A stretch of DNA of 64,000 bases from Lysobacterales bacterium. GTDB taxonomy: Bacteria; Pseudomonadota; Gammaproteobacteria; Xanthomonadales; SZUA-36. Numbering within the stretch: position 1 is the first letter of the stretch; the number at the start of each line of letters is the position of its first letter. The notes below the pieces were generated by a model, which saw only the letters and a list, made by a program, of their open reading frames with translations, was not told where the DNA came from and did no database searches. Position numbers and translations under genes: made by a program. The stretch is from assembly GCA_028289465.1 (NCBI GenBank), contig JANQPM010000076.1:1-64000 (forward strand), given 5' to 3'. Positions 1 to 64,000 of the stretch are shown here, one piece after another.

Positions 1-36
1 ACCCCACCGGGAGAGCAAGCCAGGGGAAGTCTGGCG

Positions 37-100
37 GTTTGCGCAACGCGCAAGAAGCCATGCTTCACGGCGCCCGCTCCGGCGGGTCGCCTGCGGCTCC
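37..100 (-). repeat. Dispersed repeat, part A only
   Basis: On the - strand this reads GGAGCCGCAGGCGACC, then a GC-rich stretch ending at TTGCGCGTTGCGCAAAC. It closely matches the first 65 bases of the composite repeats at 29252 and 44563 and shorter copies at 1461, 6234 and 35935. No coding capacity is visible. The rest of 1-293 holds no recognisable gene. Confidence 0.7.
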
Positions 101-293
101 CCGGAAAACTTATATAAGGGGGCAGTATCTAATTATTTGCCGATCCTCGAGCCCGGCGGTATGACCCCGGTCAGTTCACACCGGCTTCACAGCACGTTGA
201 TGTTTCGTTGACTAACGCTCCACGGTTTGTTCACACCACCGGCCGTAAACTGTGCCCCGTGTCCCCACACTGTTTTGAAACAAGGAGATAAGT

Positions 294-767
294 ATGTTCC
301 GTCATTTAGTCAAAGCGCTGGTCATCGCAGTGATCGCGCCGGTCGCACTGGCCGGTCACTCCCAGAAGAAAGATATCGTGGATACCGCTGTCGAGGCCGG
401 CAGTTTCTCCACCCTGGTCACCGCGGTCAAGGCGGCCGGTCTGGTCGATACCCTGAAGGGCGACGGTCCGTTTACCGTTTTTGCGCCAACCGACGAAGCT
501 TTTGCCGAACTGCCGGCCGATACCTTGGAAGCCCTGCTCGCCGACCCGGCAGCGCTGACCAAGGTGCTGACCTATCATGTGGTGCCGGGCAAAGTGCTGG
601 CCGCCGATGTGGTGCAACTGAGCTCGGCGGCAACTGTCCAGGGCCAGCGCATCGACATCAATACCAGCCGCGGCGTCAAAGTCGACAATGCGAATGTGAT
701 CAAAACCGATATTCTGACCAGCAATGGTGTAATCCATGTGATCGACCAGGTCATTTTACCGGACTGA
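294..767 (+). CDS. Secreted fasciclin (FAS1) domain protein
   Basis: Predicted 157-residue exported protein made almost entirely of one FAS1 domain. Residues 1-20 look like a signal peptide ([20 protein letters not shown]). The FAS1 hallmarks follow: [13 protein letters not shown] near residue 58, the H box LTYHVVPGK near residue 92, and the closing [13 protein letters not shown]. Such domains act outside the cell in adhesion or matrix contacts; the bacterial role is usually unknown. The start is well supported by AAGGAG seven bases upstream. The gene stands alone and is followed by a strong hairpin terminator, so it is probably monocistronic. Confidence 0.93.
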
Positions 768-802
768 ACCCCCAGAAGGTCTGCTTGTAGGTAGACCTTT
801 GG

Positions 803-831
803 CCCGGGCCGCTTGCCGGCTCGGGTTTTTT
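803..831 (+). terminator. Rho-independent terminator of the fasciclin gene
   Basis: A GC-rich stem (CCCG..CGGG with inner CCG/CGG pairs) is followed directly by six T. A second small inverted repeat, AGGTCT/AGACCT, lies just upstream at about 777-798. Placement 36 bases after the stop codon fits termination of the fasciclin transcript. Confidence 0.8.
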
Positions 832-936
832 ATATCAGCTCGTAAAGAATACGCGCTTGTAAAAACGCGGACCGAAAAACCCGGCAGGACTCACCCGCCG
901 GTTAAACGTTTAGTCACCGGTGGCGCCTACACCGCT

Positions 937-1365
937 TCAGTCGGATTTCTTGTTATTTTGCAGCTCGGCATTGCCGGCGATGGCCGGTGCCGAGGGACAG
1001 GTAATCGCGCAGTCCGATAGGGAACCCTTGCAGCTTCGAGTACCGTTGGCGAAAGCGCACTGCGCAATCACCGCGTCCGGCCCGACCGACATGGTGTTAC
1101 CCGACGAACCGTTACTGTAGCCGCAGTATATACTCCAGTAGCCATTGGTCTCGGCAATATTGCCACCGGCAAAAGGCAGACCGGTCAGGCCGCAGTTGTT
1201 GTACCCGCCGAACGCAATACCGTCCGATGTCGCGCTGTAGGCGCAGTTGATCGAACTCGGAATCGAATGTTGCTGAATGCTGTCCGGTGCCGGACACTGA
1301 AAAGTGACATCGCCCAGTGCCGAACCACAAATCACGGAAAGAAAAACCACAATTGGTGTTTTCAT
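937..1365 (-). CDS. Small secreted cysteine-rich protein, unknown
   Basis: Predicted 142-residue protein not recognised as a known family. Residues 1-18 (MKTPIVVFLSVICGSALG) form a clear signal peptide. The mature part is rich in Cys, Gly, Ser and Asn, with many spaced cysteines suggesting disulfide bonds outside the cytoplasm. The ATG at 1365 was chosen because GGGGG lies seven bases upstream and the signal peptide begins there; an upstream in-frame extension is possible but has no leader-like sequence. It stands alone between the fasciclin gene and a dispersed repeat. No catalytic motif is seen. Confidence 0.7.
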   Translation of the reverse strand: MKTPIVVFLSVICGSALGDVTFQCPAPDSIQQHSIPSSINCAYSATSDGIAFGGYNNCGLTGLPFAGGNIAETNGYWSIYCGYSNGSSGNTMSVGPDAVIAQCAFANGTRSCKGSLSDCAITCPSAPAIAGNAELQNNKKSD

Positions 1366-1460
1366 CGTTAGCCCCCTTAGTGATGCGAAAGTAATGCAAA
1401 GACGACAGCAAGGCGTCAGGCATAGCCGTCTGGAAAACCCTTTTCGCCGAACAAAGGTGT

Positions 1461-1496
1461 CTTGCGCCCGCTCCGGCGGGTCGCCTGCAGCTCCCC
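1461..1496 (-). repeat. Dispersed repeat, part A fragment
   Basis: Short copy of the part A repeat core (CGCCCGCTCCGGCGGGTCGCC on the + strand, with CTGCAGCTCC replacing CTGCGGCTCC). It lies about 100 bases upstream of the Cys-rich gene and shares its core with the copy at 37-100. Confidence 0.6.
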
Positions 1497-1634
1497 TGTA
1501 GTTAGAGTATAGGTAACGCCTGCTGGAAAGCAATGAGGCCGCGGACGACTTCCGGGTCACAGCCGCCGGGCCGGCCATTGCGCTTAGGCTATAATTCCAG
1601 GGATTCCTTACGCCACCAAAAATCCATTGACATC

Positions 1635-2177
1635 ATGCTCTGGTTCCTGATTCTTGTTATTGCCGCCCTATTGATCTGGGGCATCATGGCCTTCAACCGG
1701 CTGGTCGCGCAGCGAAATACGGTCTTCGAGGCCTGGGCCGGCATCGACGTGCAACTGACCCGGCGCTATGACTTGGTGCCGTCGCTGGTCGAAACGGTTC
1801 GTGGCTATCGCTCCTACGAGTCGGATGTGTTGAAGGAAATCACCGAACTGCGGACCAGCGCGGACAGCTCGGCCGCGCGCCGATCCGCTTTGGAGACCCG
1901 GCTGAGCGACCGGATTGTGAAGCTCTTCGCACTGGCCGAAGATTATCCGGATCTGAAGGCGGACGAGAACTTCCAGCAGTTGCACCAGTCGCTCGTTGAT
2001 ATTGAAGACGATCTGCAATATGCACGGCGTTACTACAACGGTGCGGTCAGAGACAACAACAACCTAGTCGAAGGTTTTCCAAGCCTGATCGTTGCCCGGC
2101 TGTTCGGTTTTGGCAGCCGGGAGTTTTTCGAAATCGATGTCGCCAGCAAGCGCACAACACCGATGGTTCAGCTATGA
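1635..2177 (+). CDS. lemA: LemA family protein
   Basis: Predicted 180-residue membrane-anchored protein of the LemA family. Residues 2-20 form an N-terminal hydrophobic segment, followed by a long helical domain with the family signature around AWAGIDVQLTRRYDLVPSLV (about residues 34-53) and ARRYYNGAVRDNN near residue 135. LemA proteins have an outside N-terminal stub and a cytoplasmic four-helix bundle; function is undefined. The start at 1635 is chosen because the hydrophobic segment begins there; the upstream extension is not LemA-like. Its TGA overlaps the next ATG as ATGA, so it is translationally coupled to the DUF2207 protein. Confidence 0.93.
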   Translation: MLWFLILVIAALLIWGIMAFNRLVAQRNTVFEAWAGIDVQLTRRYDLVPSLVETVRGYRSYESDVLKEITELRTSADSSAARRSALETRLSDRIVKLFALAEDYPDLKADENFQQLHQSLVDIEDDLQYARRYYNGAVRDNNNLVEGFPSLIVARLFGFGSREFFEIDVASKRTTPMVQL

Positions 2178-3898
2178 CTATGCGTGCGCTGTTGTTGATA
2201 CTCGTGTTTTCGCCACTGGCGGCGGAAGAACGGATTCATGACTATCAGGTCGATATTCGAGTACAGCCGGACAGCACCATGTCGGTGACCGAGCGCATTA
2301 CCGTCACGGCCGAAGGCCGCGCGATTCGGCGCGGTATTTATCGGGATTTCCCGACCCGCTACCATGACCGGCTCGGCAACCGCTACCGCGTAGGTTTCCA
2401 GGTGGAATCGATCGAGCGCGACGGGCGGGCCGAGCCGTATCGTCTGGAAAGCACTCCCGACGGACAGCGGGTCTACATCGGCAATGCCAGTCGTTTCCTG
2501 CCCGAAGGCCGGTATACCTATACGATTGAATACCGCACCGACCGGCAGCTCGGTTATTTCGAACAGCATGACGAACTGTACTGGAACGCAATCGGTACCC
2601 AATGGAATTTCGCGATTGACAATGCGGTTATTCGGCTGCAACTGCCACCAGGTATACCGGCCGGCGATATCGCGGCCGAATCCTATAGCGGTGCCAGGGG
2701 TTCATCAACCTCGTTTGTCACTCAGCAAGTTCTCGACGACGGCAGCATTCGCTATCAGTCGCAGCGCGCGCTGGCCGCCCGGGAAGGCATCACCATCGTC
2801 GCCAGTTGGCCCAAAGGCTATGTTCAGGTACCGAGCACCCAGCAAAAAATACGCTGGCTGCTGCGGGACAACAAAGGCCTGCTGTTTGCGCTGATCAGCG
2901 TTCTGGGCCTGCTGGCCTATTACCTGTGGTTTTGGAACAAGGTCGGGCGCGACCCGAAGCCGGGCACGATCATTCCGCGCTTCGAACCGCCGGACGGTAT
3001 CTCCCCGGCCGGCAGCCGGCATCTGGACAAGATGGGTTTCGACAAGAAGGCGCTGACGGCCGCGATTATCAGTCTGGCGGTCAAGGGTGCATTGCGCATC
3101 GATCAGAAAGACCGCAAGATCTTGAAAGACAAATACTGGCTGTATCGGGTTGCGGAAGGACCGAAAAAGCCGCTGACCGCCGGCGAAACCGCGGTGCTGA
3201 ACGAATTGCTGCCTGGAGGCGCGGACGAACTCGAACTGGTCAACAGCAACCACAAAGCGCTGCAGGCAGCGGCCAAGGCGTTAAAAGCCCAATTAAAGCA
3301 GGAACAGCACGGCTTGCTGTTCAAGAACAATACCGGCTATTTGTTTCCGGCACTGGCGATCAGCGTCCTCGCCATGCTGGCGCTGATCGCATTGCAGCCG
3401 CCGGCCTATGTTTACCCGGTCTTCTTTGTCGTGGTCGCCGCACTGCATGTGATCTTCGTCTGGCTGCTGAAAGCACCGACGTTTAAAGGCCGGGAGGTGA
3501 TGGACCAGGTCGAAGGCCTGAAGCGCTACCTGCAAACCGCCGAACAAGACCGTCTGAATCGAATGCGCTCACCGAAACTGACACCGGAAGTATTCGAGAC
3601 TTTTCTGCCGTATGCCTACGCGTTAAATGTGGAAAACGACTGGAGCGAGGCGTTCAAAAAAGCGCTGCTGCAGGCCCTTGCGACACAGCAGGGAGCACAG
3701 CAAGCGTATCAGCCGCACTGGTATTCCGGCAGCGGATACGGCGGCACCGACTTTCTGGACAATCTCGGCAGCAATCTTTCCAGCGGGCTGGGCAGCGCGG
3801 TATCCAGCGCCAGCTCACCGCCGGGCAGCAGTTCCGGCAGCGGCGGTGGCGGATTTTCCGGTGGCGGCGGCGGTGGCGGTGGTGGCGGCGGCTGGTAA
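2174..3898 (+). CDS. DUF2207 membrane protein with poly-Gly tail
   Basis: Predicted 574-residue membrane protein of the DUF2207 family, the usual partner of LemA. Residues 1-17 look like a signal peptide. A beta-rich extracytoplasmic domain follows (RIHDYQVDIRVQPDSTMSV onward), then a membrane segment near 236-255, a cytoplasmic region, two further membrane segments near 390-430, and a Ser/Gly-rich C-terminus ending in an unbroken run of glycines and a final Trp. The glycine tail is typical of this family. Function is unknown. The start overlaps the lemA stop by four bases; an in-frame ATG six bases later is an alternative. Confidence 0.9.
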   Translation: MTMRALLLILVFSPLAAEERIHDYQVDIRVQPDSTMSVTERITVTAEGRAIRRGIYRDFPTRYHDRLGNRYRVGFQVESIERDGRAEPYRLESTPDGQRVYIGNASRFLPEGRYTYTIEYRTDRQLGYFEQHDELYWNAIGTQWNFAIDNAVIRLQLPPGIPAGDIAAESYSGARGSSTSFVTQQVLDDGSIRYQSQRALAAREGITIVASWPKGYVQVPSTQQKIRWLLRDNKGLLFALISVLGLLAYYLWFWNKVGRDPKPGTIIPRFEPPDGISPAGSRHLDKMGFDKKALTAAIISLAVKGALRIDQKDRKILKDKYWLYRVAEGPKKPLTAGETAVLNELLPGGADELELVNSNHKALQAAAKALKAQLKQEQHGLLFKNNTGYLFPALAISVLAMLALIALQPPAYVYPVFFVVVAALHVIFVWLLKAPTFKGREVMDQVEGLKRYLQTAEQDRLNRMRSPKLTPEVFETFLPYAYALNVENDWSEAFKKALLQALATQQGAQQAYQPHWYSGSGYGGTDFLDNLGSNLSSGLGSAVSSASSPPGSSSGSGGGGFSGGGGGGGGGGGW

Positions 3899-3952
3899 GG
3901 ACCAGACCACCGGGAGCCGAATGCTATACCACTAAATCTGAGGAGACGTGCG

Positions 3953-4303
3953 ATGCCAGCCATGTTGAGACACCTGGAATTTGCCGGCACTGCAGGGCCG
4001 GAACTGGTCGAGTTCTACCAGCAGTTGCTGGATATCGAGTTCCGGCAGGAAACCGTTTCAGGCCTGCCCTATTATCGTGCCGCGCTCGACCAGTCCGATG
4101 AAGCCACCATGGCCGTGCGCCATGAACCGGAAGGGTCGCCGGAAATTGTGCCGTATTTCCAGGTCGACGATCTGAATACGGCGATCGCCAGGGCCGAATC
4201 ACTCGGCGGACGGCTGCGCATACCGGTGATTCCGATCCCCGAAGGCGCGTTCTGCCTGGTCGAAGACCCCGAAGGAAACCCGGTCGGGCTGTTATCGAGC
4301 TGA
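3953..4303 (+). CDS. VOC (glyoxalase-like) family protein
   Basis: Predicted 116-residue single-domain vicinal oxygen chelate protein. It shows the beta-alpha-beta-beta-beta pattern, with the N-terminal LRHLEFAGTAGPELVEFYQQ helix entry and the C-terminal FCLVEDPEGNPVGLLS strand, where the Glu of EDPEGN is the usual metal ligand. These proteins are metal-dependent lyases, isomerases or dioxygenases, or drug-binding proteins; the substrate here cannot be told. GAGGAG lies about eight bases before the ATG. It is 54 bases after the DUF2207 gene and may share its transcript. Confidence 0.85.
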   Translation: MPAMLRHLEFAGTAGPELVEFYQQLLDIEFRQETVSGLPYYRAALDQSDEATMAVRHEPEGSPEIVPYFQVDDLNTAIARAESLGGRLRIPVIPIPEGAFCLVEDPEGNPVGLLSS

Positions 4304-4429
4304 CGCTGTTTCGGGGTTAAAACCGCCTTTCGAATGACCGAAAACGGTACCGGGCTTCGAATATCTTCTAATTCATTTAGTGCCAATTAAAATTGATACT
4401 AAATATGATATTCCAAAATAATGTTCAGT

Positions 4430-4505
4430 TTTATTATCATTAAATAAATTTTATTTATCGTCTGCTATAATGATCATTAATAACTTAAAGTCATATAATG
4501 ATGTC
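4430..4505 (+). promoter_or_regulatory. hipBA promoter with three TAATGAT-type sites
   Basis: An AT-rich island in GC-rich DNA. It contains an extended -10 box (TGCTATAAT, 4463-4471). A perfect 12-bp palindrome TAATGATCATTA (4468-4479) overlaps that -10. The same motif recurs inverted as TTATCATTA at 4434-4442 and direct as TATAATGAT at 4494-4502, over the start codon. This layout fits autorepression by the HipB-like protein, with operators covering the promoter. No good -35 is seen, which an extended -10 can offset. Operator assignment is inference. Confidence 0.55.
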
Positions 4506-4857
4506 TATATTGAACACTAAAACTAATAATGAACTGATGATGGAACTGGGCCGGCGCCTGCAGCGGCAACGTTTGCAGCAAAACCTGCGACAATCGGACC
4601 TGGCGCATCAAACCGGTCTGAGCCGCACCACCATCAGCATGGTCGAAGGCGGCCACGACCCGCGCCTTTCCAGTGTGATTAAAATCCTGCGTGCACTGAA
4701 TCTGCTGCATGCACTGGATGCGTTTCTGCCCGATCCCGGCGTATCGCCGATGGCCCTGCTGAAGCTGAATAAACCGCAACGCCAGCGCGCGCGCCGCCGT
4801 GCGCCGGAATCAAGGTCTCAAGATTCCGATCCCGCTCCGGAAAGCCGTCGATCCTGA
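4498..4857 (+). CDS. hipB: HipB-like antitoxin, XRE-family repressor
   Basis: Predicted 119-residue DNA-binding protein. Residues about 15-75 form a helix-turn-helix of the Cro/CI type (GRRLQRQRLQQNLRQSDLAH then TGLSRTTISMVEGG). The rest, from about residue 88, is a polar tail rich in Arg, Ser and Pro that may reach the HipA partner. HipB proteins neutralise HipA and repress the operon. The gene starts inside the operator-rich promoter and is followed six bases later by hipA. The start is uncertain: ATG at 4498, 4501 or a later Met before GRRLQRQ are all possible, none with a strong ribosome site. Confidence 0.88.
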   Translation: MMSILNTKTNNELMMELGRRLQRQRLQQNLRQSDLAHQTGLSRTTISMVEGGHDPRLSSVIKILRALNLLHALDAFLPDPGVSPMALLKLNKPQRQRARRRAPESRSQDSDPAPESRRS

Positions 4858-4863
4858 GCGAGC

Positions 4864-6159
4864 ATGATCGCGGCAGCACAGGCTTCATCCCATAACTACG
4901 CACTGGCCGAAGTGCGCCTGTGGGACCGGCTGATCGGTGCTGTGGTCGAAGACCGCAACGGGCAGATTACGTTTGAGTACGATACGGCGTTCCGCCGCAG
5001 CGGCTTGGAAATCTCCCCGCTGCACCTGCCGCTGTCGCAAACCGGCCCGATCCAGTTCCCGGCACTCAGGCGCCTGGAGGCATTTGAAGGGCTGCCCGGC
5101 GTGCTCGCCGACGCGCTGCCGGACCGCTTCGGCAACGCCATTATTCAATCCTATTTCAGCCGCCGCGGCGAACCGGAGCGAGCCTTAAGCCCGGTACAGA
5201 AACTGCTCTATATCGGCAACCGCGCGATGGGTGCGCTGGAGTTCCGGCCGGCCCTGCATCTGCGCGAACGCCGGGCGGAACAGGAGTCGCTGGAAATCAG
5301 AAGCCTGGTCGAACAGGCACGCCGTCTGATCGAAGGCGATACCGACCAGGCAGTACGGGAAATCATGCGGGTCGGCGGTTCCGCCGGCGGCGCACGGCCC
5401 AAGGCCGTCATCCTGTGGAACCGTGAAGCCCGGCGGGTGCGCTCGGCTTTCGCCAAACCCGCAGCCGGCGATCAGCACTGGCTGATCAAATTCGACGGCG
5501 TCGGCGAGCTCGACCAGCCGGACCCGGCGCCGCAGCCGTATAACCGTATCGAATACGTATACTCCAGGATGGCCCGCCACTGCGGTATTCAAATGCCGGA
5601 AACCTTTTTACTGGAGGAGCGGCGACTCGGGCATTTCATGGCCCGCCGTTTCGACCGCGTCGATGGCCGGCGCCTGCATATGCACACCCTGGGCGGCATG
5701 ACGCATACCGACTTCAATCATCCCGGCCTGTTCAGCTACGAAGGCTTTTTCCGCGCGATGCAGCAATTGCGGCTGGACTTTCCGGACCGGCTGGAAGGCT
5801 TTCGCCGCGCATTGTTCAACCTGATGACCGTAAACCAGGACGACCATGTGAAAAACCTGTCCTTTCTAATGGACCCGCACGGGCGCTGGCGGCTGGCGCC
5901 GGCATACGACCTGACCTATGCTGCCGGCGCAAACTTTACCCGCCGTCATCAAATGTCGTTCAACGGCAAACAGGACGGCTTTGACTGGCGGGACGTACAG
6001 CAAGTCGCCGACAACTATGGTTTTAAACGCCATGCACCGGCAATTGCCGATGCTATTCGTGACTCACTGAACCGCTGGCCGGACTGGGCCGCGGCGGCCG
6101 GCGTGCCGCAGGACCGTATCGGTTTTATCGCCGCCCGTTTCCGCTGGCTGAAGCCCTAG
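4864..6159 (+). CDS. hipA: HipA-like Ser/Thr kinase toxin
   Basis: Predicted 431-residue protein of the HipA family, kinases that in characterised systems phosphorylate an aminoacyl-tRNA synthetase and induce dormancy. Visible features: N-terminal HipA_N region (residues 15-125), the glycine-rich loop GGSAGGARPK (171-180) with Ser173 in the place of the autophosphorylated serine region, NRIEYVYSRMARHCGI (about 227), the catalytic NQDDHVKN (324-331; Asp326 likely base) and the metal Asp in AYDLTYA (about 349). Length is close to E. coli HipA. It sits directly after hipB, as expected for a type II pair. All core residues look intact. The target is unknown. Confidence 0.93.
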   Translation: MIAAAQASSHNYALAEVRLWDRLIGAVVEDRNGQITFEYDTAFRRSGLEISPLHLPLSQTGPIQFPALRRLEAFEGLPGVLADALPDRFGNAIIQSYFSRRGEPERALSPVQKLLYIGNRAMGALEFRPALHLRERRAEQESLEIRSLVEQARRLIEGDTDQAVREIMRVGGSAGGARPKAVILWNREARRVRSAFAKPAAGDQHWLIKFDGVGELDQPDPAPQPYNRIEYVYSRMARHCGIQMPETFLLEERRLGHFMARRFDRVDGRRLHMHTLGGMTHTDFNHPGLFSYEGFFRAMQQLRLDFPDRLEGFRRALFNLMTVNQDDHVKNLSFLMDPHGRWRLAPAYDLTYAAGANFTRRHQMSFNGKQDGFDWRDVQQVADNYGFKRHAPAIADAIRDSLNRWPDWAAAAGVPQDRIGFIAARFRWLKP

Positions 6160-6233
6160 GCCCTAAACCATGATGCCCCGCTGCATGCTAAGCAGCATCG
6201 CCGCATAGTCTCGTTGAGCGCTAATCATATTGC

Positions 6234-6384
6234 GGAGCCGCAGGCGACCTGCCGGAGCGGGCGCCGTTAAGCACATCTGACCCCACCCGCACGCGCTTAA
6301 CGGTTTCGTCAGAAGGCTTCTTCGCTATCGCGAAACCGCCGTCTGACTCCATCTGCGCTACGAGAAAGGGGGGTGCGAGATGCC
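6234..6384 (+). repeat. Composite dispersed repeat lacking the 90-bp core
   Basis: Begins with the part A motif GGAGCCGCAGGCGACC, continues to a hairpin (GTCAGAAGGCTTCTTCGC pairing imperfectly with GCGAAACCGCCGTCTGAC, 6308-6347) and ends GGTGCGAGATGCC. The complete copies at 29252 and 44563 have the same order but with a 90-bp palindromic unit between the two parts. It ends 41 bases before the Rieske oxygenase gene. Confidence 0.7.
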
Positions 6385-6425
6385 TTTTAATGCCAACAGT
6401 AAAAGATGGCGCTACACTCGAAGCC

Positions 6426-7526
6426 ATGACTTCACCGACCGACCTGGTTCGCCAGTACCGCGCGGCGCTGCCACTGGAAAAAGCCAGCACGCCGCCCAGC
6501 GCCTGGTATACCGATCCGCATATCGCGGCACTGGAACGCCAGGCGGTATTCGCCGGCCACTGGCAGCCGGTCGCACGCATGGATCAACTGCGCCGGCCGG
6601 GAGATTTCGTCACCGCCGACATCGCCGGCGAGCCGATAGTGGTAATTCGAGACGGGGGGATTCACGCATTTTACAACGTCTGCCGTCACCACGGCGCTCA
6701 AATCGCCGGCGGCAGCGGCTGCCTGGACCGCTTTCGCTGCCCGTACCACGGCTGGACTTATGCTCGCGACGGCCGGCTGATCGGCACACCGGCATTCGGC
6801 GACGCGGCGGATTTCGACCGCGACGAGCACGGTCTGCTGCCGGTTCGCAGCGCGCGCTGGCAAAACTGGGTCTGGATCAACCTGAACCCCAGTGCCGTCG
6901 ATCTGCCGCAGGCCTTCGGCCGCTTCCATACCGCGCTGGATACTCTGAATCTGCAGGAGCTGCAATTTTTCGAGCAGCGCGAATATGAGCTGGACTGCAA
7001 CTGGAAGGTCTTTATCGACAACTACCTGGATGGTGGCTACCACGTACCCCATATCCACAAAGGTCTGGGCAGCGTGCTGGACAACCGCGCCTATACGATC
7101 GAAGTGACCGACAGCCATTGCCTGCAATCCTGCCCGATCAGCGGCGCGGACAACGCCACCGGCGCTGTGCGCCAGGGCGAGATGGCCCACTATTACTGGC
7201 AGTACCCCAATATCATCGTCAACCACTACCAAGGCGTGATGGATACCAACTGGGTATTTCCGCTGGCTCCCGACCGCTGCCGGGTGATCTGCGATTTCTG
7301 GTTTTCGAACATCGGCGAGGACGCCCGTCCGTACAATACCCAAAGCATAGACATCGCCGATGAAATCCAGCGCGAAGACATGGCCATTTGCGCGGCCGTG
7401 CAGCGAGGCCTGAATTCCCGCGCCTACGACACCGGCCGCCTGTCACCGGCCCGCGAGGCCGGTGAATACCTGTTCCACCAACTGCTGTACCGCGACCTGC
7501 TGGCCGGCCTCTCCGCCTTCGGCTAG
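6426..7526 (+). CDS. Rieske non-heme iron oxygenase, choline-monooxygenase-like
   Basis: Predicted 366-residue alpha subunit of a Rieske-type ring-hydroxylating or N-demethylating oxygenase. The [2Fe-2S] ligands are visible as C86-R-H88 and C105-P-Y-H108. The mononuclear iron site shows DNYLDGGYHVPHIHK, with His206 and His211. This second motif is very like plant choline monooxygenase and bacterial relatives acting on quaternary amines, so a betaine or quaternary amine substrate is a reasonable guess. No reductase or ferredoxin gene lies nearby, so the electron donor must be encoded elsewhere. The ATG at 6426 has a weak ribosome site. A partial copy of its last 27 codons lies at 15122. Confidence 0.9.
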   Translation: MTSPTDLVRQYRAALPLEKASTPPSAWYTDPHIAALERQAVFAGHWQPVARMDQLRRPGDFVTADIAGEPIVVIRDGGIHAFYNVCRHHGAQIAGGSGCLDRFRCPYHGWTYARDGRLIGTPAFGDAADFDRDEHGLLPVRSARWQNWVWINLNPSAVDLPQAFGRFHTALDTLNLQELQFFEQREYELDCNWKVFIDNYLDGGYHVPHIHKGLGSVLDNRAYTIEVTDSHCLQSCPISGADNATGAVRQGEMAHYYWQYPNIIVNHYQGVMDTNWVFPLAPDRCRVICDFWFSNIGEDARPYNTQSIDIADEIQREDMAICAAVQRGLNSRAYDTGRLSPAREAGEYLFHQLLYRDLLAGLSAFG

Positions 7527-7754
7527 GCACACCACCCAAGCACTCCTTGCGTCATTGCGCCGCCGCGGTACAGCCCGAATGCACTGAGCCGGCGCCGATT
7601 CGCAATTTTCAGCTGTGGTCGTCATCACTACCGCATCTCATAGAAAGGTCCGAGCCTCTGATCTAAAAACAAGCGAAGTGCGATTAACCGGAATTGCACT
7701 GCAAAACCCGCAGGCTTGCACTATATTTATAGGGAGAAGTCGAAGGGGAACCCT

Positions 7755-8159
7755 ATGAGTGTAGATATTCCATCCAATTTTGATCTGGATGTAGACGCCA
7801 ATCTAAATGGCAACCTGAACACTAATGTCTCGGGTCTGCCAACAAATTTTGGTCTTTCTATCGATAGACTACCGAAAATCGAACTCGGCATTGACCCGGT
7901 TGAACTTAAACCAGTTGATCTCTCTTTGCGTTTAAAAGAATTCCCACCCCTCAGAATGCACTTACCGGCGAATTTTAAAATGGGCTTTTCCTTGCTCGGT
8001 GCGGAACTATTTGCTATCCGGCTCTGCGGCCAGGCGCAGGCGATTGCCGAGCCGTACACACCTAACCCTTGTGAGCAGCAGATGGTTCGGCATGATAGCG
8101 CTGGACTGGCAGCGGTGGCTTCCCGAAATCTGGCGGTCGTTTCGGAGCCTAAGGAATAA
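7755..8159 (+). CDS. Unrecognised protein with P-x-N-F repeats (operon gene 1)
   Basis: Predicted 134-residue protein, not recognised. The motif P-x-N-F recurs three times (IPSNFDLDVD near residue 5, LPTNFGLSID near 28, LPANFKMGFS near 73). Between copies two and three the sequence alternates polar and hydrophobic residues, as in amphipathic beta-strands. A short hydrophobic stretch (GFSLLGAELFAIRLCGQAQA) is followed by EPYTPNPCE. There is no signal peptide or catalytic motif. GAAGGGG lies seven bases before the ATG. It opens a tightly spaced five-gene operon ending in a methyltransferase; a lipid-surface or structural role is only inference. Confidence 0.75.
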   Translation: MSVDIPSNFDLDVDANLNGNLNTNVSGLPTNFGLSIDRLPKIELGIDPVELKPVDLSLRLKEFPPLRMHLPANFKMGFSLLGAELFAIRLCGQAQAIAEPYTPNPCEQQMVRHDSAGLAAVASRNLAVVSEPKE

Positions 8160-8171
8160 CGCTTTATCACT

Positions 8172-8900
8172 ATGGCCGGAAAGCAAAAAGCCGTATCTGC
8201 ACTGAAGTTCATCGGAACGCCCAACCGCCTTTACTTCAATGGTGAACTGAAACCCGATCTTACTGGGCTGCAAATGCTGGAACCGACCGGGAAACTGAAA
8301 ACCCTGGCAAACAATCAGCCGTTGCAGGCGCAGTTCCGCGGCAGCGAGGGGCAGGACTCATCTCAAGCCCGCTTGCGCTTGAACCGAACTACACCACCGG
8401 GGAACTACAAGGCCAGGCTTCGTTCGGGAAGGAAGAGTTATCCGGTCAATCTTACTGTGGAACCTTATTTGCGCCTCAAGTTCAGGCGCGCGGAAACTCT
8501 TTTTTCCGGAATTCCGGGGCGGGTAGCCCGGGCTCATATACAGGTATTTAACAAAGGCAATGTGGCATTTGAATTCCCGCATAATAACGTCTGTGGAATC
8601 TATGTAGAGAAAGGCGTTGAAACGGCATTTGCCAGCATGTACCGGCAATCCACCGAAGACGTTGACACGCTGCTGAAGCATTTTCTGTCGAAGCTGCGAG
8701 ACGGACATGGAGGATTATTGAAGATTCGCACCTTGGGTGGTTCTGTACTGGTGGAGCCCGGCCACACAGAGAACATCCGCCTGAGTGCCCAGCTGCCTTC
8801 CAAACTTAAGGCGGGGCACTATTATCACGGAGTCTGGCGGCTCGAAAATGTACACCAGCGAATCAAAGTGTTTGCGGAGAACTCGAAAGGTGGGAAATGA
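8172..8900 (+). CDS. Unrecognised beta-rich protein (operon gene 2)
   Basis: Predicted 242-residue cytoplasmic protein, not recognised. It appears to hold two beta-sandwich-like halves. The first contains FIGTPNRLYFNGELKP and ends at GNYKARLRSGRKSYPVNLTV (about 79-98). The second contains RAHIQVFNKGNVAFEF and closes with VLVEPGHTENIRLSAQLPSK and LKAGHYYHGVWRL (about 195-227). The order 'exposed strand, LxPG turn, P-x-x-x-x-G-x-Y-x-G' is that of Ig-like or NEW3-type sandwiches and recurs in genes 3 and 4 and in the 198-residue protein at 13077. It ends in a four-base overlap with gene 3. No signal peptide is seen. Confidence 0.75.
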   Translation: MAGKQKAVSALKFIGTPNRLYFNGELKPDLTGLQMLEPTGKLKTLANNQPLQAQFRGSEGQDSSQARLRLNRTTPPGNYKARLRSGRKSYPVNLTVEPYLRLKFRRAETLFSGIPGRVARAHIQVFNKGNVAFEFPHNNVCGIYVEKGVETAFASMYRQSTEDVDTLLKHFLSKLRDGHGGLLKIRTLGGSVLVEPGHTENIRLSAQLPSKLKAGHYYHGVWRLENVHQRIKVFAENSKGGK

Positions 8901-9556
8901 CGATGAAACAGAAATCTAGCAAAGCGTCAGACAACATGGATAAAATCGTTTCTGCACTGGGTGAAGTGGTAGACGCACAAATGGCCTTCGGGCAAAAGCT
9001 GCTGGAGTCTTTCACAGCGGGCTCTGGCGGCGTTGTCAAAGATATGTTAAATGCCGCTATCGGCCCTAAGACCGATAGTTGCTGCGACATCCCCGACCCT
9101 TGCTGGATGCCGCTGTCATTGGGTGAAATCCACTGCCACCTATGTCCGGGGGCCAGCGGCCAGGTCTGCCTGGTTATTACCAATCTAGATTTCAGAAAGC
9201 GCGACTTCACGATCCACGCAGCCGGCAAAGACGCCGCCCAGGTTTCTTTTTCCACTTCGCATATCAGCCTCGGGCCGAAAGAACGGCTGGGCGTGACAGC
9301 AACATTTAAAGCACCCACCGACAACCGGACATCGCACTGTTTTGGCCAATACGAAGCATTGATCTGGGTTCAGGGCTGCCGTAACCACTTCCTCAGGTGG
9401 ACCGTGGATACGCATAGCAAATCGGGAAGCTGCTGCCACGAGATTTTCGTCAATGACCAACCGGACTACGAGCTCCACTGGTATGATCACTTCTACTTCG
9501 ACCGCCCTTGCTTCGGGCCAAAGACGATCCATTTCAATAAAGACAAGAAAGGTTGA
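8897..9556 (+). CDS. Unrecognised Cys-rich Ig-like protein (operon gene 3)
   Basis: Predicted 219-residue protein, not recognised. Residues 14-45 form an amphipathic helix (MDKIVSALGEVVDAQMAFGQ). A Cys-rich segment (CCDIPDPCW) leads into a beta-sandwich with VCLVITNLDFRKRDFTIHAAG, then SLGPKERLGVTATFKAP and GQYEALIWVQGC. The end is His/Tyr/Asp-rich (ELHWYDHFYFDRPC) and could bind a metal. About eleven cysteines without a signal peptide suggest metal or Fe-S binding rather than disulfides; this is inference. The start overlaps the preceding stop as ATGA, so translation is coupled. Confidence 0.75.
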   Translation: MTMKQKSSKASDNMDKIVSALGEVVDAQMAFGQKLLESFTAGSGGVVKDMLNAAIGPKTDSCCDIPDPCWMPLSLGEIHCHLCPGASGQVCLVITNLDFRKRDFTIHAAGKDAAQVSFSTSHISLGPKERLGVTATFKAPTDNRTSHCFGQYEALIWVQGCRNHFLRWTVDTHSKSGSCCHEIFVNDQPDYELHWYDHFYFDRPCFGPKTIHFNKDKKG

Positions 9557-9561
9557 TACAC

Positions 9562-10047
9562 ATGATTGAACGGCTTACTGAAGTTGTTAAGCACTCGGTG
9601 GATCTCAACCTGCGTTATTATTCGACGCTTTTTGATCTATCAAAAAACTATGTCCAGTCAATGGGTCAGTTAATGCGCTCCGGTTTATCAGATGGGCCGA
9701 CCGCATCAACTCCACCGGCATCGGCAAACGTACCAACTCCGCCGCTGCTGCTCGCGGGAAAGCTGAACGAAGTGGCTAAAGGCGCTTTCTCGGTAACCAA
9801 CCATCTGAAGCAACCAGTCACGATGAACGTGGCAACATCGGGTGAGGTAACAGAAGAACAGATAACGTTGAACCCCCGATCGAGGACTCTTGAGCCCGGT
9901 GAAATCTGCGTGGTGCAGGCCTCGGTGAAAATCAACAAGCAATTTGAAGCCGGTCGTTCCTACAGTGGCGCATTTTCCATACCAGGTCTATCAGCCGGCA
10001 ACATTCCCTTTGTGGTTCAGCGCCTGCCCCGAGCGGCAAGCACCTGA
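9562..10047 (+). CDS. Unrecognised phasin-like/Ig-like protein (operon gene 4)
   Basis: Predicted 161-residue protein, not recognised. The N-terminal 45 residues are an amphipathic helix (MIERLTEVVKHSVDLNLRYY, then STLFDLSKNYVQSMGQLM) resembling the surface helices of phasins. A short Pro/Ala/Ser linker leads to a C-terminal sandwich domain with SVTNHLKQPVTMNVATSGEV, TLEPGEICVVQASV and GRSYSGAFSIPG. The helix-plus-sandwich plan is shared with the protein at 13077. ATG 9562 is preferred over an in-frame TTG at 9553, having AAAGG nine bases upstream. Confidence 0.75.
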   Translation: MIERLTEVVKHSVDLNLRYYSTLFDLSKNYVQSMGQLMRSGLSDGPTASTPPASANVPTPPLLLAGKLNEVAKGAFSVTNHLKQPVTMNVATSGEVTEEQITLNPRSRTLEPGEICVVQASVKINKQFEAGRSYSGAFSIPGLSAGNIPFVVQRLPRAAST

Positions 10048-10071
10048 CCAGCCGACACCAACCGACTCGAA

Positions 10072-10914
10072 ATGTCATATCAGGCCTCACCATTTGCACA
10101 GGGCGTGCTGGTGCAGATGATGCATGCATACTCCGCCTATGTCTTCAGCCCCTATCGAATAGCCAAAGAGCTCGGCCTTGTGACACCGAACATCAGCGGC
10201 CAGCCGCCGAAGCCGAATCCACGCAAGGGACTTGGCAAATACTTCTCCCAGCACTACAAAAGACCGCTGATGATGACCCAGGCAAGCCAGCACGATCATC
10301 TGGTGGAGGAATTCGACCGCATGGGGGAAATATACGACGCCTATGTTCGTCCGTTTTCAACACCGCTAATGGATGAAGCCGTCCACGCGCTGGAGCCTTA
10401 TATAGACCGCCGCTTCCGGATAATGGATGCCGGCTGCGGCTGTGGACGGGAGGTCTGCCGGATGTCTCGGCTGGTACCGGAAGGAGAGGTCGTCGGTATA
10501 GATCTGGCGGCCGGCATGGTCAATGCCGCTCAACGAGCCGCCCATGCCAAGGGGTTTGACAACACTGCATTCGTACAGTCGGATGTGGGCCAGCTGCCGA
10601 CAGAATTCAATGGCAAATTCGACATGGTATACAGTTCCCTTGCCCACCATCACTATCCAAATCCGGGTGCCGCAACCCAGGCGATTTTCAATTGTCTGAG
10701 GCCGGGCGGTATCTATGCCGTGATAGATGCCGGACCGGAATGGTTTGTTAAATCCAGCTCTCCCATCGCCGCCTGGTCCGATCCTGGCTGGATCGGCTTT
10801 CATACCCCAAAGCAATTCACTGATCTGTTTTCAAATGCTGGCTTTGAGCAGTGTGGCTGGATAGGTTTGGTGCCCGGCTTTGGTATTGCTATAGCGCAGA
10901 AGCCGGACAGCTAG
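10072..10914 (+). CDS. Class I SAM-dependent methyltransferase (operon gene 5)
   Basis: Predicted 280-residue methyltransferase. SAM-binding motif I is IMDAGCGCGREVCR (about residues 117-130), motif II ends VVGIDLAAGM, and the post-motif KFDMVYSSLAHHHYPNPGAA matches the Rossmann methyltransferase fold. An unusual N-terminal extension of about 75 residues (SPFAQGVLVQMMHAYSAYVF) precedes the catalytic domain and may contact a membrane or substrate. The substrate is unknown. Being last in an operon facing a prenyl synthase and CrtC-like operon suggests methylation of an isoprenoid product; this is inference only. Confidence 0.85.
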   Translation: MSYQASPFAQGVLVQMMHAYSAYVFSPYRIAKELGLVTPNISGQPPKPNPRKGLGKYFSQHYKRPLMMTQASQHDHLVEEFDRMGEIYDAYVRPFSTPLMDEAVHALEPYIDRRFRIMDAGCGCGREVCRMSRLVPEGEVVGIDLAAGMVNAAQRAAHAKGFDNTAFVQSDVGQLPTEFNGKFDMVYSSLAHHHYPNPGAATQAIFNCLRPGGIYAVIDAGPEWFVKSSSPIAAWSDPGWIGFHTPKQFTDLFSNAGFEQCGWIGLVPGFGIAIAQKPDS

Positions 10915-10918
10915 ATTC

Positions 10919-10933
10919 CCGTTGAACAAACGG
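10919..10933. terminator. Short hairpin between convergent operons
   Basis: CCGTT-GAACA-AACGG forms a small perfect stem in the 29-base gap between the methyltransferase and SCP2-like genes, which converge here. There is no T-run, so intrinsic termination is doubtful. Confidence 0.3.
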
Positions 10934-10943
10934 CATGCGGTCT

Positions 10944-11501
10944 TTACTTCAGCAGATCAAGCCGCTTTAACAGTTTATACTCCCGAGCGGCGGTTCGTTC
11001 CCGAGGCCGTCGCTGCCGCAGATAAGTTTGGACGCCGTTAAACGGCGGCAGACAAGGGTCGCGACGATAGTCGTTGCCTAAATCCTGCAATGCGGCGGTG
11101 CGGGCGGAAGCGTCCATCAGAATTTCAATCGCCTGACCCATGATGACAATATCTTCTGCAAGTCCGATCATATCCAGGGCGCCCAGGTGAATGGCTTCCG
11201 ACAGATCCTGATAGCCGTTCATTAGCGCCAATACGGTTTGTCTGGTCGTCACGCCTCTGGCGACAGGGTCGTCCGACGTAAAATCCGCATTTCGCCCAGT
11301 GGCAAGAAATTCGCCTGCCCGAAACTGAATCAGTATAGCTTCGCGATCAACCACAATGCAGGCACATCGGTCTCCCACCAACCGCCGCAGCGCCCGATAG
11401 GCGTCCGTATCCGCCTCCCGCAAACGGGAGATAAGCTGAACCAGATAGTCTTGAAGACTTCGACAGGGGGGCAGACTTTTGGATGCGGCGTTATTCGACA
11501 T
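10944..11501 (-). CDS. SCP2-like sterol-carrier domain protein
   Basis: Predicted 185-residue cytoplasmic protein. Residues about 45-130 carry an SCP2-like pattern: CACIVVDREAILIQFRAGEF forms the first strands, then a TTRQTVLALMNGYQDLSEAI segment and IHLGALDMIGLAEDIVIMGQ, typical of bacterial SCP2 domains that bind lipids in a hydrophobic tunnel. The C-terminus is basic (RQRRPRERTAAREYKLLKRL). The start at 11501 overlaps the end of the CrtC-like gene by 11 bases, so the two are coupled. A carrier for a hydrophobic isoprenoid fits the operon; the family call rests on pattern only. Confidence 0.7.
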   Translation of the reverse strand: MSNNAASKSLPPCRSLQDYLVQLISRLREADTDAYRALRRLVGDRCACIVVDREAILIQFRAGEFLATGRNADFTSDDPVARGVTTRQTVLALMNGYQDLSEAIHLGALDMIGLAEDIVIMGQAIEILMDASARTAALQDLGNDYRRDPCLPPFNGVQTYLRQRRPRERTAAREYKLLKRLDLLK

Positions 11502-12492
11502 ATTCAAAAACACCCAGTCCATGGTGATCAAGCTCCACCTGCTCCAGCTTGCCGCGCAAGGTGAATTCGCCGCATAACTCATGAATAAAGCCATATCCCT
11601 GGCGCATGGGTTCGGCCAGTATGAGCTGAATGGCGGATTCCATTGAAAACTCCAGTCGAAACCAGTCGAACCCGCTTTTGACTTCGATGGAAACCCGCCT
11701 GTGCAGCAGTGGGCTGGACCGGTCTTTATGCAGGCTTGCCATAACGCCGGGAATGCGTCGATCAAGTCTGGCTACTTCACGTTCACGCTCAACAGTAATG
11801 TGATCGCCGACGAACTGCCTGGCCCTGCCGCCGGCAATGACATAGAGATGCGGCAGGCCGAAAATACTGTGATCACTATTGGTCACGACGGAAAAGACCA
11901 CGGTAGGTCCACTGTCTCCGGCAGTGAACACTCCCCACTCCCACCCACAGTCGTCACCCCAAAACCAACGTCCCCAGTTATGGTCGTGGTATACGGTAGT
12001 CGAATCCAGAGAACTGTCTTGCCGGAAACGTCGTAGGCGGCCCTTCGCTTTCAGAACGGGAACCGCGGACCAGGCAATCCAACCTGAGCCAAATGGCATC
12101 GGAGTCTGCATGCGGAAAGGTGACGACAACGGCTTGGCTTCCAGTCGAACGGTCAGTTCATCTACCGGCATATCAACCGAAGCGCTGAGTACCTCTTGAC
12201 TATGCGCAATGCCAATGGCGGTTTGCGGCAGCATGATGCCGTACTGGTCCAGCGCGATGTCTGAGAAGCGGTTCTCGTGAACATTACCCAGCCAACCGTT
12301 TTCAGGATCAAACACCAAGCCCGTTGCGACCGCCTGTGAATTCTCCCCACCCCATTGGCCGTGCAGGGACGTATTAATCAGGCCGATGCGTCGGTTTTCG
12401 TGATCAAAAAAATTGGCGTGATACCATTCTTTGTATGCATTCCCCAGTGGATCGGATAAGGCCGGCGGCTGCAGCGGATCGAAAACACTCAC
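11491..12492 (-). CDS. CrtC/AttH-like lipocalin-type hydratase homologue
   Basis: Predicted 333-residue protein resembling the CrtC (hydroxyneurosporene synthase)/AttH superfamily of double-lipocalin proteins. The clearest signature is VYHDHNWGRWFWGDDCGWEW near residues 167-186, matching the family His-Asp-His-Asn-Trp-Gly motif. Other aromatic blocks (SLHGQWGGENSQ, FGSGWIAWS) fit the fold. CrtC adds water to the terminal C1,2 bond of acyclic carotenoids; whether this protein has that activity is unknown. It lies two genes after a polyprenyl synthase, but no phytoene synthase or desaturase is present in the window. The ATG overlaps the preceding stop by four bases. Confidence 0.75.
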   Translation of the reverse strand: MSVFDPLQPPALSDPLGNAYKEWYHANFFDHENRRIGLINTSLHGQWGGENSQAVATGLVFDPENGWLGNVHENRFSDIALDQYGIMLPQTAIGIAHSQEVLSASVDMPVDELTVRLEAKPLSSPFRMQTPMPFGSGWIAWSAVPVLKAKGRLRRFRQDSSLDSTTVYHDHNWGRWFWGDDCGWEWGVFTAGDSGPTVVFSVVTNSDHSIFGLPHLYVIAGGRARQFVGDHITVEREREVARLDRRIPGVMASLHKDRSSPLLHRRVSIEVKSGFDWFRLEFSMESAIQLILAEPMRQGYGFIHELCGEFTLRGKLEQVELDHHGLGVFEYVE

Positions 12493-13064
12493 CGCAGTAT
12501 CGCGTCGCCGTCACGAATACCCGAATGCTGTTCGACGGTATTCGTATCTTCCTGGTGGCCTTCCGCCAGCACTTCGATGGAACGTGTCAGCTCTCTTGAA
12601 TAAACCAGTAAACCGAGCAGGCAGTCGAGAAAATTTGCGTCTTCCCGTTTCGGCTGATGGCCTGCATAACGCGATTCCGGCGGTAACGGCACGGCTGACA
12701 TCGCTTCTTGCAGGTCTTCCGCCAAAAGCAAAGCCAAATCGTTTCTAATATGGTCCAGTACCGGACTGGGGGGCAGGCCGCGAGCCCAGTCAGCGATCCG
12801 CAGAGATTCCCAGATCAACTCACCATTCTTAGTGATGCCGGCTTTGTCAAAAGCGCGTAGAAACCTTCGCCCTTCAACCGTACCGCGAAACTCGCGGCCC
12901 GCTTCACTGAGCCCGGCGATAATGGAACCGATCACGCTGACGCCAGAGGTATAGTGCAGTGTCACCAGGCGCATTGCCAGCGACGATAGTAACGTCGCGG
13001 TAGTTCGCCCGGCTTCTTCCGGCAAATCGACCAAACGGATCACAGTGGGAGAACTTTGCACCAT
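12489..13064 (-). CDS. Unrecognised helical protein
   Basis: Predicted 191-residue, mostly helical cytoplasmic protein, not recognised. A moderately hydrophobic N-terminal half (TATLLSSLAMRLVTLHYTSG, VSVIGSIIAGLSEAGREF) could pack on a membrane or lipid surface, but no segment is clearly transmembrane. The C-terminal half is acidic. No catalytic motif is visible. AGAGGATAACGG precedes the ATG. It sits 12 bases after the histone-tailed protein gene and overlaps the CrtC-like gene by four bases, so it belongs firmly to this operon. Confidence 0.7.
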   Translation of the reverse strand: MVQSSPTVIRLVDLPEEAGRTTATLLSSLAMRLVTLHYTSGVSVIGSIIAGLSEAGREFRGTVEGRRFLRAFDKAGITKNGELIWESLRIADWARGLPPSPVLDHIRNDLALLLAEDLQEAMSAVPLPPESRYAGHQPKREDANFLDCLLGLLVYSRELTRSIEVLAEGHQEDTNTVEQHSGIRDGDAILR

Positions 13065-13076
13065 ATCCGTTATCCT

Positions 13077-13673
13077 CTAGCGATTGGAGCGCCGGCGGCC
13101 GGCACGCTTCTTGGTAAGTTTTTTTGCCGTCTTCTTCCCGGCCCTTTTTCTGGCCACTTTCTTCTTGGCCTTTTTCGCCGTATTGGCCGAACGTTTAGCG
13201 GCGGTGCGAATAGCCACATGAACAGGAATTGCACCGTCTTTATATCCGTATAGCAGACAGGCGCCTTGATAGTTTCCCGTCGAAATATCTTTCGGCACAA
13301 CCAGCTCAATGGTAAAAAGACAGCGCCCGTCGGCCGGCAGCAGTTTGAAAGAAGGTGAGATTTTAGCTTCGGCAAACCAGGTGGTTCCGGAAGCATCGAC
13401 CAGTGGACTGAGCATTGGCGTAATCAGACAGTGAACCCGTTGCCGGTTACTGGCCTCGAACTGCAACACCGCGCGCTCCCCGGGGCAGGCGGAAACACTG
13501 ACCGCGTGCTCGGTTTTCGGCACTACCAGAGTACCCGGCACAACCGGCCCCACCATACCCTGTAGCTGACGCAGGTAGTTGAGGGTTTCTTCAGCTAGTT
13601 TTTGCTGAAAATTACTTTGCAGGCGCAGCAACTCTTCGAATGGGCCTGAAGCGCCGGCTGGCTTATCCGTCAT
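13077..13673 (-). CDS. Helix + Ig-like + histone-H1-like tail protein
   Basis: Predicted 198-residue protein, not recognised as a family. Three parts are visible: an N-terminal amphipathic helix (FEELLRLQSNFQQKLAEETL, about residues 12-45); a beta-sandwich with AVSVSACPGERAVLQFEASN, LPADGRCLFTIELVVP and TGNYQGACLLYG; and a 40-residue tail of Lys, Arg and Ala (KKAKKKVARKRAGKKTAKKL) like histone H1 or AlgP. The plan parallels PhaF, a phasin whose histone-like tail ties storage granules to the nucleoid, although the central domain differs. It lies 22 bases after the prenyl synthase gene. DNA or polyphosphate binding is inferred from charge only. Confidence 0.75.
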   Translation of the reverse strand: MTDKPAGASGPFEELLRLQSNFQQKLAEETLNYLRQLQGMVGPVVPGTLVVPKTEHAVSVSACPGERAVLQFEASNRQRVHCLITPMLSPLVDASGTTWFAEAKISPSFKLLPADGRCLFTIELVVPKDISTGNYQGACLLYGYKDGAIPVHVAIRTAAKRSANTAKKAKKKVARKRAGKKTAKKLTKKRAGRRRSNR

Positions 13674-13695
13674 GTATCCCCCTGATTTAACTTAC

Positions 13696-14754
13696 TTATT
13701 TCAGTCGCTCTACCATATAGTTTAGCACCTCGCGGATAAACTCGCGACCGGCGTTGTGCTGCATAAATGTCGCCAGTTTCGGTTCCAGTGCAATCGCCCG
13801 GTCGGCGAATTTCCGGGCAATTTTTTGACCGTATTCAATCGATCCGTGGTTCAAAATCTCCCGGTGCAGCCATTTGATATCCTTGGCGGTTTTCTCCCGG
13901 CGGGGAAACCGCAGGATATTCAATGCGCGATCCCGCTTGGCGACGGATGCGCTACGAAGGAAATGCAACAGCATGATCGTGCGTTTGCCTTCATAGAGGT
14001 CACCGCTGATCTCCTTCCCATACAGAACCTCATCCGCAGTCAGGTTCAAAAGATCGTCTTGAATCTGAAACGCAACGCCGGTGGCAAAACCTAGTTCCAG
14101 GGTGTCTTGCAGATAGTCATCCAGACTACCGCTATGCTTCACCGCACTGCCGCAGATAATGCCGATCCGCATCGGTGCGATAGTGGTATACCAGCAAGTC
14201 TTCTTGTAGACCATGTTGATATAGTCCTGGTCACCCAGGTCAAAACAGCCGGTGCGTATCCAATCCAGATCCATGGCCTGACCCTCAACAGACTCGCGGC
14301 TCATACGCTCGAACTCCCGCAGAATCTGCAAGGCTTTTCGAACACCGAGTTTCTCCACGTTCTGCAGCAGCAGCGAAATGGCCAGTACATTGGTTGCATC
14401 GCCGACATTGATGGCTATCGGCACTCCCAGTTGCCGGAACAACGTCTGTTCTCCACGCCGGAAATCCGACACATCCTGAACATCGTCATGATTTATCGCC
14501 GCGTTGTGAAACAACTCCAGGGCAGCTGCTGAGGTGATGGCCTGGTAGGTCTTACCGCCCATGGCTGTGCAAGTGGATATCAGGATAGCGGGCCGCAGGC
14601 TCTTGCCCTCACGAAACGGATATACCGCCAGATGATCATACAACGGTCCATAGCCGGTTTCTTTGCAGGCAGCGAATAGCCGGCGGAATTCTGCTTCAAC
14701 AAGAAGCCGCGACTCTTCCAGCACCTGAGATACGAACGATTGACTTCGAGACAC
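13696..14754 (-). CDS. Polyprenyl (geranylgeranyl-type) diphosphate synthase
   Basis: Predicted 352-residue trans-isoprenyl diphosphate synthase. The first Asp-rich motif is D90-D91-V-Q-D94, with the following RRGEQT loop. The second motif is Q232-D233-D234-L-L-N237, with Asn in the last position as in eukaryote-like GGPP synthases instead of the common Asp. EGKSLRPAI near residue 49 is the pyrophosphate-binding K/R segment. It condenses IPP with allylic diphosphates; chain length cannot be fixed here, though a bulky Phe/His just before the first motif (LFHNAAINHDD) favours short products. It is the first gene of the leftward operon and probably supplies its lipid precursor. Confidence 0.9.
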   Translation of the reverse strand: MSRSQSFVSQVLEESRLLVEAEFRRLFAACKETGYGPLYDHLAVYPFREGKSLRPAILISTCTAMGGKTYQAITSAAALELFHNAAINHDDVQDVSDFRRGEQTLFRQLGVPIAINVGDATNVLAISLLLQNVEKLGVRKALQILREFERMSRESVEGQAMDLDWIRTGCFDLGDQDYINMVYKKTCWYTTIAPMRIGIICGSAVKHSGSLDDYLQDTLELGFATGVAFQIQDDLLNLTADEVLYGKEISGDLYEGKRTIMLLHFLRSASVAKRDRALNILRFPRREKTAKDIKWLHREILNHGSIEYGQKIARKFADRAIALEPKLATFMQHNAGREFIREVLNYMVERLK

Positions 14755-14920
14755 GCGCCCCCCGACTTCAAGCCCACAACACTAAGTGTAGCCGCGATAC
14801 AGAACCGCTTAAAGCCGTTAGCGCGAATTCGAGAAGCCGGAGCGTTCTTACTCTTGCGGAACGAAAGAATGAAACACTGGATAATTTACGGGGTTGGAGC
14901 TCTTTGTAGAGAAAAGCTCT

Positions 14921-15130
14921 TAGGCTCCTGGTGCCTGTTTCGGCAACCCGCCCAGTGCCTGCGGAAAACAGATATGCTCGCCATGCATATCGTTCGAGCC
15001 CTGCGGCTCCAGACCGTTTTGATGCGCGTGCTTAGCGTACGTATCGGCATCGTCGACCACCAGTTGCAGCATGGCATAGGCATGCATGCCCGGGCCTTCC
15101 AGCCACGCGTCGATCCAGCTGTCGCCGGCC
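14921..15130 (-). pseudogene. 5'-truncated copy of the VOC gene at 20168
   Basis: On the - strand this reads as an open frame (DSWIDAWLEGPGMHAYAMLQ, then LVVDDADTYAKHAHQNGLEP) ending in a TAA at 14921. It is closely similar in DNA and protein to the last 70 codons of the intact VOC gene at 20168-20530. The first 50 codons are missing; the match breaks at CCGGCC, where sequence from the Rieske gene begins. No start codon or ribosome site is available, so it is a dead fragment. Confidence 0.8.
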
Positions 15131-15205
15131 CGCGAGGCCGGTGAGTACCTGTTCCACCAACTGCTATACCGCGACCTGCTGGCCGGCCTCTCCGCTTCTC
15201 AGTAA
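15122..15205 (+). pseudogene. 3' fragment of the Rieske oxygenase gene
   Basis: Reads SPAREAGEYLFHQLLYRDLL-AGLSASQ then stop on the + strand. It matches the last 27 codons of the oxygenase at 6426-7526 almost base for base, differing only in the final three codons and a few silent sites. It is joined head-on to the VOC fragment at a short shared CCGGCC. It has no start and cannot make a functional oxygenase. Confidence 0.8.
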
Positions 15206-15293
15206 GAACACGCCATTGCTTTGAGAACCGCGCTTCACTGCAACGCTCCCGGCTGGCCGGATTCACCGAACCAACGCCTGAAAGAAACCATAA

Positions 15294-15539
15294 ATTATTG
15301 TTTATTATTGGTTTTCTCTAAATTTCTATGTTTGGTCGGATACAGCGCCGAATGTGTCCTATGCGGCACCGCCGCACGGCAACACGCGAGGCGAGGAATG
15401 TTCCTTTTCCGCGGACGAAGCCATCAAGGGGGTCATGGGAACGCCGGAAGACTGCAATGTGAATACCGTCGGCTCCGCACCGGGTATCAATTCCTATCTG
15501 ACCAGCCGGACCACTGTGCTGTGCGAGAGCAGAGACTAG
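15294..15539 (+). pseudogene. Orphan C-terminal reading frame, probable gene remnant
   Basis: An open + frame that begins after a stop at 15291 with no ATG. It encodes a polar secreted-looking C-terminus (SYAAPPHGNTRGEECSFSAD, ending TSRTTVLCESRD). Three cysteines and a Gly/Ser/Thr/Asn-rich make-up resemble small exported proteins. GTG 15354 is the only usable start and has no ribosome site. It lies in a debris region beside the two truncated genes, so a decayed gene is the likeliest reading. Confidence 0.3.
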
Positions 15540-15541
15540 TT

Positions 15542-15557
15542 TTGTACAAATGTACAA
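15542..15557. promoter_or_regulatory. Palindrome TTGTACA-AA-TGTACAA upstream of the lipase
   Basis: A perfect 7-2-7 inverted repeat 50 bases before the secreted lipase gene. Its left arm overlaps a weak -35-like TTGTAC, with TAGTCT 17 bases further on. The size and symmetry suit a dimeric repressor; the TetR-family gene at 18359 in the same cluster is an obvious candidate. The link is inference. Confidence 0.45.
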
Positions 15558-15606
15558 TTTTTGCTAGTCTTACAGTACGCGCTAAAAACCGAAGTAGGAA
15601 CCACTC

Positions 15607-18267
15607 ATGTATCACTTCCTTTCAAGAGGCTCTAATAAGCGATCGAAACCCATCGGAAAGCTGGCGCTGGGCATGGTCGTCCTGACCGCGCTCGGCCACC
15701 TGACCCCGGGCATAGCCAAAGACGATGAAACCGCCGTTCCGGCCGGCGCGAAAACCGCGCGAAGTGCGGCGGCCGCCAACGTCACGATATCGCTGGACAA
15801 CGACGTCCATATTCGCGACCAACTGGCAGATTATTTCAGTCAGCTCAACGCCAACCATGTGCCGACGAAGATCCTGCTGGAAAAAGGCGCGGTACTGTTC
15901 GGCGATTTGATCAAGGCCAATGACGGACAGCCCGGCAGTCCGCCGGCCGGCCCGACCCTGAAAGGCAGCGCGCCGATTGCGATCGGCGGCAGCACTTCTG
16001 CCGGCGCGCTGAATTACGGGTCTTTTTTCGAGGCGCTGAACGACCTGGAACATGCCACACTGTTCGACACAAGCCTGTGGCCCGGCAAGGACGCCATCAA
16101 GGCGGATTCCCAGTATCTTCAGGAACAGTCCGGAATTGTCCCGCTGGTGCTCGCGACCATCGAATACAACTCGATTCCGGAAGACGAACTGGGTCCGGAT
16201 AATCAAAGCGGCGCATATTATCAGCCCGAGAGCCCCGGCCCGGTCGGCGACACTCGCTTGTTCGTCGGCAGTGTGCTCGGCACACCGGTCGTCTATGGAC
16301 CGAACCCGACCTTCATCTTTACCGAAAAGCTGTTTGTCAACAACACCGGCCGGAAAATCGCCGATCTGGTGCTGACCGTCCGCGGCAAAAAGCAAACCAC
16401 GACCTATAAGATTCAGCCCGGCCTGCCGTTTACGGTCAACCTGGCGAACCCGTCGATAAGGGTAGAGAACAGCTATACCCTGAACTTTACGATGGATGGC
16501 AAGAAATACGAAACGGACAGCGTATTCACCTACACCGGCGATCATTCAACCACCGGCGCTCCAGCAGCGCCCGGCGGCAGAACTACGGTTAGCAATGCCT
16601 GCTATGACATGCCCGCGGTTACGGCCAACCTGGCCTATCAGGGCGTTAAAAACACACTGAATATGCGAATCTACCCGGCCTACGGCACCGTATCCGGCAG
16701 CGTAGTCAACGATGGCGGCTGCTTTAACGGCTCCAATCCGCAGCTCAAGCAGGTGATGGTCATTGTCGATGGATTCGATGCGTTCAACAACCGCACCCAC
16801 GACTCGATCTGGGAGGATTTCGGCCAATCGATGCGACAGTTCCGGCAGGCGGGTTTCGACTTGGTGGTGCCGGACTACCGGCAGGGCAACGACTATATTC
16901 AACGCAACGGCCTGGCGCTCAGAAAACTGATCACCGATGTGATTCCGACCTGGCTGGCGGACGACGGCGATCCGCGGCTGGTTGTGATGTCGGGCAGTAT
17001 GGGCGGGCAGGTCAGCAACTATGCGCTGAGCACGGCCGAGGCAGCCGGCGAAACCCATAACGTCGCGCTGTTCTTCGCCATCGACAGCCCGTTCAAAGGC
17101 GCGAATATTCCGATTGGCATGCAGGGGCTGGTGGAATTTCTGGCACCGCTGGCTGAGGAAGGCGCGGCGTTTCTGCAAGCGCTGAACAGCCCGGCTGCCA
17201 GCCAGCAATTGCTGGTCAACCGCTATGACGATCCGAATATCGCGTTTCCCGGCGTGTTCGCGACCCTGCCCGAGATCTGGTACCAGCCGAAGCCGGAGTT
17301 CCATGACTACTATGGCGAGCTGCATCAACTCGGCCTGCCGCAGCAAAGCCGCAATATCGGTATTGCCAGCGGCAGCGGCACGGGTACAAATGTGTTCGGT
17401 TACGTGCCGGAAGCGAACCCCAAGGTGACCATGAACCGCGTTAACTGGAGCACCAGCCTGTTCGGTATTGTGGTCGGCCGCTTTATTCTGGATGCCAGAA
17501 CCGACCACGGCGGACAGTTCTTCTACGGGCGAATCAAAAACCCGATTCCGTTCATCAACGGCGAACCAAGCTCCCGAACTCTACGGCTGTCCCTGGACCA
17601 CGGCGACCGGTGGGATACCGCACCCGGCGGCTACCGAACCTCGCCGCAGGAAGTGAGCGATGCTTATAACAGCAGCGGTTCGTCCAAGGGGACCATGAGC
17701 AGTCCGCTGGACAAGCACTCATTCGTACCGTTGTTCAGCGCGCTCTATCTCGATGTCGACGACCCGTACTACATTCCGGCCAACGATCCGAACCTGTTCG
17801 ACCGCACCGCATTCGATGCGATCTGGTACGAGAAATGCAACGTCGAACACGTAACCGCGACCAGCGGCTCCAGCGAGCTGATTTTCGCCGAGCTCAGCGC
17901 TTTTCTGACCGGCAACCCGCCGCCGCAACCGGAACTGCCGCTGGAGCACTGCCACACCCCGGAAGACAACTACCCGGTACCGGTATGCATCGTTAATTTC
18001 GATCCGCTCGGTATCAGCAATCCGCGCTATGTCGAATTCGACGGCAGCGACTCCCACGTTCCAAGAGGCGTGATCACTTCGTACCGCTGGGACTACGACG
18101 ATGCCAACGGCGGCCCCGACGGCGGCGGCCCCTACAACTCTCATGTCTACACATTGCCACCGGGTTCCCCGGGCTATCTGGCCAAGCCGACGCTGACCGT
18201 AACCGACAGCAACGGCAACTCCTGGAGCACGCTTTGCGACCAGGTACCTGTGGGCATTGATTATTGA
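15607..18267 (+). CDS. Secreted alpha/beta-hydrolase (lipase-like) with PKD domain
   Basis: Predicted 886-residue exported protein. Residues 1-38 form a long signal peptide (KLALGMVVLTALGHLTPGIA). The middle holds an alpha/beta-hydrolase: MVIVDGFDAFNNRTHD begins the fold near residue 388, and VVMSGSMGGQVSNY near 459-472 is the nucleophile elbow with Ser464. HSFVPLFSALYLDVDDPYY near 700 may precede the catalytic His region. Residues about 790-880 form a PKD-like Ig domain (RYVEFDGSDSHVPRGVITSY, then YRWDYDD). It is probably an extracellular or surface esterase or lipase; the substrate is unknown. It is followed by a hairpin and then the TetR and transporter genes. Confidence 0.8.
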   Translation: MYHFLSRGSNKRSKPIGKLALGMVVLTALGHLTPGIAKDDETAVPAGAKTARSAAAANVTISLDNDVHIRDQLADYFSQLNANHVPTKILLEKGAVLFGDLIKANDGQPGSPPAGPTLKGSAPIAIGGSTSAGALNYGSFFEALNDLEHATLFDTSLWPGKDAIKADSQYLQEQSGIVPLVLATIEYNSIPEDELGPDNQSGAYYQPESPGPVGDTRLFVGSVLGTPVVYGPNPTFIFTEKLFVNNTGRKIADLVLTVRGKKQTTTYKIQPGLPFTVNLANPSIRVENSYTLNFTMDGKKYETDSVFTYTGDHSTTGAPAAPGGRTTVSNACYDMPAVTANLAYQGVKNTLNMRIYPAYGTVSGSVVNDGGCFNGSNPQLKQVMVIVDGFDAFNNRTHDSIWEDFGQSMRQFRQAGFDLVVPDYRQGNDYIQRNGLALRKLITDVIPTWLADDGDPRLVVMSGSMGGQVSNYALSTAEAAGETHNVALFFAIDSPFKGANIPIGMQGLVEFLAPLAEEGAAFLQALNSPAASQQLLVNRYDDPNIAFPGVFATLPEIWYQPKPEFHDYYGELHQLGLPQQSRNIGIASGSGTGTNVFGYVPEANPKVTMNRVNWSTSLFGIVVGRFILDARTDHGGQFFYGRIKNPIPFINGEPSSRTLRLSLDHGDRWDTAPGGYRTSPQEVSDAYNSSGSSKGTMSSPLDKHSFVPLFSALYLDVDDPYYIPANDPNLFDRTAFDAIWYEKCNVEHVTATSGSSELIFAELSAFLTGNPPPQPELPLEHCHTPEDNYPVPVCIVNFDPLGISNPRYVEFDGSDSHVPRGVITSYRWDYDDANGGPDGGGPYNSHVYTLPPGSPGYLAKPTLTVTDSNGNSWSTLCDQVPVGIDY

Positions 18268-18291
18268 GCGGGATGATATAGTTTAAGCGAA

Positions 18292-18318
18292 GGAGAAACC
18301 GGGCAAACCGGTTTCTCC
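18292..18318 (+). terminator. Strong hairpin after the lipase gene
   Basis: GGAGAAACCGG-GCAAA-CCGGTTTCTCC, an 11-bp perfect stem 24 bases after the stop codon. There is no T-run after it, so it may act as a transcript end-protecting hairpin or attenuator before the TetR gene. Confidence 0.5.
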
Positions 18319-18358
18319 TCTCCCCGTACCACCCAACCTCTAAAACGGTGAACGAACC

Positions 18359-18997
18359 ATCAAGAACGCTAGCGAAAAGAAACCCGGCAAAAGGCAACTA
18401 ATCCTGCAGGCTGCGCTCCGAATTATCAGCACCGAAGGCCTGCGCGGTCTGACCTTTCGCGCGGTCGCGGGCGAGGCCGGAGTGCCGCTGGGCCTGACCA
18501 CGTACTACTTCAAAAGCATGGAGGATCTGTATACCGCGGCCTATTTGCTGTTCGTCGAAGAAACCGAGGGCTATGTCCAGCAAATACAGGAAATGGGCAT
18601 GCAGTCGCTGTCCGACTACGTCGACGCGGAACGGAAAACGCCCGAAACGCTGGCCCGGCTGATCGAAACGCTGTCCGACAAAATCACCGACTACATCGTC
18701 TCGCTGGTCACCCACGAGGAGCAGTACCGAATGATCGAAGCCGCGTTCAATCATGCGGCGCTAACCAATCCGCAACTCAACCGATGCGTATTTGATCGCG
18801 AGAAGCAGTTCATCGCCCTCGCCCGCGACTGGTTCGAATCCTTCGGCACCGCCAGCCCGGCACACGACGCGCATACCTTTGTCGGCCTGATGAACCATCT
18901 GGAGCGCTGGTGCCTGCTGGATAAAGAACAAGCCATCGACCGGGCATTTCTGAATCAGGCCGTGTCGCAGTTCTTCCACAATATATTGACGGCCTGA
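18359..18997 (+). CDS. TetR/AcrR-family regulator lacking a canonical start codon
   Basis: Predicted TetR-type repressor of about 212 residues. The N-terminal helix-turn-helix is complete: RQLILQAALRIISTEGLRGL, TFRAVAGEAGVPLGLTTYYF, KSMEDLY. The C-terminal half is the ligand and dimer domain. The frame is open back to a stop at 18344 but contains no ATG, GTG or TTG before the helix-turn-helix. ATC at 18359 is the best-placed codon, with GGTGA eight bases upstream; a GTG at 18482 would remove the DNA-binding helices. It is four bases from the transporter gene, so the two form an operon. Rare ATC initiation, start-codon loss or a sequence error are all possible. Confidence 0.8.
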   Translation: MKNASEKKPGKRQLILQAALRIISTEGLRGLTFRAVAGEAGVPLGLTTYYFKSMEDLYTAAYLLFVEETEGYVQQIQEMGMQSLSDYVDAERKTPETLARLIETLSDKITDYIVSLVTHEEQYRMIEAAFNHAALTNPQLNRCVFDREKQFIALARDWFESFGTASPAHDAHTFVGLMNHLERWCLLDKEQAIDRAFLNQAVSQFFHNILTA

Positions 18998-19001
18998 CAC
19001 C

Positions 19002-20129
19002 GTGTTCAGCGCCAGCCGTTTACGCCCTTATGTGATTCCGGCCCTGACCTTTCAGGTGGTCACTTTCGGCGGGGCCTACGGCACCGGTCGCGAAGTGGCG
19101 GAATTCATCAGCGTTCAAGGCCCGGTCGGCGGCCTGCTGGCCTGGCTGTATATCGTCTTTTTTCTTGGCGTACTGCTGGCATTGAGTTTCAATATCGCGC
19201 GCCGGCACCGCGCTTACGACTACCACCGGTTTATCAAGCGGCTGTTCGGTCGCGCAGCGAGTTTTATCGAAGCGGTCTTGATTCTGCTGTTCCCGGCGAT
19301 ACTGGCCGTCAACATTTCCGCGGCCAGTCTGATCCTGCTGAACTGGTTTCATTTCTCGCTGAAGATCGCGGTACCGCTGCTGCTGGTCGGTGCGGTGTTC
19401 TTAACCACTCTGAAGCGCTGTACGATCGAAAAACTCATCGCCGCATCGTTTGTCATTCTGCTGATCGTGCTGATCGCATACGGCCTGCTGGTCTATGCCG
19501 GCAGCCTGGAACCGATTCGCGGCACCCTGCCGGCCGCCGGCGTGCCCGATCTGTGGTGGCTGAATCCATCGAAATACGTTTTTTACAACGCATTGATCAT
19601 TCCGCTGCTGCTGCACTCCACTCGAGATATTCAGACCGAGAAAGAAGCCACGCTCAGCGGCTTTCTGACCGCATTTACCATCATGCTGCCCGCGTTCATC
19701 ATGCATTTGAGCTTTCTGTCGGCCTATCCGGATGTGCTGTCGGTCGAATTTCCGGTGATCTATCTATTGGAAAAACTGAACCGGCCGTGGCTGCTGTACC
19801 TGTATGCCGCGGTGCTGCTCGGTATGATTATGCTGACCATCATCGGCATCATATACGGCTTCAACCGGTACACCAGCGCCTGGCTGGAAGAACAGCGCGG
19901 CTACGGCATTACCCGGGGCGAGGAATATGCCATTCTGATCGGCGCGCTGGCACTGGGCGCATTCTTTGCCAACCTGGATTATGTCAAACTGGTTTCCAAT
20001 GGCTACGGCGGCATCGCCTGGATCGGTTTCTCGATCCTGCTCGTCTCGCTGCTGATTTACGGCGCCAGAAAAATCCGGCATGGCCAGCGCGTTTTCACGG
20101 TACAAAAGGCGCGACGAAAAGGGCTCTGA
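19002..20129 (+). CDS. YkvI-like membrane transporter
   Basis: Predicted 375-residue integral membrane protein with about ten hydrophobic segments, resembling the YkvI family (LeuT/APC fold). The first helix region contains FQVVTFGGAYGTGREVAEFI, a broken-helix Gly-rich substrate motif typical of that fold. LLHSTRDIQTEKEATLSGF lies in a central loop. The substrate is unknown. The start is GTG, four bases after the TetR stop, so the regulator probably controls this transporter. The C-terminus is basic. Confidence 0.8.
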   Translation: MFSASRLRPYVIPALTFQVVTFGGAYGTGREVAEFISVQGPVGGLLAWLYIVFFLGVLLALSFNIARRHRAYDYHRFIKRLFGRAASFIEAVLILLFPAILAVNISAASLILLNWFHFSLKIAVPLLLVGAVFLTTLKRCTIEKLIAASFVILLIVLIAYGLLVYAGSLEPIRGTLPAAGVPDLWWLNPSKYVFYNALIIPLLLHSTRDIQTEKEATLSGFLTAFTIMLPAFIMHLSFLSAYPDVLSVEFPVIYLLEKLNRPWLLYLYAAVLLGMIMLTIIGIIYGFNRYTSAWLEEQRGYGITRGEEYAILIGALALGAFFANLDYVKLVSNGYGGIAWIGFSILLVSLLIYGARKIRHGQRVFTVQKARRKGL

Positions 20130-20167
20130 TACTCCTGAACCGCAGCGGGCGATCTATACCGTTGCCG

Positions 20168-20530
20168 TCAGGTGTCCTCCACCGGCAGTTTGGACTGAAA
20201 ACTCATCGGCAGCCCACCCGGCGCCTGCAGAAAATAGATGCGCTCGCCGTGCATATCGTTCGGGCCCTGCGGCTCCAGACCGTTTTGACGCGCGTGCTCG
20301 GCGTACGCATCGGCATCGTCGACCACCAGTTGTAGCATGGTGCAGGCCTGCATGCCGGGACCTTCCGGCCACATCTCGATCCAGCTATCGCCGGCCGGAA
20401 ATACCGCGCCGTGAAACCCGTCGCTGATGCCCATATCGCGTTCGACAAGACCCAGGCCATCGCGCAGAAAGCCAGCCAGCTCTTCGGCCTGCTCGGACAC
20501 CGAACAAAAACGGATGCCGAGCAATTTCAT
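20168..20530 (-). CDS. VOC (glyoxalase-like) family protein
   Basis: Predicted 120-residue single-domain VOC protein (MKLLGIRFCSVSEQAEELAG, then GDSWIEMWPEGPGMQACTML). The first Glu in WIEMW and the later Glu/His in HGERIYFLQAPGG could be metal ligands. Substrate unknown. The ATG at 20530 has GGGGA seven bases upstream; a longer version is possible but without VOC-like sequence. It converges with the YkvI-like transporter gene. A 5'-truncated relative of this gene lies at 14921-15130. Confidence 0.85.
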   Translation of the reverse strand: MKLLGIRFCSVSEQAEELAGFLRDGLGLVERDMGISDGFHGAVFPAGDSWIEMWPEGPGMQACTMLQLVVDDADAYAEHARQNGLEPQGPNDMHGERIYFLQAPGGLPMSFQSKLPVEDT

Positions 20531-20668
20531 GATTCGTCCCCGGCCGGCCTGACCCACGAATAGCGGATCTCAACTATACGGGTGTTACGCTCGCCGATTG
20601 GCAGGTCGTGTAATTCCATCAGCATTTCATCCTCGAAAACTAAAGCGGTAAAACACATTAATCATAAC

Positions 20669-20727
20669 GTAGGAGCGCCTTCAGGCGCGATATTGACTAG
20701 CTGAAATTCGAGCCTAAAGGCACCCCA
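20669..20727. repeat. REP-like inverted repeat pair
   Basis: GTAGGAGCGCCTTCAGGCGCGA (20669-20690), followed 16 bases later by a degenerate inverted partner, TTCGAGCCTAAAGGCACCCC. Each half can fold into a stem. It is a shorter, more diverged cousin of the 90-bp elements at 28201, 29340 and 44650. Confidence 0.7.
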
Positions 20728-20808
20728 CAGGTACTTTGACCGGCCTGCCATGCGATAGCGCATAGCTGTCTCGAGTACTATCAGGCTTTGCGAGACACCA
20801 CCGGTAAA

Positions 20809-20946
20809 ATGAAAAACGATACGCGCGCACAAATAGGCGGATTCGAAGTCGTGGAAGAAGGCAATAGCGAGCCTCAGCCGGTAAGCAACCGGGTGCGCGA
20901 CACATTACTATTAGCACTACATAGAAAAGGCGGGGCAAAACCATGA
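20809..20946 (+). CDS. 45-residue protein coupled to the patatin gene
   Basis: A small open frame starting MKNDTRAQIGGFEVVEEGNS and ending LLLALHRKGGAKP. Its TGA overlaps the patatin start as ATGA, the usual sign of translational coupling, which supports it being translated. It is acidic in the middle and basic at the end, with a short helix-forming RVRDTLLLALHRK. No family is recognised. It could be a small regulator of, or leader for, the phospholipase. The ribosome site before ATG is poor; an in-frame TTG seven codons upstream is an alternative. Confidence 0.5.
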   Translation: MKNDTRAQIGGFEVVEEGNSEPQPVSNRVRDTLLLALHRKGGAKP

Positions 20947-22583
20947 ATACGGTAATTTCTCCGGCCGCACTACCGGCCGACCAATGCGATCTCATCATGA
21001 AAGGCGGCGTGACCAGCGGCGTGATCTTCCCGAAAGCCATTACCCGGCTGGCGCAGAAGTACCGCTTCGTCAACGTCGGCGGCACCTCGGCCGGCGCGAT
21101 CGCGGCCGCTTTTGTGGCCGCCGCGGAACTACAGCGGCATACACATGCCGGCAATGAAGGGTTCGAGGTGCTGGACAACCTGCCCGAAGAACTGGCCAAG
21201 AATTTACAGTTTTTATTCCAGCCGGTGCCGGAACATAAGAAATTCTACCGGGCCGCGATCAAATTCCTGGCCAAAAAGAACAAAAAGCCCGTCTGGTTTG
21301 CGATCCGGAATATCTTCAAAATATGTAAAAGCCTGAAGCGGCTGCCGAATACTTACTACGGCCTGTGCCCCGGACTGACCCAGCCGGGCACCGGCACGCC
21401 CGGACTGACCGACTGGCTGAACCTGTGGCTGGAAAACGCCGCCGGAACCCTGACCGCTGTCGGCGGCCTGCCGGAAAAGCCGCTGACCTTCGGCGATCTG
21501 AAAGCCGCGAATATCAAACTGCGCATGATCACCACCAATCTGTCCAAACAATCGCCGGTCACCCTGCCGTTCAGCCGCGGCTTGTTGGCGAAGCACAGTG
21601 ACCTGCAAAAACTGCTGCCGGCCAATCTGGTGGGCTACATTATCGACTGGCAGGACCAGCCGCGGGACGACGGCCTGCTCGCGCTGCCGCACGGCGACGA
21701 CATGCCGGTACTGCTGGCAGTGCGGCTGAGCCTGAGTTTTCCGATACTGCTGGCCGCGTTGCCGCTATACCAGAATGACTGGACTCTGCACCGCTGCGAA
21801 GAAAAAATGCAGACACCGCAGTTAAGCTGGTTCAGCGACGGCGGCATCTCCAGCAACTTCCCGATTCACCTGTTCGACAACCCGTTTCCGACCCGGCCAA
21901 CCTTCGGCATTTCGCTGACCGATTTCAACGCCTGCCGGCACGAAGAGGACAGCGGCGGCCAGCCGGGCCGCAACCGGGTCTACCTGCCACAGCCGGCCGC
22001 CGGCGGTTTTCAGCGCGGCATCAAGCCGTTCGACGGTATCGGCGGATTCCTGTACGCGATCTTCGAATCCGCCCAGAACTGGCAGGACGCTGTACAAAGC
22101 ACGCTGCCCGGCTACCGCGAACGCATCGTACGGCTGGCCCTGAAAGAAAACGAGGGCGGGCTCAACATCACTATGCCCGAAGCCACCGTGCGCGGCCTGA
22201 CCGAGATCGGCGACTACGCCGGCCGGGCGATCTGCAACGACTTCGACCTGGACGAACACCGCTGGCGCCGCGTGCTCAGCGCATACGCCGCGATGGAGCA
22301 AGCCTTTGAAAACCTGGTCGACGCCTACCAGCACAACGCCCCCGAACCGGTACAGCAATACCTCGACCGCTACCGCAGTGCATTCCAGCAGGGCAGCCCG
22401 ATCGCCAGCAGCTACAAACCCGACAACCTCGACCAATTCGACCGGTTCAAACAGCGCCTGGACCAACTGATCGCGCTGGCCGACACCTGGAAACAACGCC
22501 CGCTGCGAGAACGCTGGGGCGGCAGCGGCATGCCCAGGCCACGGGTTTCGGTACGGCTGTTTCCGGGGGAGTTTATGGAGTAA
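20943..22583 (+). CDS. Patatin-like phospholipase
   Basis: Predicted 546-residue patatin-fold lipid acyl hydrolase. The oxyanion-hole glycine loop is MKGGVTSG (19-26), the nucleophile elbow is GGTSAG (46-51, Ser49), and the catalytic Asp is in SDGGISSNFP (about 298-307, Asp299). The rest is a long C-terminal region (about residues 310-546) without a recognised domain, ending in a Gln/Arg/Leu-rich helical part. No signal peptide is present, so it acts in the cytoplasm or at the inner membrane face, hydrolysing phospholipid or neutral lipid. The start overlaps the small upstream gene. Larger than most bacterial patatins. Confidence 0.9.
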   Translation: MNTVISPAALPADQCDLIMKGGVTSGVIFPKAITRLAQKYRFVNVGGTSAGAIAAAFVAAAELQRHTHAGNEGFEVLDNLPEELAKNLQFLFQPVPEHKKFYRAAIKFLAKKNKKPVWFAIRNIFKICKSLKRLPNTYYGLCPGLTQPGTGTPGLTDWLNLWLENAAGTLTAVGGLPEKPLTFGDLKAANIKLRMITTNLSKQSPVTLPFSRGLLAKHSDLQKLLPANLVGYIIDWQDQPRDDGLLALPHGDDMPVLLAVRLSLSFPILLAALPLYQNDWTLHRCEEKMQTPQLSWFSDGGISSNFPIHLFDNPFPTRPTFGISLTDFNACRHEEDSGGQPGRNRVYLPQPAAGGFQRGIKPFDGIGGFLYAIFESAQNWQDAVQSTLPGYRERIVRLALKENEGGLNITMPEATVRGLTEIGDYAGRAICNDFDLDEHRWRRVLSAYAAMEQAFENLVDAYQHNAPEPVQQYLDRYRSAFQQGSPIASSYKPDNLDQFDRFKQRLDQLIALADTWKQRPLRERWGGSGMPRPRVSVRLFPGEFME

Positions 22584-22687
22584 GCATCGCCCAGCGAATA
22601 CCAGGAACTGTACCGCGAACGGACAATTCCGCCTGTCTTGTCCACGATCACGCCCTATGCCAGAATTAAATCCGGCAAGGGGTGTGA

Positions 22688-23239
22688 ATGAAAAAAGAAG
22701 ACCTGTTGATATTTCTTGGTGCGGTACTGCTGACTGGCGGGATTATCGGCGGCGTTCACTGGTACTACTTGCAACAGCAGCAACGGATTCCAACCGCCCC
22801 TAGCCGCGGGAACATCAGCAATGACCCATCTCGCGCCCAATCCGAACAACAGATCGAAGCCCTCACCCGCCCCCAAAACATCAAACCCCGAACCAGGCCT
22901 AGAGCAAACCGACCGAACGGCGCTACGAGTTCCCTGGAGAGGGCGGGCAAACAGATCAAGCAGCGCTGGGAACGCCAGGCTCAGGCAAGACGTCAGCAGC
23001 CAAACACCCGCAGAAAGCCCAACTTACGGCTGACCGGCGAAGACCCGCCCCGCAACCTAAAACCGGAATGCCGCTTTCCGGTCGGCCGCGCCAAAGAGAT
23101 CGAACGGATGTTGAGCGCCGCCAAAGACCCAAGGAAAAGCACCTGGCGAAAGGAATACTGCGAAATGCGTGCAGAGGCCAGGCGGGAGCGGTGCGGCGTG
23201 CCCAGAAGCGTCTATTACTATGCCGAGCTATGTCCTTAA
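22688..23239 (+). CDS. Membrane-anchored basic protein, unknown
   Basis: Predicted 183-residue protein, not recognised. Residues 7-26 (LIFLGAVLLTGGIIGGVHWY) form one membrane anchor or uncleaved signal. The rest is very rich in Arg, Lys, Gln, Pro and Asn (RPQNIKPRTRPRANRPNG and similar), with four cysteines near the end (ECRFP, EYCEM, RCGVP, ELCP). The end overlaps the next gene by 20 bases. No ribosome site is strong, but GGGGTGTG lies just before the ATG. A nucleic-acid or envelope contact is suggested by charge only. Confidence 0.65.
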   Translation: MKKEDLLIFLGAVLLTGGIIGGVHWYYLQQQQRIPTAPSRGNISNDPSRAQSEQQIEALTRPQNIKPRTRPRANRPNGATSSLERAGKQIKQRWERQAQARRQQPNTRRKPNLRLTGEDPPRNLKPECRFPVGRAKEIERMLSAAKDPRKSTWRKEYCEMRAEARRERCGVPRSVYYYAELCP

Positions 23240-23630
23240 TCACCGTGGCGGAAACCGTCTGCATTTTCCGCACTTCTCCACCGATCAGCCGCTGCAACAG
23301 GCACGGCGGCATGCGCGCTATTTGTCTGACCACCTGAAGCAAAAACTCGGTTTGACGGTACCTGTAACCGCTGTTGTCGCACTGCCTGGCTGGTTTGTGG
23401 AAAGGGCTTCGGTCTCGGATGTCTGGGTGATTAATCCGAAGCGCGGTAACGTGCTGAAATCCCAGCTAAACAAGCCGCTGATTCGCGATAACCACCTCAT
23501 ACGTATTGCCAACCACCTGGAATCTGTTGCAAGATCGGTCAAACCCGCATCGAAGAAGATGGATCCCGACGCGGTGGATAACTATGATTTCTGGATGAAT
23601 CCCAGGCATATTGACCCGAAAATCGACTAA
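23220..23630 (+). CDS. NERD-domain C-terminal half, possibly truncated
   Basis: Predicted 136-residue protein resembling the second half of a NERD (nuclease-related) domain: PLQQARRHARYLSDHLKQKL, then VVALPGWFVERASVSDVWVI and NPKRG match the end of that fold. The N-terminal half with the catalytic Asp/Glu-x-Lys core is absent, and the preceding 50 codons in this frame overlap an unrelated gene. So it may be a decayed nuclease or a small derived protein. ATG 23220 is taken as the start; GTG or ATG starts further up overlap the neighbour more. It is followed 22 bases later by a nuclease-fold gene. Confidence 0.55.
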   Translation: MPSYVLNHRGGNRLHFPHFSTDQPLQQARRHARYLSDHLKQKLGLTVPVTAVVALPGWFVERASVSDVWVINPKRGNVLKSQLNKPLIRDNHLIRIANHLESVARSVKPASKKMDPDAVDNYDFWMNPRHIDPKID

Positions 23631-23652
23631 TTGACTGCTGGAAAGGAGAACA

Positions 23653-24543
23653 ATGTCCCGAGAGAGTGCCTCACCGGCTAATGCATTTGTGTTGTTCCGC
23701 ATTCCGTGGTGGGCGAACTGGCTGGCGGCGATCGCGCTTTGGTTCGTTTTCGATGTATGGGGCGAGTCGCTGCAAAACCGGCAGGACTCGATCGATGCCG
23801 CCGCTTTGTTTGTGCTGCCGTTTGTCAGCATTTTCCAGGTATTGCTGCCGGGGTTGCTTTTCTTCGCCGGCGCGATCGGCCTGATTCGGCGGCTGAGAAA
23901 CACGAATATCGCGGTGCCCGCGTGGTTTCAGCCCGATACGGAAGATACGCCGGACAGTGATAATGACGCCGCGGCCGGTGACTGGTCGCAAGAGTTGATT
24001 ACCGATCTGGAACGGCGTGCTTTCAAGAAGCTGTGCATGACCTATTTCCAGATCAAGGGACACCGGATTGCAGAACCGGGCGACAAGGCCGCGGAAGGCA
24101 TCGATTTTTATCTCCATTCAAACGCCGGCGGGCGGACAGAAGATGCCAAACCGCTGGGCATCGTCCAGTGCCGGTCGTGGACACCCAGGAATGCCGGCAT
24201 TAACGTGGTTCGGGAGTTGAACACGGTACGGACAACAGCCAAGGTACCGCTTGCCATTCTGATCGTCGCCGGTGAAGTAACCAGCCAGGCCCGACATCTT
24301 GCCGAGCAGACCGAGGTTAAGATCATCAACGGCCGGAAGCTGTTGTCGCTGCTCAAGCAATTGCCGGCTGGGCAATCCGAAGCCCTGCTTCAGGACGTTA
24401 CCGACGACGACTTCGCCACACCCACCTGCCCCAACTGCGAAATCAAGCTGGTAGAAACAGGCAACCCGCAAACCGGTGAGCCGTTCTGGAGCTGCCCGAA
24501 TTTCGCGAGCTGCGACTACAGATTGCCGCGGTCCAGGAACTAG
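23653..24543 (+). CDS. Membrane-anchored Mrr-type endonuclease-fold protein with zinc ribbon
   Basis: Predicted 296-residue protein. Two membrane segments lie near residues 18-36 and 55-80. A cytoplasmic restriction-endonuclease-like domain follows (about 115-235): LERRAFKKLCMTYFQIKGHR, GDKAAEGIDFYLH and PLGIVQCRSW fit the Mrr pattern with catalytic Asp and Gln-x-Arg. The C-terminus is a topoisomerase-type zinc ribbon with C-P-N-C (PTCPNCEIKL) and CPNFASC. Such membrane-tethered Mrr-like proteins are suspected in DNA uptake control or defence. AAAGGAG gives a strong start. Confidence 0.8.
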   Translation: MSRESASPANAFVLFRIPWWANWLAAIALWFVFDVWGESLQNRQDSIDAAALFVLPFVSIFQVLLPGLLFFAGAIGLIRRLRNTNIAVPAWFQPDTEDTPDSDNDAAAGDWSQELITDLERRAFKKLCMTYFQIKGHRIAEPGDKAAEGIDFYLHSNAGGRTEDAKPLGIVQCRSWTPRNAGINVVRELNTVRTTAKVPLAILIVAGEVTSQARHLAEQTEVKIINGRKLLSLLKQLPAGQSEALLQDVTDDDFATPTCPNCEIKLVETGNPQTGEPFWSCPNFASCDYRLPRSRN

Positions 24544-24623
24544 CAGGCCGAACTAATCCCGGCGCCATTCGTCAAAGTTCACACCAACGGTAACGCTTCG
24601 CGCTTTTTGCACGTCACAACAGT

Positions 24624-25430
24624 ATGAAAAACTCAACTGTCGTCCTGCTGATGATTCTAATCGTCGGCGGGTTTTCGGCCTACTTCTATTTCAATCAGAC
24701 GCGCGAGGCAGCGCAACCGGTGGCAACCCGGCTGCCGTCCCGTATCCCGGCACCGGTCGTTGAGGAGGAGGCCTCACCGCGCCACCCGGTGGAAACGGCG
24801 TCGACTTCCGGAACACCCGATACCATGCTGCCGCCCGAACCGCTGCCGGCGCTGGCGGACAGCGACCCGCTGTTTCGGGACCTGCTGGGCGGGCTGTTCG
24901 GCCCGGCGGTGCTGGACCGGTATTTCCGCTCCGAGCATTTCGCCGACCGCTTTGTCGCAACGGTGGATGCGCTGCCGCGGAACGAGTTGCCGCCAAAGCT
25001 GATTCCGGTGCAGCCGACGGCCGGCGACATGGCAGTGATTGAGCGCGGGCCCGGCTATCTGCTGAGTTCGGAAAACTATGCCCGCTATGCACCGTGGGTT
25101 GAGTTGGCCGAAGGAGTGGATGACGCGGTTTTGCTGGACTACTACCGCCGCTATTACCCGTTGTTTCAGGAAGCCTATCAGCGGCTGGGCCACGCCGATG
25201 CCTATTTCAACGACCGTCTGATTGCGGTCCTCGATCACCTGCTGGCCGTGCCGGAAATCGCCGGCCCGATCGAGCTGGTCAAGCCTGAGGCGTTCTATCT
25301 GTTTGCCGACCCGGCGCTGGAGGGGCTGTCGGCCGGACAGAAGATCATGCTGCGTATCGGCCCGGAGAACGCCGATACGGTCAAGGAAAAACTGCGCGGC
25401 CTGCGCACGGCTCTGGCCGGTCCCGAATAG
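24624..25430 (+). CDS. DUF3014 domain protein, membrane-anchored
   Basis: Predicted 268-residue protein of the DUF3014 family. An N-terminal anchor (residues 5-23, VVLLMILIVGGFSAYFYF) is followed by a Pro/Glu-rich linker and the family domain: PLPALADSDPLFRDLLGGLF, FVATVDALPRNELPPKL, NDRLIAVLDHLLAVPEIAGP and LEGLSAGQKIMLRIGPENA. The domain most likely faces the periplasm. Function is unknown; the family is common in gammaproteobacteria. It is followed by a hairpin terminator. Confidence 0.9.
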   Translation: MKNSTVVLLMILIVGGFSAYFYFNQTREAAQPVATRLPSRIPAPVVEEEASPRHPVETASTSGTPDTMLPPEPLPALADSDPLFRDLLGGLFGPAVLDRYFRSEHFADRFVATVDALPRNELPPKLIPVQPTAGDMAVIERGPGYLLSSENYARYAPWVELAEGVDDAVLLDYYRRYYPLFQEAYQRLGHADAYFNDRLIAVLDHLLAVPEIAGPIELVKPEAFYLFADPALEGLSAGQKIMLRIGPENADTVKEKLRGLRTALAGPE

Positions 25431-25513
25431 GCGCCTCGTACCCGCGGTCTACGCAAAATATAGCAAACGATGATTTGCTTTGTTTGACAGTTTTGGTATA
25501 GGAAAGAAGATCA

Positions 25514-25549
25514 GGGCTGCCCGCCGGTTGCCGACGGGCTGACCCTTTT
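25514..25549 (+). terminator. Hairpin terminator after the DUF3014 gene
   Basis: GCCCG..CGGGC stem with outer GGG/CCC pairs, followed by TTTT. It lies between the convergent DUF3014 and MFS genes. An AT-rich promoter-like pair, TTGCTT-N16-TATAGG, sits just upstream at 25475-25502, so a very short transcript cannot be excluded. Confidence 0.6.
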
Positions 25550-25649
25550 GTCACCCGGTTTCTTCGCACCACCCCTTCCCGAGATACGTTACGGCTATTT
25601 TACCCCGACTCTGGTGAAGCCATGGGGGTTGGCCGGACCGGCGGCGCCA

Positions 25650-26951
25650 TTAGCGGGCCGAATGCGCCGGACTCAGCCGATGCAGCCAAAGGACAGCACT
25701 GAGGCCCAGCAACGCCATCGCCGTCAGCAGCGCAAAGAAATGCTGGTGGCCCGGCAGACCGGGCGATGCGTCCAGCAGACGGCCGGCCAGCGGCGCGAAG
25801 AAAATATCCGGCGTGAAACCAATGACCGAAATCAGACCGACGGCAACGCCGGTCGCGTGGCGCTGCACACGGGTTTCCTCCAGTAGCGCGAAGTAGACGC
25901 CGCGCAACGCAAAAACCGCTCCAAAGGTAACCAGCAGGTTCGCGTAGATCGCCATCGTGGCCGCACCCGGTGACAGCAGCGCCAGCAGACCGTAGCTGAC
26001 CACCAGCAGCAAAAACCATAAAACAATCGTCCGGCTGGCCAGAAGGCGATCGGCCAGAAAACCGGCTGCGATAGCGGCCACCGGGCGCAGGTAGGCCGCC
26101 GTTGCGGTAAACCCGGCCGCTGCGACTTCATTCATGCCGATCACTTCGGTGGCATACAGCGCATAATTATCTAGCCCCTTGTAGCCACAGTACGCGCAGA
26201 CCACGATCACAGCCTGCAACCAGACGGTACGCTGCGTCAGCACGGTGCCGATCCGCTGCCGCAGCAGCGAACGGGAAACCGGGCCGGTCGCATCGGAATC
26301 CGGAATCAACAACCAGACCAGTCCGCCGCCGGCCGCGGTCATCAGCACATAGAAATAGATCACACCCTGAAGCGCTTGTCGGCGGGCCGCCGGACTGATG
26401 TTTTCCGCCGCGTCCGGCAATGCCCGGCTCAACAGCAGCACAGCAACGCTGGCGACCGCTGCCGCGACCAGCCCGCGACCGCCGTCCAGAATGCCGAAAG
26501 CGCGGCCCTGGGCCAGGCGTCCGCCCCATTCGCGGGTCGCCCGGATCATCGCCGCCCAGAACAGCAGAATCGAGGTGATGCCCCAGTATGCGAACAGGCC
26601 GCTCATGCCGCCACGGCCCGGTATCTGAGCCAGGTAGAGGCCACCGGCGGCGGTCGCCAACAGGGAGACCGTCAGCAGTTTCCGGGTGGAAAAACGGTCG
26701 GCGAGCGCGCCGCCTGGAAAATAGGCCAGCATTGCGGTCAGCCCGTACACGGCGAAGATATCGCCGAGGCCGGCATTGGACAGGCCGAATACCTCCAGAA
26801 ACGTCGGCCGGAAATAGCGCGCGACATGGAACGGCAGGCTGAACACGATCTCGCCGGCGAACACCAGGCTGAAAAATGCCAGGTAGCGGTGCCGGCCCGA
26901 CGGAGCCGGCGGTGGTGGAACAGGATGGCTCAATAGCAATACCGGTTGCAC
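25650..26951 (-). CDS. MFS transporter
   Basis: Predicted 433-residue major facilitator superfamily permease with twelve hydrophobic segments. The loop 2-3 signature is seen as YFPGGALADRFSTRKLLTVS, a form of G-x-x-x-D-R-x-G-R-K. The second half repeats with AAGFLADRLLASRTIV. The substrate is unknown. The frame extends well upstream but without membrane-like sequence. GTG 26951 is chosen as a start about 26 residues before the first helix; TTG at 26939 or 26933 are alternatives. None has a strong ribosome site. Confidence 0.85.
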   Translation of the reverse strand: MQPVLLLSHPVPPPPAPSGRHRYLAFFSLVFAGEIVFSLPFHVARYFRPTFLEVFGLSNAGLGDIFAVYGLTAMLAYFPGGALADRFSTRKLLTVSLLATAAGGLYLAQIPGRGGMSGLFAYWGITSILLFWAAMIRATREWGGRLAQGRAFGILDGGRGLVAAAVASVAVLLLSRALPDAAENISPAARRQALQGVIYFYVLMTAAGGGLVWLLIPDSDATGPVSRSLLRQRIGTVLTQRTVWLQAVIVVCAYCGYKGLDNYALYATEVIGMNEVAAAGFTATAAYLRPVAAIAAGFLADRLLASRTIVLWFLLLVVSYGLLALLSPGAATMAIYANLLVTFGAVFALRGVYFALLEETRVQRHATGVAVGLISVIGFTPDIFFAPLAGRLLDASPGLPGHQHFFALLTAMALLGLSAVLWLHRLSPAHSAR

Positions 26952-27078
26952 AGACCGGACCGATTGTACGTGAGTTGGTGCCCCGGCCGGCAATTGCGAT
27001 GGCCATTCGACACATGTTGAGGGTACTATTGGAAGCGCGGTTACCGATAGCCGTCGGTCGTTTATTTTCGGAGAATAC

Positions 27079-27243
27079 GTGAAAATTCTGATTCCAATGG
27101 TACTGATCGCCGGGGCTATGGTATTTATCGTCGTCCGGCGCACTATGCAGATGAAACACCTGGTACGCCATGGCACGGTCGGCCAGGGCAAAGTGATTAA
27201 AACGTTCCGCCGGCAAGAACAGTTCGGCCTGCCGGCGCCATGA
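27079..27243 (+). CDS. 54-residue single-span membrane protein
   Basis: Small gene starting GTG with GGAG five bases upstream. It encodes MKILIPMVLIAGAMVFIVVR as a membrane helix, then a basic cytoplasmic tail (MQMKHLVRHGTVGQGKVIKT) ending FGLPAP. The tail resembles the start of DUF3592-like domains (GTVGQGKVIKT), which suggests a shortened relative. It lies 66 bases before mtfA and divergent from the MFS gene. A second tiny frame (16 codons, from ATG 27239) overlaps its end and may be what remains of the missing domain. Confidence 0.5.
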   Translation: MKILIPMVLIAGAMVFIVVRRTMQMKHLVRHGTVGQGKVIKTFRRQEQFGLPAP

Positions 27244-27309
27244 ACAGAGTCAATCTCAGCCGCGAAGCGCTGAAGCTGCCGCCACTGTGATACGCAAGAA
27301 GGCCCGGCC

Positions 27310-28128
27310 ATGAGTTATCTGTTTGTTTTGGTGCTGGTGGTGCTGATAGCCACGCTGTTCACGCTGGTCCCGCGCTGGCGGCGGCAACAGGCCGTCGGCA
27401 CGCCGTTTCCGGCCGACTATGCCGCTATCTTAGCGCACAATATTCCGGTCTACCGCATGCTGCCGGATGCGTTGAAAACGCAATTGCACCGGCGCGTCCT
27501 GCAATTTCTGCATGAGAAAGATTTTTACGGCTGCGGCGGGCTGGTGATTACCGATCTTATTCGGCTGACTATCGCCGGCGAAGCCTGCCTGTTGATTTTG
27601 AACCGGCAGACCGGCGTTTACCCGGCGCTGCGCTCCATTCTGGTCTATCCGACGGCCTTTGTCGCAACGCGCGAGGAAGTCGGGCACGGCGGCGTGGTCA
27701 CTCAGCGCGATGCCGGTCTGTTGGGCGAATCCTGGAGCACCGGCAAAGTGATACTGGCCTGGGACAACGTACAGCAGGGGGTGCGCAATTTTTCCGATGG
27801 CCGCAACGTGGTGCTGCACGAGTTTGCCCATCAACTGGACAGCGAATCCGGCGACACCAACGGCGCGCCGATTCTGGACGGCCACGCCAGCTACCGAAGC
27901 TGGGCCCAGGTGCTGTCTGAGGAATACAACGACCTGCGCAAAGACGCCCATCGGCAGCGGCAGTCGCTACTGGATCATTACGGTGCAACCAATCCGGCCG
28001 AGTTTTTTGCAGTAGCCACCGAGACCTTCTTTGAGCAGCCGCGGAAAATGGCGGAACACCACCCGGAACTGTTCGAGGAATTGCAGCGCTTCTACCGGGT
28101 CAATCCCGCCGCGTGGCAGCCGGGCTGA
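27310..28128 (+). CDS. mtfA: MtfA-family zinc metallopeptidase
   Basis: Predicted 272-residue M90-family peptidase. In E. coli MtfA binds the glucose repressor Mlc and has aminopeptidase activity. The zinc site is complete: HEFAHQLD (His170, Glu171, His174) and EFFAVATETFFEQP (about 231-244) with the distal Glu. Unlike E. coli MtfA, this form has an N-terminal membrane anchor (residues 3-20, YLFVLVLVVLIATLFTLV). The ATG at 27310 is well placed after AAGAAGG. No Mlc homologue is in the window. Confidence 0.92.
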   Translation: MSYLFVLVLVVLIATLFTLVPRWRRQQAVGTPFPADYAAILAHNIPVYRMLPDALKTQLHRRVLQFLHEKDFYGCGGLVITDLIRLTIAGEACLLILNRQTGVYPALRSILVYPTAFVATREEVGHGGVVTQRDAGLLGESWSTGKVILAWDNVQQGVRNFSDGRNVVLHEFAHQLDSESGDTNGAPILDGHASYRSWAQVLSEEYNDLRKDAHRQRQSLLDHYGATNPAEFFAVATETFFEQPRKMAEHHPELFEELQRFYRVNPAAWQPG

Positions 28129-28200
28129 ACGGAACGGCAGGCTTTTTCGTTCGTTCGTTTCGATTCAGCCGGCCGGCACGAAACCACCCTGCCCGGGTTC

Positions 28201-28290
28201 TGTAGGAGCGCCTTTAGGCGCGATCAGCGTTTATCGTTATCCGAAGCTTTCATCATGCGGTAGGTATTCGCGCCTAAAGACGCTCCTACA
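28201..28290. repeat. 90-bp palindromic REP-pair element (copy 1)
   Basis: Two inverted TGTAGGAGCGCCTTTAGGCG ends enclose a conserved centre (CGATCAGCGTTTATCGTTAT and following). Copies at 29340-29429 and, in reverse orientation, 44650-44739 are also exactly 90 bp and differ at only a few bases each. It lies between convergent mtfA and the sulfurtransferase gene and could form a long stem. No transposase is in the window. Confidence 0.85.
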
Positions 28291-28328
28291 GTATTGGCGG
28301 AAGCTGTCGCAGACAGTTCAGTGATCGG

Positions 28329-29156
28329 TCAGGCGCGCCTGGCCGGTGGCAGATGGGCGCACCAGTCGCTCCAGCTTCCGGCATAGAGCCTGGCGTTATC
28401 CCGTCCGGCCAGGGCCATGGACAGCAGGTTGACGCAGGCGGTAACGCCGGAGCCGCAATAAAAAACCACTTCCTGGTCTTTTGGCAGCCGCTCCCAGCGT
28501 TCCGCTTGCCTCATTACCGACAAAGCATAGCCCTGCTCGTCGGTGGTCTCCTGCCACGGATAATTCATTGCGCCCGGAATATGGCCGGCTACCGGGTCGA
28601 TAGGCTCCTGCTCGCCGAGATAACGACTGCGTTCGCGACAGTCGACCAGGTAAGCGGAGCGGCTCATCACCATATCCAGCACTTCGCCATATTGCGCCAC
28701 GCGTTCGGTGTGCAGTTCGGCTACGAAGGTACCCGGCTGCACATACGGCGCTTCGGTCTCGATCGTGTACCCGCCCTGCTGCCATGCACGGTAACCGCCG
28801 TCCAGCACCCGCACGTCGGGATGGCCATAGGCGCGCAGCAACCACCATGCACGGGCGGCATACGCAAACCGCGAATCGTCGTAGCAAACCACTGGCTTTT
28901 CCGCGGTGACGCCGGCCGTACGCAGGGTTTCAATAAACTTCACCGGCGCCGGCAGCGGGTGGCGGCCACCGGTATCGCCTGTCGGCCCGGACAAATCCTG
29001 CTCCAGGTCCATATAGACCGCACCCGGAATATGGCCGAGCTGATGCTGGCGGCGGCCGAACATCGGATCCGTCAGATCGAAGCGACAATCGAGCACCGTG
29101 ACCTGACCTCCTACCAGGGATGCAAGCTCCGGTGCTGTGATGAGATGTTCTGACAT
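28329..29156 (-). CDS. sseA: 3-mercaptopyruvate/thiosulfate sulfurtransferase
   Basis: Predicted 275-residue tandem-rhodanese protein. The N-terminal inactive domain shows VLDCRFDLTD and HIPGAVYMDLEQD; the C-terminal domain has the active-site loop YCGSGVTAC with Cys234. The CGSG[VI]T loop favours 3-mercaptopyruvate sulfurtransferase over thiosulfate rhodanese. It transfers sulfur from 3-mercaptopyruvate to thiophilic acceptors in the cytoplasm. The ATG at 29156 begins right before the rhodanese fold; the longer frame adds 25 non-family residues. Monocistronic, flanked by repeats. Confidence 0.92.
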   Translation of the reverse strand: MSEHLITAPELASLVGGQVTVLDCRFDLTDPMFGRRQHQLGHIPGAVYMDLEQDLSGPTGDTGGRHPLPAPVKFIETLRTAGVTAEKPVVCYDDSRFAYAARAWWLLRAYGHPDVRVLDGGYRAWQQGGYTIETEAPYVQPGTFVAELHTERVAQYGEVLDMVMSRSAYLVDCRERSRYLGEQEPIDPVAGHIPGAMNYPWQETTDEQGYALSVMRQAERWERLPKDQEVVFYCGSGVTACVNLLSMALAGRDNARLYAGSWSDWCAHLPPARRA

Positions 29157-29251
29157 TTTTCGTTCTGCTGCCCTGTTCTGTGAGTGTACATCCAGATCGG
29201 GGCTTTCGCGCACCGTCTGACCAAGCGGCACTTCCGCTTATCGGTAGACCG

Positions 29252-29603
29252 GGGAGCCACAGGCGACCGGCCGAAGCGGGCACCGCGAAGCACGGCTTCT
29301 TGCACGTTGCGCAAACCGCCCTTTGAGAATCCCAATATCTGCAGGAGCGCCTTTAGGCGCGATCAGCGTTTATGGTTATCCGAAGCCTTCATCCTGCGGC
29401 AGGTATTCGCGCCTAAAGGCGCTCCTACACAGGGGCGTACTGGCTGCGTCAGAAGGCTTCTTCGCTTCAGCGAAACCCCAGTGTAGGTGACTTAGTCGGC
29501 AGTTTTGCCAGCGGCAAAGAAGCCGGCCAACAGGCACCGTAAAGCATGCCTGACTCCACCTGCACGCGCTTAACGGCTACGAAAGACGCGGGCGCGAGAC
29601 TCC
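29252..29603 (+). repeat. Composite dispersed repeat, full copy 1
   Basis: Order of parts: A (29252-29336, GGAGCCACAGGCGACC.. to GAGAATCCCAAT), the 90-bp palindromic unit (29340-29429), C hairpin (29448-29483, GTCAGAAGGCTTCTTCGC..), and a tail ending GGGCGCGAGACTCC. The copy at 44563-44923 has the same order. This fills most of the 499-base gap before the Popeye-like gene; no gene is seen in that gap. Confidence 0.75.
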
Positions 29604-29655
29604 TGATTTGAGGGTAGGATTAGGGAGCCACAGTAGATCGGCTTGAGGCTTAGCT

Positions 29656-30375
29656 ATGGATCAGACCATTCATCAACTGAATCAATACCTTGGCGGGCAA
29701 GGCGCATCCGCGTTATTTATCGTGTTCAGTTTTGCGCTGAATGTCGCGGCCTATCTGCTGCGCGACATCCTGAAGCTTCGCGTGCTGGCCGTGCTTTCCA
29801 GCCTGTGCATGATTACCGCCGCGTTCGTTGCGCCCAGCGACTATCTATCCGTATCGGCATTTACCCACGGCGTTCTGGCCAGCATCAACGTGGTGCAGTC
29901 GGCCATTCTGGTGCGCGAACGGATGGACCGTACCTTTACCGGCGAAGAGCGGCGGCTGAAGGACAGCGTGTTTGCCGCGCTGGACGATTTCCAGGTAAAA
30001 AAACTGTTCGACTACGCCGAATGGGTGAACTACGAGCCGGGCAGCGTGTTGACCGATCAGGACCACGAACCGATCAGCCTGTGGCTGACCGCCGAAGGCA
30101 GCGCCGAAGTCGAAGTCGACGGTGCGGTGGTCGCGGGTATCGGTGATGGGGAATTCATCGGCGAGATGTCGTTTCTGGAGAATACGGCCGCCGGCGCAAC
30201 GGTGATTGTGAAAACGCCCAGCCGTTATCTGATGTGGCGCCGACCGCGACTCAAGCGCATCTGTGAAAAGGATTCCGAAATCCGCGACATCATTTTCTCC
30301 GCCATCGGCGCGGACATGGCACGCAAAATCAATCGACTGAATCGCAATGTCTGGCTGAACGAGGCGCGTAGCTGA
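29656..30375 (+). CDS. Popeye-like membrane protein with cNMP-binding domain
   Basis: Predicted 239-residue protein with three N-terminal membrane segments (about residues 17-98) and a cytoplasmic cyclic-nucleotide-binding-type domain (about 108-220). The domain shows PGSVLTDQDHEPISLWLTAE and GEFIGEMSFLENTAAGATVI, the phosphate-binding cassette pattern although lacking the canonical Arg of cAMP-binding CRP proteins (here AAGATV). The architecture is that of Popeye (POPDC) proteins. Ligand and role are unknown; a membrane-bound second-messenger sensor is a fair inference. It sits alone between a composite repeat and the convergent DUF1329 gene. Confidence 0.8.
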   Translation: MDQTIHQLNQYLGGQGASALFIVFSFALNVAAYLLRDILKLRVLAVLSSLCMITAAFVAPSDYLSVSAFTHGVLASINVVQSAILVRERMDRTFTGEERRLKDSVFAALDDFQVKKLFDYAEWVNYEPGSVLTDQDHEPISLWLTAEGSAEVEVDGAVVAGIGDGEFIGEMSFLENTAAGATVIVKTPSRYLMWRRPRLKRICEKDSEIRDIIFSAIGADMARKINRLNRNVWLNEARS

Positions 30376-30379
30376 CCGG

Positions 30380-31777
30380 TCAGCGGCTGCGCAAGGCCTG
30401 CGGGCGGAAATTGGCCGGTGACAACTGCCGGTCGAAACCGGCCACCTGATCCTGGTTGTCCAGGCCGTAGGCCGCATAACGCCGGGCTACGAGATCGTGG
30501 TGTACTTCGATCGTGCTCCAGAAGGTCGGCACTTCGTAGTAGTTGATCGCATGCGCCTCGGAAAAGCGCCAGATCTGGTCTGCGGCATCGTAGTGATCGA
30601 TCAGCACGACCTGATAACTGTCCTCGTCCAGGTAGTAGGTCCGCCGCGGGTGGATATGGCGCGTACCGTCCTTCAGCGTGGCCTCGACCACCCAGACCCG
30701 GTGCCGCTCGTAACGCATATGCTTCGGGTTCAGGTGGCCGGCCTGCACCAGTTCGTCGTAGGTCAGTTGGTCGCTGTGTGCGCGGTAGGCGTTATACGGC
30801 ACCAGCAGTTCGCGGCGGCCGGCCAGACGCCAGTCGAACCGGTCGGTTGCCCCGTTGAACATATCCAGCATATCGCTGACAGCCAGGCCGTCGGTGGCCG
30901 TGGACGAGTGATCGTAGGCAACATTGGGCGCGCGCAATACACGCCGGCGGCCGGGGTTGTACGTCCAGGCCTGGCGCGGTTGCAGGGCCTGGTTCAGGCT
31001 TTCGTGAACCAGCAGCCGGGTACCGGCCAGACGCGCCGGTGACAAAATTTCCTGACGCAGGTAAAGCAGGATGTTGTCAATCGATTCGAGCGTCGCGCCG
31101 GGTTGGAAATAGCGTCCGAGCGTCTCCGTGCGGACCCGGATCAGGGTATACGCACCGCCGGCGGTCGGCGCGACCAGGTTGCGCTGCCGAACGCTGCCGG
31201 TGCCTTTGTATTTCAGCTTGTGGTTCCAGATCAGTTCCAGCGCGTTTTCCGGAAACGGGAATGGGAAACCCTCGGCCACTCCGGCAACGCCTTCGCCTTG
31301 CTCGGTCAGCCGGCCGGTCCGGCCGTTCTCCGCGGTCATTCGGTAGATGCGCTCTGGAAAAGCGGCGCTGCGCCGGCTCGGATAGACCGTCAGGTAGTAG
31401 CTGTCCGGATAGCGCGCGAGCATGGCCTGCTGGCCCGGGCTCAACCATGCGCGATAGCCGGCCATATTGGCTGCAGTGACCTGATACAGCGGCGCGTCCG
31501 CCGCGAACGGATCCGAATGCCGGTCGCCGGCCAGGTAGCCCGCCGGTGGTTCGGCGATGCCACCGGTCCACGGCGGTATGCTGCCATCGGCATTGCCGGC
31601 ACGCTCGGCACCGACCGGCGTCAGCTCCTGCCCGAGCCGTTCGAGCTGGTCGGGTTTCGGGCCCGCAGCCAGCGACGATGCGAGCAGCAAGCCCGGCCAC
31701 AGCACACTGATGCGGCAACGCTGCGTGGAAACCCGCCCAACCTTCTTCGATTTAACATTCATCGAATTAGGGCTCAT
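30380..31777 (-). CDS. DUF1329 exported protein
   Basis: Predicted 465-residue protein of the DUF1329 family. Residues about 20-38 (RISVLWPGLLLASSLAAG) form a signal peptide after a basic start. Family hallmarks follow: LGQELTPVGAERAGNADGSI, PPWTGGI, and YDHSSTATDGLAVSDMLDMF. These periplasmic proteins are often near outer-membrane DUF1302 proteins and RND exporters in lipid or steroid degraders, none of which is present here. It lies four bases after recQ and probably shares its transcript. ATG 31762 is an alternative start. Confidence 0.88.
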   Translation of the reverse strand: MSPNSMNVKSKKVGRVSTQRCRISVLWPGLLLASSLAAGPKPDQLERLGQELTPVGAERAGNADGSIPPWTGGIAEPPAGYLAGDRHSDPFAADAPLYQVTAANMAGYRAWLSPGQQAMLARYPDSYYLTVYPSRRSAAFPERIYRMTAENGRTGRLTEQGEGVAGVAEGFPFPFPENALELIWNHKLKYKGTGSVRQRNLVAPTAGGAYTLIRVRTETLGRYFQPGATLESIDNILLYLRQEILSPARLAGTRLLVHESLNQALQPRQAWTYNPGRRRVLRAPNVAYDHSSTATDGLAVSDMLDMFNGATDRFDWRLAGRRELLVPYNAYRAHSDQLTYDELVQAGHLNPKHMRYERHRVWVVEATLKDGTRHIHPRRTYYLDEDSYQVVLIDHYDAADQIWRFSEAHAINYYEVPTFWSTIEVHHDLVARRYAAYGLDNQDQVAGFDRQLSPANFRPQALRSR

Positions 31778-31781
31778 TGAT

Positions 31782-33572
31782 TCAATGTTCGTTGATTACG
31801 GCTAAAAACTCTTCGCCGTAGCGGTCCAGTTTGACCTGGCCGACACCGTTGATAGCCAGCAGCTCGTCGGCCGAACCCGGTCGGTATTCCATCATCTGCA
31901 TGAGCACCGCATCGTGAAAAATAACATACGGCGGAACGCCCTGATCGTCCGCCAGCCGCTTGCGGCAATCGCGCAGCGCTTCCCACAGTTGCCGATCTTG
32001 TTCGGCAACCGTACCTTTGCGAAGCTTCGGCTTGCGCTGCCGGGCTGCTTCCGGGTCTTTGCGCAGCACCAGCCGATGCTCATTGCGGAGCAACGGACGG
32101 GACAGCTCCGTTAGCACTAACGCACCATAGCGGTCGTGATCCACTCGCAGATAGGCCTGTACCACCAGTTGGCGAATGACCGAGCGCCAGGCCGGCTGGC
32201 TGCGGTCGGCACCAATGCCAAACGTCGTCAACCGCTGGTGGCCGTGCTGAAAGACTTTTTCAGTTTCCTTGCCGAGTAATACGTCGATCACATGCCCGGC
32301 ACCGAACCGCTGGCCGGTACGATAGACGCAGGACAGCAGCTTCTGGGCGGCTACCGTCCCGTCCCAGGTTTCCGGCGGCTGCAGACAGACATCGCAATTA
32401 CCGCAGTCCTCTGCCAGGCTGTCGCCGAAATAGGCCAGCAGCGCGCGGCGCCGGCATTCGGTCACCTCGCACCAGCCCAGCAGCGCGTCCAGCCGGGCGC
32501 GCTCTTCGCGCTTGCGCGCTTCACCGACTTCGGAGGTATCCACCATCTGCCGCAGGCGCACAACGTCCTGCAGGCCGTAGACCATCCAGGCTTCGGCCGG
32601 CTCGCCGTCTCGCCCGGCACGGCCGGTTTCCTGGTAGTAGGCCTCGATACTTTTCGGCAGATCCAGATGGGCAACGAAACGCACATCCGGCTTGTCGATG
32701 CCCATGCCGAACGCGATAGTTGCGACCATGATCAGGCCGTCTTCGCGTAAAAAGCGATGCTGGTTGGCGGCCCGCTCTCCGGCTGCCATGCCGGCATGAT
32801 AAGGCAGTGCGGGGTGTCCCTGTTCGGTCAGCCAGGCGGCCGTGCTCTCGACTTTCTTGCGCGACATGCAATAAACGATGCCGGCCTGATCGCGGTGCCG
32901 GCTGAGCAAATGCAGCAACTGCCGCCGGTTGTCCGACTTTGGCAGTACGTTGTACTGGATATTGGGCCGGTCAAAGCCGCTGACGAACAAGGCCGGGTCG
33001 GTCAGCGCCAGACGCCCGATGATTTCCTTGCGGGTGCGCGCATCGGCGGTTGCCGTCAACGCCAATCGCGGCACGCCCGGAAAGTGCTGGCCGAGTACAT
33101 GCAGGTCCAGATAATCGCGCCGAAAATCGTGGCCCCACTGAGACACGCAATGCGCTTCGTCTATTGCTATCAGCGCGATGCCGATGGGCCGAAGAAAATT
33201 CAGCGTGCGCTCCTGCAACAGCCGTTCCGGCGCGATATAGATCAGGTCCAGTCCACCGCCACGCAGGTCTGCCAATACCCGGCGCTCGGTTTCTGGGTCC
33301 AGGCTGGAGTTCAGGAACGCGGCCTTGATGCCAAGCAGCTTCAACGCTGCGACTTGATCCTGCATCAATGCAATCAGCGGCGAAACGACGATGGCGGTAC
33401 CGGGCAGCATCAGCGCCGGCAGTTGATAGCACAGCGATTTGCCGCCGCCGGTCGGCATCAATACCACGGCGTCGCGGCCGGCCATCACCGCCTCGATCAC
33501 CGGCTCCTGCTGGCCGCGGAAGTCGGTATAGCCGTAGATATCGCGGAGGATTTGACGTGCACTGTCCATCAC
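31782..33572 (-). CDS. recQ: ATP-dependent DNA helicase RecQ
   Basis: Predicted 596-residue 3'-5' DNA helicase of the RecFOR recombination pathway. Walker A is PTGGGKS (40-46), the DEAH box is AIDEAHCVSQWGHDFR (136-151), and motif VI is YYQETGRAGRDGEPAEAW. The zinc-binding region shows CEVTECRRRALLAYFGD and CGNCDVC; the winged helix and a C-terminal HRDC domain (LWEALRDCRKRLADDQGVPP) complete the bacterial RecQ plan. Length is typical. It is upstream of, and probably cotranscribed with, the DUF1329 gene. Confidence 0.96.
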   Translation of the reverse strand: MMDSARQILRDIYGYTDFRGQQEPVIEAVMAGRDAVVLMPTGGGKSLCYQLPALMLPGTAIVVSPLIALMQDQVAALKLLGIKAAFLNSSLDPETERRVLADLRGGGLDLIYIAPERLLQERTLNFLRPIGIALIAIDEAHCVSQWGHDFRRDYLDLHVLGQHFPGVPRLALTATADARTRKEIIGRLALTDPALFVSGFDRPNIQYNVLPKSDNRRQLLHLLSRHRDQAGIVYCMSRKKVESTAAWLTEQGHPALPYHAGMAAGERAANQHRFLREDGLIMVATIAFGMGIDKPDVRFVAHLDLPKSIEAYYQETGRAGRDGEPAEAWMVYGLQDVVRLRQMVDTSEVGEARKREERARLDALLGWCEVTECRRRALLAYFGDSLAEDCGNCDVCLQPPETWDGTVAAQKLLSCVYRTGQRFGAGHVIDVLLGKETEKVFQHGHQRLTTFGIGADRSQPAWRSVIRQLVVQAYLRVDHDRYGALVLTELSRPLLRNEHRLVLRKDPEAARQRKPKLRKGTVAEQDRQLWEALRDCRKRLADDQGVPPYVIFHDAVLMQMMEYRPGSADELLAINGVGQVKLDRYGEEFLAVINEH

Positions 33573-33630
33573 CGGCGCAGTATAACGATCCGCTGCCGGA
33601 AAAGGCTATGCCACCGACGCCGAAAGCCGT

Positions 33631-33653
33631 GTAGGAATGCGCCGTCCGGCGCT
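33631..33653 (+). repeat. Single diverged REP-like unit
   Basis: GTAGGAATGCGCCGTCCGGCGCT, a lone stem with the GTAGGA-type head seen in the paired elements. It touches the end of the serine hydrolase gene and may help terminate it. Confidence 0.45.
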
Positions 33654-34762
33654 TAGAACACCAGGTCCCAGAAACGCGTGGACAGCTCGCTGATGCTGCC
33701 GGTTTCCGCGTTCAGCAATATGACCAGACCGATGTCGTGCTTTTTGGAATAAGCGATATCCGCGCGGAACCCTGCGACCCAGCCGCCATGATAGACAATC
33801 CGTTCCGGACCCAGCGTGTAGATTCGCCAGCCCAACCCGTAGTGGGCATTGGTCAGTACATCGCGCCAGTAGCGGCGGCCGAACTCGCGCTTGGTTTGAA
33901 TCCGCGGCCGGGTTAGGTCGTCGATGACGTGCTCGCCGATCACGTCCGGGCGGGCGCCCATTTGCGCCATCACCCAGTGCGCCATGTCGGTAATGCTGGC
34001 GTTTACTCCGGCCGCCGACGGCACGCGGTAATAGGTCGGCTGCACATCCACCGGCTGCCAGTTGCCCGAGCGGCGCTTGTGCGGCCGCGCCCGGTTCGGG
34101 TTGTCGACAAACGCCCGGTAGCCGATCGATGCATTGTCCATACCGAGCGGCTGAAACAGTTTGCGGCTGACCAGGGTCTCGAATTGCTGCCCGGTCGCGT
34201 TTTCGATAACCGGCTCGACCAGGCTGTACAGGCTGTTCTGGTAGCTATAGCAGCGACCGGGCACGCAGGTCGGCTGCAGCTTGCGAAACTCACGATAAAT
34301 ATCCTGAACAGCCCAACCGTCCTCGATCAGATTGTCGTATGCATGCGGTACCAGCCCGCTGCTCTGGCCCAGAATATGTTGTAGCTGAATGCGGCCGGTA
34401 TTGCCCTGAATGCGGAACCCGGGCACGTGCTGTACGACCGAATCCTGCCAGTTCAGCTTTCCTTCCTGCACCAGCATGCCGGCCAGCCCAGCGGCGAAGG
34501 TCTTGGATACCGAGGCCAGCCGGAACACCGTGTCCGGGTCGATCGCCTGCCGGCCGCCGATGCGCGTATGCCCTTCGGTGGCAATGTGTACGATCGCGTC
34601 CTTGGACACGACTGCAAAGGCGCCGCCCGGAATTCGCCGATCGCGAATGTGCTGAGCGAACAGCTCGGCAAACTGCTTGGCCACCAGTCCTGGCGGCTGG
34701 GCCGGGACCGGGTTTGAAATCAATAGCAGCAGTGCAGCGATTAGGGTTGTTTTTCTCGGCAT
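33653..34762 (-). CDS. Exported serine hydrolase of the beta-lactamase fold (class C-like)
   Basis: Predicted 369-residue penicillin-binding-protein-like hydrolase. Residues 1-21 are a signal peptide (TTLIAALLLLISNPVPA). The catalytic S-x-x-K is S84-V-S-K87, the Y-x-N motif is Y174-Q-N176, and HGGWVAG near residue 325 serves as the third motif. The family includes esterases, D-aminopeptidases and AmpC beta-lactamases; the real substrate cannot be told. It is transcribed alone, separated from recQ by a REP-like unit. Confidence 0.88.
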   Translation of the reverse strand: MPRKTTLIAALLLLISNPVPAQPPGLVAKQFAELFAQHIRDRRIPGGAFAVVSKDAIVHIATEGHTRIGGRQAIDPDTVFRLASVSKTFAAGLAGMLVQEGKLNWQDSVVQHVPGFRIQGNTGRIQLQHILGQSSGLVPHAYDNLIEDGWAVQDIYREFRKLQPTCVPGRCYSYQNSLYSLVEPVIENATGQQFETLVSRKLFQPLGMDNASIGYRAFVDNPNRARPHKRRSGNWQPVDVQPTYYRVPSAAGVNASITDMAHWVMAQMGARPDVIGEHVIDDLTRPRIQTKREFGRRYWRDVLTNAHYGLGWRIYTLGPERIVYHGGWVAGFRADIAYSKKHDIGLVILLNAETGSISELSTRFWDLVF

Positions 34763-34920
34763 CGGTTTATTGACCGCGAAATGGCGTCAATGATCCACAA
34801 GCGGCGATAAAAAGCCGGGCCTGTGAGATAAATCGCGGGCACGCGGCAGGTAACGGGTACCTCGCGCAAACCGACACCTGCAGGATCACGCTCGGGCATG
34901 AAAAAAATAGCATTGCGGAT

Positions 34921-34943
34921 TTCGCGCCTGAAGGCGCTCCTGC
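34921..34943 (-). repeat. Single REP-like unit
   Basis: TTCGCGCCTGAAGGCGCTCC on the + strand, one half of the inverted pairs seen at 28201 and elsewhere, located just after the methyltransferase gene. Confidence 0.55.
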
Positions 34944-34965
34944 GGGTTTATAAGAACGGTTCGTT

Positions 34966-35673
34966 TTACGACGAGTAGTTCGCCTGGCCCGTGAAGCGGA
35001 ACAATAACCGGCCCCGGCGGCGCCTGACAAACGCGAAGCCGTGCTGGCGTGCGACCCGGCGTATGCCTTTTTCCGAATTCCACTGCATCAGCGAATACAG
35101 CAAGTCCTTGTTATCCCGGTAGTAGCCTGCCGCATGCATAAACGACTGCGTATTGGAATCCCAGTCCCGGAACGGAAACAAGCGGTCCATATCGGCGAAA
35201 TCGAAACAGATGCGGCCGCCGGGCTTCAGCACCCGTGCGCATTCGCGGAGATGCCAGTAGATGTCGTAGAGATTGAAGTGGATGAAGACTGCAATCGACA
35301 CGATGGCGTCGACCGAGCCCGTGGCGACGCTGACCAGTTCGCCGCTGCGGATTTCGGCAAAGCGAACGTTGTCGTACGCGCGGCACTCTCGACGGGCAAC
35401 ATTCAGATAAGCCGGGTCGGCGTCGCAGGCAACGACTTCCAGCGCGTTCTCGGCCAGCACCTGGGTACCGAAACCGCAACCCGAGCCCAGGTCCACCACG
35501 GTGTCCGTGGCCGAGATACCGGCCATTTTTGCGAACCGTCCGGCAAAGCGGCGGCGCTCCGCCCGAATCTCGTCCAGATGCTCTTCCGGGCGGTCGCCGA
35601 AGCGGGTGCCGATCATTGACATCAGCATTCGCCGCAGATCTTCGGGCTCGATATTTACCCCGGCTTGTTCCAT
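34966..35673 (-). CDS. Class I SAM-dependent methyltransferase
   Basis: Predicted 235-residue methyltransferase. Motif I is VVDLGSGCGFGTQVLAEN (about 59-76), followed by VVACDADPAYLNVA and VDAIVSIAVFIHFNLYDIYW. LKPGGRICFDFADMDRLF is the typical post-strand-5 element. The N-terminal 55 residues are helical and polar. The substrate is unknown. GAACAAGCCGGGG lies within the gene start, and the ATG has no clear ribosome site. No operon partner. Confidence 0.85.
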   Translation of the reverse strand: MEQAGVNIEPEDLRRMLMSMIGTRFGDRPEEHLDEIRAERRRFAGRFAKMAGISATDTVVDLGSGCGFGTQVLAENALEVVACDADPAYLNVARRECRAYDNVRFAEIRSGELVSVATGSVDAIVSIAVFIHFNLYDIYWHLRECARVLKPGGRICFDFADMDRLFPFRDWDSNTQSFMHAAGYYRDNKDLLYSLMQWNSEKGIRRVARQHGFAFVRRRRGRLLFRFTGQANYSS

Positions 35674-35993
35674 GGCTGCCCCAGGCGCTCGCGTTAGCTG
35701 GTGATGAACGCGATACTAACCGAGCCGGAGTCCGCTGTCATTGCGCCGGCCTGCGAAACCCTTCGGCCGTGATTCGGGTCGTACGGCGACTGATATCGAG
35801 AACCTGCGCAAAAAGCTGCCAAAGGCTGCGGCGGGGACGGCGTTTATCACGTCGGTTACGGTGTCAGCTACCGCTTTTTTGGCCAGCGGCGTATTGTGTC
35901 GCCGGCAGCTGCCGGAACAAAACACCAGGGCGGGTCACCGCAGGCGACCCGCCACAGCGGGCGCAAGACTCCTTGTACATACAGCCCTTGCCG
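35674..35993. other. Intergenic gap with a part A repeat fragment
   Basis: No convincing gene. At 35935-35972 it holds a diverged part A repeat (CGCAGGCGACCCGCCACAGC) ending GCGCAAGACTCC, which is the tail of the composite elements with the middle removed. Confidence 0.6.
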
Positions 35994-36692
35994 CTATTCG
36001 ATCGAATAGGAAATCCAAACGGTAGCGGTTACTGCGTTGGTGCCCGGAGAAATCGGAACCGTCGAGTCGGCATTCGCCTGAAAGCTGGTGTTGGTTGCTG
36101 CTTCAGGCGTAATGGAAGCACTGGACCGCAACGTGATCTGCGCCGGAGCGCCCAGTACCACGCCGGTCTGATTGGCCAGCACGGTGGCTTTGTTGAACGC
36201 ATCTCTGGTGGCCCGAATGATGGCCTGGCGCCGCATCAGTTCAGTTCGCTTCGAATCGAAACGGACCGAAGACACATTGTCTGCACCGGCATCGACCAGA
36301 AGATCCAGTATCGCACCGAGTTCACCCACCTCGTCGACAGTGACTTCGATACCGTTGGTGACCGCATAGCCATCGAAGATCCGGGTGCCGCCTTCGTAAC
36401 GATATTCTTTATAGAAATTGAAGTGCGTGGTGCGAATGTCGTCGTTGCCGATTCCGGCGCTGTTCAGCGCGTCGAAAACCGCCTGCACGCGCGCGTTATT
36501 GGCAGCCAGCGCTTCGCTTGGGGACATTTCCTTGCTCGTCACACTGGCACCGACCTTGCCCTGGTTGCTTTCGACTTCCACCACGCCAAAGCCCCGCACG
36601 CTGATCACGCGGTCGCCGGTTTCAGCGAAGGCGGACAAAGACAGCGGCAGCAACAGTATGCCGATGAATTTTGCTATACGTGGTAATGGCAT
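35994..36692 (-). CDS. SIMPL (DUF541) domain periplasmic protein
   Basis: Predicted 232-residue SIMPL-family protein. Residues 1-23 are a signal peptide (IAKFIGILLLPLSLSAFA). The domain begins ISVRGFGVVEVESNQGKVGA and has the usual NNARVQAVFDALNSAGIGND and FDGYAVTNGIEVTVDEVGEL blocks. Such proteins form oligomeric periplasmic assemblies; the role is poorly known, some being linked to oxidative stress. A TGTAACAAAGTATG site lies 84 bases upstream, resembling one before the mipA operon. Confidence 0.9.
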   Translation of the reverse strand: MPLPRIAKFIGILLLPLSLSAFAETGDRVISVRGFGVVEVESNQGKVGASVTSKEMSPSEALAANNARVQAVFDALNSAGIGNDDIRTTHFNFYKEYRYEGGTRIFDGYAVTNGIEVTVDEVGELGAILDLLVDAGADNVSSVRFDSKRTELMRRQAIIRATRDAFNKATVLANQTGVVLGAPAQITLRSSASITPEAATNTSFQANADSTVPISPGTNAVTATVWISYSIE

Positions 36693-36775
36693 GATTGCTC
36701 ACTCCGTTTTGCAGATTCGTGAATGTGATTCTACGGATGCGCCGCGCCAAATGCTGTTGCGAGTTTGTTTGAATT

Positions 36776-36789
36776 TGTAACAAAGTATG
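36776..36789 (-). promoter_or_regulatory. RstA-box-like site before the SIMPL gene
   Basis: In gene orientation CATACTTTGTTACA, matching about nine of twelve fixed positions of the E. coli RstA box TACATNTNGTTACA. It sits 84 bases before the SIMPL start and just past the end of the sensor kinase gene. The related site at 40291 shares GTTACA and the same orientation. Confidence 0.4.
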
Positions 36790-36818
36790 ACACCTGAAAA
36801 CACGGTGCCGGCTGAGGG

Positions 36819-38132
36819 CTAGTCCCGATGCGGCAACGTGAAACGGAACCCGGCGCCGGACAGCCGGGCCGTACTGACGCTCAGCGTGCCGCCATGTTTG
36901 GCGGCAATACGCTGCGCGATGCTGAGCCCCAGACCGTAGCCCCTTTCCCGTTCCCGCCGGCCGCCTTTGTAGAACGGCTCGAACACCCTTTCTTGTTGTC
37001 CCGGTTCCAGACCAGGCCCGTCGTCCGAGATATCGACAAGCAGTGCGGTATCGGTTCGCGTCAGGTAGAGCTCGCAGCGCGAACGCGCAAACCGCAGCGC
37101 ATTGCGCAGCACGTTGGCCAGCGCACGATGAAGATGATGCTCGTCGCAGGCGATCTGCGCCTGGGCCGGAATCGACGCATCGAACTGCGTCTCGATGGCG
37201 ATGTCGGTGACCGGCATTGCCTGCACAACGTCGTCGATCAGCGGCCTGAGCGGTACCGCCGTTTTTACCAGGTCTTGAATCTGATTGATCTCCGCATAGC
37301 GCAGCATTTCGTCGATCAGCACCTCGAGTTCGATCACATTGCGCTTCATTTCCCGCACCTGATGCAGCACGTCATCCTCCGTCGTGCTCTGTTCGACTTC
37401 TTCGAATGCGAACTTCAGGCGCGCCAGCGGTGTGCGTAGCTCATGGGATACCGAATTGGTCAGATCGCGCTGTACCAGCACCAGGTGTTCGATACGCCCG
37501 GCCATCGCATTGAACGCATCGGTAATCGGCGCCAGCGTGGACTGGGCCGGCAAGTCGATACGGGTGGAGAAATCTCCGGCGCCGAAGCTGGCCGCAGCGG
37601 ACTTGAGCTTGAGAAGATGCCGGGAGAACGGCAACAGCAACAGGAAAACGGCGATCGCAATCAGGATGTAGAAAACCGGCACTACCCAGTTGCCGTCGTT
37701 CAGACCGGCGTCCCAGGTCGGCACAGCCGTACTCAAAATATAATCGGAACTGCCGACGCGGCGATAAAAACTAAGCCGATCCTGTTTGTCGAACAGCGCC
37801 AGCAGTTCACCCTGCTGCAATTGCGCGGTGGTTTCGCTGTCGGCCGCGAAATCCTCAAAGCTGTGCCATTGAAAATCCTGCCGGGCAGCAGCCGAAAACC
37901 GCTGCAACACGGCCGGCCAGCCGTCCGTCGGCGAAGCCAGCAGTTCGCTTTCCAGCATCGCAAACAGCGGTTCGTGATGCTGCCTGAACATTTCCAGGCG
38001 GTCCGATTCGTCCGAACGGCTGACCACATAGTCCAGGGCCGAGCCGATCGCGATGATACAAATGACCAGCGCAAAATAGGCGCGGTACAGCAAACGGCCG
38101 GAAAAGCGGTAATCGTTGGCCGATGCCGGCAT
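36819..38132 (-). CDS. Sensor histidine kinase, RstB-like
   Basis: Predicted 437-residue two-component sensor. TM1 is near residues 18-34 and TM2 near 150-169, flanking a periplasmic domain of about 115 residues. A HAMP linker follows (FSRHLLKLKSAAASFGAGDF), then the H box SVSHELRTPLARLKF (His230), the N box ALANVLRNALRFA and the G boxes DDGPGLEP and GYGLGLSIAQRIAAKHGG. Its start overlaps the response regulator stop as TGATG. It is the last gene of the mipA-DUF3019-regulator-kinase operon and probably senses an envelope signal. Confidence 0.93.
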   Translation of the reverse strand: MPASANDYRFSGRLLYRAYFALVICIIAIGSALDYVVSRSDESDRLEMFRQHHEPLFAMLESELLASPTDGWPAVLQRFSAAARQDFQWHSFEDFAADSETTAQLQQGELLALFDKQDRLSFYRRVGSSDYILSTAVPTWDAGLNDGNWVVPVFYILIAIAVFLLLLPFSRHLLKLKSAAASFGAGDFSTRIDLPAQSTLAPITDAFNAMAGRIEHLVLVQRDLTNSVSHELRTPLARLKFAFEEVEQSTTEDDVLHQVREMKRNVIELEVLIDEMLRYAEINQIQDLVKTAVPLRPLIDDVVQAMPVTDIAIETQFDASIPAQAQIACDEHHLHRALANVLRNALRFARSRCELYLTRTDTALLVDISDDGPGLEPGQQERVFEPFYKGGRRERERGYGLGLSIAQRIAAKHGGTLSVSTARLSGAGFRFTLPHRD

Positions 38133-38842
38133 CAGCCGCCCCAGGCCGCGGGCACAAACAAATACCCTTTGCCCCAGATGGTCTTGATTCCGTTCGGCGT
38201 CGCCGCATCGTCTCCGAGCTTGCGCCTGAGCCGGGATATCTTCACGTCGACGGCCCGGTCTGTGCCGTCATAGTCGATGCCGCGCAGGCAAGTGTAGATG
38301 TCATCGCGGGACAGTACTTTGCCGGCGTTCTTGGCCAGCAGCGCGAGCAGTTCGAATTCCTTGGTGGTCAGCCTGATCGGCCGCTCATGCAGGGTCACGC
38401 TTTTGGATTGATTGTCGATGACCAGGCCGCCGAACTGCCAGCCCTCCGGATAGGTGCCGGGGCTGACGGCAGCTTCGCTGCGCCTGCGCAGCGCTCTTAC
38501 CCGGGCCAGCAGCACCCGCGGTTCGATGGGCTTCACCACATAGTCGTCGGCGCCGACCTCCAGGCCCATCACCTGGTCGATATCGTTGCCGGACGCGGTC
38601 AGCATCAGCACCGGACCGCTGTAGAAACCGCGCAGCCGGCGGCAGACGGAAATGCCGTCCATGTCCGGCAGCATCAGGTCCAGTATCACGATATCCGGCG
38701 GGCTCTCATGACAGCACTGGATCGCCGATTTGCCGTTGTCCACCGATCTTACATTGAACTCGTAGCGCATCAGATATCGCTTGATCATGCCCGCCAGGCG
38801 ATGATCGTCTTCAACAATCAATAGCTGAAGCGTATCTGTCAT
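38132..38842 (-). CDS. OmpR/RstA-type response regulator
   Basis: Predicted 236-residue response regulator. The receiver domain has the acidic pair EDD (11-13), phosphoacceptor Asp55 in VILDLMLPD, and Lys104 in YVVKP. The C-terminal winged helix (LTTKEFELLALLAKNAGKVL, then SRDDIYTCLRGIDY) is of the OmpR type. ATG 38842 overlaps the DUF3019 stop as ATGA, fixing the start by coupling. It probably controls its own operon through the TGTAACA-type box at 40291; that is inference. Confidence 0.93.
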   Translation of the reverse strand: MTDTLQLLIVEDDHRLAGMIKRYLMRYEFNVRSVDNGKSAIQCCHESPPDIVILDLMLPDMDGISVCRRLRGFYSGPVLMLTASGNDIDQVMGLEVGADDYVVKPIEPRVLLARVRALRRRSEAAVSPGTYPEGWQFGGLVIDNQSKSVTLHERPIRLTTKEFELLALLAKNAGKVLSRDDIYTCLRGIDYDGTDRAVDVKISRLRRKLGDDAATPNGIKTIWGKGYLFVPAAWGG

Positions 38843-39288
38843 GTACCAACAATACTCCATGGCAGCCGGTTGCGCCGGCGCGGCTGTTTACGGTGGGGCT
38901 TCAACGCCGCGAGCTTTACGGCTGCCCGCGCCAGTTGTCGCACTTGTCCGGACTCGGTGATCCAGTACTCCAGGTCCCCATCGAGAATCACTTTGTCGCG
39001 AAACTCGCCGGCAGCAGCCCCCTGCCAACATTGCAACGGCTCTACCGAGCGGCCGGAGTAAAGGCAATAGTCGCTGATATGCCCGCTCTGCCAACTGATG
39101 TCCATGGTGCTCACACAAACCGTCTCGCCGCGCTTCGCAACGCAGATACTTGGCTTGACCACCAGGGTCACCGGCGGTTGGCCGTCGCTGGCCTCGGCCG
39201 CCGACAGGGTGCTGGAAAACGCGGCGATCAGCAGACCCAGCAACGCGATGCCGATATGCCCCAATGCGCTGTCTGCCATCGCGATCAT
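38839..39288 (-). CDS. DUF3019 exported protein
   Basis: Predicted 149-residue protein of the DUF3019 family. A signal peptide covers about residues 10-31 (HIGIALLGLLIAAFSSTLSA). The mature domain has VTLVVKPSICVAKRGETVCV, DYCLYSGRSVEPLQCW and LEYWITESGQVRQLA, with cysteines that may form disulfides. A basic tail ends the protein. DUF3019 genes are typically found between mipA-type and RstAB-type genes, exactly as here. Function is unknown. The start overlaps the mipA stop (TGATG); ATG 39279 is an alternative. Confidence 0.85.
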   Translation of the reverse strand: MIAMADSALGHIGIALLGLLIAAFSSTLSAAEASDGQPPVTLVVKPSICVAKRGETVCVSTMDISWQSGHISDYCLYSGRSVEPLQCWQGAAAGEFRDKVILDGDLEYWITESGQVRQLARAAVKLAALKPHRKQPRRRNRLPWSIVGT

Positions 39289-40226
39289 CAGAACTGATAG
39301 AAAATACCGAGGAATGCGGAACGCGTACCCTTCTCGGTAATCAGCGGGCTGTTCTTGATCGACCGCCCGAAACGCTGATACCTGAGGTTGGCGACAACGC
39401 TGATCCGCTGAGTCAGCCGATAAGCGGCTGAAAGCCCGGCCGAAGCGTTGATGGCAGCTTTTCCGGTATAGCTCAAATCGATCGCCGGATTGTCTTCCTG
39501 GCGAACGCCGTAGTAGTAATCGACCAGGTCATCGCTTTTCCAGTTAAGACCGATGCGGGGCTCGAATAACCAGCGTCCGACCGCCTCGACATAGCGATAT
39601 TCCAGCGAAACGTCCATACCATCGTGCGCGCCGCTGATGTCCTGCGTGAACTGGCTGTACAGGCTGCCCCAGGAACCGTGAAAGGACGCTTCCAGGCCGA
39701 CATTCAATGCGAAATTACGGTCCGGCACTTCAAACTGCAGATTCCCGGGCGCGTCGGGGTCCGACGGAACGATTTCCGGATCGCCCGCGCTGGGTCCGGA
39801 TACCGGTGGTTCGAATGCCGGTGGTCCGGATATCGGTGGAAAGCCCGGCTGCAGGCGTACGCCGAGGTCGTTAAAGAACGACCGGTAGATGCGTTCGCTG
39901 CTGTAGGTTGCCAGCAGGTTCACACCGACCGCCGGCCGGTCGACCAGCGTGAAACCCAGGTCGCCGTTGTCAAAGAAAAAGCGCTTGCCATAGATCGCGA
40001 CATCGAAAACCAGATAGGTCGGAACGTCGTCGGCGCCGATAAACGGATTGCTGAGTTCGCCGATGCCGATGCCGATGCCGAAATCCCACGCGCGCTCAAT
40101 CAGCAACGGGCTCTGGTCGACGGTATCCGCCGGCTGCTCATCCGCACCCAGCCCACCGCTCAATATGCCGCCCAGCGCGCCAAACAGCAGCGCCAGGCGG
40201 ATCCCGCATGCGTTGATCAGCTTCAT
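39288..40226 (-). CDS. MipA/OmpV family outer-membrane protein
   Basis: Predicted 312-residue outer-membrane beta-barrel scaffold protein. The signal peptide is about residues 1-28 (IRLALLFGALGGILSGGLGA). Alternating beta-strands end in aromatic-rich SAFLGIFYQF with a C-terminal Phe, the outer-membrane insertion signal. An unusual Pro-rich insert (GFPPISGPPAFEPPVSGPSA) interrupts the middle. MipA links lytic transglycosylase and PBP1B in E. coli; OmpV is a porin-like relative. ATG 40226 has GAGG seven bases upstream. It is the first gene of the operon with the two-component system. Confidence 0.88.
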   Translation of the reverse strand: MKLINACGIRLALLFGALGGILSGGLGADEQPADTVDQSPLLIERAWDFGIGIGIGELSNPFIGADDVPTYLVFDVAIYGKRFFFDNGDLGFTLVDRPAVGVNLLATYSSERIYRSFFNDLGVRLQPGFPPISGPPAFEPPVSGPSAGDPEIVPSDPDAPGNLQFEVPDRNFALNVGLEASFHGSWGSLYSQFTQDISGAHDGMDVSLEYRYVEAVGRWLFEPRIGLNWKSDDLVDYYYGVRQEDNPAIDLSYTGKAAINASAGLSAAYRLTQRISVVANLRYQRFGRSIKNSPLITEKGTRSAFLGIFYQF

Positions 40227-40670
40227 TTCAACCTCGGTCAAAAGCACGGAAAGCTTCGAGTATATCGCCTGAATTCGGGGCTATCGACTATGTAACAGAG
40301 TGTATCCGGCCACCGCGCCGGGCCTGATAATCAGTCCCAATAGGTCCCCGAAGCGCACTGGCTGTCACAACGCGATTCGCCGCAATATGGCCATTGGCGA
40401 TGAAATTCCGAACCACGCCCTCTGCCCGGATGCGCCGCGGCAACCGCGATTTTGATACCGGGTTTTCGATACAAGGCTTACCGGGCCGTCAGCCAATGCC
40501 GGCGGCCTATTGTTAAATTTTTATTAAGAAGATGATTTGACTACTCCGTAAAAATGCGATTTCCTTAAATGGCCGGCGGGAAAATTACCCCAATCCGTTT
40601 TGCGCGTAACTTTTTCCGCCGTATCGCGTATAGACGGATAAGCCATGGATTTGGCGAAGAGGTGGTCGCG
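40227..40670. other. Intergenic region between divergent mipA and DUF1800 operons
   Basis: No gene is seen. It contains the RstA-box-like site at 40291 near the mipA side and an AT-rich patch (TTGTTAAATTTTTATTAAGAA, 40510-40530) toward the DUF1800 gene that may hold its promoter, although no matching -10/-35 pair stands out. Confidence 0.5.
40291..40304 (-). promoter_or_regulatory. RstA-box-like site before mipA operon
   Basis: In gene orientation TACACTCTGTTACA, matching ten of twelve fixed positions of the E. coli RstA box TACATNTNGTTACA. It lies 65 bases upstream of mipA, in an operon that itself encodes an RstAB-like pair. A related site precedes the SIMPL gene. Confidence 0.5.
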
Positions 40671-43139
40671 ATGATCGTTTTGCGTAAATACCTGTTATGC
40701 CTTCTGCTGTTGTCAGCGCCTACTCTGCTCAACGCCGAAATCAAATTGTTTGTCGAACAGCCGGTCCGCAACGGCATTGCGTCGGGCACCGGCTTGATCG
40801 CGGGCTGGGCGGTGTCCGACAACGGCATCGCGTCGGTGGAAGTCAGCGTCGACGGCATTGCAATCGGCCAAATACCCTACGGCGGTTCGCGCGCGGATGT
40901 CGGTGCCGCGTTCCCGGAATTTCCGGATTCTGAGAATTCGGGCTGGGGATTTAAATGGGCTTTTGGCCTGCAGACGCCGGGTGAACATGTACTGACCGTC
41001 AAGGCGACCGACGGCGAGGGCAACAGCCTGACCCAAAACCTGCCGTACTGGGTGGTGCGGTTCAAATCCAGTTTTATCGGCGACCCCGATGCCGTCAGGC
41101 TGAATCAGGCCGATATCTTTATTGACGAAAAGGAAGCCATTCAAATCCGAAACGTACTGGTTGAGGGCGACCCGGTGAATATCTCGCTGCGCTGGGACAA
41201 GCCCAGCCAGCAATTCGCCATTATCCAGATTGAAACGCCCGGCGGAGCGCAGCCGAACAGCCTGCCGGTGGCCGATGCCGGCCCGGACCAGACCATCGCG
41301 GTCAACCGGCCCGTTACCCTGCCCGGCTTTGGCGGCGACAGCGACGGCCAGGTAGTTCGTTCGCACTGGTACCAGCTATCCGGGCCGCCGGTCGAGATCA
41401 CCGGCGCCGAACAGCTCAACGCATCATTTACCGCACCCGCGCAGACCGGCAAGCTGAGCTTTATGCTGCTGGTGGTGGACGATCAGGGCGCGACTGCCAC
41501 CGACCTGGTCAATATCCATATTCATCCACAGAACCAGACTTTGATTACCGATGTGGAGGCGTCGCGTTTTCTGGCGCAGTCGACTTTCGGACCGACCCGT
41601 GCCGATATCGCCCGCGTGAAATCGCTCGGCTACCGGGCTTGGTTGAACGAGCAGTTTGCCCAGCCGGCATCGCTGCAACTGCCTTATTTACGCGAACGCC
41701 ATGTCGGTGTCGGCCGCGACCCCGGCGATCCCAATAGCGATGTGCCGTCACGGCAGGACGCCTGGTGGTTTGCGATCGTCGAGGAACAAGACCAGCTCAG
41801 GCAGCGGGTGGCCTTCGCCTTGAGTCAGATCTTCGTGGTATCGGACCGCAACGACGCGCTGGCCATTTCGCAATTCGGCATGGCGGACTATTTCGACATG
41901 CTGGCGCGCAATGCCTTCGGCAACTACCGCGACCTGATGGAACTGGTCACCCTGCACCCGGTAATGGGTATGTATCTCAGCATGGTGCAGAACGAAAAAG
42001 CCGATCCGGAACGCAATGTGCGGCCGGATGAAAACTACGCCCGCGAACTGATGCAGTTGTTCACCATCGGTGCGCACGAACTGAATATCGACGGCAGCCT
42101 GAAGCTGGACGGCCAGGGTAATCCGGTTGCGACTTATGACCAGTCCATGGTGGAAGAATACGCACGGGTGTTCACCGGCTGGAATTTCGCCGATATCGAC
42201 TGGTTGGCGCCGTTCTACTTCGCCGACCGGACCAAACCCATGGTCGCCTGGGAAGAATTTCACGACTCCGGCGAGAAACAGTTGCTCGGCGGTATACAAC
42301 TGCCGGCGGAGCAAACCGCCCGGCAGGACCTGGATGCAGCGCTGGACAGCATTTTCAAGCATCCGAACGTCGCGCCGTTCGTCAGCAAGCAATTAATTCA
42401 GCGCCTGGTGACCAGCAATCCGACTCCGGCCTATGTGCAGCGGGTGGCCGAAGTCTTTGAAAACGACGGTGACGGCGTTCGCGGCAACCTGCAGGCAGTG
42501 GTCCGCGCGATATTGCTGGACAGCGAAGCACGCCGCGGCCATATCGCAGCGCCGGCCCGTTTCGGCAAGCTGCGCGAACCGGTGCTGCGTCTCAGCCATC
42601 TGTGGCGCGCTTTCAATGCCAGTCGCGTGGACGGCGGCGAGTTCGGCCAATTTCCCGGGGTATTCGTCTATACCGTTCTGACAAGCAGCGGATTGTATTA
42701 CCTGAACGAAACCACCGGCCAGGCTCTGCTGCGCGCGCCCAGCGTATTCAACTTTTTCCGGCCGGATCATTCGCCCGCCGGCCCGGTTCGCGACGCCGGG
42801 ATGGTCGCGCCGGAGTTTCAGATTCTTACCGAAAACAACATGATCGCGACCGACAACATGCTGAATTATCACGCGCAGTACTTTATCACCGGCGAGTTCG
42901 AAGACTGGACACATATCAATATCGACTACGAGGCCGGTCTGGCCGACCAGCCCGAACAGCTGCTGGATCACCTGAACGCGCTGCTGCTTTCCGGCGCGAT
43001 GTCCGGTCCGCTGCGCCAGGCGATTCTGCACCATCTGAACACCGCCGATTTCGGCAACGATGGCAGCGCACCGCGGTCCAGGGCCAAGGATGCGATCAGC
43101 CTGATCATTTCTTCCCCCGAATACCAGATTCAGAGGTGA
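40671..43139 (+). CDS. DUF1800 exported protein with Ig-like N-terminus
   Basis: Predicted 822-residue exported protein. Residues 1-19 are a signal peptide (RKYLLCLLLLSAPTLLNA). An Ig-like region (IASVEVSVDGIAIGQIPYGG) and a PKD-like domain (PVADAGPDQTIAVNRPVTLP) precede the large DUF1800 domain from about residue 305: EASRFLAQSTFGPTRADIAR, NENYARELMQLFTIG-type (here DENYARELMQLFTIGAHEL) and FTGWNF. DUF1800 and DUF1501 genes occur as pairs; function is undefined, with envelope or surface roles suspected. It is followed four bases later by the DUF1501 gene. The longer frame upstream lacks a leader. Confidence 0.9.
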   Translation: MIVLRKYLLCLLLLSAPTLLNAEIKLFVEQPVRNGIASGTGLIAGWAVSDNGIASVEVSVDGIAIGQIPYGGSRADVGAAFPEFPDSENSGWGFKWAFGLQTPGEHVLTVKATDGEGNSLTQNLPYWVVRFKSSFIGDPDAVRLNQADIFIDEKEAIQIRNVLVEGDPVNISLRWDKPSQQFAIIQIETPGGAQPNSLPVADAGPDQTIAVNRPVTLPGFGGDSDGQVVRSHWYQLSGPPVEITGAEQLNASFTAPAQTGKLSFMLLVVDDQGATATDLVNIHIHPQNQTLITDVEASRFLAQSTFGPTRADIARVKSLGYRAWLNEQFAQPASLQLPYLRERHVGVGRDPGDPNSDVPSRQDAWWFAIVEEQDQLRQRVAFALSQIFVVSDRNDALAISQFGMADYFDMLARNAFGNYRDLMELVTLHPVMGMYLSMVQNEKADPERNVRPDENYARELMQLFTIGAHELNIDGSLKLDGQGNPVATYDQSMVEEYARVFTGWNFADIDWLAPFYFADRTKPMVAWEEFHDSGEKQLLGGIQLPAEQTARQDLDAALDSIFKHPNVAPFVSKQLIQRLVTSNPTPAYVQRVAEVFENDGDGVRGNLQAVVRAILLDSEARRGHIAAPARFGKLREPVLRLSHLWRAFNASRVDGGEFGQFPGVFVYTVLTSSGLYYLNETTGQALLRAPSVFNFFRPDHSPAGPVRDAGMVAPEFQILTENNMIATDNMLNYHAQYFITGEFEDWTHINIDYEAGLADQPEQLLDHLNALLLSGAMSGPLRQAILHHLNTADFGNDGSAPRSRAKDAISLIISSPEYQIQR

Positions 43140-43143
43140 TGCG

Positions 43144-44526
43144 ATGAAACTGCTACCCCGGCGGGATTTTCTGGCTCGAATGGCGCTGCTGGCAGGCGGC
43201 GCCACCTATGCTGCAACGCAAAGTCGGTTTTCGCTGATTCAGTCGGCGCTGGCAGCCAGTAGCCGCTATGCCGATATCGAGGACTACAAGTCGCTGGTCT
43301 GTGTTTTTCTGTTCGGCGGCAATGACAGCCTGAACATGTGGGTGCCCTACCCGCAGGCGCAGTACGACAACTATGCAGCGCTGCGTCAGGCGCTGGCCAT
43401 TCCGCGCAGCCAGCTACTGCCGGTCAGCGGCAACGAATACGCGTTTCACCAGAACATGCCGGCGATGCGCGACCTGTACAACGCCGGCCAGCTGGCGATC
43501 GTCAGCAATGTCGGCAACCTGATCGAGCCGACAACGCGCGAAACTTACCAGAATGAATCGGTCCGGTTGCCGCCGGATCTGTTCTCCCATTCGCATCAGA
43601 CCGATATGTGGCAGACCAATCTGCCGTCGGATGTGTTCTCCACCAGCACCGGCTGGGGCGGTCGCATGGGTGATTTGCTGGCCGAAGCGAACAGTAACCC
43701 GGCGATACCGCCGACTTTCACCCTGACCGGCAGCAACCTGTGGCAGGCCGCGGAAAACCAGCAGGCGTTCAGCGTCAATCCGTTCGGCAGCGTGCAGGGT
43801 TTCGAGTTTTTCTCCGATGCCGAATACCCGCCGTGGGCGCAAAGCCGCACCGTCGCGCGGGAAACCGCAATCGACCGGCCGTTCCGCAACCTGCTGGCCA
43901 GCCAGTTGGCCGGTTTCAGCCAGGACGCGGTCGCGCGGGTTGCCGAGATCAAGACCGCGCTGGACGGCGCGCCGGAAATCGCCACGCCGTTCACTCAGAA
44001 CAGCTTCCTGGCCCGGCAACTGCAGATGGCGGCACGCCTGATTTCGGTGCGTGAAAGCCTCGGCATGAAACGTCAGATCATCTTTGTCGGCCTCGGCAGT
44101 TTCGACACCCACAGCAATCAGATTTCGGACCACGAAGTGCTGCTCAAGGACCTTGACGATGCGCTGAACTCGTTTTATCTGGCCACCCAGGAACTGAGTG
44201 TCGCGGACTCCGTGGTAACCTTCACCGCATCCGAATTCGGCCGCACGCTGACCAGCAACGGCGACGGTACCGACCATGCCTGGGGCGGTGATCAGATGGT
44301 CATTGGCGATGCCATCGACGGCGGCAAAGTGTTTGGCGAACCGGCGGTTCTGGCCATTGCCGGACCGGACGATACTGACGATGCCGGCCGATTCATACCG
44401 AAACTGGCCGTCGACCAGTATGGCGCAACGCTGGCAAACTGGATGGGTATCAGTGCCGGGGATTCGCTGGATATCTTCCCGAACCTGCAGAATTTCAGCG
44501 GGCACGATATCGGCTTCATCGCCTGA
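43144..44526 (+). CDS. DUF1501 Tat-exported protein
   Basis: Predicted 460-residue protein of the DUF1501 family (sulfatase/alkaline-phosphatase-like fold). The N-terminus LLPRRDFLARMALLAGGATY is a twin-arginine signal. The domain has LVCVFLFGGNDSLNMWVPY, AFHQNMPAMRDLYNAGQLAI, SHSHQTDMWQTNLP, ASEFGRTLTSNGDGTDHAWG and a terminal aspartate-rich region; conserved Asp and His suggest metal binding. It is the standard partner of the preceding DUF1800 gene and translationally close to it. Confidence 0.92.
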   Translation: MKLLPRRDFLARMALLAGGATYAATQSRFSLIQSALAASSRYADIEDYKSLVCVFLFGGNDSLNMWVPYPQAQYDNYAALRQALAIPRSQLLPVSGNEYAFHQNMPAMRDLYNAGQLAIVSNVGNLIEPTTRETYQNESVRLPPDLFSHSHQTDMWQTNLPSDVFSTSTGWGGRMGDLLAEANSNPAIPPTFTLTGSNLWQAAENQQAFSVNPFGSVQGFEFFSDAEYPPWAQSRTVARETAIDRPFRNLLASQLAGFSQDAVARVAEIKTALDGAPEIATPFTQNSFLARQLQMAARLISVRESLGMKRQIIFVGLGSFDTHSNQISDHEVLLKDLDDALNSFYLATQELSVADSVVTFTASEFGRTLTSNGDGTDHAWGGDQMVIGDAIDGGKVFGEPAVLAIAGPDDTDDAGRFIPKLAVDQYGATLANWMGISAGDSLDIFPNLQNFSGHDIGFIA

Positions 44527-44562
44527 GCGGGCGTTGCAACGACAGCCCACTCATTGGGCACT

Positions 44563-44923
44563 GGAGCCGCAGGCGACCCGCCGGAGCGGGCGCCGTGAAG
44601 CATGGCTTCTTGCGCGTTGCGCAAACTGCCCTCTGAGAATCCCAATGGCTGTAGGAGCGCCTTTAGGCGCGAATACCTACCGCATGATAAAGGCTTCGGA
44701 TAACGATAAATGCTGATCGCGCCTAAAAGCGCTCCTGCACATGAGCTTACTGGCTGCGCCTGCACGCGCTAAACGGTTCCGTCAGAAGGCTTCTTCGCTA
44801 TAGCGAAACCGCCGTCTGACTCCACCTGCACGCGTTTAACGGCTGCGCCAGAAGGCTTCTTCACTGTCGTGAAACCGCCATCCGGCTTCGCCTACGCTAC
44901 GAAAGATGCGGGTGCGAGACTCC
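44563..44923 (+). repeat. Composite dispersed repeat, full copy 2
   Basis: Part A (44563-44648), the 90-bp palindromic unit in reverse orientation (44650-44739), then two tandem C hairpins (44781-44820 and 44848-44887, GTCAGAAGGCTTCTTCGC.. and CCAGAAGGCTTCTTCACT..), and the tail GGTGCGAGACTCC. It fills the 504-base gap between the DUF1501 and dehydrogenase genes; no gene is seen there. Confidence 0.75.
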
Positions 44924-45030
44924 TTCTTATTCGGGCAGGGTACTTGGACCAGCGGCGCAGCGGTTGGCGGAAGCGTGTAATTCTCCTACTATTTCAGCAT
45001 CAGCACTTGCCGCGCCAAAGGAATCCGCAA

Positions 45031-46041
45031 ATGATCAGAGCCTATGCCAGCCACGGACCCGGCCAGCCGTTTGAAGCCTTTGAATACGAACCCGGCGCGC
45101 TCGGTTCGAACGACGTCGAAATCGATGTACTCGCCTGCGGGATTTGTCACTCCGATTTGTCGCTGGTAGAAAACGACTGGAGCAATACCCGCTACCCGTT
45201 TGTCGGCGGGCACGAAGTGGTCGGAACGGTGGCCGCGGCCGGCGACGATGTCACTCATCTGAAATCCGGCGATACCGTCGGGCTGGGCTGGCACAGCGGC
45301 GCCTGCATGGTCTGCGAGCGCTGCATGAGCGGCGATCACAACCTGTGCCGACGCAGTCAGGCCACCCTGCTGGGCCGCCACGGCGGATTTGCCGAAAAAG
45401 TACGCTGCCAGTCGGAATTTGCCGTGCGCCTGCCCAGGGATGTCGATGCGCAAAAGGCCGGACCGCTGTTTTGCGGCGGCATTACCGTTTTCAATCCTAT
45501 CGTGCAGTTCGATGTGAAACCGACCGACCGGGTCGGGGTGATCGGCATCGGCGGCCTGGGCCACCTGGCAGTCCAGTTTCTGGCCGCGTGGGGCTGCGAG
45601 GTGACCGCATTCAGTTCCAGCGACGCCAAAAGCGAATCGGCGCGGGCGATGGGCGCGCATCATGTGGTGAATTCCCGCGACCCGGATCAACTGGCCGGCA
45701 TTGCCGATTCGCTGGATTTCATTATTTCCACGGTGAACGTGCCACTGGACTGGCAGGCTTATCTGAACGCCCTGAATGCGCGCGGCCGGTTTCACCATGT
45801 CGGCGCGGTGCTGGAGCCGATACCGGTCCCGGCCTTTGCGCTGATCAACGGCATGCGCAGCCTGTCCGGCTCGCCGGTGGGGTCGCCGGCGGTGATCCGC
45901 AGCATGCTGGAATTCTGCGCCCGCCACCGAATCGAAGCGGTAACCGAACATTTCCCGATGAGCCGCATCAACGATGCGTTCGAGCACCTGGCTGCCGGCA
46001 AGGCCCGCTACCGGGTGGTGCTGGACAATGACTGGAGCTGA
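45031..46041 (+). CDS. Zinc-dependent alcohol dehydrogenase (NADP-type, cinnamyl/YahK-like)
   Basis: Predicted 336-residue medium-chain dehydrogenase. Catalytic zinc ligands are Cys37 (CGICHSD) and His61-Glu62 (GGHEVVG). The structural zinc cysteines are C92, C95, C98 and C106. The nucleotide fold has GVIGIGGLGHLAVQFLAAWG. The pattern of CGICHSD and FSSSDAKSESARAMGA places it near the cinnamyl-alcohol/aldehyde reductase group, likely using NADPH. Substrate is unknown. AAAGGA precedes the ATG. It is followed 23 bases later by a GNAT gene. Confidence 0.92.
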   Translation: MIRAYASHGPGQPFEAFEYEPGALGSNDVEIDVLACGICHSDLSLVENDWSNTRYPFVGGHEVVGTVAAAGDDVTHLKSGDTVGLGWHSGACMVCERCMSGDHNLCRRSQATLLGRHGGFAEKVRCQSEFAVRLPRDVDAQKAGPLFCGGITVFNPIVQFDVKPTDRVGVIGIGGLGHLAVQFLAAWGCEVTAFSSSDAKSESARAMGAHHVVNSRDPDQLAGIADSLDFIISTVNVPLDWQAYLNALNARGRFHHVGAVLEPIPVPAFALINGMRSLSGSPVGSPAVIRSMLEFCARHRIEAVTEHFPMSRINDAFEHLAAGKARYRVVLDNDWS

Positions 46042-46064
46042 CTGCCAGACATGAAGATAGAGAC

Positions 46065-46478
46065 ATGAAGATCGAATACCGGGAAGCGCTGCCCGACCCC
46101 CTTCAGTACAAGACCTTGTTTGACAGCACTGGCTGGAACGCCAGGTACGGCGCAAACATCGAAGAGTTGCAAAGCGCGCTGAAGGCAAGCTGGCATACGG
46201 TCTGCGCGTCCGACGCAGACAATCTGGTCGGCTTCGGCCGGGTGGTATCCGACGGCGTGCTGTACGCGGTGATTTTCGATCTGATTGTCGCGCCGGAATA
46301 CCAGCGCCGGGGCATCGGGCGTCAAATGCTGAATCGGCTGATCGACAAATGCCGGGCGGCCGGCATTCGCGACATTCAGTTATTCTGCGCGGAAGGCAAA
46401 ATTGACTTCTACCGCAAAGCCGGCTTCACGGTCAGGCCGGCAGGCGCACCGGGCATGCGGCTGACCGCCGACGTCTAG
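46065..46478 (+). CDS. GNAT family N-acetyltransferase
   Basis: Predicted 137-residue single-domain acetyltransferase. The acetyl-CoA motif A is seen in FDLIVAPEYQRRGIGRQMLN (R-x-x-G-x-G/A form), followed by CRAAGIRDIQLFCAEGKIDF and YRKAGF near the end. Substrate unknown. A tandem ATG 14 bases upstream is out of frame with it. The stop codon overlaps the opposing hydrolase stop by four bases, so the two genes are end to end. Confidence 0.9.
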   Translation: MKIEYREALPDPLQYKTLFDSTGWNARYGANIEELQSALKASWHTVCASDADNLVGFGRVVSDGVLYAVIFDLIVAPEYQRRGIGRQMLNRLIDKCRAAGIRDIQLFCAEGKIDFYRKAGFTVRPAGAPGMRLTADV

Positions 46479-47290
46479 TCCTGCTTACCGCGGCCGACCA
46501 GCCAGTCCGGATAGTAGTTGCGGTAAAACCACTTCAGATACCAGTTCGGCTGAAACGGCCGCCACCGGCCTTCAGTCTGTGCCAGGCGATCGGCAATCGC
46601 GACGACCGCACGGGGATTGAAGCCGAGACCCATATGCGCGCCGCCGACATGGATATTCTCGACATCGGTTCGCGGCGACTTCTCTGTCGTCGACTGCCAG
46701 GCGACCACACCGTCACCCTTGGTATACAAAGCCGTAGTCGGTACCGGCGGCGGCGTGGCGAGCTGGGTCAGAAAATCGGCCGGCATTTCATCGTACTGGG
46801 TGTCGCTGAACATCTCGTAGAGCTTTTGCACGTTGCTGGCCCGGGGGTTGCCGCGAAACGGGCTGCCCATGGTAATCACCAGCCGCACGGCCTCGGGCGT
46901 CTCCCGCGCCAGTTCGCGCACGAATACGCCACCGAGGCTCCAGCCGACCAGGCTGACCCTGCGTTGATAGCGCTGATGCAGTTCCAGTACGCGTGCTCGC
47001 ATGCCATCGTGCAGCTCCCGGCTGTAGCCGGTGTTATAGCCCAGCTTCCAGCGGTGCGCCGCATAACCGAGCTCGCCAAGCAGGCGACGCAGCGGGACCG
47101 TGGATTTGGAGCTGGCCAGAAAGCCGGGCAGCACCAGTACCGGATGCCCGTCGCCCTGCGGCAGATGGCGCCTCAGCACGAACATCGGAACCATACCGAA
47201 TGCGTCGGCCAACGCACGCCCTTCCATCAGAAGCAGCAGCCTCGACGGGCGGCGGAATTGTTCGCGGTACTGGTCGGCCGGTGCGCTCAT
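46475..47290 (-). CDS. Alpha/beta-hydrolase (lipase-like), coupled to WS/DGAT
   Basis: Predicted 271-residue cytoplasmic hydrolase. The fold starts VLVLPGFLASSKSTVPLRRL, and the nucleophile elbow is LVGWSLGGVFV (G-x-S-x-G). The catalytic Asp is likely in ALYTKGDGVVAW and the His in VGGAHMGLGFNP. It resembles small bacterial lipases or esterases. The start overlaps the WS/DGAT stop by four bases (ATGA), suggesting joint control of neutral-lipid synthesis and turnover. No signal peptide is seen. Confidence 0.88.
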   Translation of the reverse strand: MSAPADQYREQFRRPSRLLLLMEGRALADAFGMVPMFVLRRHLPQGDGHPVLVLPGFLASSKSTVPLRRLLGELGYAAHRWKLGYNTGYSRELHDGMRARVLELHQRYQRRVSLVGWSLGGVFVRELARETPEAVRLVITMGSPFRGNPRASNVQKLYEMFSDTQYDEMPADFLTQLATPPPVPTTALYTKGDGVVAWQSTTEKSPRTDVENIHVGGAHMGLGFNPRAVVAIADRLAQTEGRWRPFQPNWYLKWFYRNYYPDWLVGRGKQD

Positions 47291-48825
47291 CGGTCTTTCC
47301 CGTCCAGCAGGGCCATGGATTCATCCAGCGCCTGAGTGGCTTCCCGCAGGCGCTGCAAGGTATCTGATACTGGCGGTTCCGGAAGCATGGCCTGGGTTGT
47401 GTCGTTAGTCGAACCGGTCTGTGGAATAGCGGCTTCCAACTCGCCGAGCGAGCGCTGGATTGCATCGCCCAGGCGTTCGGGGTCCGGCACAATTTCGCGG
47501 CAGGAAGTCAGACTGACCGAGACCCGCCCGGCATAGCTGAAAATGACGACGGTCAGGCCCAGACCGTCCATAATCGGCGCGGTGCCGAAATGCTGACTGA
47601 CCCTGGCCCCGGCCAGATACAGCGGCATCGGCGGGCCCGGGACATTGGTGATCGCCAGGTTGAAGAACGGTCGGTGTTTTTCGCCGAGCTTGGTGCGCGT
47701 ATACAGGCGCGCGGCCAGCGCCGCGGTTTCAGACGGTATGAACTCGGTAATCCGGTTGGCCGGCAGCGCCCCCGAATAGGCCTTGGAACCCCGGGTGTTG
47801 CCGACAATCTTGGTCAGGCGCGTCAACGCATCGGCTTCACGGGTTTCCAGATTGACCAGCATCGCCGATACCTGGTTGCCCATTTCACCCTTCTGTTGTT
47901 CCTTCCGCACTGAAATCGGCGCCATCGCTACCAATGGCCTGACCGGCAGTGCATCGCGCGACTGGAGATACTCTCGCAGCCCGCCGGCACACAATGCCAG
48001 CATCACATCGTTCACCGTCGCGCTCGGTACCGCCTGCTTAACGGCCCGAATACGGGAAAACTCGATATCCACAGCCCAGAATGTGCGGTGCGCGGATACC
48101 GCTGCATTGAGTACCGAGCGCGGCGCGGTCAAAGGCAGCGGCGGCGGGTTCAATGGTTTGGCCTTGCGGGCATCGGCCAGTTTCCGGGCACCGGTTGCGA
48201 CCTCGCCGACAAAGCGCGCCAGTTCCATCGGCTTGCCGCCGAGCCGCGCATAGGCTTTTGCAATCATCGTGGCCGCTCCCGGTATTTTTTCCGGCCGCCA
48301 GCGGTCTTTTTGACGCACCTCGCGCGGCACCGGGGTGACGTCCAGCAGCGCTGCCATCAGTTCGGCGCCGGAGCCGCCGTCCACCGATGCGTGGTGAATC
48401 TTGGAAATGATGGCAAAGGAGCCGGCGGCCAGCCCCGGAATACCGTCGACGCCATCGACAAAGTACATTTCCCACAACGGCCGGCTGCGATTCAGCGGAC
48501 GGCCGAATATATGCGCGGCCAGATCCATCAGTTGTGCCAGGCCGCCCGGCCGCGGCACTGCGATTTGCGGCAGATGAAAATCCAGCTCGAATTCCGGATC
48601 GTTGATCCAGTACGGGTGAGACAGGTTCAGCGGGACTTCGACCAGCCGTTCCCGAAAGACTCTGGATAATGGCAGCCGGCTTTCAATATGGGCTCGAAAG
48701 GTCCGGTAATCGTAGTCCGGCGGCGCGTCGGTCGCATTCAGCAGGTAAATCCCGCCGATATGCATCGGCGAGCGGTACGACTCCAAATAGATAAATGAGG
48801 CATCCAGCGCGGACAACGGCCGCAT
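47287..48825 (-). CDS. Wax ester synthase/diacylglycerol acyltransferase (WS/DGAT)
   Basis: Predicted 512-residue acyltransferase making wax esters or triacylglycerol from acyl-CoA. The N-terminal MRPLSALDASFIYLESYRSP is typical, and the active-site HHxxxDG is HHASVDG (144-150). Later landmarks include NDVMLALCAGGLREYL and FNLAITNVPGPPMPLYLAGA. A Pro/Thr/Gln-rich C-terminal stretch of about 55 residues extends beyond the usual end. ATG 48825 was chosen for the family start and AAGGA upstream. Coupled with a lipase, it implies storage-lipid metabolism. Confidence 0.95.
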   Translation of the reverse strand: MRPLSALDASFIYLESYRSPMHIGGIYLLNATDAPPDYDYRTFRAHIESRLPLSRVFRERLVEVPLNLSHPYWINDPEFELDFHLPQIAVPRPGGLAQLMDLAAHIFGRPLNRSRPLWEMYFVDGVDGIPGLAAGSFAIISKIHHASVDGGSGAELMAALLDVTPVPREVRQKDRWRPEKIPGAATMIAKAYARLGGKPMELARFVGEVATGARKLADARKAKPLNPPPLPLTAPRSVLNAAVSAHRTFWAVDIEFSRIRAVKQAVPSATVNDVMLALCAGGLREYLQSRDALPVRPLVAMAPISVRKEQQKGEMGNQVSAMLVNLETREADALTRLTKIVGNTRGSKAYSGALPANRITEFIPSETAALAARLYTRTKLGEKHRPFFNLAITNVPGPPMPLYLAGARVSQHFGTAPIMDGLGLTVVIFSYAGRVSVSLTSCREIVPDPERLGDAIQRSLGELEAAIPQTGSTNDTTQAMLPEPPVSDTLQRLREATQALDESMALLDGKDR

Positions 48826-49030
48826 CAGCGGTAATTCCTTGTATTCATACGACCCATTGGAAGAACCCGCCGGAATTCTAGCACGGTCCGTACTCAGCGG
48901 CCGGGCGCGGCTGCCACGCCGTATTCTACGAAATGCCGGTACCCGCTCAATGCGCGGAATCCCCACCGATGCGGTAAGGATTCCACTTAGCGGTTACATG
49001 CCGCAACCATATAGGGCTTTGCAGCGCTTA

Positions 49031-50575
49031 CTAATGACGCTTCACGATCGCCACATCGATCAAATCGAGCATCGCCTGCGCTGAGGCCGAAGACAGGCGG
49101 CCCTTGTCAGCAGCACTGCGCAGCGACCGTTTTATCCCGGAAAGCAAACCATGAGCATAAAATTGCAGCCGCCACTGAGATAGCCAGATGGCGACATGCA
49201 ACTGGTTTTCGATCCGCCACCGCATTTCCCACGACAGACCACTGGCGTGCAGGATGTCAACGAAACTTACAGGGTTGGCTGCCAGCGTCTGGTCCTTGGC
49301 CTGCAGCCACGCGCGGACCGGACCGATCATCGGTTCGCCGGCCGGTGCGAGATCGCCCGCGTGATACGCCGTAACCAGTGCCGGTGGCACCTGGTTCAAC
49401 GGTACTCTTGGATGGTGCACCAAAACGGACGCCTGATTCGGTGTAATGACCGGCTCCGCTGGAAACGGGCTGGCCAGGGGAAATGTTTCCAGCGTCAGGT
49501 TTTCGGACCCGGACCCGGCCAAGCCGCTGATGCGGGTTATATCGCCACTGAACGCATTACTGATGAATGCGGTATCGCAATCGGCAGCCAATGCAATCTG
49601 AAACGGTGCAATACCGACACCGTCGGCTACCGTCAGCACCTGACTGACGCCCAGATGTCCGGCAGCCAGGCCGCCTACTCGAATGATTCTGGCGTCAGGC
49701 TGGCCGATATCGAGCGCACCAGATACCGGGACCAGTGCTGAATCGCCATCGCAGAGTTGAACGAAATCCCCGAGAGCCACACCGGTATTCAGTTGATCGA
49801 ACGGCGGCTTTGGTGGCAGCACAGGCTGGCTTGGCAGCGGCAACGGTGCAGAAACGGCAAAGCCGCCGCCGGCCTGCTGCCTGATCTGCGCGAGAAAGAC
49901 GTCTGGCGCGAAAAACGCCGGAGTCCCGGCCGGTGCATTGTGGATGGAAAATTGCGCCAGCAGGCTTCGGCCATTCATCGCGAACTCGACTGCCTCTACC
50001 GCATCCAATGCTACGGCCGATACACCCAGACCCACAATTTCACGGACCTCGGCGGTATCCGCAAACATATCCACAATAGCTACACTGGCCTCGCCCATTC
50101 CCTGCAAACCGATAGCCAGGTGGTCACCGGATGGGGAAAATGCCAGCGACAGCGGCTGGCCATCGAGCGCAACTGTGGATTCCACAACCGCCTGACCGTC
50201 ACCAAAGCCCCGAAGGATCAATAACTCATTGGGCCGGATGCGTACGGCGGCTGCACTGTCGCCATCCGGCGATAGCGAAAATGCAAGTACCGCACCGTCT
50301 CCGCCCAACGAAATAGGCTCACCCAAGGCGGGCACATCCGGCAGGCCGTGGATCGGCGTTAATACATTGCCGCCAGCCTCATATGGCGGCTGTAACTCAC
50401 CGAGAAACGGAGTCGGGTCAAATGCCGAATCCAGGCCATAGGCCACTCCACTGGACTTGGGCAGCAGAAAATGCAGCTCTGTGGCGCGGGCCAGCGGCTG
50501 GCTCGCCGCGGAAACCGAGCTCAATACAAGGGCTAGCGATAGCCCCACCCACTTTATACGATTCAAACCGTTCAT
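49031..50575 (-). CDS. Secreted beta-propeller-like protein, unknown
   Basis: Predicted 514-residue exported protein. Residues 1-24 are a signal peptide (WVGLSLALVLSSVSAASQP). Repeated blades are suggested by GDGAVLAFSLSPDGDSAAAV and LSLAFSPSGDHLAIGLQGMG, and by IAPFQIALAADCDTAFISNA later; these resemble YncE/WD-type propellers. The last 110 residues are helical (FVDILHASGLSWEMRWRIEN). No catalytic motif is seen. AGGAAG lies just before the ATG. It is divergent from a CadC-like regulator, which may control it. Confidence 0.75.
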   Translation of the reverse strand: MNGLNRIKWVGLSLALVLSSVSAASQPLARATELHFLLPKSSGVAYGLDSAFDPTPFLGELQPPYEAGGNVLTPIHGLPDVPALGEPISLGGDGAVLAFSLSPDGDSAAAVRIRPNELLILRGFGDGQAVVESTVALDGQPLSLAFSPSGDHLAIGLQGMGEASVAIVDMFADTAEVREIVGLGVSAVALDAVEAVEFAMNGRSLLAQFSIHNAPAGTPAFFAPDVFLAQIRQQAGGGFAVSAPLPLPSQPVLPPKPPFDQLNTGVALGDFVQLCDGDSALVPVSGALDIGQPDARIIRVGGLAAGHLGVSQVLTVADGVGIAPFQIALAADCDTAFISNAFSGDITRISGLAGSGSENLTLETFPLASPFPAEPVITPNQASVLVHHPRVPLNQVPPALVTAYHAGDLAPAGEPMIGPVRAWLQAKDQTLAANPVSFVDILHASGLSWEMRWRIENQLHVAIWLSQWRLQFYAHGLLSGIKRSLRSAADKGRLSSASAQAMLDLIDVAIVKRH

Positions 50576-50654
50576 CTTCCTGTCCTCCTGAATACTTGGC
50601 CGTGCAGTTGCCCGGCAGCTCGGCAAACCTGGGCCGGCTGGGAGCCCGATCGAC

Positions 50655-50710
50655 TATAATTTCGGAGAAATGACCAGTCATGACGCCACAATGATCCGGC
50701 GTGACGCCGG
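50655..50710 (+). promoter_or_regulatory. Promoter/operator region of the CadC-like gene
   Basis: A perfect -10 TATAAT (50655-50660) lies upstream. Two perfect palindromes follow: ATGACCAGTCAT (50670-50681) and CCGGCGTGACGCCGG (50696-50710). Between them a 14-codon frame (MTSHDATMIRRDAG, ATG 50670, TGA 50712) with GGAG before it could be a leader peptide. No good -35 is seen. Operator and leader roles are inference. Confidence 0.4.
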
Positions 50711-50721
50711 CTGATCCACGC

Positions 50722-52572
50722 ATGAAGCGACGACCAGAAGTGCCGGAAACCGGGCCGCCAGGGACGATTTGCTTTGGCCCGTTTCACCTGGATGTCGCCC
50801 ACCACGCGCTCTACAAGGACGGTGTGAAGCTCGCGATCGGTGCGCGGGCGCTGGACTTGCTGATTTATCTGGCCGAACGGCCGGGACAACTCGTCTCCAA
50901 GCGCCGGCTCATGGATGCAGTGTGGTCGGAAACCGTAGTGACAGAGAACGCGATAGCCCGCTCGGTAAAGGAAATCCGCCGGGTGCTGCACGATGACGCC
51001 AGAAACCCGGCCTACATCGAGACCATTGCCAGGCGCGGCCTGCGCTTTGTCGGCGAAGTGTCGGCCGAAGCCCGACACAAGCCCAGGCCTAGCAATAGCG
51101 CCACATTGTGGGTTGGACTACTCGTTGCGGTTCTTTTGATGATTGCAACAGCGGGCTGGGTAATGCTGCGCAAACCGGTGCCGGCGGAATCCATCGTGGT
51201 AGCCGTGTTGCCGCTGAAGAACAACAGTGGTAACGCCGAACAGGAATTTATCAGCGACGGCCTGACCGAAGAACTGATCGCCAGGCTGGGCCGCATCAAC
51301 AGCCACCGCGTAGGCGTAATCGCGAGTACTTCGGCGTTCAGCTATAAGCGCTCTTCGTTGTCGGCTGCCGAAATCGCGCAGGCGCTTAACGCAGACTACC
51401 TGATCGAAGGCAGCGTCCGCTGGAATGAAGACCGGATCATGGCCTCAATTCAACTTATTGATGCCGGCGATCAGATTCAGGTCTGGTCAAAGCATTTTCA
51501 ACAGCCCTGGCCGGACCGGTTTTCGGTGCAGAATGCCATCGCACAACAGATTGCCAACGAACTGGCTGTGAAGCTGATCGAGGAGCAGCCCTCTCCCGAA
51601 GTGGCACCGGAGGCATATGTCGATTATCTGAAGGGCCACTATTTCTTTACCAACTGGACCGAGCACGGGTTTTCCAAAGCCTTGGACCACTATCATCGGG
51701 CAATTGCGAAAGACCCGGGTTTCGCCCTTGCCTACGCCGGCCTTTCCAATGTCTATGGAACCTTGGGTTTCTGGGGTTTTATCGCACCGCAGGAGGCTGA
51801 CAAACTTTCGTATTCAAATGCCCAAAAAGCGCTTGAATTGGACCCACAGGCCTCGAGTCCCAATATTTCCCTGGCCATGCACGCATTGTTCTACCGTCGC
51901 GATATCGCAGACGCCAAACACCACCTGTCACTGGCGCAGCGCTTAAACCCATCGAACCCGGACCTGATACTTCCGCAAATCAACCTGGCCTGGGGTGAAA
52001 ACGACTGGCAGACGGCACTGAAAAATGCCCGCCGGGGTGTACGCCTGGACCCGATGTCTCCGCTGCTCAATACTACAATCGCCTACAGTTTTTATTTTGG
52101 CCGTCGGTATGACGAAGCCATACAGGCCGCGGAGCGGGTTCTTGAACTGAATGAATTTTTTCCGACCGCCCACGCAACGATGGCTCTGGCGGCAATCCAG
52201 CTCGGCCGGCATGACCTGGCCCGGGCATCCGCAGGCCGGGCCAGAGAGTATTCCAACGATCAACCATCTATGATCGCTCTGGATGGAATGATCGCGGCCC
52301 TGACCGGCGACAAATCAACCGCCAGCGATGCTTTCGACCGTTTATCCACGCTACAGAAAAGCCGCTACATTTCCCCGCTGCACTTTGCCTGGGTTTTGAT
52401 CAGTCTGAATCGTGAGCCTGAAGCCTTGGGCTACTTACGGGCAGCGCTGGACGCCGGCTCGCCTGACGTGATTTATCTGCCGTACGACCCGCTATATGAC
52501 AACCTGCGGCCGTCCGTTGCATTCGCCGAACTTTCCGAAAGGGCCCGGCAGCCTGTTCCGAATGTCGAATAG
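50722..52572 (+). CDS. CadC-like winged-helix membrane regulator with TPR domain
   Basis: Predicted 616-residue regulator. The N-terminal OmpR-type winged helix (FGPFHLDVAHHALYKDGVKL, LIYLAERPGQLVSKRRLMDA and RLGFVGEV-type wing) spans about residues 15-100. A membrane segment follows (TLWVGLLVAVLLMIATAGWV), then a periplasmic FlgO-like domain (VAVLPLKNNSGNAEQEFISD, LIEGSVRWNEDRIMASIQLI) and TPR repeats to the end (LDHYHRAIAKDPGFALAYAG and others). Such proteins sense outside signals and bind DNA from the membrane. ATG 50722 is used; GTG 50701 lies inside a palindrome. Confidence 0.88.
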   Translation: MKRRPEVPETGPPGTICFGPFHLDVAHHALYKDGVKLAIGARALDLLIYLAERPGQLVSKRRLMDAVWSETVVTENAIARSVKEIRRVLHDDARNPAYIETIARRGLRFVGEVSAEARHKPRPSNSATLWVGLLVAVLLMIATAGWVMLRKPVPAESIVVAVLPLKNNSGNAEQEFISDGLTEELIARLGRINSHRVGVIASTSAFSYKRSSLSAAEIAQALNADYLIEGSVRWNEDRIMASIQLIDAGDQIQVWSKHFQQPWPDRFSVQNAIAQQIANELAVKLIEEQPSPEVAPEAYVDYLKGHYFFTNWTEHGFSKALDHYHRAIAKDPGFALAYAGLSNVYGTLGFWGFIAPQEADKLSYSNAQKALELDPQASSPNISLAMHALFYRRDIADAKHHLSLAQRLNPSNPDLILPQINLAWGENDWQTALKNARRGVRLDPMSPLLNTTIAYSFYFGRRYDEAIQAAERVLELNEFFPTAHATMALAAIQLGRHDLARASAGRAREYSNDQPSMIALDGMIAALTGDKSTASDAFDRLSTLQKSRYISPLHFAWVLISLNREPEALGYLRAALDAGSPDVIYLPYDPLYDNLRPSVAFAELSERARQPVPNVE

Positions 52573-52790
52573 GGCTCCGAATGATAGGGTGGCGGGCGAA
52601 TGGCCGTCGGCGTGAGTCCTGATAAGCAGGTTGCGGACATCCTATTCCTGCCGGCAGTACGCTATGATGGATAGTGAAGCCTGACTGGGGAATTCCCGGC
52701 TGCTAAATCAGTCGGTGGGCTTCGGTACATTGTTCGGGCGCGGTGGCCGATGCCTGGCTGCTGACGCTCAAAAACCGAGGGAGAGCACAC

Positions 52791-53462
52791 GTGGAACTTT
52801 CAATTCTTGAATACCCGGCCATCGGATTCGTACTGCGGTGGATTCATATTTTCGCCGGCGTCACCTGGATCGGCCTGCTGTATTATTTCAACTTCGTTCA
52901 GGGCGAATACTTTAAAGAAGCCGACGGCGGCGCCAAATCGGACGCGATTCAGAAACTGGTCCCAAGAGCCCTGTGGTGGTTCCGCTGGGGTGCAATGTTC
53001 ACCTTCCTGAGCGGTCTCGGGCTGCTGTATTTCTACAAACTGACCGGGTTCGGCATTCTGGTCGGGGCCGTGCTCGGCACCATCATGTTCCTGAATGTCT
53101 GGCTGATTATCTGGCCGAACCAGAAAACCGTCATCGCATCGGCCAAGCAGGTCGCCGGCGGCGGCGACCCGATTGACGGTGCTGCAGCGGCGCTGGGCAA
53201 GGCGGGCCTGGCGTCGCGGACCAACACCCTGTTCTCCATTCCGATGCTGTTTTTCATGGCTTCTTCAAGGCACCTGCCGGGAATCCAGGACGCGTTCGCC
53301 AGTGTCAGCATGGTGGCCAAAATCGCGGTATTCGGTTTGATTCTGCTGCTGGCGCTAAACGGCATCAAAGGCAAGACCGGCCCGATCACCAGCGTTAACG
53401 GGGTGATTCATATGGGTCTGCTGCTGACCCTGGTGCTTTATTTGATGATCGAATTTCTCTGA
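52791..53462 (+). CDS. Urate-hydroxylase PuuD-like membrane domain protein
   Basis: Predicted 223-residue integral membrane protein matching the N-terminal Urate_ox_N (PuuD) domain, without the C-terminal cytochrome c domain of full PuuD. Signature WIHIFAGVTWIGLLYYFNFV carries the His-His pair region, and LWWFRWGAMFTFLSGLGLLY and RTNTLFSIPMLFFMASSRHL follow. PuuD oxidises urate with electrons passed to a cytochrome; short forms of unknown activity are common. GTG 52791 has GGGAGAG upstream. The purine permease gene next door is compatible with purine use. A 30-bp palindrome follows. Confidence 0.85.
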   Translation: MELSILEYPAIGFVLRWIHIFAGVTWIGLLYYFNFVQGEYFKEADGGAKSDAIQKLVPRALWWFRWGAMFTFLSGLGLLYFYKLTGFGILVGAVLGTIMFLNVWLIIWPNQKTVIASAKQVAGGGDPIDGAAAALGKAGLASRTNTLFSIPMLFFMASSRHLPGIQDAFASVSMVAKIAVFGLILLLALNGIKGKTGPITSVNGVIHMGLLLTLVLYLMIEFL

Positions 53463-53469
53463 CGTTTGA

Positions 53470-53499
53470 CCGCAGCCCGGGAAGCTTCCCGGGCTGCGG
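53470..53499. terminator. Perfect 30-bp palindrome between convergent genes
   Basis: CCGCAGCCCGGGAAG and its exact inverted complement form an unbroken 15-bp stem between the PuuD-like and permease genes, which converge here. No T-run follows, so a bidirectional hairpin terminator is likely but weak. Confidence 0.6.
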
Positions 53500-53525
53500 A
53501 CCTATTCCCGACCGACACCCGCCGG

Positions 53526-54815
53526 CTAGAGCAAAAACACCTTGGCCAGAAAGGCCAGTGCAATCACCGTGACCGGCAGCGGACACTCCGCCATTCTGCC
53601 GCTAAGCAGCTTGATCGCGGCGTAGCTGACAAACCCGAGCCCGATACCGTGCGCGATGGAAAAACTCAGCGGCATGGCCAGTGCGGTAATCATCGCCGGC
53701 GCATATTCGCTGATGTCCTGCCAGTCGAATTCGGCGAAACCTCTCGCCATCAGGCACGCGACAAACAGCAGAGCCGGAGCGGTGGCATAGGCCGGAATAC
53801 TCTCCGCCAGCGGCGCCAGAAACAAGGTCAGTAAAAACAACAGCGCGACGGTACAGGCCGTTAAACCGGTGCGGCCACCGGCCTGCGTACCGGCCGCGCT
53901 TTCGATATAGCTGGTGGTCGGCGACGTGCCGAACAGTCCGCTGGCGACCGATGCGCCCGAATCCGCCAGCAGCGCCCGGCCCAGGCGCGGCAATCTGCCG
54001 CTTTTATCCAGCAGCCCGGCCTGCTGCGCCACGCCGATCAGCGTGCCCGAGGTATCGAACAGGTCAACGAAAACAAAGGTGATAATGACCGCCAGCAACG
54101 ACCACTCCAGTGCGCCCGCGATATCGAGCTGAAGCAGCACGGCCGACGGATCGGGCGGCAGCGCAACAACCCCTTTCCATTCCGACACGCCAAGGGCAAT
54201 ACCGATGCCGGCGGTCAGCAGAATACCGATCAGCACCGCGCCGTGTATCCCGCGCCGGTACAGCGCCGCGATGACGAAAAAACCGAGCAGAGCCAGCATG
54301 GCCGGCGCCCGGTCGAGTTCTCCGAGCGCGATCAGCGTCTCCGGATGATCGACAATCACGGCCGCGTTCTTTAGCCCGATCACCGCCAGAAATAACCCGA
54401 TGCCGACCGATATCGCATGCTTCAGCGTGATCGGAATGCCGTTGATCAGCCATTGACGGACCGGCAGGGTGCTCAACAGCACAAAGATCAGACCGGCGAC
54501 AAAAACCACACCCAGCCCGGTTTGCCAGCTAATCCCGAGACCCAACACCACGCCGTAGGTAAAAAACGCGTTCAGACCCATGCCGGGCGCCAGCGCGACC
54601 GGATAATTGGCCAACAGCCCCATCAGCGCGCTGCCAAATGCAGCCGCCAGGCAGGTCGCAACGAATACCGCACCGAAATCCATCCCGGCATCGGCCAGAA
54701 TCAGCGGGTTGACGAATGCGATATAGGCCATGGTCAGGAAAGTGGTCAGTCCGGCCAGCAGTTCGGTTCTGATATCGGTCCGGTTGGCGCGCAGCTTGAA
54801 CACGGTTTCCAGCAT
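53526..54815 (-). CDS. NCS2/AzgA-type purine permease
   Basis: Predicted 429-residue nucleobase:cation symporter of the AzgA/PbuG group (adenine, guanine, hypoxanthine). It has about twelve to fourteen membrane segments. Family motifs: AGLTTFLTMAYIAFVNPLIL, LAPGMGLNAFFTYGVVLGLG and FVDLFDTSGTLIGVAQQAGL, then SPTTSYIESAAGTQAGGRTG. Length is typical. It lies 18 bases after the P1 peptidase gene in the same direction. Its neighbours suggest purine or peptide scavenging. Confidence 0.92.
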   Translation of the reverse strand: MLETVFKLRANRTDIRTELLAGLTTFLTMAYIAFVNPLILADAGMDFGAVFVATCLAAAFGSALMGLLANYPVALAPGMGLNAFFTYGVVLGLGISWQTGLGVVFVAGLIFVLLSTLPVRQWLINGIPITLKHAISVGIGLFLAVIGLKNAAVIVDHPETLIALGELDRAPAMLALLGFFVIAALYRRGIHGAVLIGILLTAGIGIALGVSEWKGVVALPPDPSAVLLQLDIAGALEWSLLAVIITFVFVDLFDTSGTLIGVAQQAGLLDKSGRLPRLGRALLADSGASVASGLFGTSPTTSYIESAAGTQAGGRTGLTACTVALLFLLTLFLAPLAESIPAYATAPALLFVACLMARGFAEFDWQDISEYAPAMITALAMPLSFSIAHGIGLGFVSYAAIKLLSGRMAECPLPVTVIALAFLAKVFLL

Positions 54816-54832
54816 GGCGTTTCCTTTAGGCG

Positions 54833-55951
54833 TTACTGTTGCAGAACATTATGCCGACGCAGAATTTCCACGACCCGCTTTTTGGGAATGGGCTTGAAGT
54901 CGCCAACGGCCTTGGCAGCGAATAAGGCGTTATAAACAGCTTCTTCGGTGGCTTCGATGACCGCAGCGAAAAAGCCGGACATGGCGGCGTTGCCGAGCTC
55001 TGTGACATCCAGGGTTTTCGCGCCGTTGCCGCGGCGCAGTTCGGCTGCGGTGGAAAATGCCAGTACATAATCCCCGGAGCCGTTGGACATGATGCCGCCG
55101 GTTCTGCCGATACCCAGCATGGCCCGTTTTGCCAGACGTTTCAGATTGCGATCCGACATCGGCGCATCGGTTGCAATGACAATCATCACCGAACCGTCCG
55201 GACCGGTCTTTTGAGCCTCGACCGCTTTCAGTTTGCGCCCGATGGGGACGCCCGCAATATGCAGATCGCCGCCGTAATTTGCCTGTAGCAATACTCCGAG
55301 GTGATAGTTGTCGATCTTTCTCGAGGCGGTGCCGATGCCCGCTTTAAAACCAAACGCAACGGTACCGGTGCCGGCACCGACATTGCCTTCGGCAACGGCC
55401 CCCGAGCGGGCCACGCGAATGGCGGACAAAACATCAGCCTTGTCAATCACCCGTTGGCGAATATCGTTGATACGACCATCGTTGGTCTCACCGACAACCG
55501 CATTGACCGAACGTACCTTTTCGTTGCCCGGATAGGCCAGCGTCCATTCGATCACGCCGGCGGCCGTTTCCGGCACGCTCAGAGTATTGGTCAGAAGGAT
55601 CGGAGTTTCGATTTCTCCGAGCTCGATGATTTGCGAAATTCCCATCATCTTTCCGTAGCCATTGGCCTGAAAAAAACCGGCAGGTACCTTTTCCTGATAG
55701 AGATTACCGGAGTGCGGCAGTATTGCTGTCAGGCCCGTATGGATGCCTTTATCGGCATCATTGAGGGTAAGTTGCCCGACCAGCACACCCGGAACGTCCG
55801 TGATCGCATTGAAGGCCCCTGTGGCCATGTGGCCCGGCGTGATACCCAGATCGCGAGCCCGCGGACTGGAAACCGAAGCGGCTTCTTCCGACCGGCAAGA
55901 AGAACAAACCAGCACCAGCAATAAGCCGAGCTGAATAAGGCTTTGTTTCAT
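54833..55951 (-). CDS. P1 family (DmpA-like, S58) N-terminal-nucleophile aminopeptidase
   Basis: Predicted 372-residue exported peptidase. The N-terminal segment (LGLLLVLVCSSCRSEE) is a signal that may end in a lipoprotein Cys (CSSC). Family motifs: FNAITDVPGVLVGQLTLNDA, GNVGAGTGTVAFGFKAGIGT and PDGSVMIVIATDAP, where Gly253-Ser254 is the expected self-cleavage site with Ser254 as nucleophile. DmpA/BapA enzymes cleave D- or beta-aminoacyl peptides. ATG 55951 is preferred over an in-frame TTG six bases earlier. Adjacent to a purine permease and opposite an M55 D-aminopeptidase-like gene, suggesting use of unusual peptides. Confidence 0.9.
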   Translation of the reverse strand: MKQSLIQLGLLLVLVCSSCRSEEAASVSSPRARDLGITPGHMATGAFNAITDVPGVLVGQLTLNDADKGIHTGLTAILPHSGNLYQEKVPAGFFQANGYGKMMGISQIIELGEIETPILLTNTLSVPETAAGVIEWTLAYPGNEKVRSVNAVVGETNDGRINDIRQRVIDKADVLSAIRVARSGAVAEGNVGAGTGTVAFGFKAGIGTASRKIDNYHLGVLLQANYGGDLHIAGVPIGRKLKAVEAQKTGPDGSVMIVIATDAPMSDRNLKRLAKRAMLGIGRTGGIMSNGSGDYVLAFSTAAELRRGNGAKTLDVTELGNAAMSGFFAAVIEATEEAVYNALFAAKAVGDFKPIPKKRVVEILRRHNVLQQ

Positions 55952-56185
55952 TGTCAACGCTCTCCTGCCATCTATAGTGATCCGTTTGTTGCCAGGCCGG
56001 CAATGTCATGATTATCCATTCGGCGGGCCGCACGCAAGCCGCCAAAGCAAGCGCGAGACTCCCTGGTCAGATGACCGTTGTGATCGACCAACGCCAACGC
56101 TAACGTTCTTTGGTAAGCTAGGCGGCCGGCGAAAGCCGTGCCGAACATGGAAGAGAAGCCGTTTTTGTCAACCCGTGAGAAATTT

Positions 56186-57085
56186 ATGCCATACTGCAAA
56201 ATCTTCGTTAGCACATTTTTTCTATTGGCCACTACCAGCATGAGCGTCGCGCAAAAACCGCTGAAAATCTACATTTCCGCCGATATGGAAGGCGTTGCCG
56301 GTGCCGTTACCGAACAGCAACTCGGACCGGCCGGTTTTGAATATCAACGCTTTCGTGAATTCATGACCGCCGAAGTCAATGCCAGCATCGCAGCCGCGCG
56401 CGAAGCCGGCGCGACTGAAATCGTGGTGAGCGATTCGCACGGCAACGGTCAAAACCTGCTGATCGAAAAACTGCCGGAAGATGTCAAAGTCATCCGCTCC
56501 TGGCCGCGCGCACTGGGCATGATGGAAGGCATCGACAGTTCTTTTGACGGCGCTATTTATATCGGCTACCACTCGTCCACACATAATCCGGAAGGGGTAC
56601 GCGCGCACACCAAATCCAGCGCCAAATTAACCGATATCAAAATCAACGGACAGTCGGTATCGGAAGGTATCTTCAACGCGATGATCGCCGGCCATTTCGA
56701 TGTACCGATCATTATGGTCTCGGGCGACGATATTGCAGTGAAGGAAAACCGGGATGCGATCGGGCCGATCGAAGGCGCGGTTGTCAAAGAAGCCATCAGT
56801 TTTCATTCCGCCAAAACGCTGACGCCGCAAGCAGCCTATAAATTAATCGCCGAGAAAACCAAAAGCGCCATTCAGAATATCGAAAAATACAAGCCGCTGA
56901 AAACCAAGACGCCGGTCACGGTGGATATCAGCTTCAAGCATTACCGGGCAGCGGAAATGCTGGCGTTTATGCCGGGCGCGACGCGCGTGGATTCCCATAC
57001 CGTGCGCTACATTGCCAAGGATATGATCGAAGCGTCACGCTACACGACGTTTGTATTGGGCTATGACTCCAATTTAAGCCCATAG
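56186..57085 (+). CDS. M55 family (DppA-like) zinc peptidase, exported
   Basis: Predicted 299-residue exported peptidase of the D-aminopeptidase DppA family. Residues 1-23 are a signal peptide (IFVSTFFLLATTSMSVAQ). Metal ligands are visible in YISADMEGVAG, VSDSHGNGQN and YIGYHSSTHNPEGV. Family enzymes form a decamer and hydrolyse D-Ala or short peptides; this one would act in the periplasm. ATG 56186 starts the leader; a longer frame adds 16 polar residues. The neighbouring DmpA-like peptidase points to D- or beta-peptide degradation. Confidence 0.9.
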   Translation: MPYCKIFVSTFFLLATTSMSVAQKPLKIYISADMEGVAGAVTEQQLGPAGFEYQRFREFMTAEVNASIAAAREAGATEIVVSDSHGNGQNLLIEKLPEDVKVIRSWPRALGMMEGIDSSFDGAIYIGYHSSTHNPEGVRAHTKSSAKLTDIKINGQSVSEGIFNAMIAGHFDVPIIMVSGDDIAVKENRDAIGPIEGAVVKEAISFHSAKTLTPQAAYKLIAEKTKSAIQNIEKYKPLKTKTPVTVDISFKHYRAAEMLAFMPGATRVDSHTVRYIAKDMIEASRYTTFVLGYDSNLSP

Positions 57086-57210
57086 GCACACCAGGATCTC
57101 GACAAACCCGCCGGAGTAACGTTCCATAATGGTAAAGCGGTGACTTTTGGCCCTTATGCTGCACACCACCACGGGCTAAGCTGTCGATATCCGCAAGGAT
57201 GGAGACGACG

Positions 57211-58056
57211 ATGATCCGTATTAGCGACGTCAGCAAGAGCTATGGCGAACTGCTGGCCGTTGACCGGCTGTCATTTGCGATTCAAAAAGGTGAAATCTTC
57301 GGCCTGCTCGGGCCGAACGGCGCCGGCAAAAGCACGGCGATTGCCATCACCTGCGGCCTGCTGGTACCCGACCGGGGCGAAGTACAGGTTAACGGCCACC
57401 GGCCGGTATCCAAAGCCGCCAAACGACAGATCGGCCTGGCGCCGCAGAGCCTGGCTATGTACGAAGACCTTACCGGGCTGGACAACCTGCACTTTTTCGG
57501 CAGCCTGTACGGACTGGAAAAGCCGTTGCTGGAAGAACGGATTCAGTGGGTGCTCGAGTTCTCCGGCCTGACCGATCGCGCCAAAGACCGGGTGGAAACC
57601 TATTCCGGCGGCATGCAGCGGCGGCTGAACCTTGCGATTTCCCTGCTGCACGACCCGGAGTACCTGTTGCTGGACGAACCGACAGTGGGCGTCGATCCGC
57701 AATCACGCAATAAATTATTCGACTGCGTGCTGGCGCTGAAAGCGCGCGGAAAAACCATTATCTACACCACCCATTACATGGAAGAAGCACAGCGGCTTTG
57801 CGACCGCGTGGGCATTATCGACCATGGCCGCCTGCTGGCACTCGGAACCGTGGACGAACTGATCGGCGAACACGGCGGCGACGGCGAGATCAGCGTAACC
57901 ACCGCCGAGCAGACCATTGTCAAAACCACCGGCCGGCCGATTGCCGATATGAAAGCCTTGCTGGACGCGCACGACGATATTCGGGATCTGAAATTGATCC
58001 GGCCCAGCCTGGAAAGCGTGTTCCTGAACCTGACCGGGCGACAGCTGAGGGACTGA
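57211..58056 (+). CDS. ABC exporter ATP-binding protein
   Basis: Predicted 281-residue ATPase. Walker A is GPNGAGKST (34-42), the signature is YSGGMQRRLNLA, Walker B with Glu is LLLDEPTVGVD, and the H-loop is YTTHYMEEAQRLCDRV. The type is the one paired with ABC-2 permeases (drug, lipid or polysaccharide export). ATG 57211 was chosen; GGAGACGACG precedes it. The permease begins four bases after its stop, so the two are cotranscribed. Confidence 0.93.
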   Translation: MIRISDVSKSYGELLAVDRLSFAIQKGEIFGLLGPNGAGKSTAIAITCGLLVPDRGEVQVNGHRPVSKAAKRQIGLAPQSLAMYEDLTGLDNLHFFGSLYGLEKPLLEERIQWVLEFSGLTDRAKDRVETYSGGMQRRLNLAISLLHDPEYLLLDEPTVGVDPQSRNKLFDCVLALKARGKTIIYTTHYMEEAQRLCDRVGIIDHGRLLALGTVDELIGEHGGDGEISVTTAEQTIVKTTGRPIADMKALLDAHDDIRDLKLIRPSLESVFLNLTGRQLRD

Positions 58057-58060
58057 TGCG

Positions 58061-59350
58061 ATGAATATCCTGCTTTCGATGGTCAAGAAAGACTTCAAGC
58101 TGATCTTCCGCGACAAGATGACGGTGTTTTTCACCTTTATTTTTCCGATTCTGTTCGCGGCGTTCTTCGGTTCGATCTTCTCTGGCGGCAGCGACAACAA
58201 CCAACTGTCGGTCGCTGTGGCGGACCTCGACCGGACCGCGGATTCCGAGGCCTTCGTTCAGCGCCTGATCGACAGTGACGAACTGGCGGTAGACGTCATG
58301 GAAGAACCGGCCGCTCGAAACGCGGTACGCCGCGGCAGCAAAGTCGCCTATATTTTGATTCCGGCGGGTTTTGGCGAAAAATACGGCAGCCTGTTTACCG
58401 GCGGCACGCCGGAGCTGACCATCGGCGTGGACCCGAGCCGGCAGGCGGAATCCGGGATTCTGCAGGGCAGCCTGATGAAGCTCGGCGTCGAGCGCTTTGA
58501 GAACGCACTCTCCGACAACCAGCAACTCAGCGCCCAGCTCGACCAGTCCATCGCCGCGATCGAGCAAAGCGACGACATGCCCGAGCAGTGGAAATCCCTG
58601 CTCGGCGACTATCTGCCGCAGATAAAGGCGCTGACCGAACAGGACGCGGCCGACAACTCAACGGATAACCCGGACGGCGCTACGACTGGCATGGCGGGCG
58701 CGTTTACACCCCTGGCATTGAATTTTGAGGACGTTGCAATACAGCGCGACGGGCCTCAGAACGGCTATGCGGTGACCATTCCGCAGGCCATGTACTGGGC
58801 GATCATGGGGGTAGTGATGGGCTTCGGCGTATCGCTGGTACAGGAAAACACGTTCGGCACGATGACGCGGCTGGTGACAGCCCCAATCACCCGCACCCAG
58901 ATACTAGGCGGCAAATCGCTGGGCTGCTTTATCGCGTTGTGCATGGTTTCCGGCGCACTGTTTCTGATAGCCAATCAGGTGTTCAGCGTGCCTATTGACG
59001 CCCCGCTGAAGCTGGTGCTGGCGATCGCGTCGGTCGGCGTCGGCTTTGTCGGCATCATGATGTTCCTGGCCGCGATCGGCAAAACCGAACGCGGCGTTTC
59101 CGGCCTCGGCTGGGGCGTGATGATGATCTTTGCGATGTTCGGCGGGGCGATGATCCCGCTGTTCGTGATGCCCGGCTGGATGAAAACAGTCAGTCATTTG
59201 AGCCCGGTCAAATGGTCTATCCTGGCTTTCGAAGGCGCAACCTGGCGAAATTTCAGCTATTCCGAACTGATCCTGCCCTGCGGCATTATGCTGGTGCTCG
59301 GGATTACCTGTTTTATTATCGGCAGCCGGACGCTGAAGCTGGAAAACTAA
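58061..59350 (+). CDS. ABC-2 type exporter permease
   Basis: Predicted 429-residue permease of the ABC2_membrane_3 type. TM1 lies near residues 21-42 (KMTVFFTFIFPILFAAFFGS). A large periplasmic loop follows, then five or six membrane segments from about residue 243 (MYWAIMGVVMGFGVSL, LGGKSLGCFIALCMVSGALF, and PILF/PLFVMPGWMKTVSHLSPV with the coupling motif). It forms an exporter with the preceding ATPase; cargo unknown. Its TAA overlaps the ATG of a short orphan frame. Confidence 0.92.
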   Translation: MNILLSMVKKDFKLIFRDKMTVFFTFIFPILFAAFFGSIFSGGSDNNQLSVAVADLDRTADSEAFVQRLIDSDELAVDVMEEPAARNAVRRGSKVAYILIPAGFGEKYGSLFTGGTPELTIGVDPSRQAESGILQGSLMKLGVERFENALSDNQQLSAQLDQSIAAIEQSDDMPEQWKSLLGDYLPQIKALTEQDAADNSTDNPDGATTGMAGAFTPLALNFEDVAIQRDGPQNGYAVTIPQAMYWAIMGVVMGFGVSLVQENTFGTMTRLVTAPITRTQILGGKSLGCFIALCMVSGALFLIANQVFSVPIDAPLKLVLAIASVGVGFVGIMMFLAAIGKTERGVSGLGWGVMMIFAMFGGAMIPLFVMPGWMKTVSHLSPVKWSILAFEGATWRNFSYSELILPCGIMLVLGITCFIIGSRTLKLEN

Positions 59351-59481
59351 TGCCTGGGTACCGGCCGCTCAGGATCGGTATTCATCCCAACGATCTGAGT
59401 CTGTCGATGGCCGGCGATCTGGATCGTCTGCTGGGGCAGCGCCTTGAACCGGTATCGTATTCCGCCTGCTTCGCAGCCTGA
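59350..59481 (+). pseudogene. Orphan 43-residue coupled frame, possible substrate-binding-protein remnant
   Basis: The frame starts at ATG 59350, overlapping the permease TAA as TAATG, and reads MPGYRPLRIGIHPNDLSLSM then AGDLDRLLGQRLEPVSYSAC. The LRIGIHPNDLSLS block resembles the first strand of periplasmic-type solute-binding proteins, but the frame ends after 43 codons at a hairpin. There is no signal peptide. It may be a truncated gene or a genuine small coupled protein. Confidence 0.4.
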
Positions 59482-59504
59482 AAAGCCCGGCCGTGGCCGG
59501 GCTT
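59481..59504 (-). terminator. Hairpin terminator
   Basis: AAGCCCGGCC-GT-GGCCGGGCTT, a 10-bp perfect stem. On the - strand it is followed by TTTT (AAAA on +), so it terminates the membrane protein gene at 59541. On the + strand no T-run follows. Confidence 0.65.
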
Positions 59505-59540
59505 GTGATGATCGCCCTGACGCGGTATCAGGCCGCGGTA

Positions 59541-59999
59541 TCAGGCGCTGTGTTCCGGCGCGACCTTCGCGGACACCCAACCGAGCACCGCGCCGCCGAT
59601 CAGGTAGACCAGCAATGCTTCAAATATCCACCAGCCCCAGATTTCCATCGGCAGGTTGAATACGCCGGACCAGCCAAGCGACGCGGTCAGATGGAACAGC
59701 CACAGCACCAGACCGAACTTGACTCCCTTCAGCCAGCCGGCGCCACTGAACGAACCGCGGATGACGCTGTAAATACCGGCTGCGACCAGCGCACCGAACA
59801 GGCCGGTGGCGATCCAGCGCGGCATCAGCGCCGCCATGTCCGGCGGATCCTGATTCAATTCCGGCCGCCAGAACGAGGCCGTCTGCTTGTACACGTCGGT
59901 CAGCACGCCTTCGTGAATCAGCGGGCCGGTACCCATGCTGACCAGCCATTGAACGATATAAAGACAGATACCCCCGATAAAAATGACCTTCCAATTCAT
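59541..59999 (-). CDS. Four-span membrane protein, unknown
   Basis: Predicted 152-residue integral membrane protein, not recognised. Hydrophobic segments lie near residues 4-24 (VIFIGGICLYIVQWLVSMG), 64-82, 95-115 and 122-144. It is Trp-rich (WLFHLTASLGWSGVFNLPME, IWGWWIFE). No signature for a known transporter is visible. It is monocistronic, with a terminator after it. Confidence 0.7.
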   Translation of the reverse strand: MNWKVIFIGGICLYIVQWLVSMGTGPLIHEGVLTDVYKQTASFWRPELNQDPPDMAALMPRWIATGLFGALVAAGIYSVIRGSFSGAGWLKGVKFGLVLWLFHLTASLGWSGVFNLPMEIWGWWIFEALLVYLIGGAVLGWVSAKVAPEHSA

Positions 60000-60055
60000 T
60001 ATCGTGATCTCCCTCGTTTTGGCCTAAGTATAGACCGCCGCCCCAAAATTCGCGA

Positions 60056-60808
60056 TCAGCGGCCTGCGCCCTTCAAGTGCCGGCGCAAAAAGTCTTCGAC
60101 AATGCGCCAGGTCCCGGTCAGATCGGCCTGACTGCGCTCGGCGACCAGCATCGAACTGCCATGGACGCCGCCGTCGACCACCTGCACGGACACGCCGGCT
60201 GCCTTGAACTGCGCGGCCTGCTCGATCACGCTCGGGACTTTCATCTCCGAGGCCGGCCGAAACACGACCAACGGCCGGCTGACCGCAGGCAGGCTTTCCA
60301 TCGGGTTGCAGTCTGCCATCGGGCCGCCGGAAGCCGGCGAGAACGCAAGTGCGGCATCAATGCGTTCAGCCGCCGCCGCTGCCAGCGTGATCACCAGTCC
60401 GGCGCTGTAGCTGCTGCCCCAGACGGCCAGCGGACCGGTACTGCGGCCGGCCGCGAATTCCAGCGCGGCGAGCAGGTCCGGATAAGCCTCGCAATAACCG
60501 AAAGACTGTCCGGCGGGCAAAGCATCAACGGTCCGGTTCCCAATTCCGAAGCGGTCACCGCCGGCGCGCTGATCGACCGCCAGTACCTGATAGCCCAAAC
60601 CGCGCAAGCGATCAATGATTTCGGGATACTCGCCGCGCGCACTGCCACCGGCCTGATGAAACAGGACAATCGTCGGGGCCGAACCGGTTTCCTGGACTGC
60701 ATGCCAGTCGGCAAAGACAGTCAGCCCGTCCGCCGCTGAAAAGCTGACTTCTTCAGCCTGCAGCGCCGTACCGGCAAGCAGTATCAGTAGGCAAAGTATT
60801 CGTTTCAT
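60056..60808 (-). CDS. Exported alpha/beta-hydrolase (dienelactone-hydrolase-like)
   Basis: Predicted 250-residue exported hydrolase. The leader is residues 1-18 (MKRILCLLILLAGTALQA). The fold starts APTIVLFHQAGGSARGEYPE, with HQAGG as the oxyanion region; the elbow is LAVWGSSYSAGLVI (G-x-S-x-S variant of G-x-S-x-G with Ser in the second glycine place). FRPASEMKVPSV and DGGVHGSSML are candidate acid and His segments. ATG 60808 is the leader start. The substrate is unknown. Confidence 0.85.
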   Translation of the reverse strand: MKRILCLLILLAGTALQAEEVSFSAADGLTVFADWHAVQETGSAPTIVLFHQAGGSARGEYPEIIDRLRGLGYQVLAVDQRAGGDRFGIGNRTVDALPAGQSFGYCEAYPDLLAALEFAAGRSTGPLAVWGSSYSAGLVITLAAAAAERIDAALAFSPASGGPMADCNPMESLPAVSRPLVVFRPASEMKVPSVIEQAAQFKAAGVSVQVVDGGVHGSSMLVAERSQADLTGTWRIVEDFLRRHLKGAGR

Positions 60809-60925
60809 TCTCAGGACTGCCAACTACGGCAGGTATTTATTATCCAATGTTTATTAAAAGCCGAGCACAGGCGATTGCAACCGACGATTCGGTATCACGA
60901 ACCGGTCAGGCGCCGGAGCGACCGG

Positions 60926-62098
60926 TCAGGATTCGATCGCAGCCAGCACGGCTTCGACCACCTCGGGTAACGCAGGCACCCAGCGCATCACCAGCAGTAA
61001 ATCGTTTTCCTGATCCACATAGATATAGTTGCCGCCGAAACCGGATGCCCAGAACGCGCTCTCCGGCGCGGCCGGAATACGCTGCCGGTCGGTGTTCAGC
61101 CACCACATATAACCGTAATCCTTGCGCACCGGCGTCGGCTGCCGCAGTGCGCGAATCCAGTCTTTCGGAATGATCTGCTCGCCGTTCCAGTTGCCGTTGC
61201 GCAAGAACAGCAGCCCGAATCGGGCATGATCCAGGGTACTGATGAAAATACCGCCACCGAAGTGCCCGCCGCCCGACACCGATTGCACTTTCACGCCATC
61301 CACCGTGACCCAGGAATTCTTGTAGCCGTGCCAGCGCCAGGTGTTCGATGCACCGATGCGGTCCATCACATTTTCCTTCAGCACTTGTGGCAGCGGTTTG
61401 CGCCAGACTTGCAGCATCGCATAGGCCAGCAGGTTTACGCGCACATCGTTGTATTTGAAATACTCGCCCGGCGCATGCAGTTCGCGGTTCGGCCATGCAT
61501 CGGGATCGTCGCCTTCCGGCCGATCCGCCCAGTCCGGAATGTTCCACAGCGTTCCTTGCCAGTCTGAAGTCTGGTTCAGCAGATGGTGCCAGGCGATCGG
61601 ACGATTGTGATCGGAAGCGAAATAGTCACCCGGCACGTATTTCGCGACCGGCTCATTGACATCCCGAATCAGTCCGTCACGCAGCGCCAGCGCGGTCGTG
61701 GTTGACAGATAGCTTTTGGCCACGCTGAAAGTCATGTCCACGCGATCCAGATCGCCCCACTCCGCGGCAATCATGCCGTGGCGGATAATCAGCCCGCTGC
61801 TGCCGGCCCGGGGTTTGGTCGGGCCCAGAATACGAAAATCGGGTTCGCGTGGGGAAAAAGACTCGAAAATCACCTGGTGCAGATCGCTCGGCTCGGTTAC
61901 CGCCTTTTGCTGCGCCAGCGCGACGGCCGCTTTCAGTTTTTCCGCGTTCATGCCGAGCGCTTCCGGAGATTGGCGCTGCCATTGGTGGCGCGGTGGAAAA
62001 TACGTGCCGGTTTGAACGTCTCTAGGTTGAGCGTCTTTGGCCGACAGATTGGTCGAGACCAGCAAAATCAGCAACAAGCGCAAAGTCTGAACAAGCAT
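60926..62098 (-). CDS. Exported serine hydrolase of the beta-lactamase fold
   Basis: Predicted 390-residue exported hydrolase. A leader spans residues 1-20 (MLVQTLRLLLILLVSTNLSA). The S-x-x-K motif is FSVAKSYLS (S-V-A-K), and YFKYNDVRVNLL holds the Y-x-N. FWASGFGGNYIYVD stands in for the third motif. It resembles bacterial class C-type esterases or 6-aminohexanoate-dimer hydrolases more than true beta-lactamases. AGGAGG lies eight bases before ATG 62098. It diverges from the aldo/keto reductase gene. Confidence 0.88.
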   Translation of the reverse strand: MLVQTLRLLLILLVSTNLSAKDAQPRDVQTGTYFPPRHQWQRQSPEALGMNAEKLKAAVALAQQKAVTEPSDLHQVIFESFSPREPDFRILGPTKPRAGSSGLIIRHGMIAAEWGDLDRVDMTFSVAKSYLSTTTALALRDGLIRDVNEPVAKYVPGDYFASDHNRPIAWHHLLNQTSDWQGTLWNIPDWADRPEGDDPDAWPNRELHAPGEYFKYNDVRVNLLAYAMLQVWRKPLPQVLKENVMDRIGASNTWRWHGYKNSWVTVDGVKVQSVSGGGHFGGGIFISTLDHARFGLLFLRNGNWNGEQIIPKDWIRALRQPTPVRKDYGYMWWLNTDRQRIPAAPESAFWASGFGGNYIYVDQENDLLLVMRWVPALPEVVEAVLAAIES

Positions 62099-62297
62099 CA
62101 GCACAATCCTCCTGGCAGTCAAACAGAGATGCACAGCGTATCAGGATAAGCAACGCCGCACGCGATTATCTTCTGATCTGCCATCGACTTGGCGGACCTG
62201 GCCAACGGACTGCCGAGACAGCGGAACCAAGGACTGGCACATACTCTCCTAGTTATCGGACGATGCCGGTAACGGGCATTCAATGTCAGGAAAATGC

Positions 62298-63230
62298 ATG
62301 TCAACACACCCCGCTATCAGTCGGCGCCACTGGTTGAAAGGCGCAACCGCGCTTTCGGTGCTGGCGGCTCTCGAACCGCAGGCATTGTTTGCCGCGCCGG
62401 ACCCGGTCATGAAGTCGGTTCCGGCCGACCGATATTGCATTCCGGCGGTCGGCATGGGCACCTGGATTACCTTCGACGTCGGCCGGGGAACGGCCGGACG
62501 GGCACAGCGGCTTGCGGTGCTGAAGCGTTTCTTCGACCGTGGCGGGCACCTGGTCGATTCCTCACCGATGTACGGCTCGGCACAAGAAGTACTCGGCTAC
62601 TGCCTGGACCGGCTGGACAACGATCAGAACCTGTACAGCGCGACCAAGGTCTGGACGCCGGGCCGGCAGCTCGGCATCCATCAAATGAATGCATCGGCCG
62701 AACTATGGGGCCTGCCGCAATTCGACCTGATGCAGATTCATAATATGGTGAACTGGAAGGTCCATCTGGAAACGCTGCTGGAATGGAAATCGCAACGCAG
62801 GCTGCAGCATATCGGCATTACCACCTCGCACGGCCGCCGCCATGCCGAGATGCGACGGGCGATTGAAAACCAGCCGTTCGATTTCGTGCAGTTTACTTAC
62901 AACATCGCAGACCGCGAAGCCGAGCATGAGCTGCTGCCATTGGCGCAGGAGCACGGCAAGGCAGTGATTATCAACCGGCCGTTTCAGACCGGCGGGCTGT
63001 TCCGCCGGGTCGGCACCCAGCCGCTGCCGCCGTGGGCGGCCGAGATCGGCTGCGAAAACTGGGCCCAGTATTTTTTGAAATTTGTGATCTCACACCCGGC
63101 CGTGACCTGTGCGATACCGGCAACTTCGCGGGTAGACCATATGGAAGAAAATATGGGTGCGCTGTATGGCCCGCTGCCCGACACCGCGATGCGGACTGAA
63201 ATGATCCGCTATTTCGAACGCATTACCTGA
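62298..63230 (+). CDS. Tat-exported aldo/keto reductase
   Basis: Predicted 310-residue oxidoreductase. The N-terminus SRRHWLKGATALSVLAALEP is a twin-arginine signal, so the enzyme is exported folded. The reductase tetrad can be seen: Asp and Tyr in LVDSSPMYGSAQEVLGY, Lys in SATKVW, His in LMQIHNMVNW. An AISRVDHMEENMGA-type tail (here ATSRVDHMEENMGALYG) fits the family. Substrate and cofactor source in the periplasm are unknown. ATG 62298 has AGGAA upstream; ATG 62283 is a weaker alternative. An exported AKR is uncommon, as NAD(P)H is scarce outside the cytoplasm. Confidence 0.88.
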   Translation: MSTHPAISRRHWLKGATALSVLAALEPQALFAAPDPVMKSVPADRYCIPAVGMGTWITFDVGRGTAGRAQRLAVLKRFFDRGGHLVDSSPMYGSAQEVLGYCLDRLDNDQNLYSATKVWTPGRQLGIHQMNASAELWGLPQFDLMQIHNMVNWKVHLETLLEWKSQRRLQHIGITTSHGRRHAEMRRAIENQPFDFVQFTYNIADREAEHELLPLAQEHGKAVIINRPFQTGGLFRRVGTQPLPPWAAEIGCENWAQYFLKFVISHPAVTCAIPATSRVDHMEENMGALYGPLPDTAMRTEMIRYFERIT

Positions 63231-63274
63231 ACGCGCTCCTACCCCGGCTCACGCCGTTCGCAGGACTCCATAGA

Positions 63275-63691
63275 TTATTCAACCGGCGGCTTTCGCCGAA
63301 ACTGCTTGGTCTGGCTGCGCCGGGCTTTGGCCCGCAGCCGTTTTTCCCTTACTGCTCGTCCGGGCCTGGTCGGCTTTCTCGCTTTCCGAACCACCGCAAC
63401 GCTGCGGATCATTTCGGCCAGTCGCACCAGCGCATCCTGCCGGTTGCGTTCCCGCGTTCGGTGCTGCTGGGCTTTAATCACGATGATGCCATCTTTGCTG
63501 ATCCGCCGGTCGGAAAGCTTCGCCAGGCGCTGTTTGTACCAGTCGGGCAGGCTGGATGCGGCGATATCAAAGCGCAGGTGGATCGCGCTTGAGACTTTGT
63601 TCACATTCTGCCCGCCGGCTCCTTGAGCGCGTACCGCGGACATTTCGATTTCATGCAGCGGAATACTGACTTTGCCGGAAATTTTTAACAT
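63275..63691 (-). CDS. arfB: ArfB-like peptidyl-tRNA hydrolase (ribosome rescue)
   Basis: Predicted 138-residue release-factor-like protein. The catalytic GGQ is at residues 26-28 within RAQGAGGQNVNKVSS. The C-terminal tail is long and very basic (KRLRAKARRSQTKQFRRKPP), as in ArfB, where it fills the empty mRNA channel of stalled ribosomes. It hydrolyses peptidyl-tRNA on ribosomes lacking a stop codon. Monocistronic. Confidence 0.94.
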   Translation of the reverse strand: MLKISGKVSIPLHEIEMSAVRAQGAGGQNVNKVSSAIHLRFDIAASSLPDWYKQRLAKLSDRRISKDGIIVIKAQQHRTRERNRQDALVRLAEMIRSVAVVRKARKPTRPGRAVREKRLRAKARRSQTKQFRRKPPVE

Positions 63692-63900
63692 TGCATCAGG
63701 TGCCTCATGCCCGCAGCCGATACTACCTGCCCGCGAAGCGTTTGCCCATTGACCGCTTACTCAGGTACAGAAACCGGCATAAGGCAGCCGACGACTTCGG
63801 CGATTTCTCACACAAGCTTGTAACCGTATTTTTTCGGCAGAATCATTCCTATACTCAATAAGGAATGTAGGGCCACCGGCTTTCGAAAAAGGGGGATCAC

Positions 63901-64000
63901 ATGCATGCTTTAAGTTCGGTTCGGATCCGTTTTTCCGGCCGTATGCGGCTTGATATTCGCCGGCCCGCAACTGTTTTATCAAGCCTGTCGTCGTATCGCC
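63901..64000 (+). CDS. Possible gene start cut by the window edge
   Basis: ATG 63901 has GGGGGATC eight bases upstream and opens a frame that continues to the window end (MHALSSVRIRFSGRMRLDIR and beyond). A TATACT -10-like box lies at 63850-63855. Too short to identify; it may be a true 5' end or chance. Confidence 0.35.
   Translation, partial: MHALSSVRIRFSGRMRLDIRRPATVLSSLSSYR

Follow-up and report, generated by a model that had tools for sequence, protein, structure and literature searches.

Plant plastoglobules contain the tocopherol cyclase VTE1 and a methyltransferase and possess a fibrillin coat. The ten-gene cassette described here (genes A to J) would resemble them in the way it works only: it encodes a tocopherol-cyclase-superfamily enzyme (G), a methyltransferase (E) and presumed coat proteins, whereas fibrillin and an aromatic prenyltransferase are absent and the coat proteins are unrelated. 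The phasins, PhaF in particular, share an amphipathic N-terminal helix and a Lys-rich tail with the cassette protein I, which matches the phasin models TIGR01841/PF09361 weakly, but they lack the ASH/PapD-like sandwich that I contains between the helix and the tail; in contrast to the polyhydroxyalkanoate (PHA) granule systems, the cassette lacks a PHA synthase, and its phasin matches are below the cut-off. In clusters of the 2-methylisoborneol/sodorifen type, as in the cassette, a prenyl synthase is found beside a SAM-dependent methyltransferase, and in roseobacters the respective cassette genes, E and J, overlap by 4 bases; however, no terpene cyclase or prenyltransferase was found in the cassette, and E has no match among the curated prenyl methyltransferase families.

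Another close known system is the carotenoid 1,2-hydratase CrtC (PF07143), in which mutagenesis has shown that Tyr266 and Asp268 (PMC4717167) as well as Trp283 and Trp285 (PMC12402844) are required. The cassette protein G belongs to the same fold family by profile comparison and shares the Tyr-x-Asp ... Trp-x-Trp signature, with an Asp-to-Trp spacing of 14/16 compared to 15/17 in CrtC; unlike CrtC, it lacks a PF07143 match and an evident equivalent of His239, and its genomic setting is not a carotenoid cluster. The superfamily around CrtC is taken here to include AttH, Svf1, tocopherol cyclase (PF14249) and the fungal lipocalin Diels-Alderases.

A ten-gene cassette and its mobility

The window, that is, the entire 64,000-nucleotide stretch of Lysobacterales DNA that we analyzed, contains ten open reading frames at the position given in the earlier note, with the reported overlaps of 4, 4 and 11 bases (B/C, H/G and G/F, respectively):

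7755-8159, plus strand, open reading frame A
8172-8900, plus strand, open reading frame B, 242 aa
8897-9556, plus strand, open reading frame C
9562-10047, plus strand, open reading frame D
10072-10914, plus strand, open reading frame E
10944-11501, minus strand, open reading frame F, 185 aa
11491-12492, minus strand, open reading frame G
12489-13064, minus strand, open reading frame H
13077-13673, minus strand, open reading frame I
13696-14754, minus strand, open reading frame J

The remaining gaps inside each operon are 5-24 bases long, and the convergent E/F gap is 29 bases. The two convergent operons originally described are a feature of the window and not of the other genomes: seven roseobacter genomes carry the complete set on the same strand as a single operon, ordered A-B-C-D-E-J-I-H-G-F, and it is the inversion of the J-F half that produces the tail-to-tail layout in the window. 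The H/G (-4) and G/F (-11) overlaps are identical in the seven roseobacters; a Bacteroidetes genome contains J-I-H-G-F alone and lacks an ortholog of E. That all ten genes keep their relative order across seven roseobacters is far beyond chance, and comparison of two of these genomes revealed purifying selection (dN/dS 0.03-0.21 for eight genes; C and G are saturated). The ten genes are a conserved unit. The earlier note was to be abandoned if the ten genes failed to co-occur in other genomes or if the unrecognized proteins belonged to clearly unrelated families; the genes do co-occur, in the seven roseobacters, and the proteins do not fall into such families. Seven of the ten proteins show no confident Pfam match, and given that these proteins move together between unrelated bacteria, they most likely perform one job. 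The cassette is rare; the scan of 84,980 species, a search for exact peptide patterns of one protein, gives a lower bound of its distribution. A literature search, largely without subscription journals, found no description of the cassette, which seems to be undescribed so far. A shared promoter was considered but not upheld; about 40 bases upstream of A are common to the roseobacters, and consensus promoter scans of the window yielded matches at chance level.

Between roseobacters, DNA conservation ends at the cassette ends, and the flanks are unrelated. In the window, the cassette DNA is lower in GC, and both borders carry 77-bp direct repeats of the end of a Rieske oxygenase gene (96% identity, 7679 bp apart; chance expectation 0), as in an integrative element:

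6390-7526, intact Rieske oxygenase gene that carries the left repeat in its 3' end
7440..7516, plus strand, left direct repeat, 77 bp, the 3' end of the Rieske oxygenase gene
15119..15195, plus strand, right direct repeat, 77 bp, a displaced piece of the 3' end of the Rieske gene

The cassette-only DNA conservation, the direct repeats and the lower GC content indicate a mobile, self-contained unit that is horizontally transferred, moving between unrelated bacteria as one package. No flanking repeats were found at the other loci, nor did any of the ten proteins in the cassette match an integrase. Phage and plasmid origins were considered and rejected, scans of viral contigs having produced no match and no plasmid match having been found.

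The isoprenoid enzymes

The claimed isoprenoid enzyme core is supported by the family assignments of J, G and E. The J protein belongs to the polyprenyl synthase family (PF00348, 9e-51; 172.9 bits against a cut-off of 27), its best PDB match is the GGPP synthase 1wmw (4.8e-63), and its identity across three lineages is 53-56%. The first DDxxD motif appears as DDVQD, DDIED or DDVED in the alignment and the second motif as DDLLN; all curated equivalogs score below the cut-off, and the residues at positions -4/-5 of the first motif are mostly small, which suggests a product of C20 or longer. The initial label of J as a prenyl synthase is confirmed, and J is predicted to be a GGPP-type trans-prenyl diphosphate synthase. 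Genome G000 encodes two prenyl synthases in addition to J; in the other carriers, J is the third or fourth.

The alignment of G matches that of CrtC-like proteins (hhalign 98.8%, E=9e-17), and the proteins that bridge G to the superfamily match Tocopherol_cycl, DUF2804, Svf1, CrtC and DA_N, which places G, on profile evidence, in the CrtC/tocopherol-cyclase lipocalin superfamily. None of the nine members matches Pfam CrtC (PF07143), the only hits being DUF2804 and Tocopherol_cycl, both below the cut-off, so that the label "CrtC-like" is valid at the superfamily level and not as Pfam CrtC. Residues Y168, D170, W184 and W186 are invariant in nine sequences, and the Tyr168-x-Asp170 and Trp184-x-Trp186 pairs are presumed to be catalytic. 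W141 may correspond to Trp241 of CrtC, with an invariant Ile139 at the place expected for the His, in an uncertain alignment with the spacing off by two.

The E protein, as originally annotated, belongs to the SAM-dependent methyltransferases by its Pfam match (Methyltransf_31, 3e-21), has an N-terminal region of its own of about 100 aa, and is 63-65% identical to its roseobacter orthologs; its substrate could be a non-isoprenoid.

The assertion that this is not an ordinary carotenoid cluster agrees with the isoprenoid context of the host genomes. For SQS_PSY, the Ruegeria host yields a single match, which is weak (E=2.6e-21); in the window's genome, the strong match adjoins squalene-hopene cyclase, which points to hopanoids. 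A carotenoid cluster was rejected on these grounds. In its favor, a strong SQS_PSY match and a prenyl synthase are neighbors on one contig in the roseobacter carriers G839 and G1078. A dedicated UbiA aromatic prenyltransferase was also considered: none is present at the cassette, and three or four are encoded elsewhere in each genome tested.

Helix-plus-sandwich proteins and accessory components

The "histone-tailed" description of I proved apt, and the protein additionally contains a phasin-like helix and a beta-sandwich: in its model, an amphipathic helix (11-36) is followed by an ASH/PapD-like sandwich (55-155) and a disordered Lys-rich tail, the latter retained in 9/9 orthologs. The AF2 model has a pLDDT of about 90 in the sandwich, and Foldseek retrieved CEP192, HYDIN, MSP and PapD domains (best E=2.8e-6, CEP192; TM-scores modest, 0.3-0.6), so that the predicted fold is an Ig fold of the ASH/PapD/MSP type. 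The phasin match (TIGR01841/PF09361) reaches 16.9 bits against a cut-off of 30.2 and occurs in 1/9 members. The D protein is homologous to I (hhalign 95.4%, E=2e-8) and similarly consists of an amphipathic helix, with a helical moment above all 2000 shuffles, and an ASH/PapD-type sandwich. In C (orthologs about 46% identical), an amphipathic N-terminal helix precedes a Cys/His-rich Ig-like region in which 9 Cys are invariant in an eight-sequence alignment; weak matches to FixG_C Ig-like occur in 6/8 members (best 0.007). Comparisons of C with I and with D gave no support for homology, which was rejected.

The B protein is basic, has orthologs in the seven roseobacters (E 5e-18 to 4e-14), and matches I weakly in a profile comparison over a short stretch; it possibly contains Ig-like strands. 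A comprises 134 aa with beta-strand repeats of about 10 residues (E-L-P-x-I-x-L-x-V type), is 42-48% identical to its orthologs in the seven roseobacters, and has no match in Pfam/NCBIfam. The proposal that the unrecognized proteins are beta-sandwiches is therefore supported for I (by the model) and D (by homology), is hinted at for B and C, and fails for A, a repetitive beta-strand protein. F has orthologs in all eight loci (25-34% identity); an SCP2-like fold is hinted at by an SCP2_2 match at E=0.02 in 1/9 members, with no SCP2 match in PDB by profile, and its designation as an SCP2-like carrier was not upheld. H (50-55% identity in roseobacters, 41% in Bacteroidetes) is, as expected, all-helical in an AF2 model of poor quality (pLDDT 41). 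By hydropathy, 0/10 cassette proteins possess a transmembrane segment or a signal peptide; all ten look cytosolic, and accordingly the dedicated surface proteins postulated in the earlier note are unsupported.

Possible function of the cassette

The enzymes are well supported, and we infer the product and the inclusion. We tentatively favor, at somewhat less than an even chance, the view that a horizontally transferred cassette combines a small isoprenoid pathway with a dedicated cytoplasmic scaffold or coat. In such a pathway, J would extend FPP to a prenyl diphosphate of C20 or more, and the prenyl chain or its product would be methylated by E; the terminal double bond of the prenyl chain would be protonated by Asp170 of G, and Trp184 and Trp186 would stabilize the cation, which would be captured by water (hydration) or an internal nucleophile (cyclization). 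The hydrophobic product would gather in a cytoplasmic assembly, the surface of which D, I and C would coat via their amphipathic helices, displaying the Ig-like domains, and the Lys-rich tail of I might anchor the assembly at the nucleoid, much as PhaF anchors PHA granules there. A, B, F and H would be dedicated parts; the core would consist of J-I-H-G-F, to which A-E would be added as a module. An inclusion, as already surmised, is possible and fits the amphipathic N-terminal helices and the weak phasin matches, which fall short of proof. The most elaborate version, a mobile unit that builds an organelle, namely, a plastoglobule-like, nucleoid-tethered isoprenoid inclusion with an ASH-domain, phasin-like coat that houses enzymes for a novel methylated, hydrated or cyclized isoprenoid, is unlikely.

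A rival explanation of only slightly lower probability than the favored one is an isoprenoid metabolon in which the helix-plus-sandwich proteins join soluble enzymes, with no lipid inclusion and the product going to the membrane. The enzyme evidence (J, E, G) is identical, domains of the ASH/MSP/PapD type serve generally in protein-protein interactions, and amphipathic helices could equally form coiled coils; the tail of I, however, given its conservation in all nine orthologs, suits nucleic-acid tethering more than enzyme scaffolding. It is very improbable that the cassette encodes a protein nanocompartment or filament, with an Ig-like shell packaging the prenyl synthase, by analogy with the family 2 encapsulins and their polyprenyl transferases: several small repeated-domain proteins are encoded, and J matches the encapsulin-cargo polyprenyl transferase model (2e-42, below the cut-off), but it matches ordinary GGPP synthases better, and 0/10 proteins match an HK97-type encapsulin in Pfam or NCBIfam. 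We give marginally less credence still to a carotenoid-tailoring cluster, with a CrtC hydratase and a methyltransferase, in favor of which stand the profile and motif resemblance of G to CrtC and the strong SQS_PSY matches of G839 and G1078; phytoene synthase and desaturase are absent from the cassette, G is not Pfam CrtC, and the SQS_PSY matches are weak in Ruegeria and hopanoid-linked in the window's genome. An anti-phage or stress system borrowing isoprenoid enzymes appears the most far-fetched: the distribution is patchy and mobile, a ParDE toxin-antitoxin pair adjoins the cassette at locus L003, and HipA lies upstream in the window, but PADLOC gives a generic methyltransferase domain only (mad2), a nuclease, a sensor and a pore-like part are absent, and the neighbors differ between genomes.

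If the scaffold or coat reading is true, bacteria would possess a transferable isoprenoid inclusion with a new set of inclusion proteins, as well as a new protonating lipocalin enzyme that hydrates or cyclizes unactivated prenyl chains. The whole operon is present in cultured roseobacters such as Roseobacter cerasinus and Ruegeria sp. 2205SS24-7, in which deletion, lipid analysis and microscopy are directly feasible.

Gene content and distribution of the cassette

All ten open reading frames that the earlier note described as a single locus are present in the window exactly where it placed them:

7755-10914, plus strand: A (134 aa), B (242 aa), C (219 aa), D (161 aa), E (280 aa)
10944-14754, minus strand: J (352 aa), I (198 aa), H (191 aa), G (333 aa), F (185 aa)

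Searching 84,980 species genomes for exact peptide patterns from G, an approach that sets a lower bound on the distribution, identified eight loci beyond the window, namely seven in roseobacters (Roseobacter and Ruegeria) and one in a Bacteroidetes MAG, on an 835-kb contig. BLASTP recovered all ten genes in each of the seven roseobacter loci, bearing out their description as one unit. There, they all lie on one strand as a single operon, A-B-C-D-E-J-I-H-G-F, with intergenic distances of -11 to +46; the H/G (-4) and G/F (-11) overlaps are identical in the roseobacters and the window. The tail-to-tail layout in the window stems from inversion of the J-F half relative to this operon. The Bacteroidetes genome contains J-I-H-G-F alone, and its best match in the E profile search scored 45.7 bits, versus 611.8 for the Ruegeria ortholog. 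The core is therefore J-F, to which A-E are added as a module. Comparison of two roseobacter loci, L003 and L005, yielded dN/dS values of 0.03-0.21 for the eight computable cassette genes; C and G are saturated.

No other genome among the overlapping sets of 100 relatives, 368 class members and 398 phylum members contains full-length G; in the roseobacter's order, 2 of 246 genomes have it. H was detected in 1 of 385 genomes of the roseobacter's class and 1 of 297 Bacteroidetes-phylum genomes, the matches being the roseobacter and the MAG themselves.

Mobility, borders and flanks

The cassette is a mobile unit. When L003 is compared at the nucleotide level with the other six roseobacter loci, one conserved block emerges, which starts ~70 bp ahead of A and ends inside F; no conserved DNA lies outside it. 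The flanking genes differ among loci, and the common ones are generic families at unrelated places only. In the window, the terminal 77 bp of a Rieske oxygenase gene (7440-7516, stopping ten bases before the gene end) are repeated at 15119-15195 with 96% identity, and GC content is about 0.53-0.56 inside the cassette versus 0.57-0.64 in most of the flanks. No integrase is encoded in the cassette.

A HipA-type kinase gene (4864-6159) lies just 5' of the Rieske gene, and an 886-aa PKD-domain protein (15607-18267) directly follows the right repeat. A dispersed intergenic repeat occupies 6234-6386, with pieces at 61-100, 1464-1494, 29447-29576 and 44563-44925 (80-95% identity). In L003, a ParDE toxin-antitoxin pair (3833-4365) adjoins the cassette. 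The seven roseobacters share the block CTTCGCAGAATCTCNAATTTCTGTTAACC upstream of A (4517-4590 in L003, and equivalents), which includes CAGAA...TTCTG, possibly an operator. Upstream of the Bacteroidetes core (L010), there is a 1080-aa fusion of ferritin-like, FAD amine oxidase/desaturase and Rieske domains (2143-5385, minus strand), and a radical-SAM gene, divergent from J, might substitute for the methyltransferase E.

Predicted isoprenoid enzymes

Among the ten proteins, Pfam and NCBIfam recognise only E, a SAM methyltransferase outside every curated family, and J, a polyprenyl synthase closest to GGPP synthases (1wmw, E=4.8e-63); in roseobacters, the E stop and J start overlap by 4 bases. 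The window's genome encodes two other prenyl synthases, and its strong SQS_PSY match adjoins a squalene-hopene cyclase, so that its other isoprenoid is likely to be hopanoids rather than carotenoids.

The description of G as CrtC-like holds in part: its alignment to CrtC-like proteins has a probability of 98.8%, but it has no Pfam match above the cut-off and fails the CrtC test. The aligned proteins themselves score against models of tocopherol cyclase, DUF2804, Svf1, CrtC and Diels-Alderase. CrtC loses all activity when His239, Trp241, Tyr266 or Asp268, the proposed proton donor, is changed to alanine (PMC4717167), and its Trp283 and Trp285 have the role of stabilising the cation (PMC12402844). 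Tyr168-x-Asp170 and Trp184-x-Trp186 of G, the tryptophans lying 14 and 16 residues past Asp170, are invariant in nine sequences, whereas His239 lacks a clear counterpart. G may protonate a terminal prenyl double bond, hydration and cyclisation being alike compatible. Elsewhere, a CrtC-like protein is fused (L011, 941-aa frame) or adjacent (L019) to an FAD amine-oxidase/desaturase-like protein, in both cases beside a nucleotide-cyclase-like gene; this pairing is separate from the cassette.

Candidate coat or scaffold proteins

AlphaFold models residues 11-36 of I as a helix and, with confidence, residues from about 55 to 155 as a sandwich, which Foldseek groups with ASH/PapD/MSP domains; the tail is Lys-rich and disordered. 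D and I are homologues. Compared with shuffled sequences, the helices of I, D and C are unusually amphipathic: the fraction of shuffles that attains the observed value is 0.012, 0.000 and 0.002, respectively. Hydropathy revealed no transmembrane segment or signal peptide in the ten proteins, which are thus probably cytoplasmic.

The best reading of the cassette is a transferable pathway that would make a C20-class isoprenoid and modify it, accompanied by coat or scaffold proteins dedicated to it in the cytoplasm. The ten-gene unit, its mobility, the enzyme families and the domain layout of I and D are established; the order of substrates, the product, an inclusion and a nucleoid tether are inferred. 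The leading alternative keeps this pathway but has a protein scaffold in place of an inclusion. An organelle, if real, would be categorically new. We file the cassette as a variant of isoprenoid gene clusters; parts resemble CrtC-type enzymes and phasins (the similarity of I is weak, under the Pfam and NCBIfam cut-offs), and plastoglobules are similar in how they would work. A literature search, mostly outside subscription journals, found no paper describing it.

Profile searches did not confirm F as the SCP2-like carrier proposed earlier. H is helical, its model being unusable; C has nine invariant cysteines and weak Ig-like matches; and A consists of beta repeats of about 10 residues, more numerous in the roseobacter copies than in the window.
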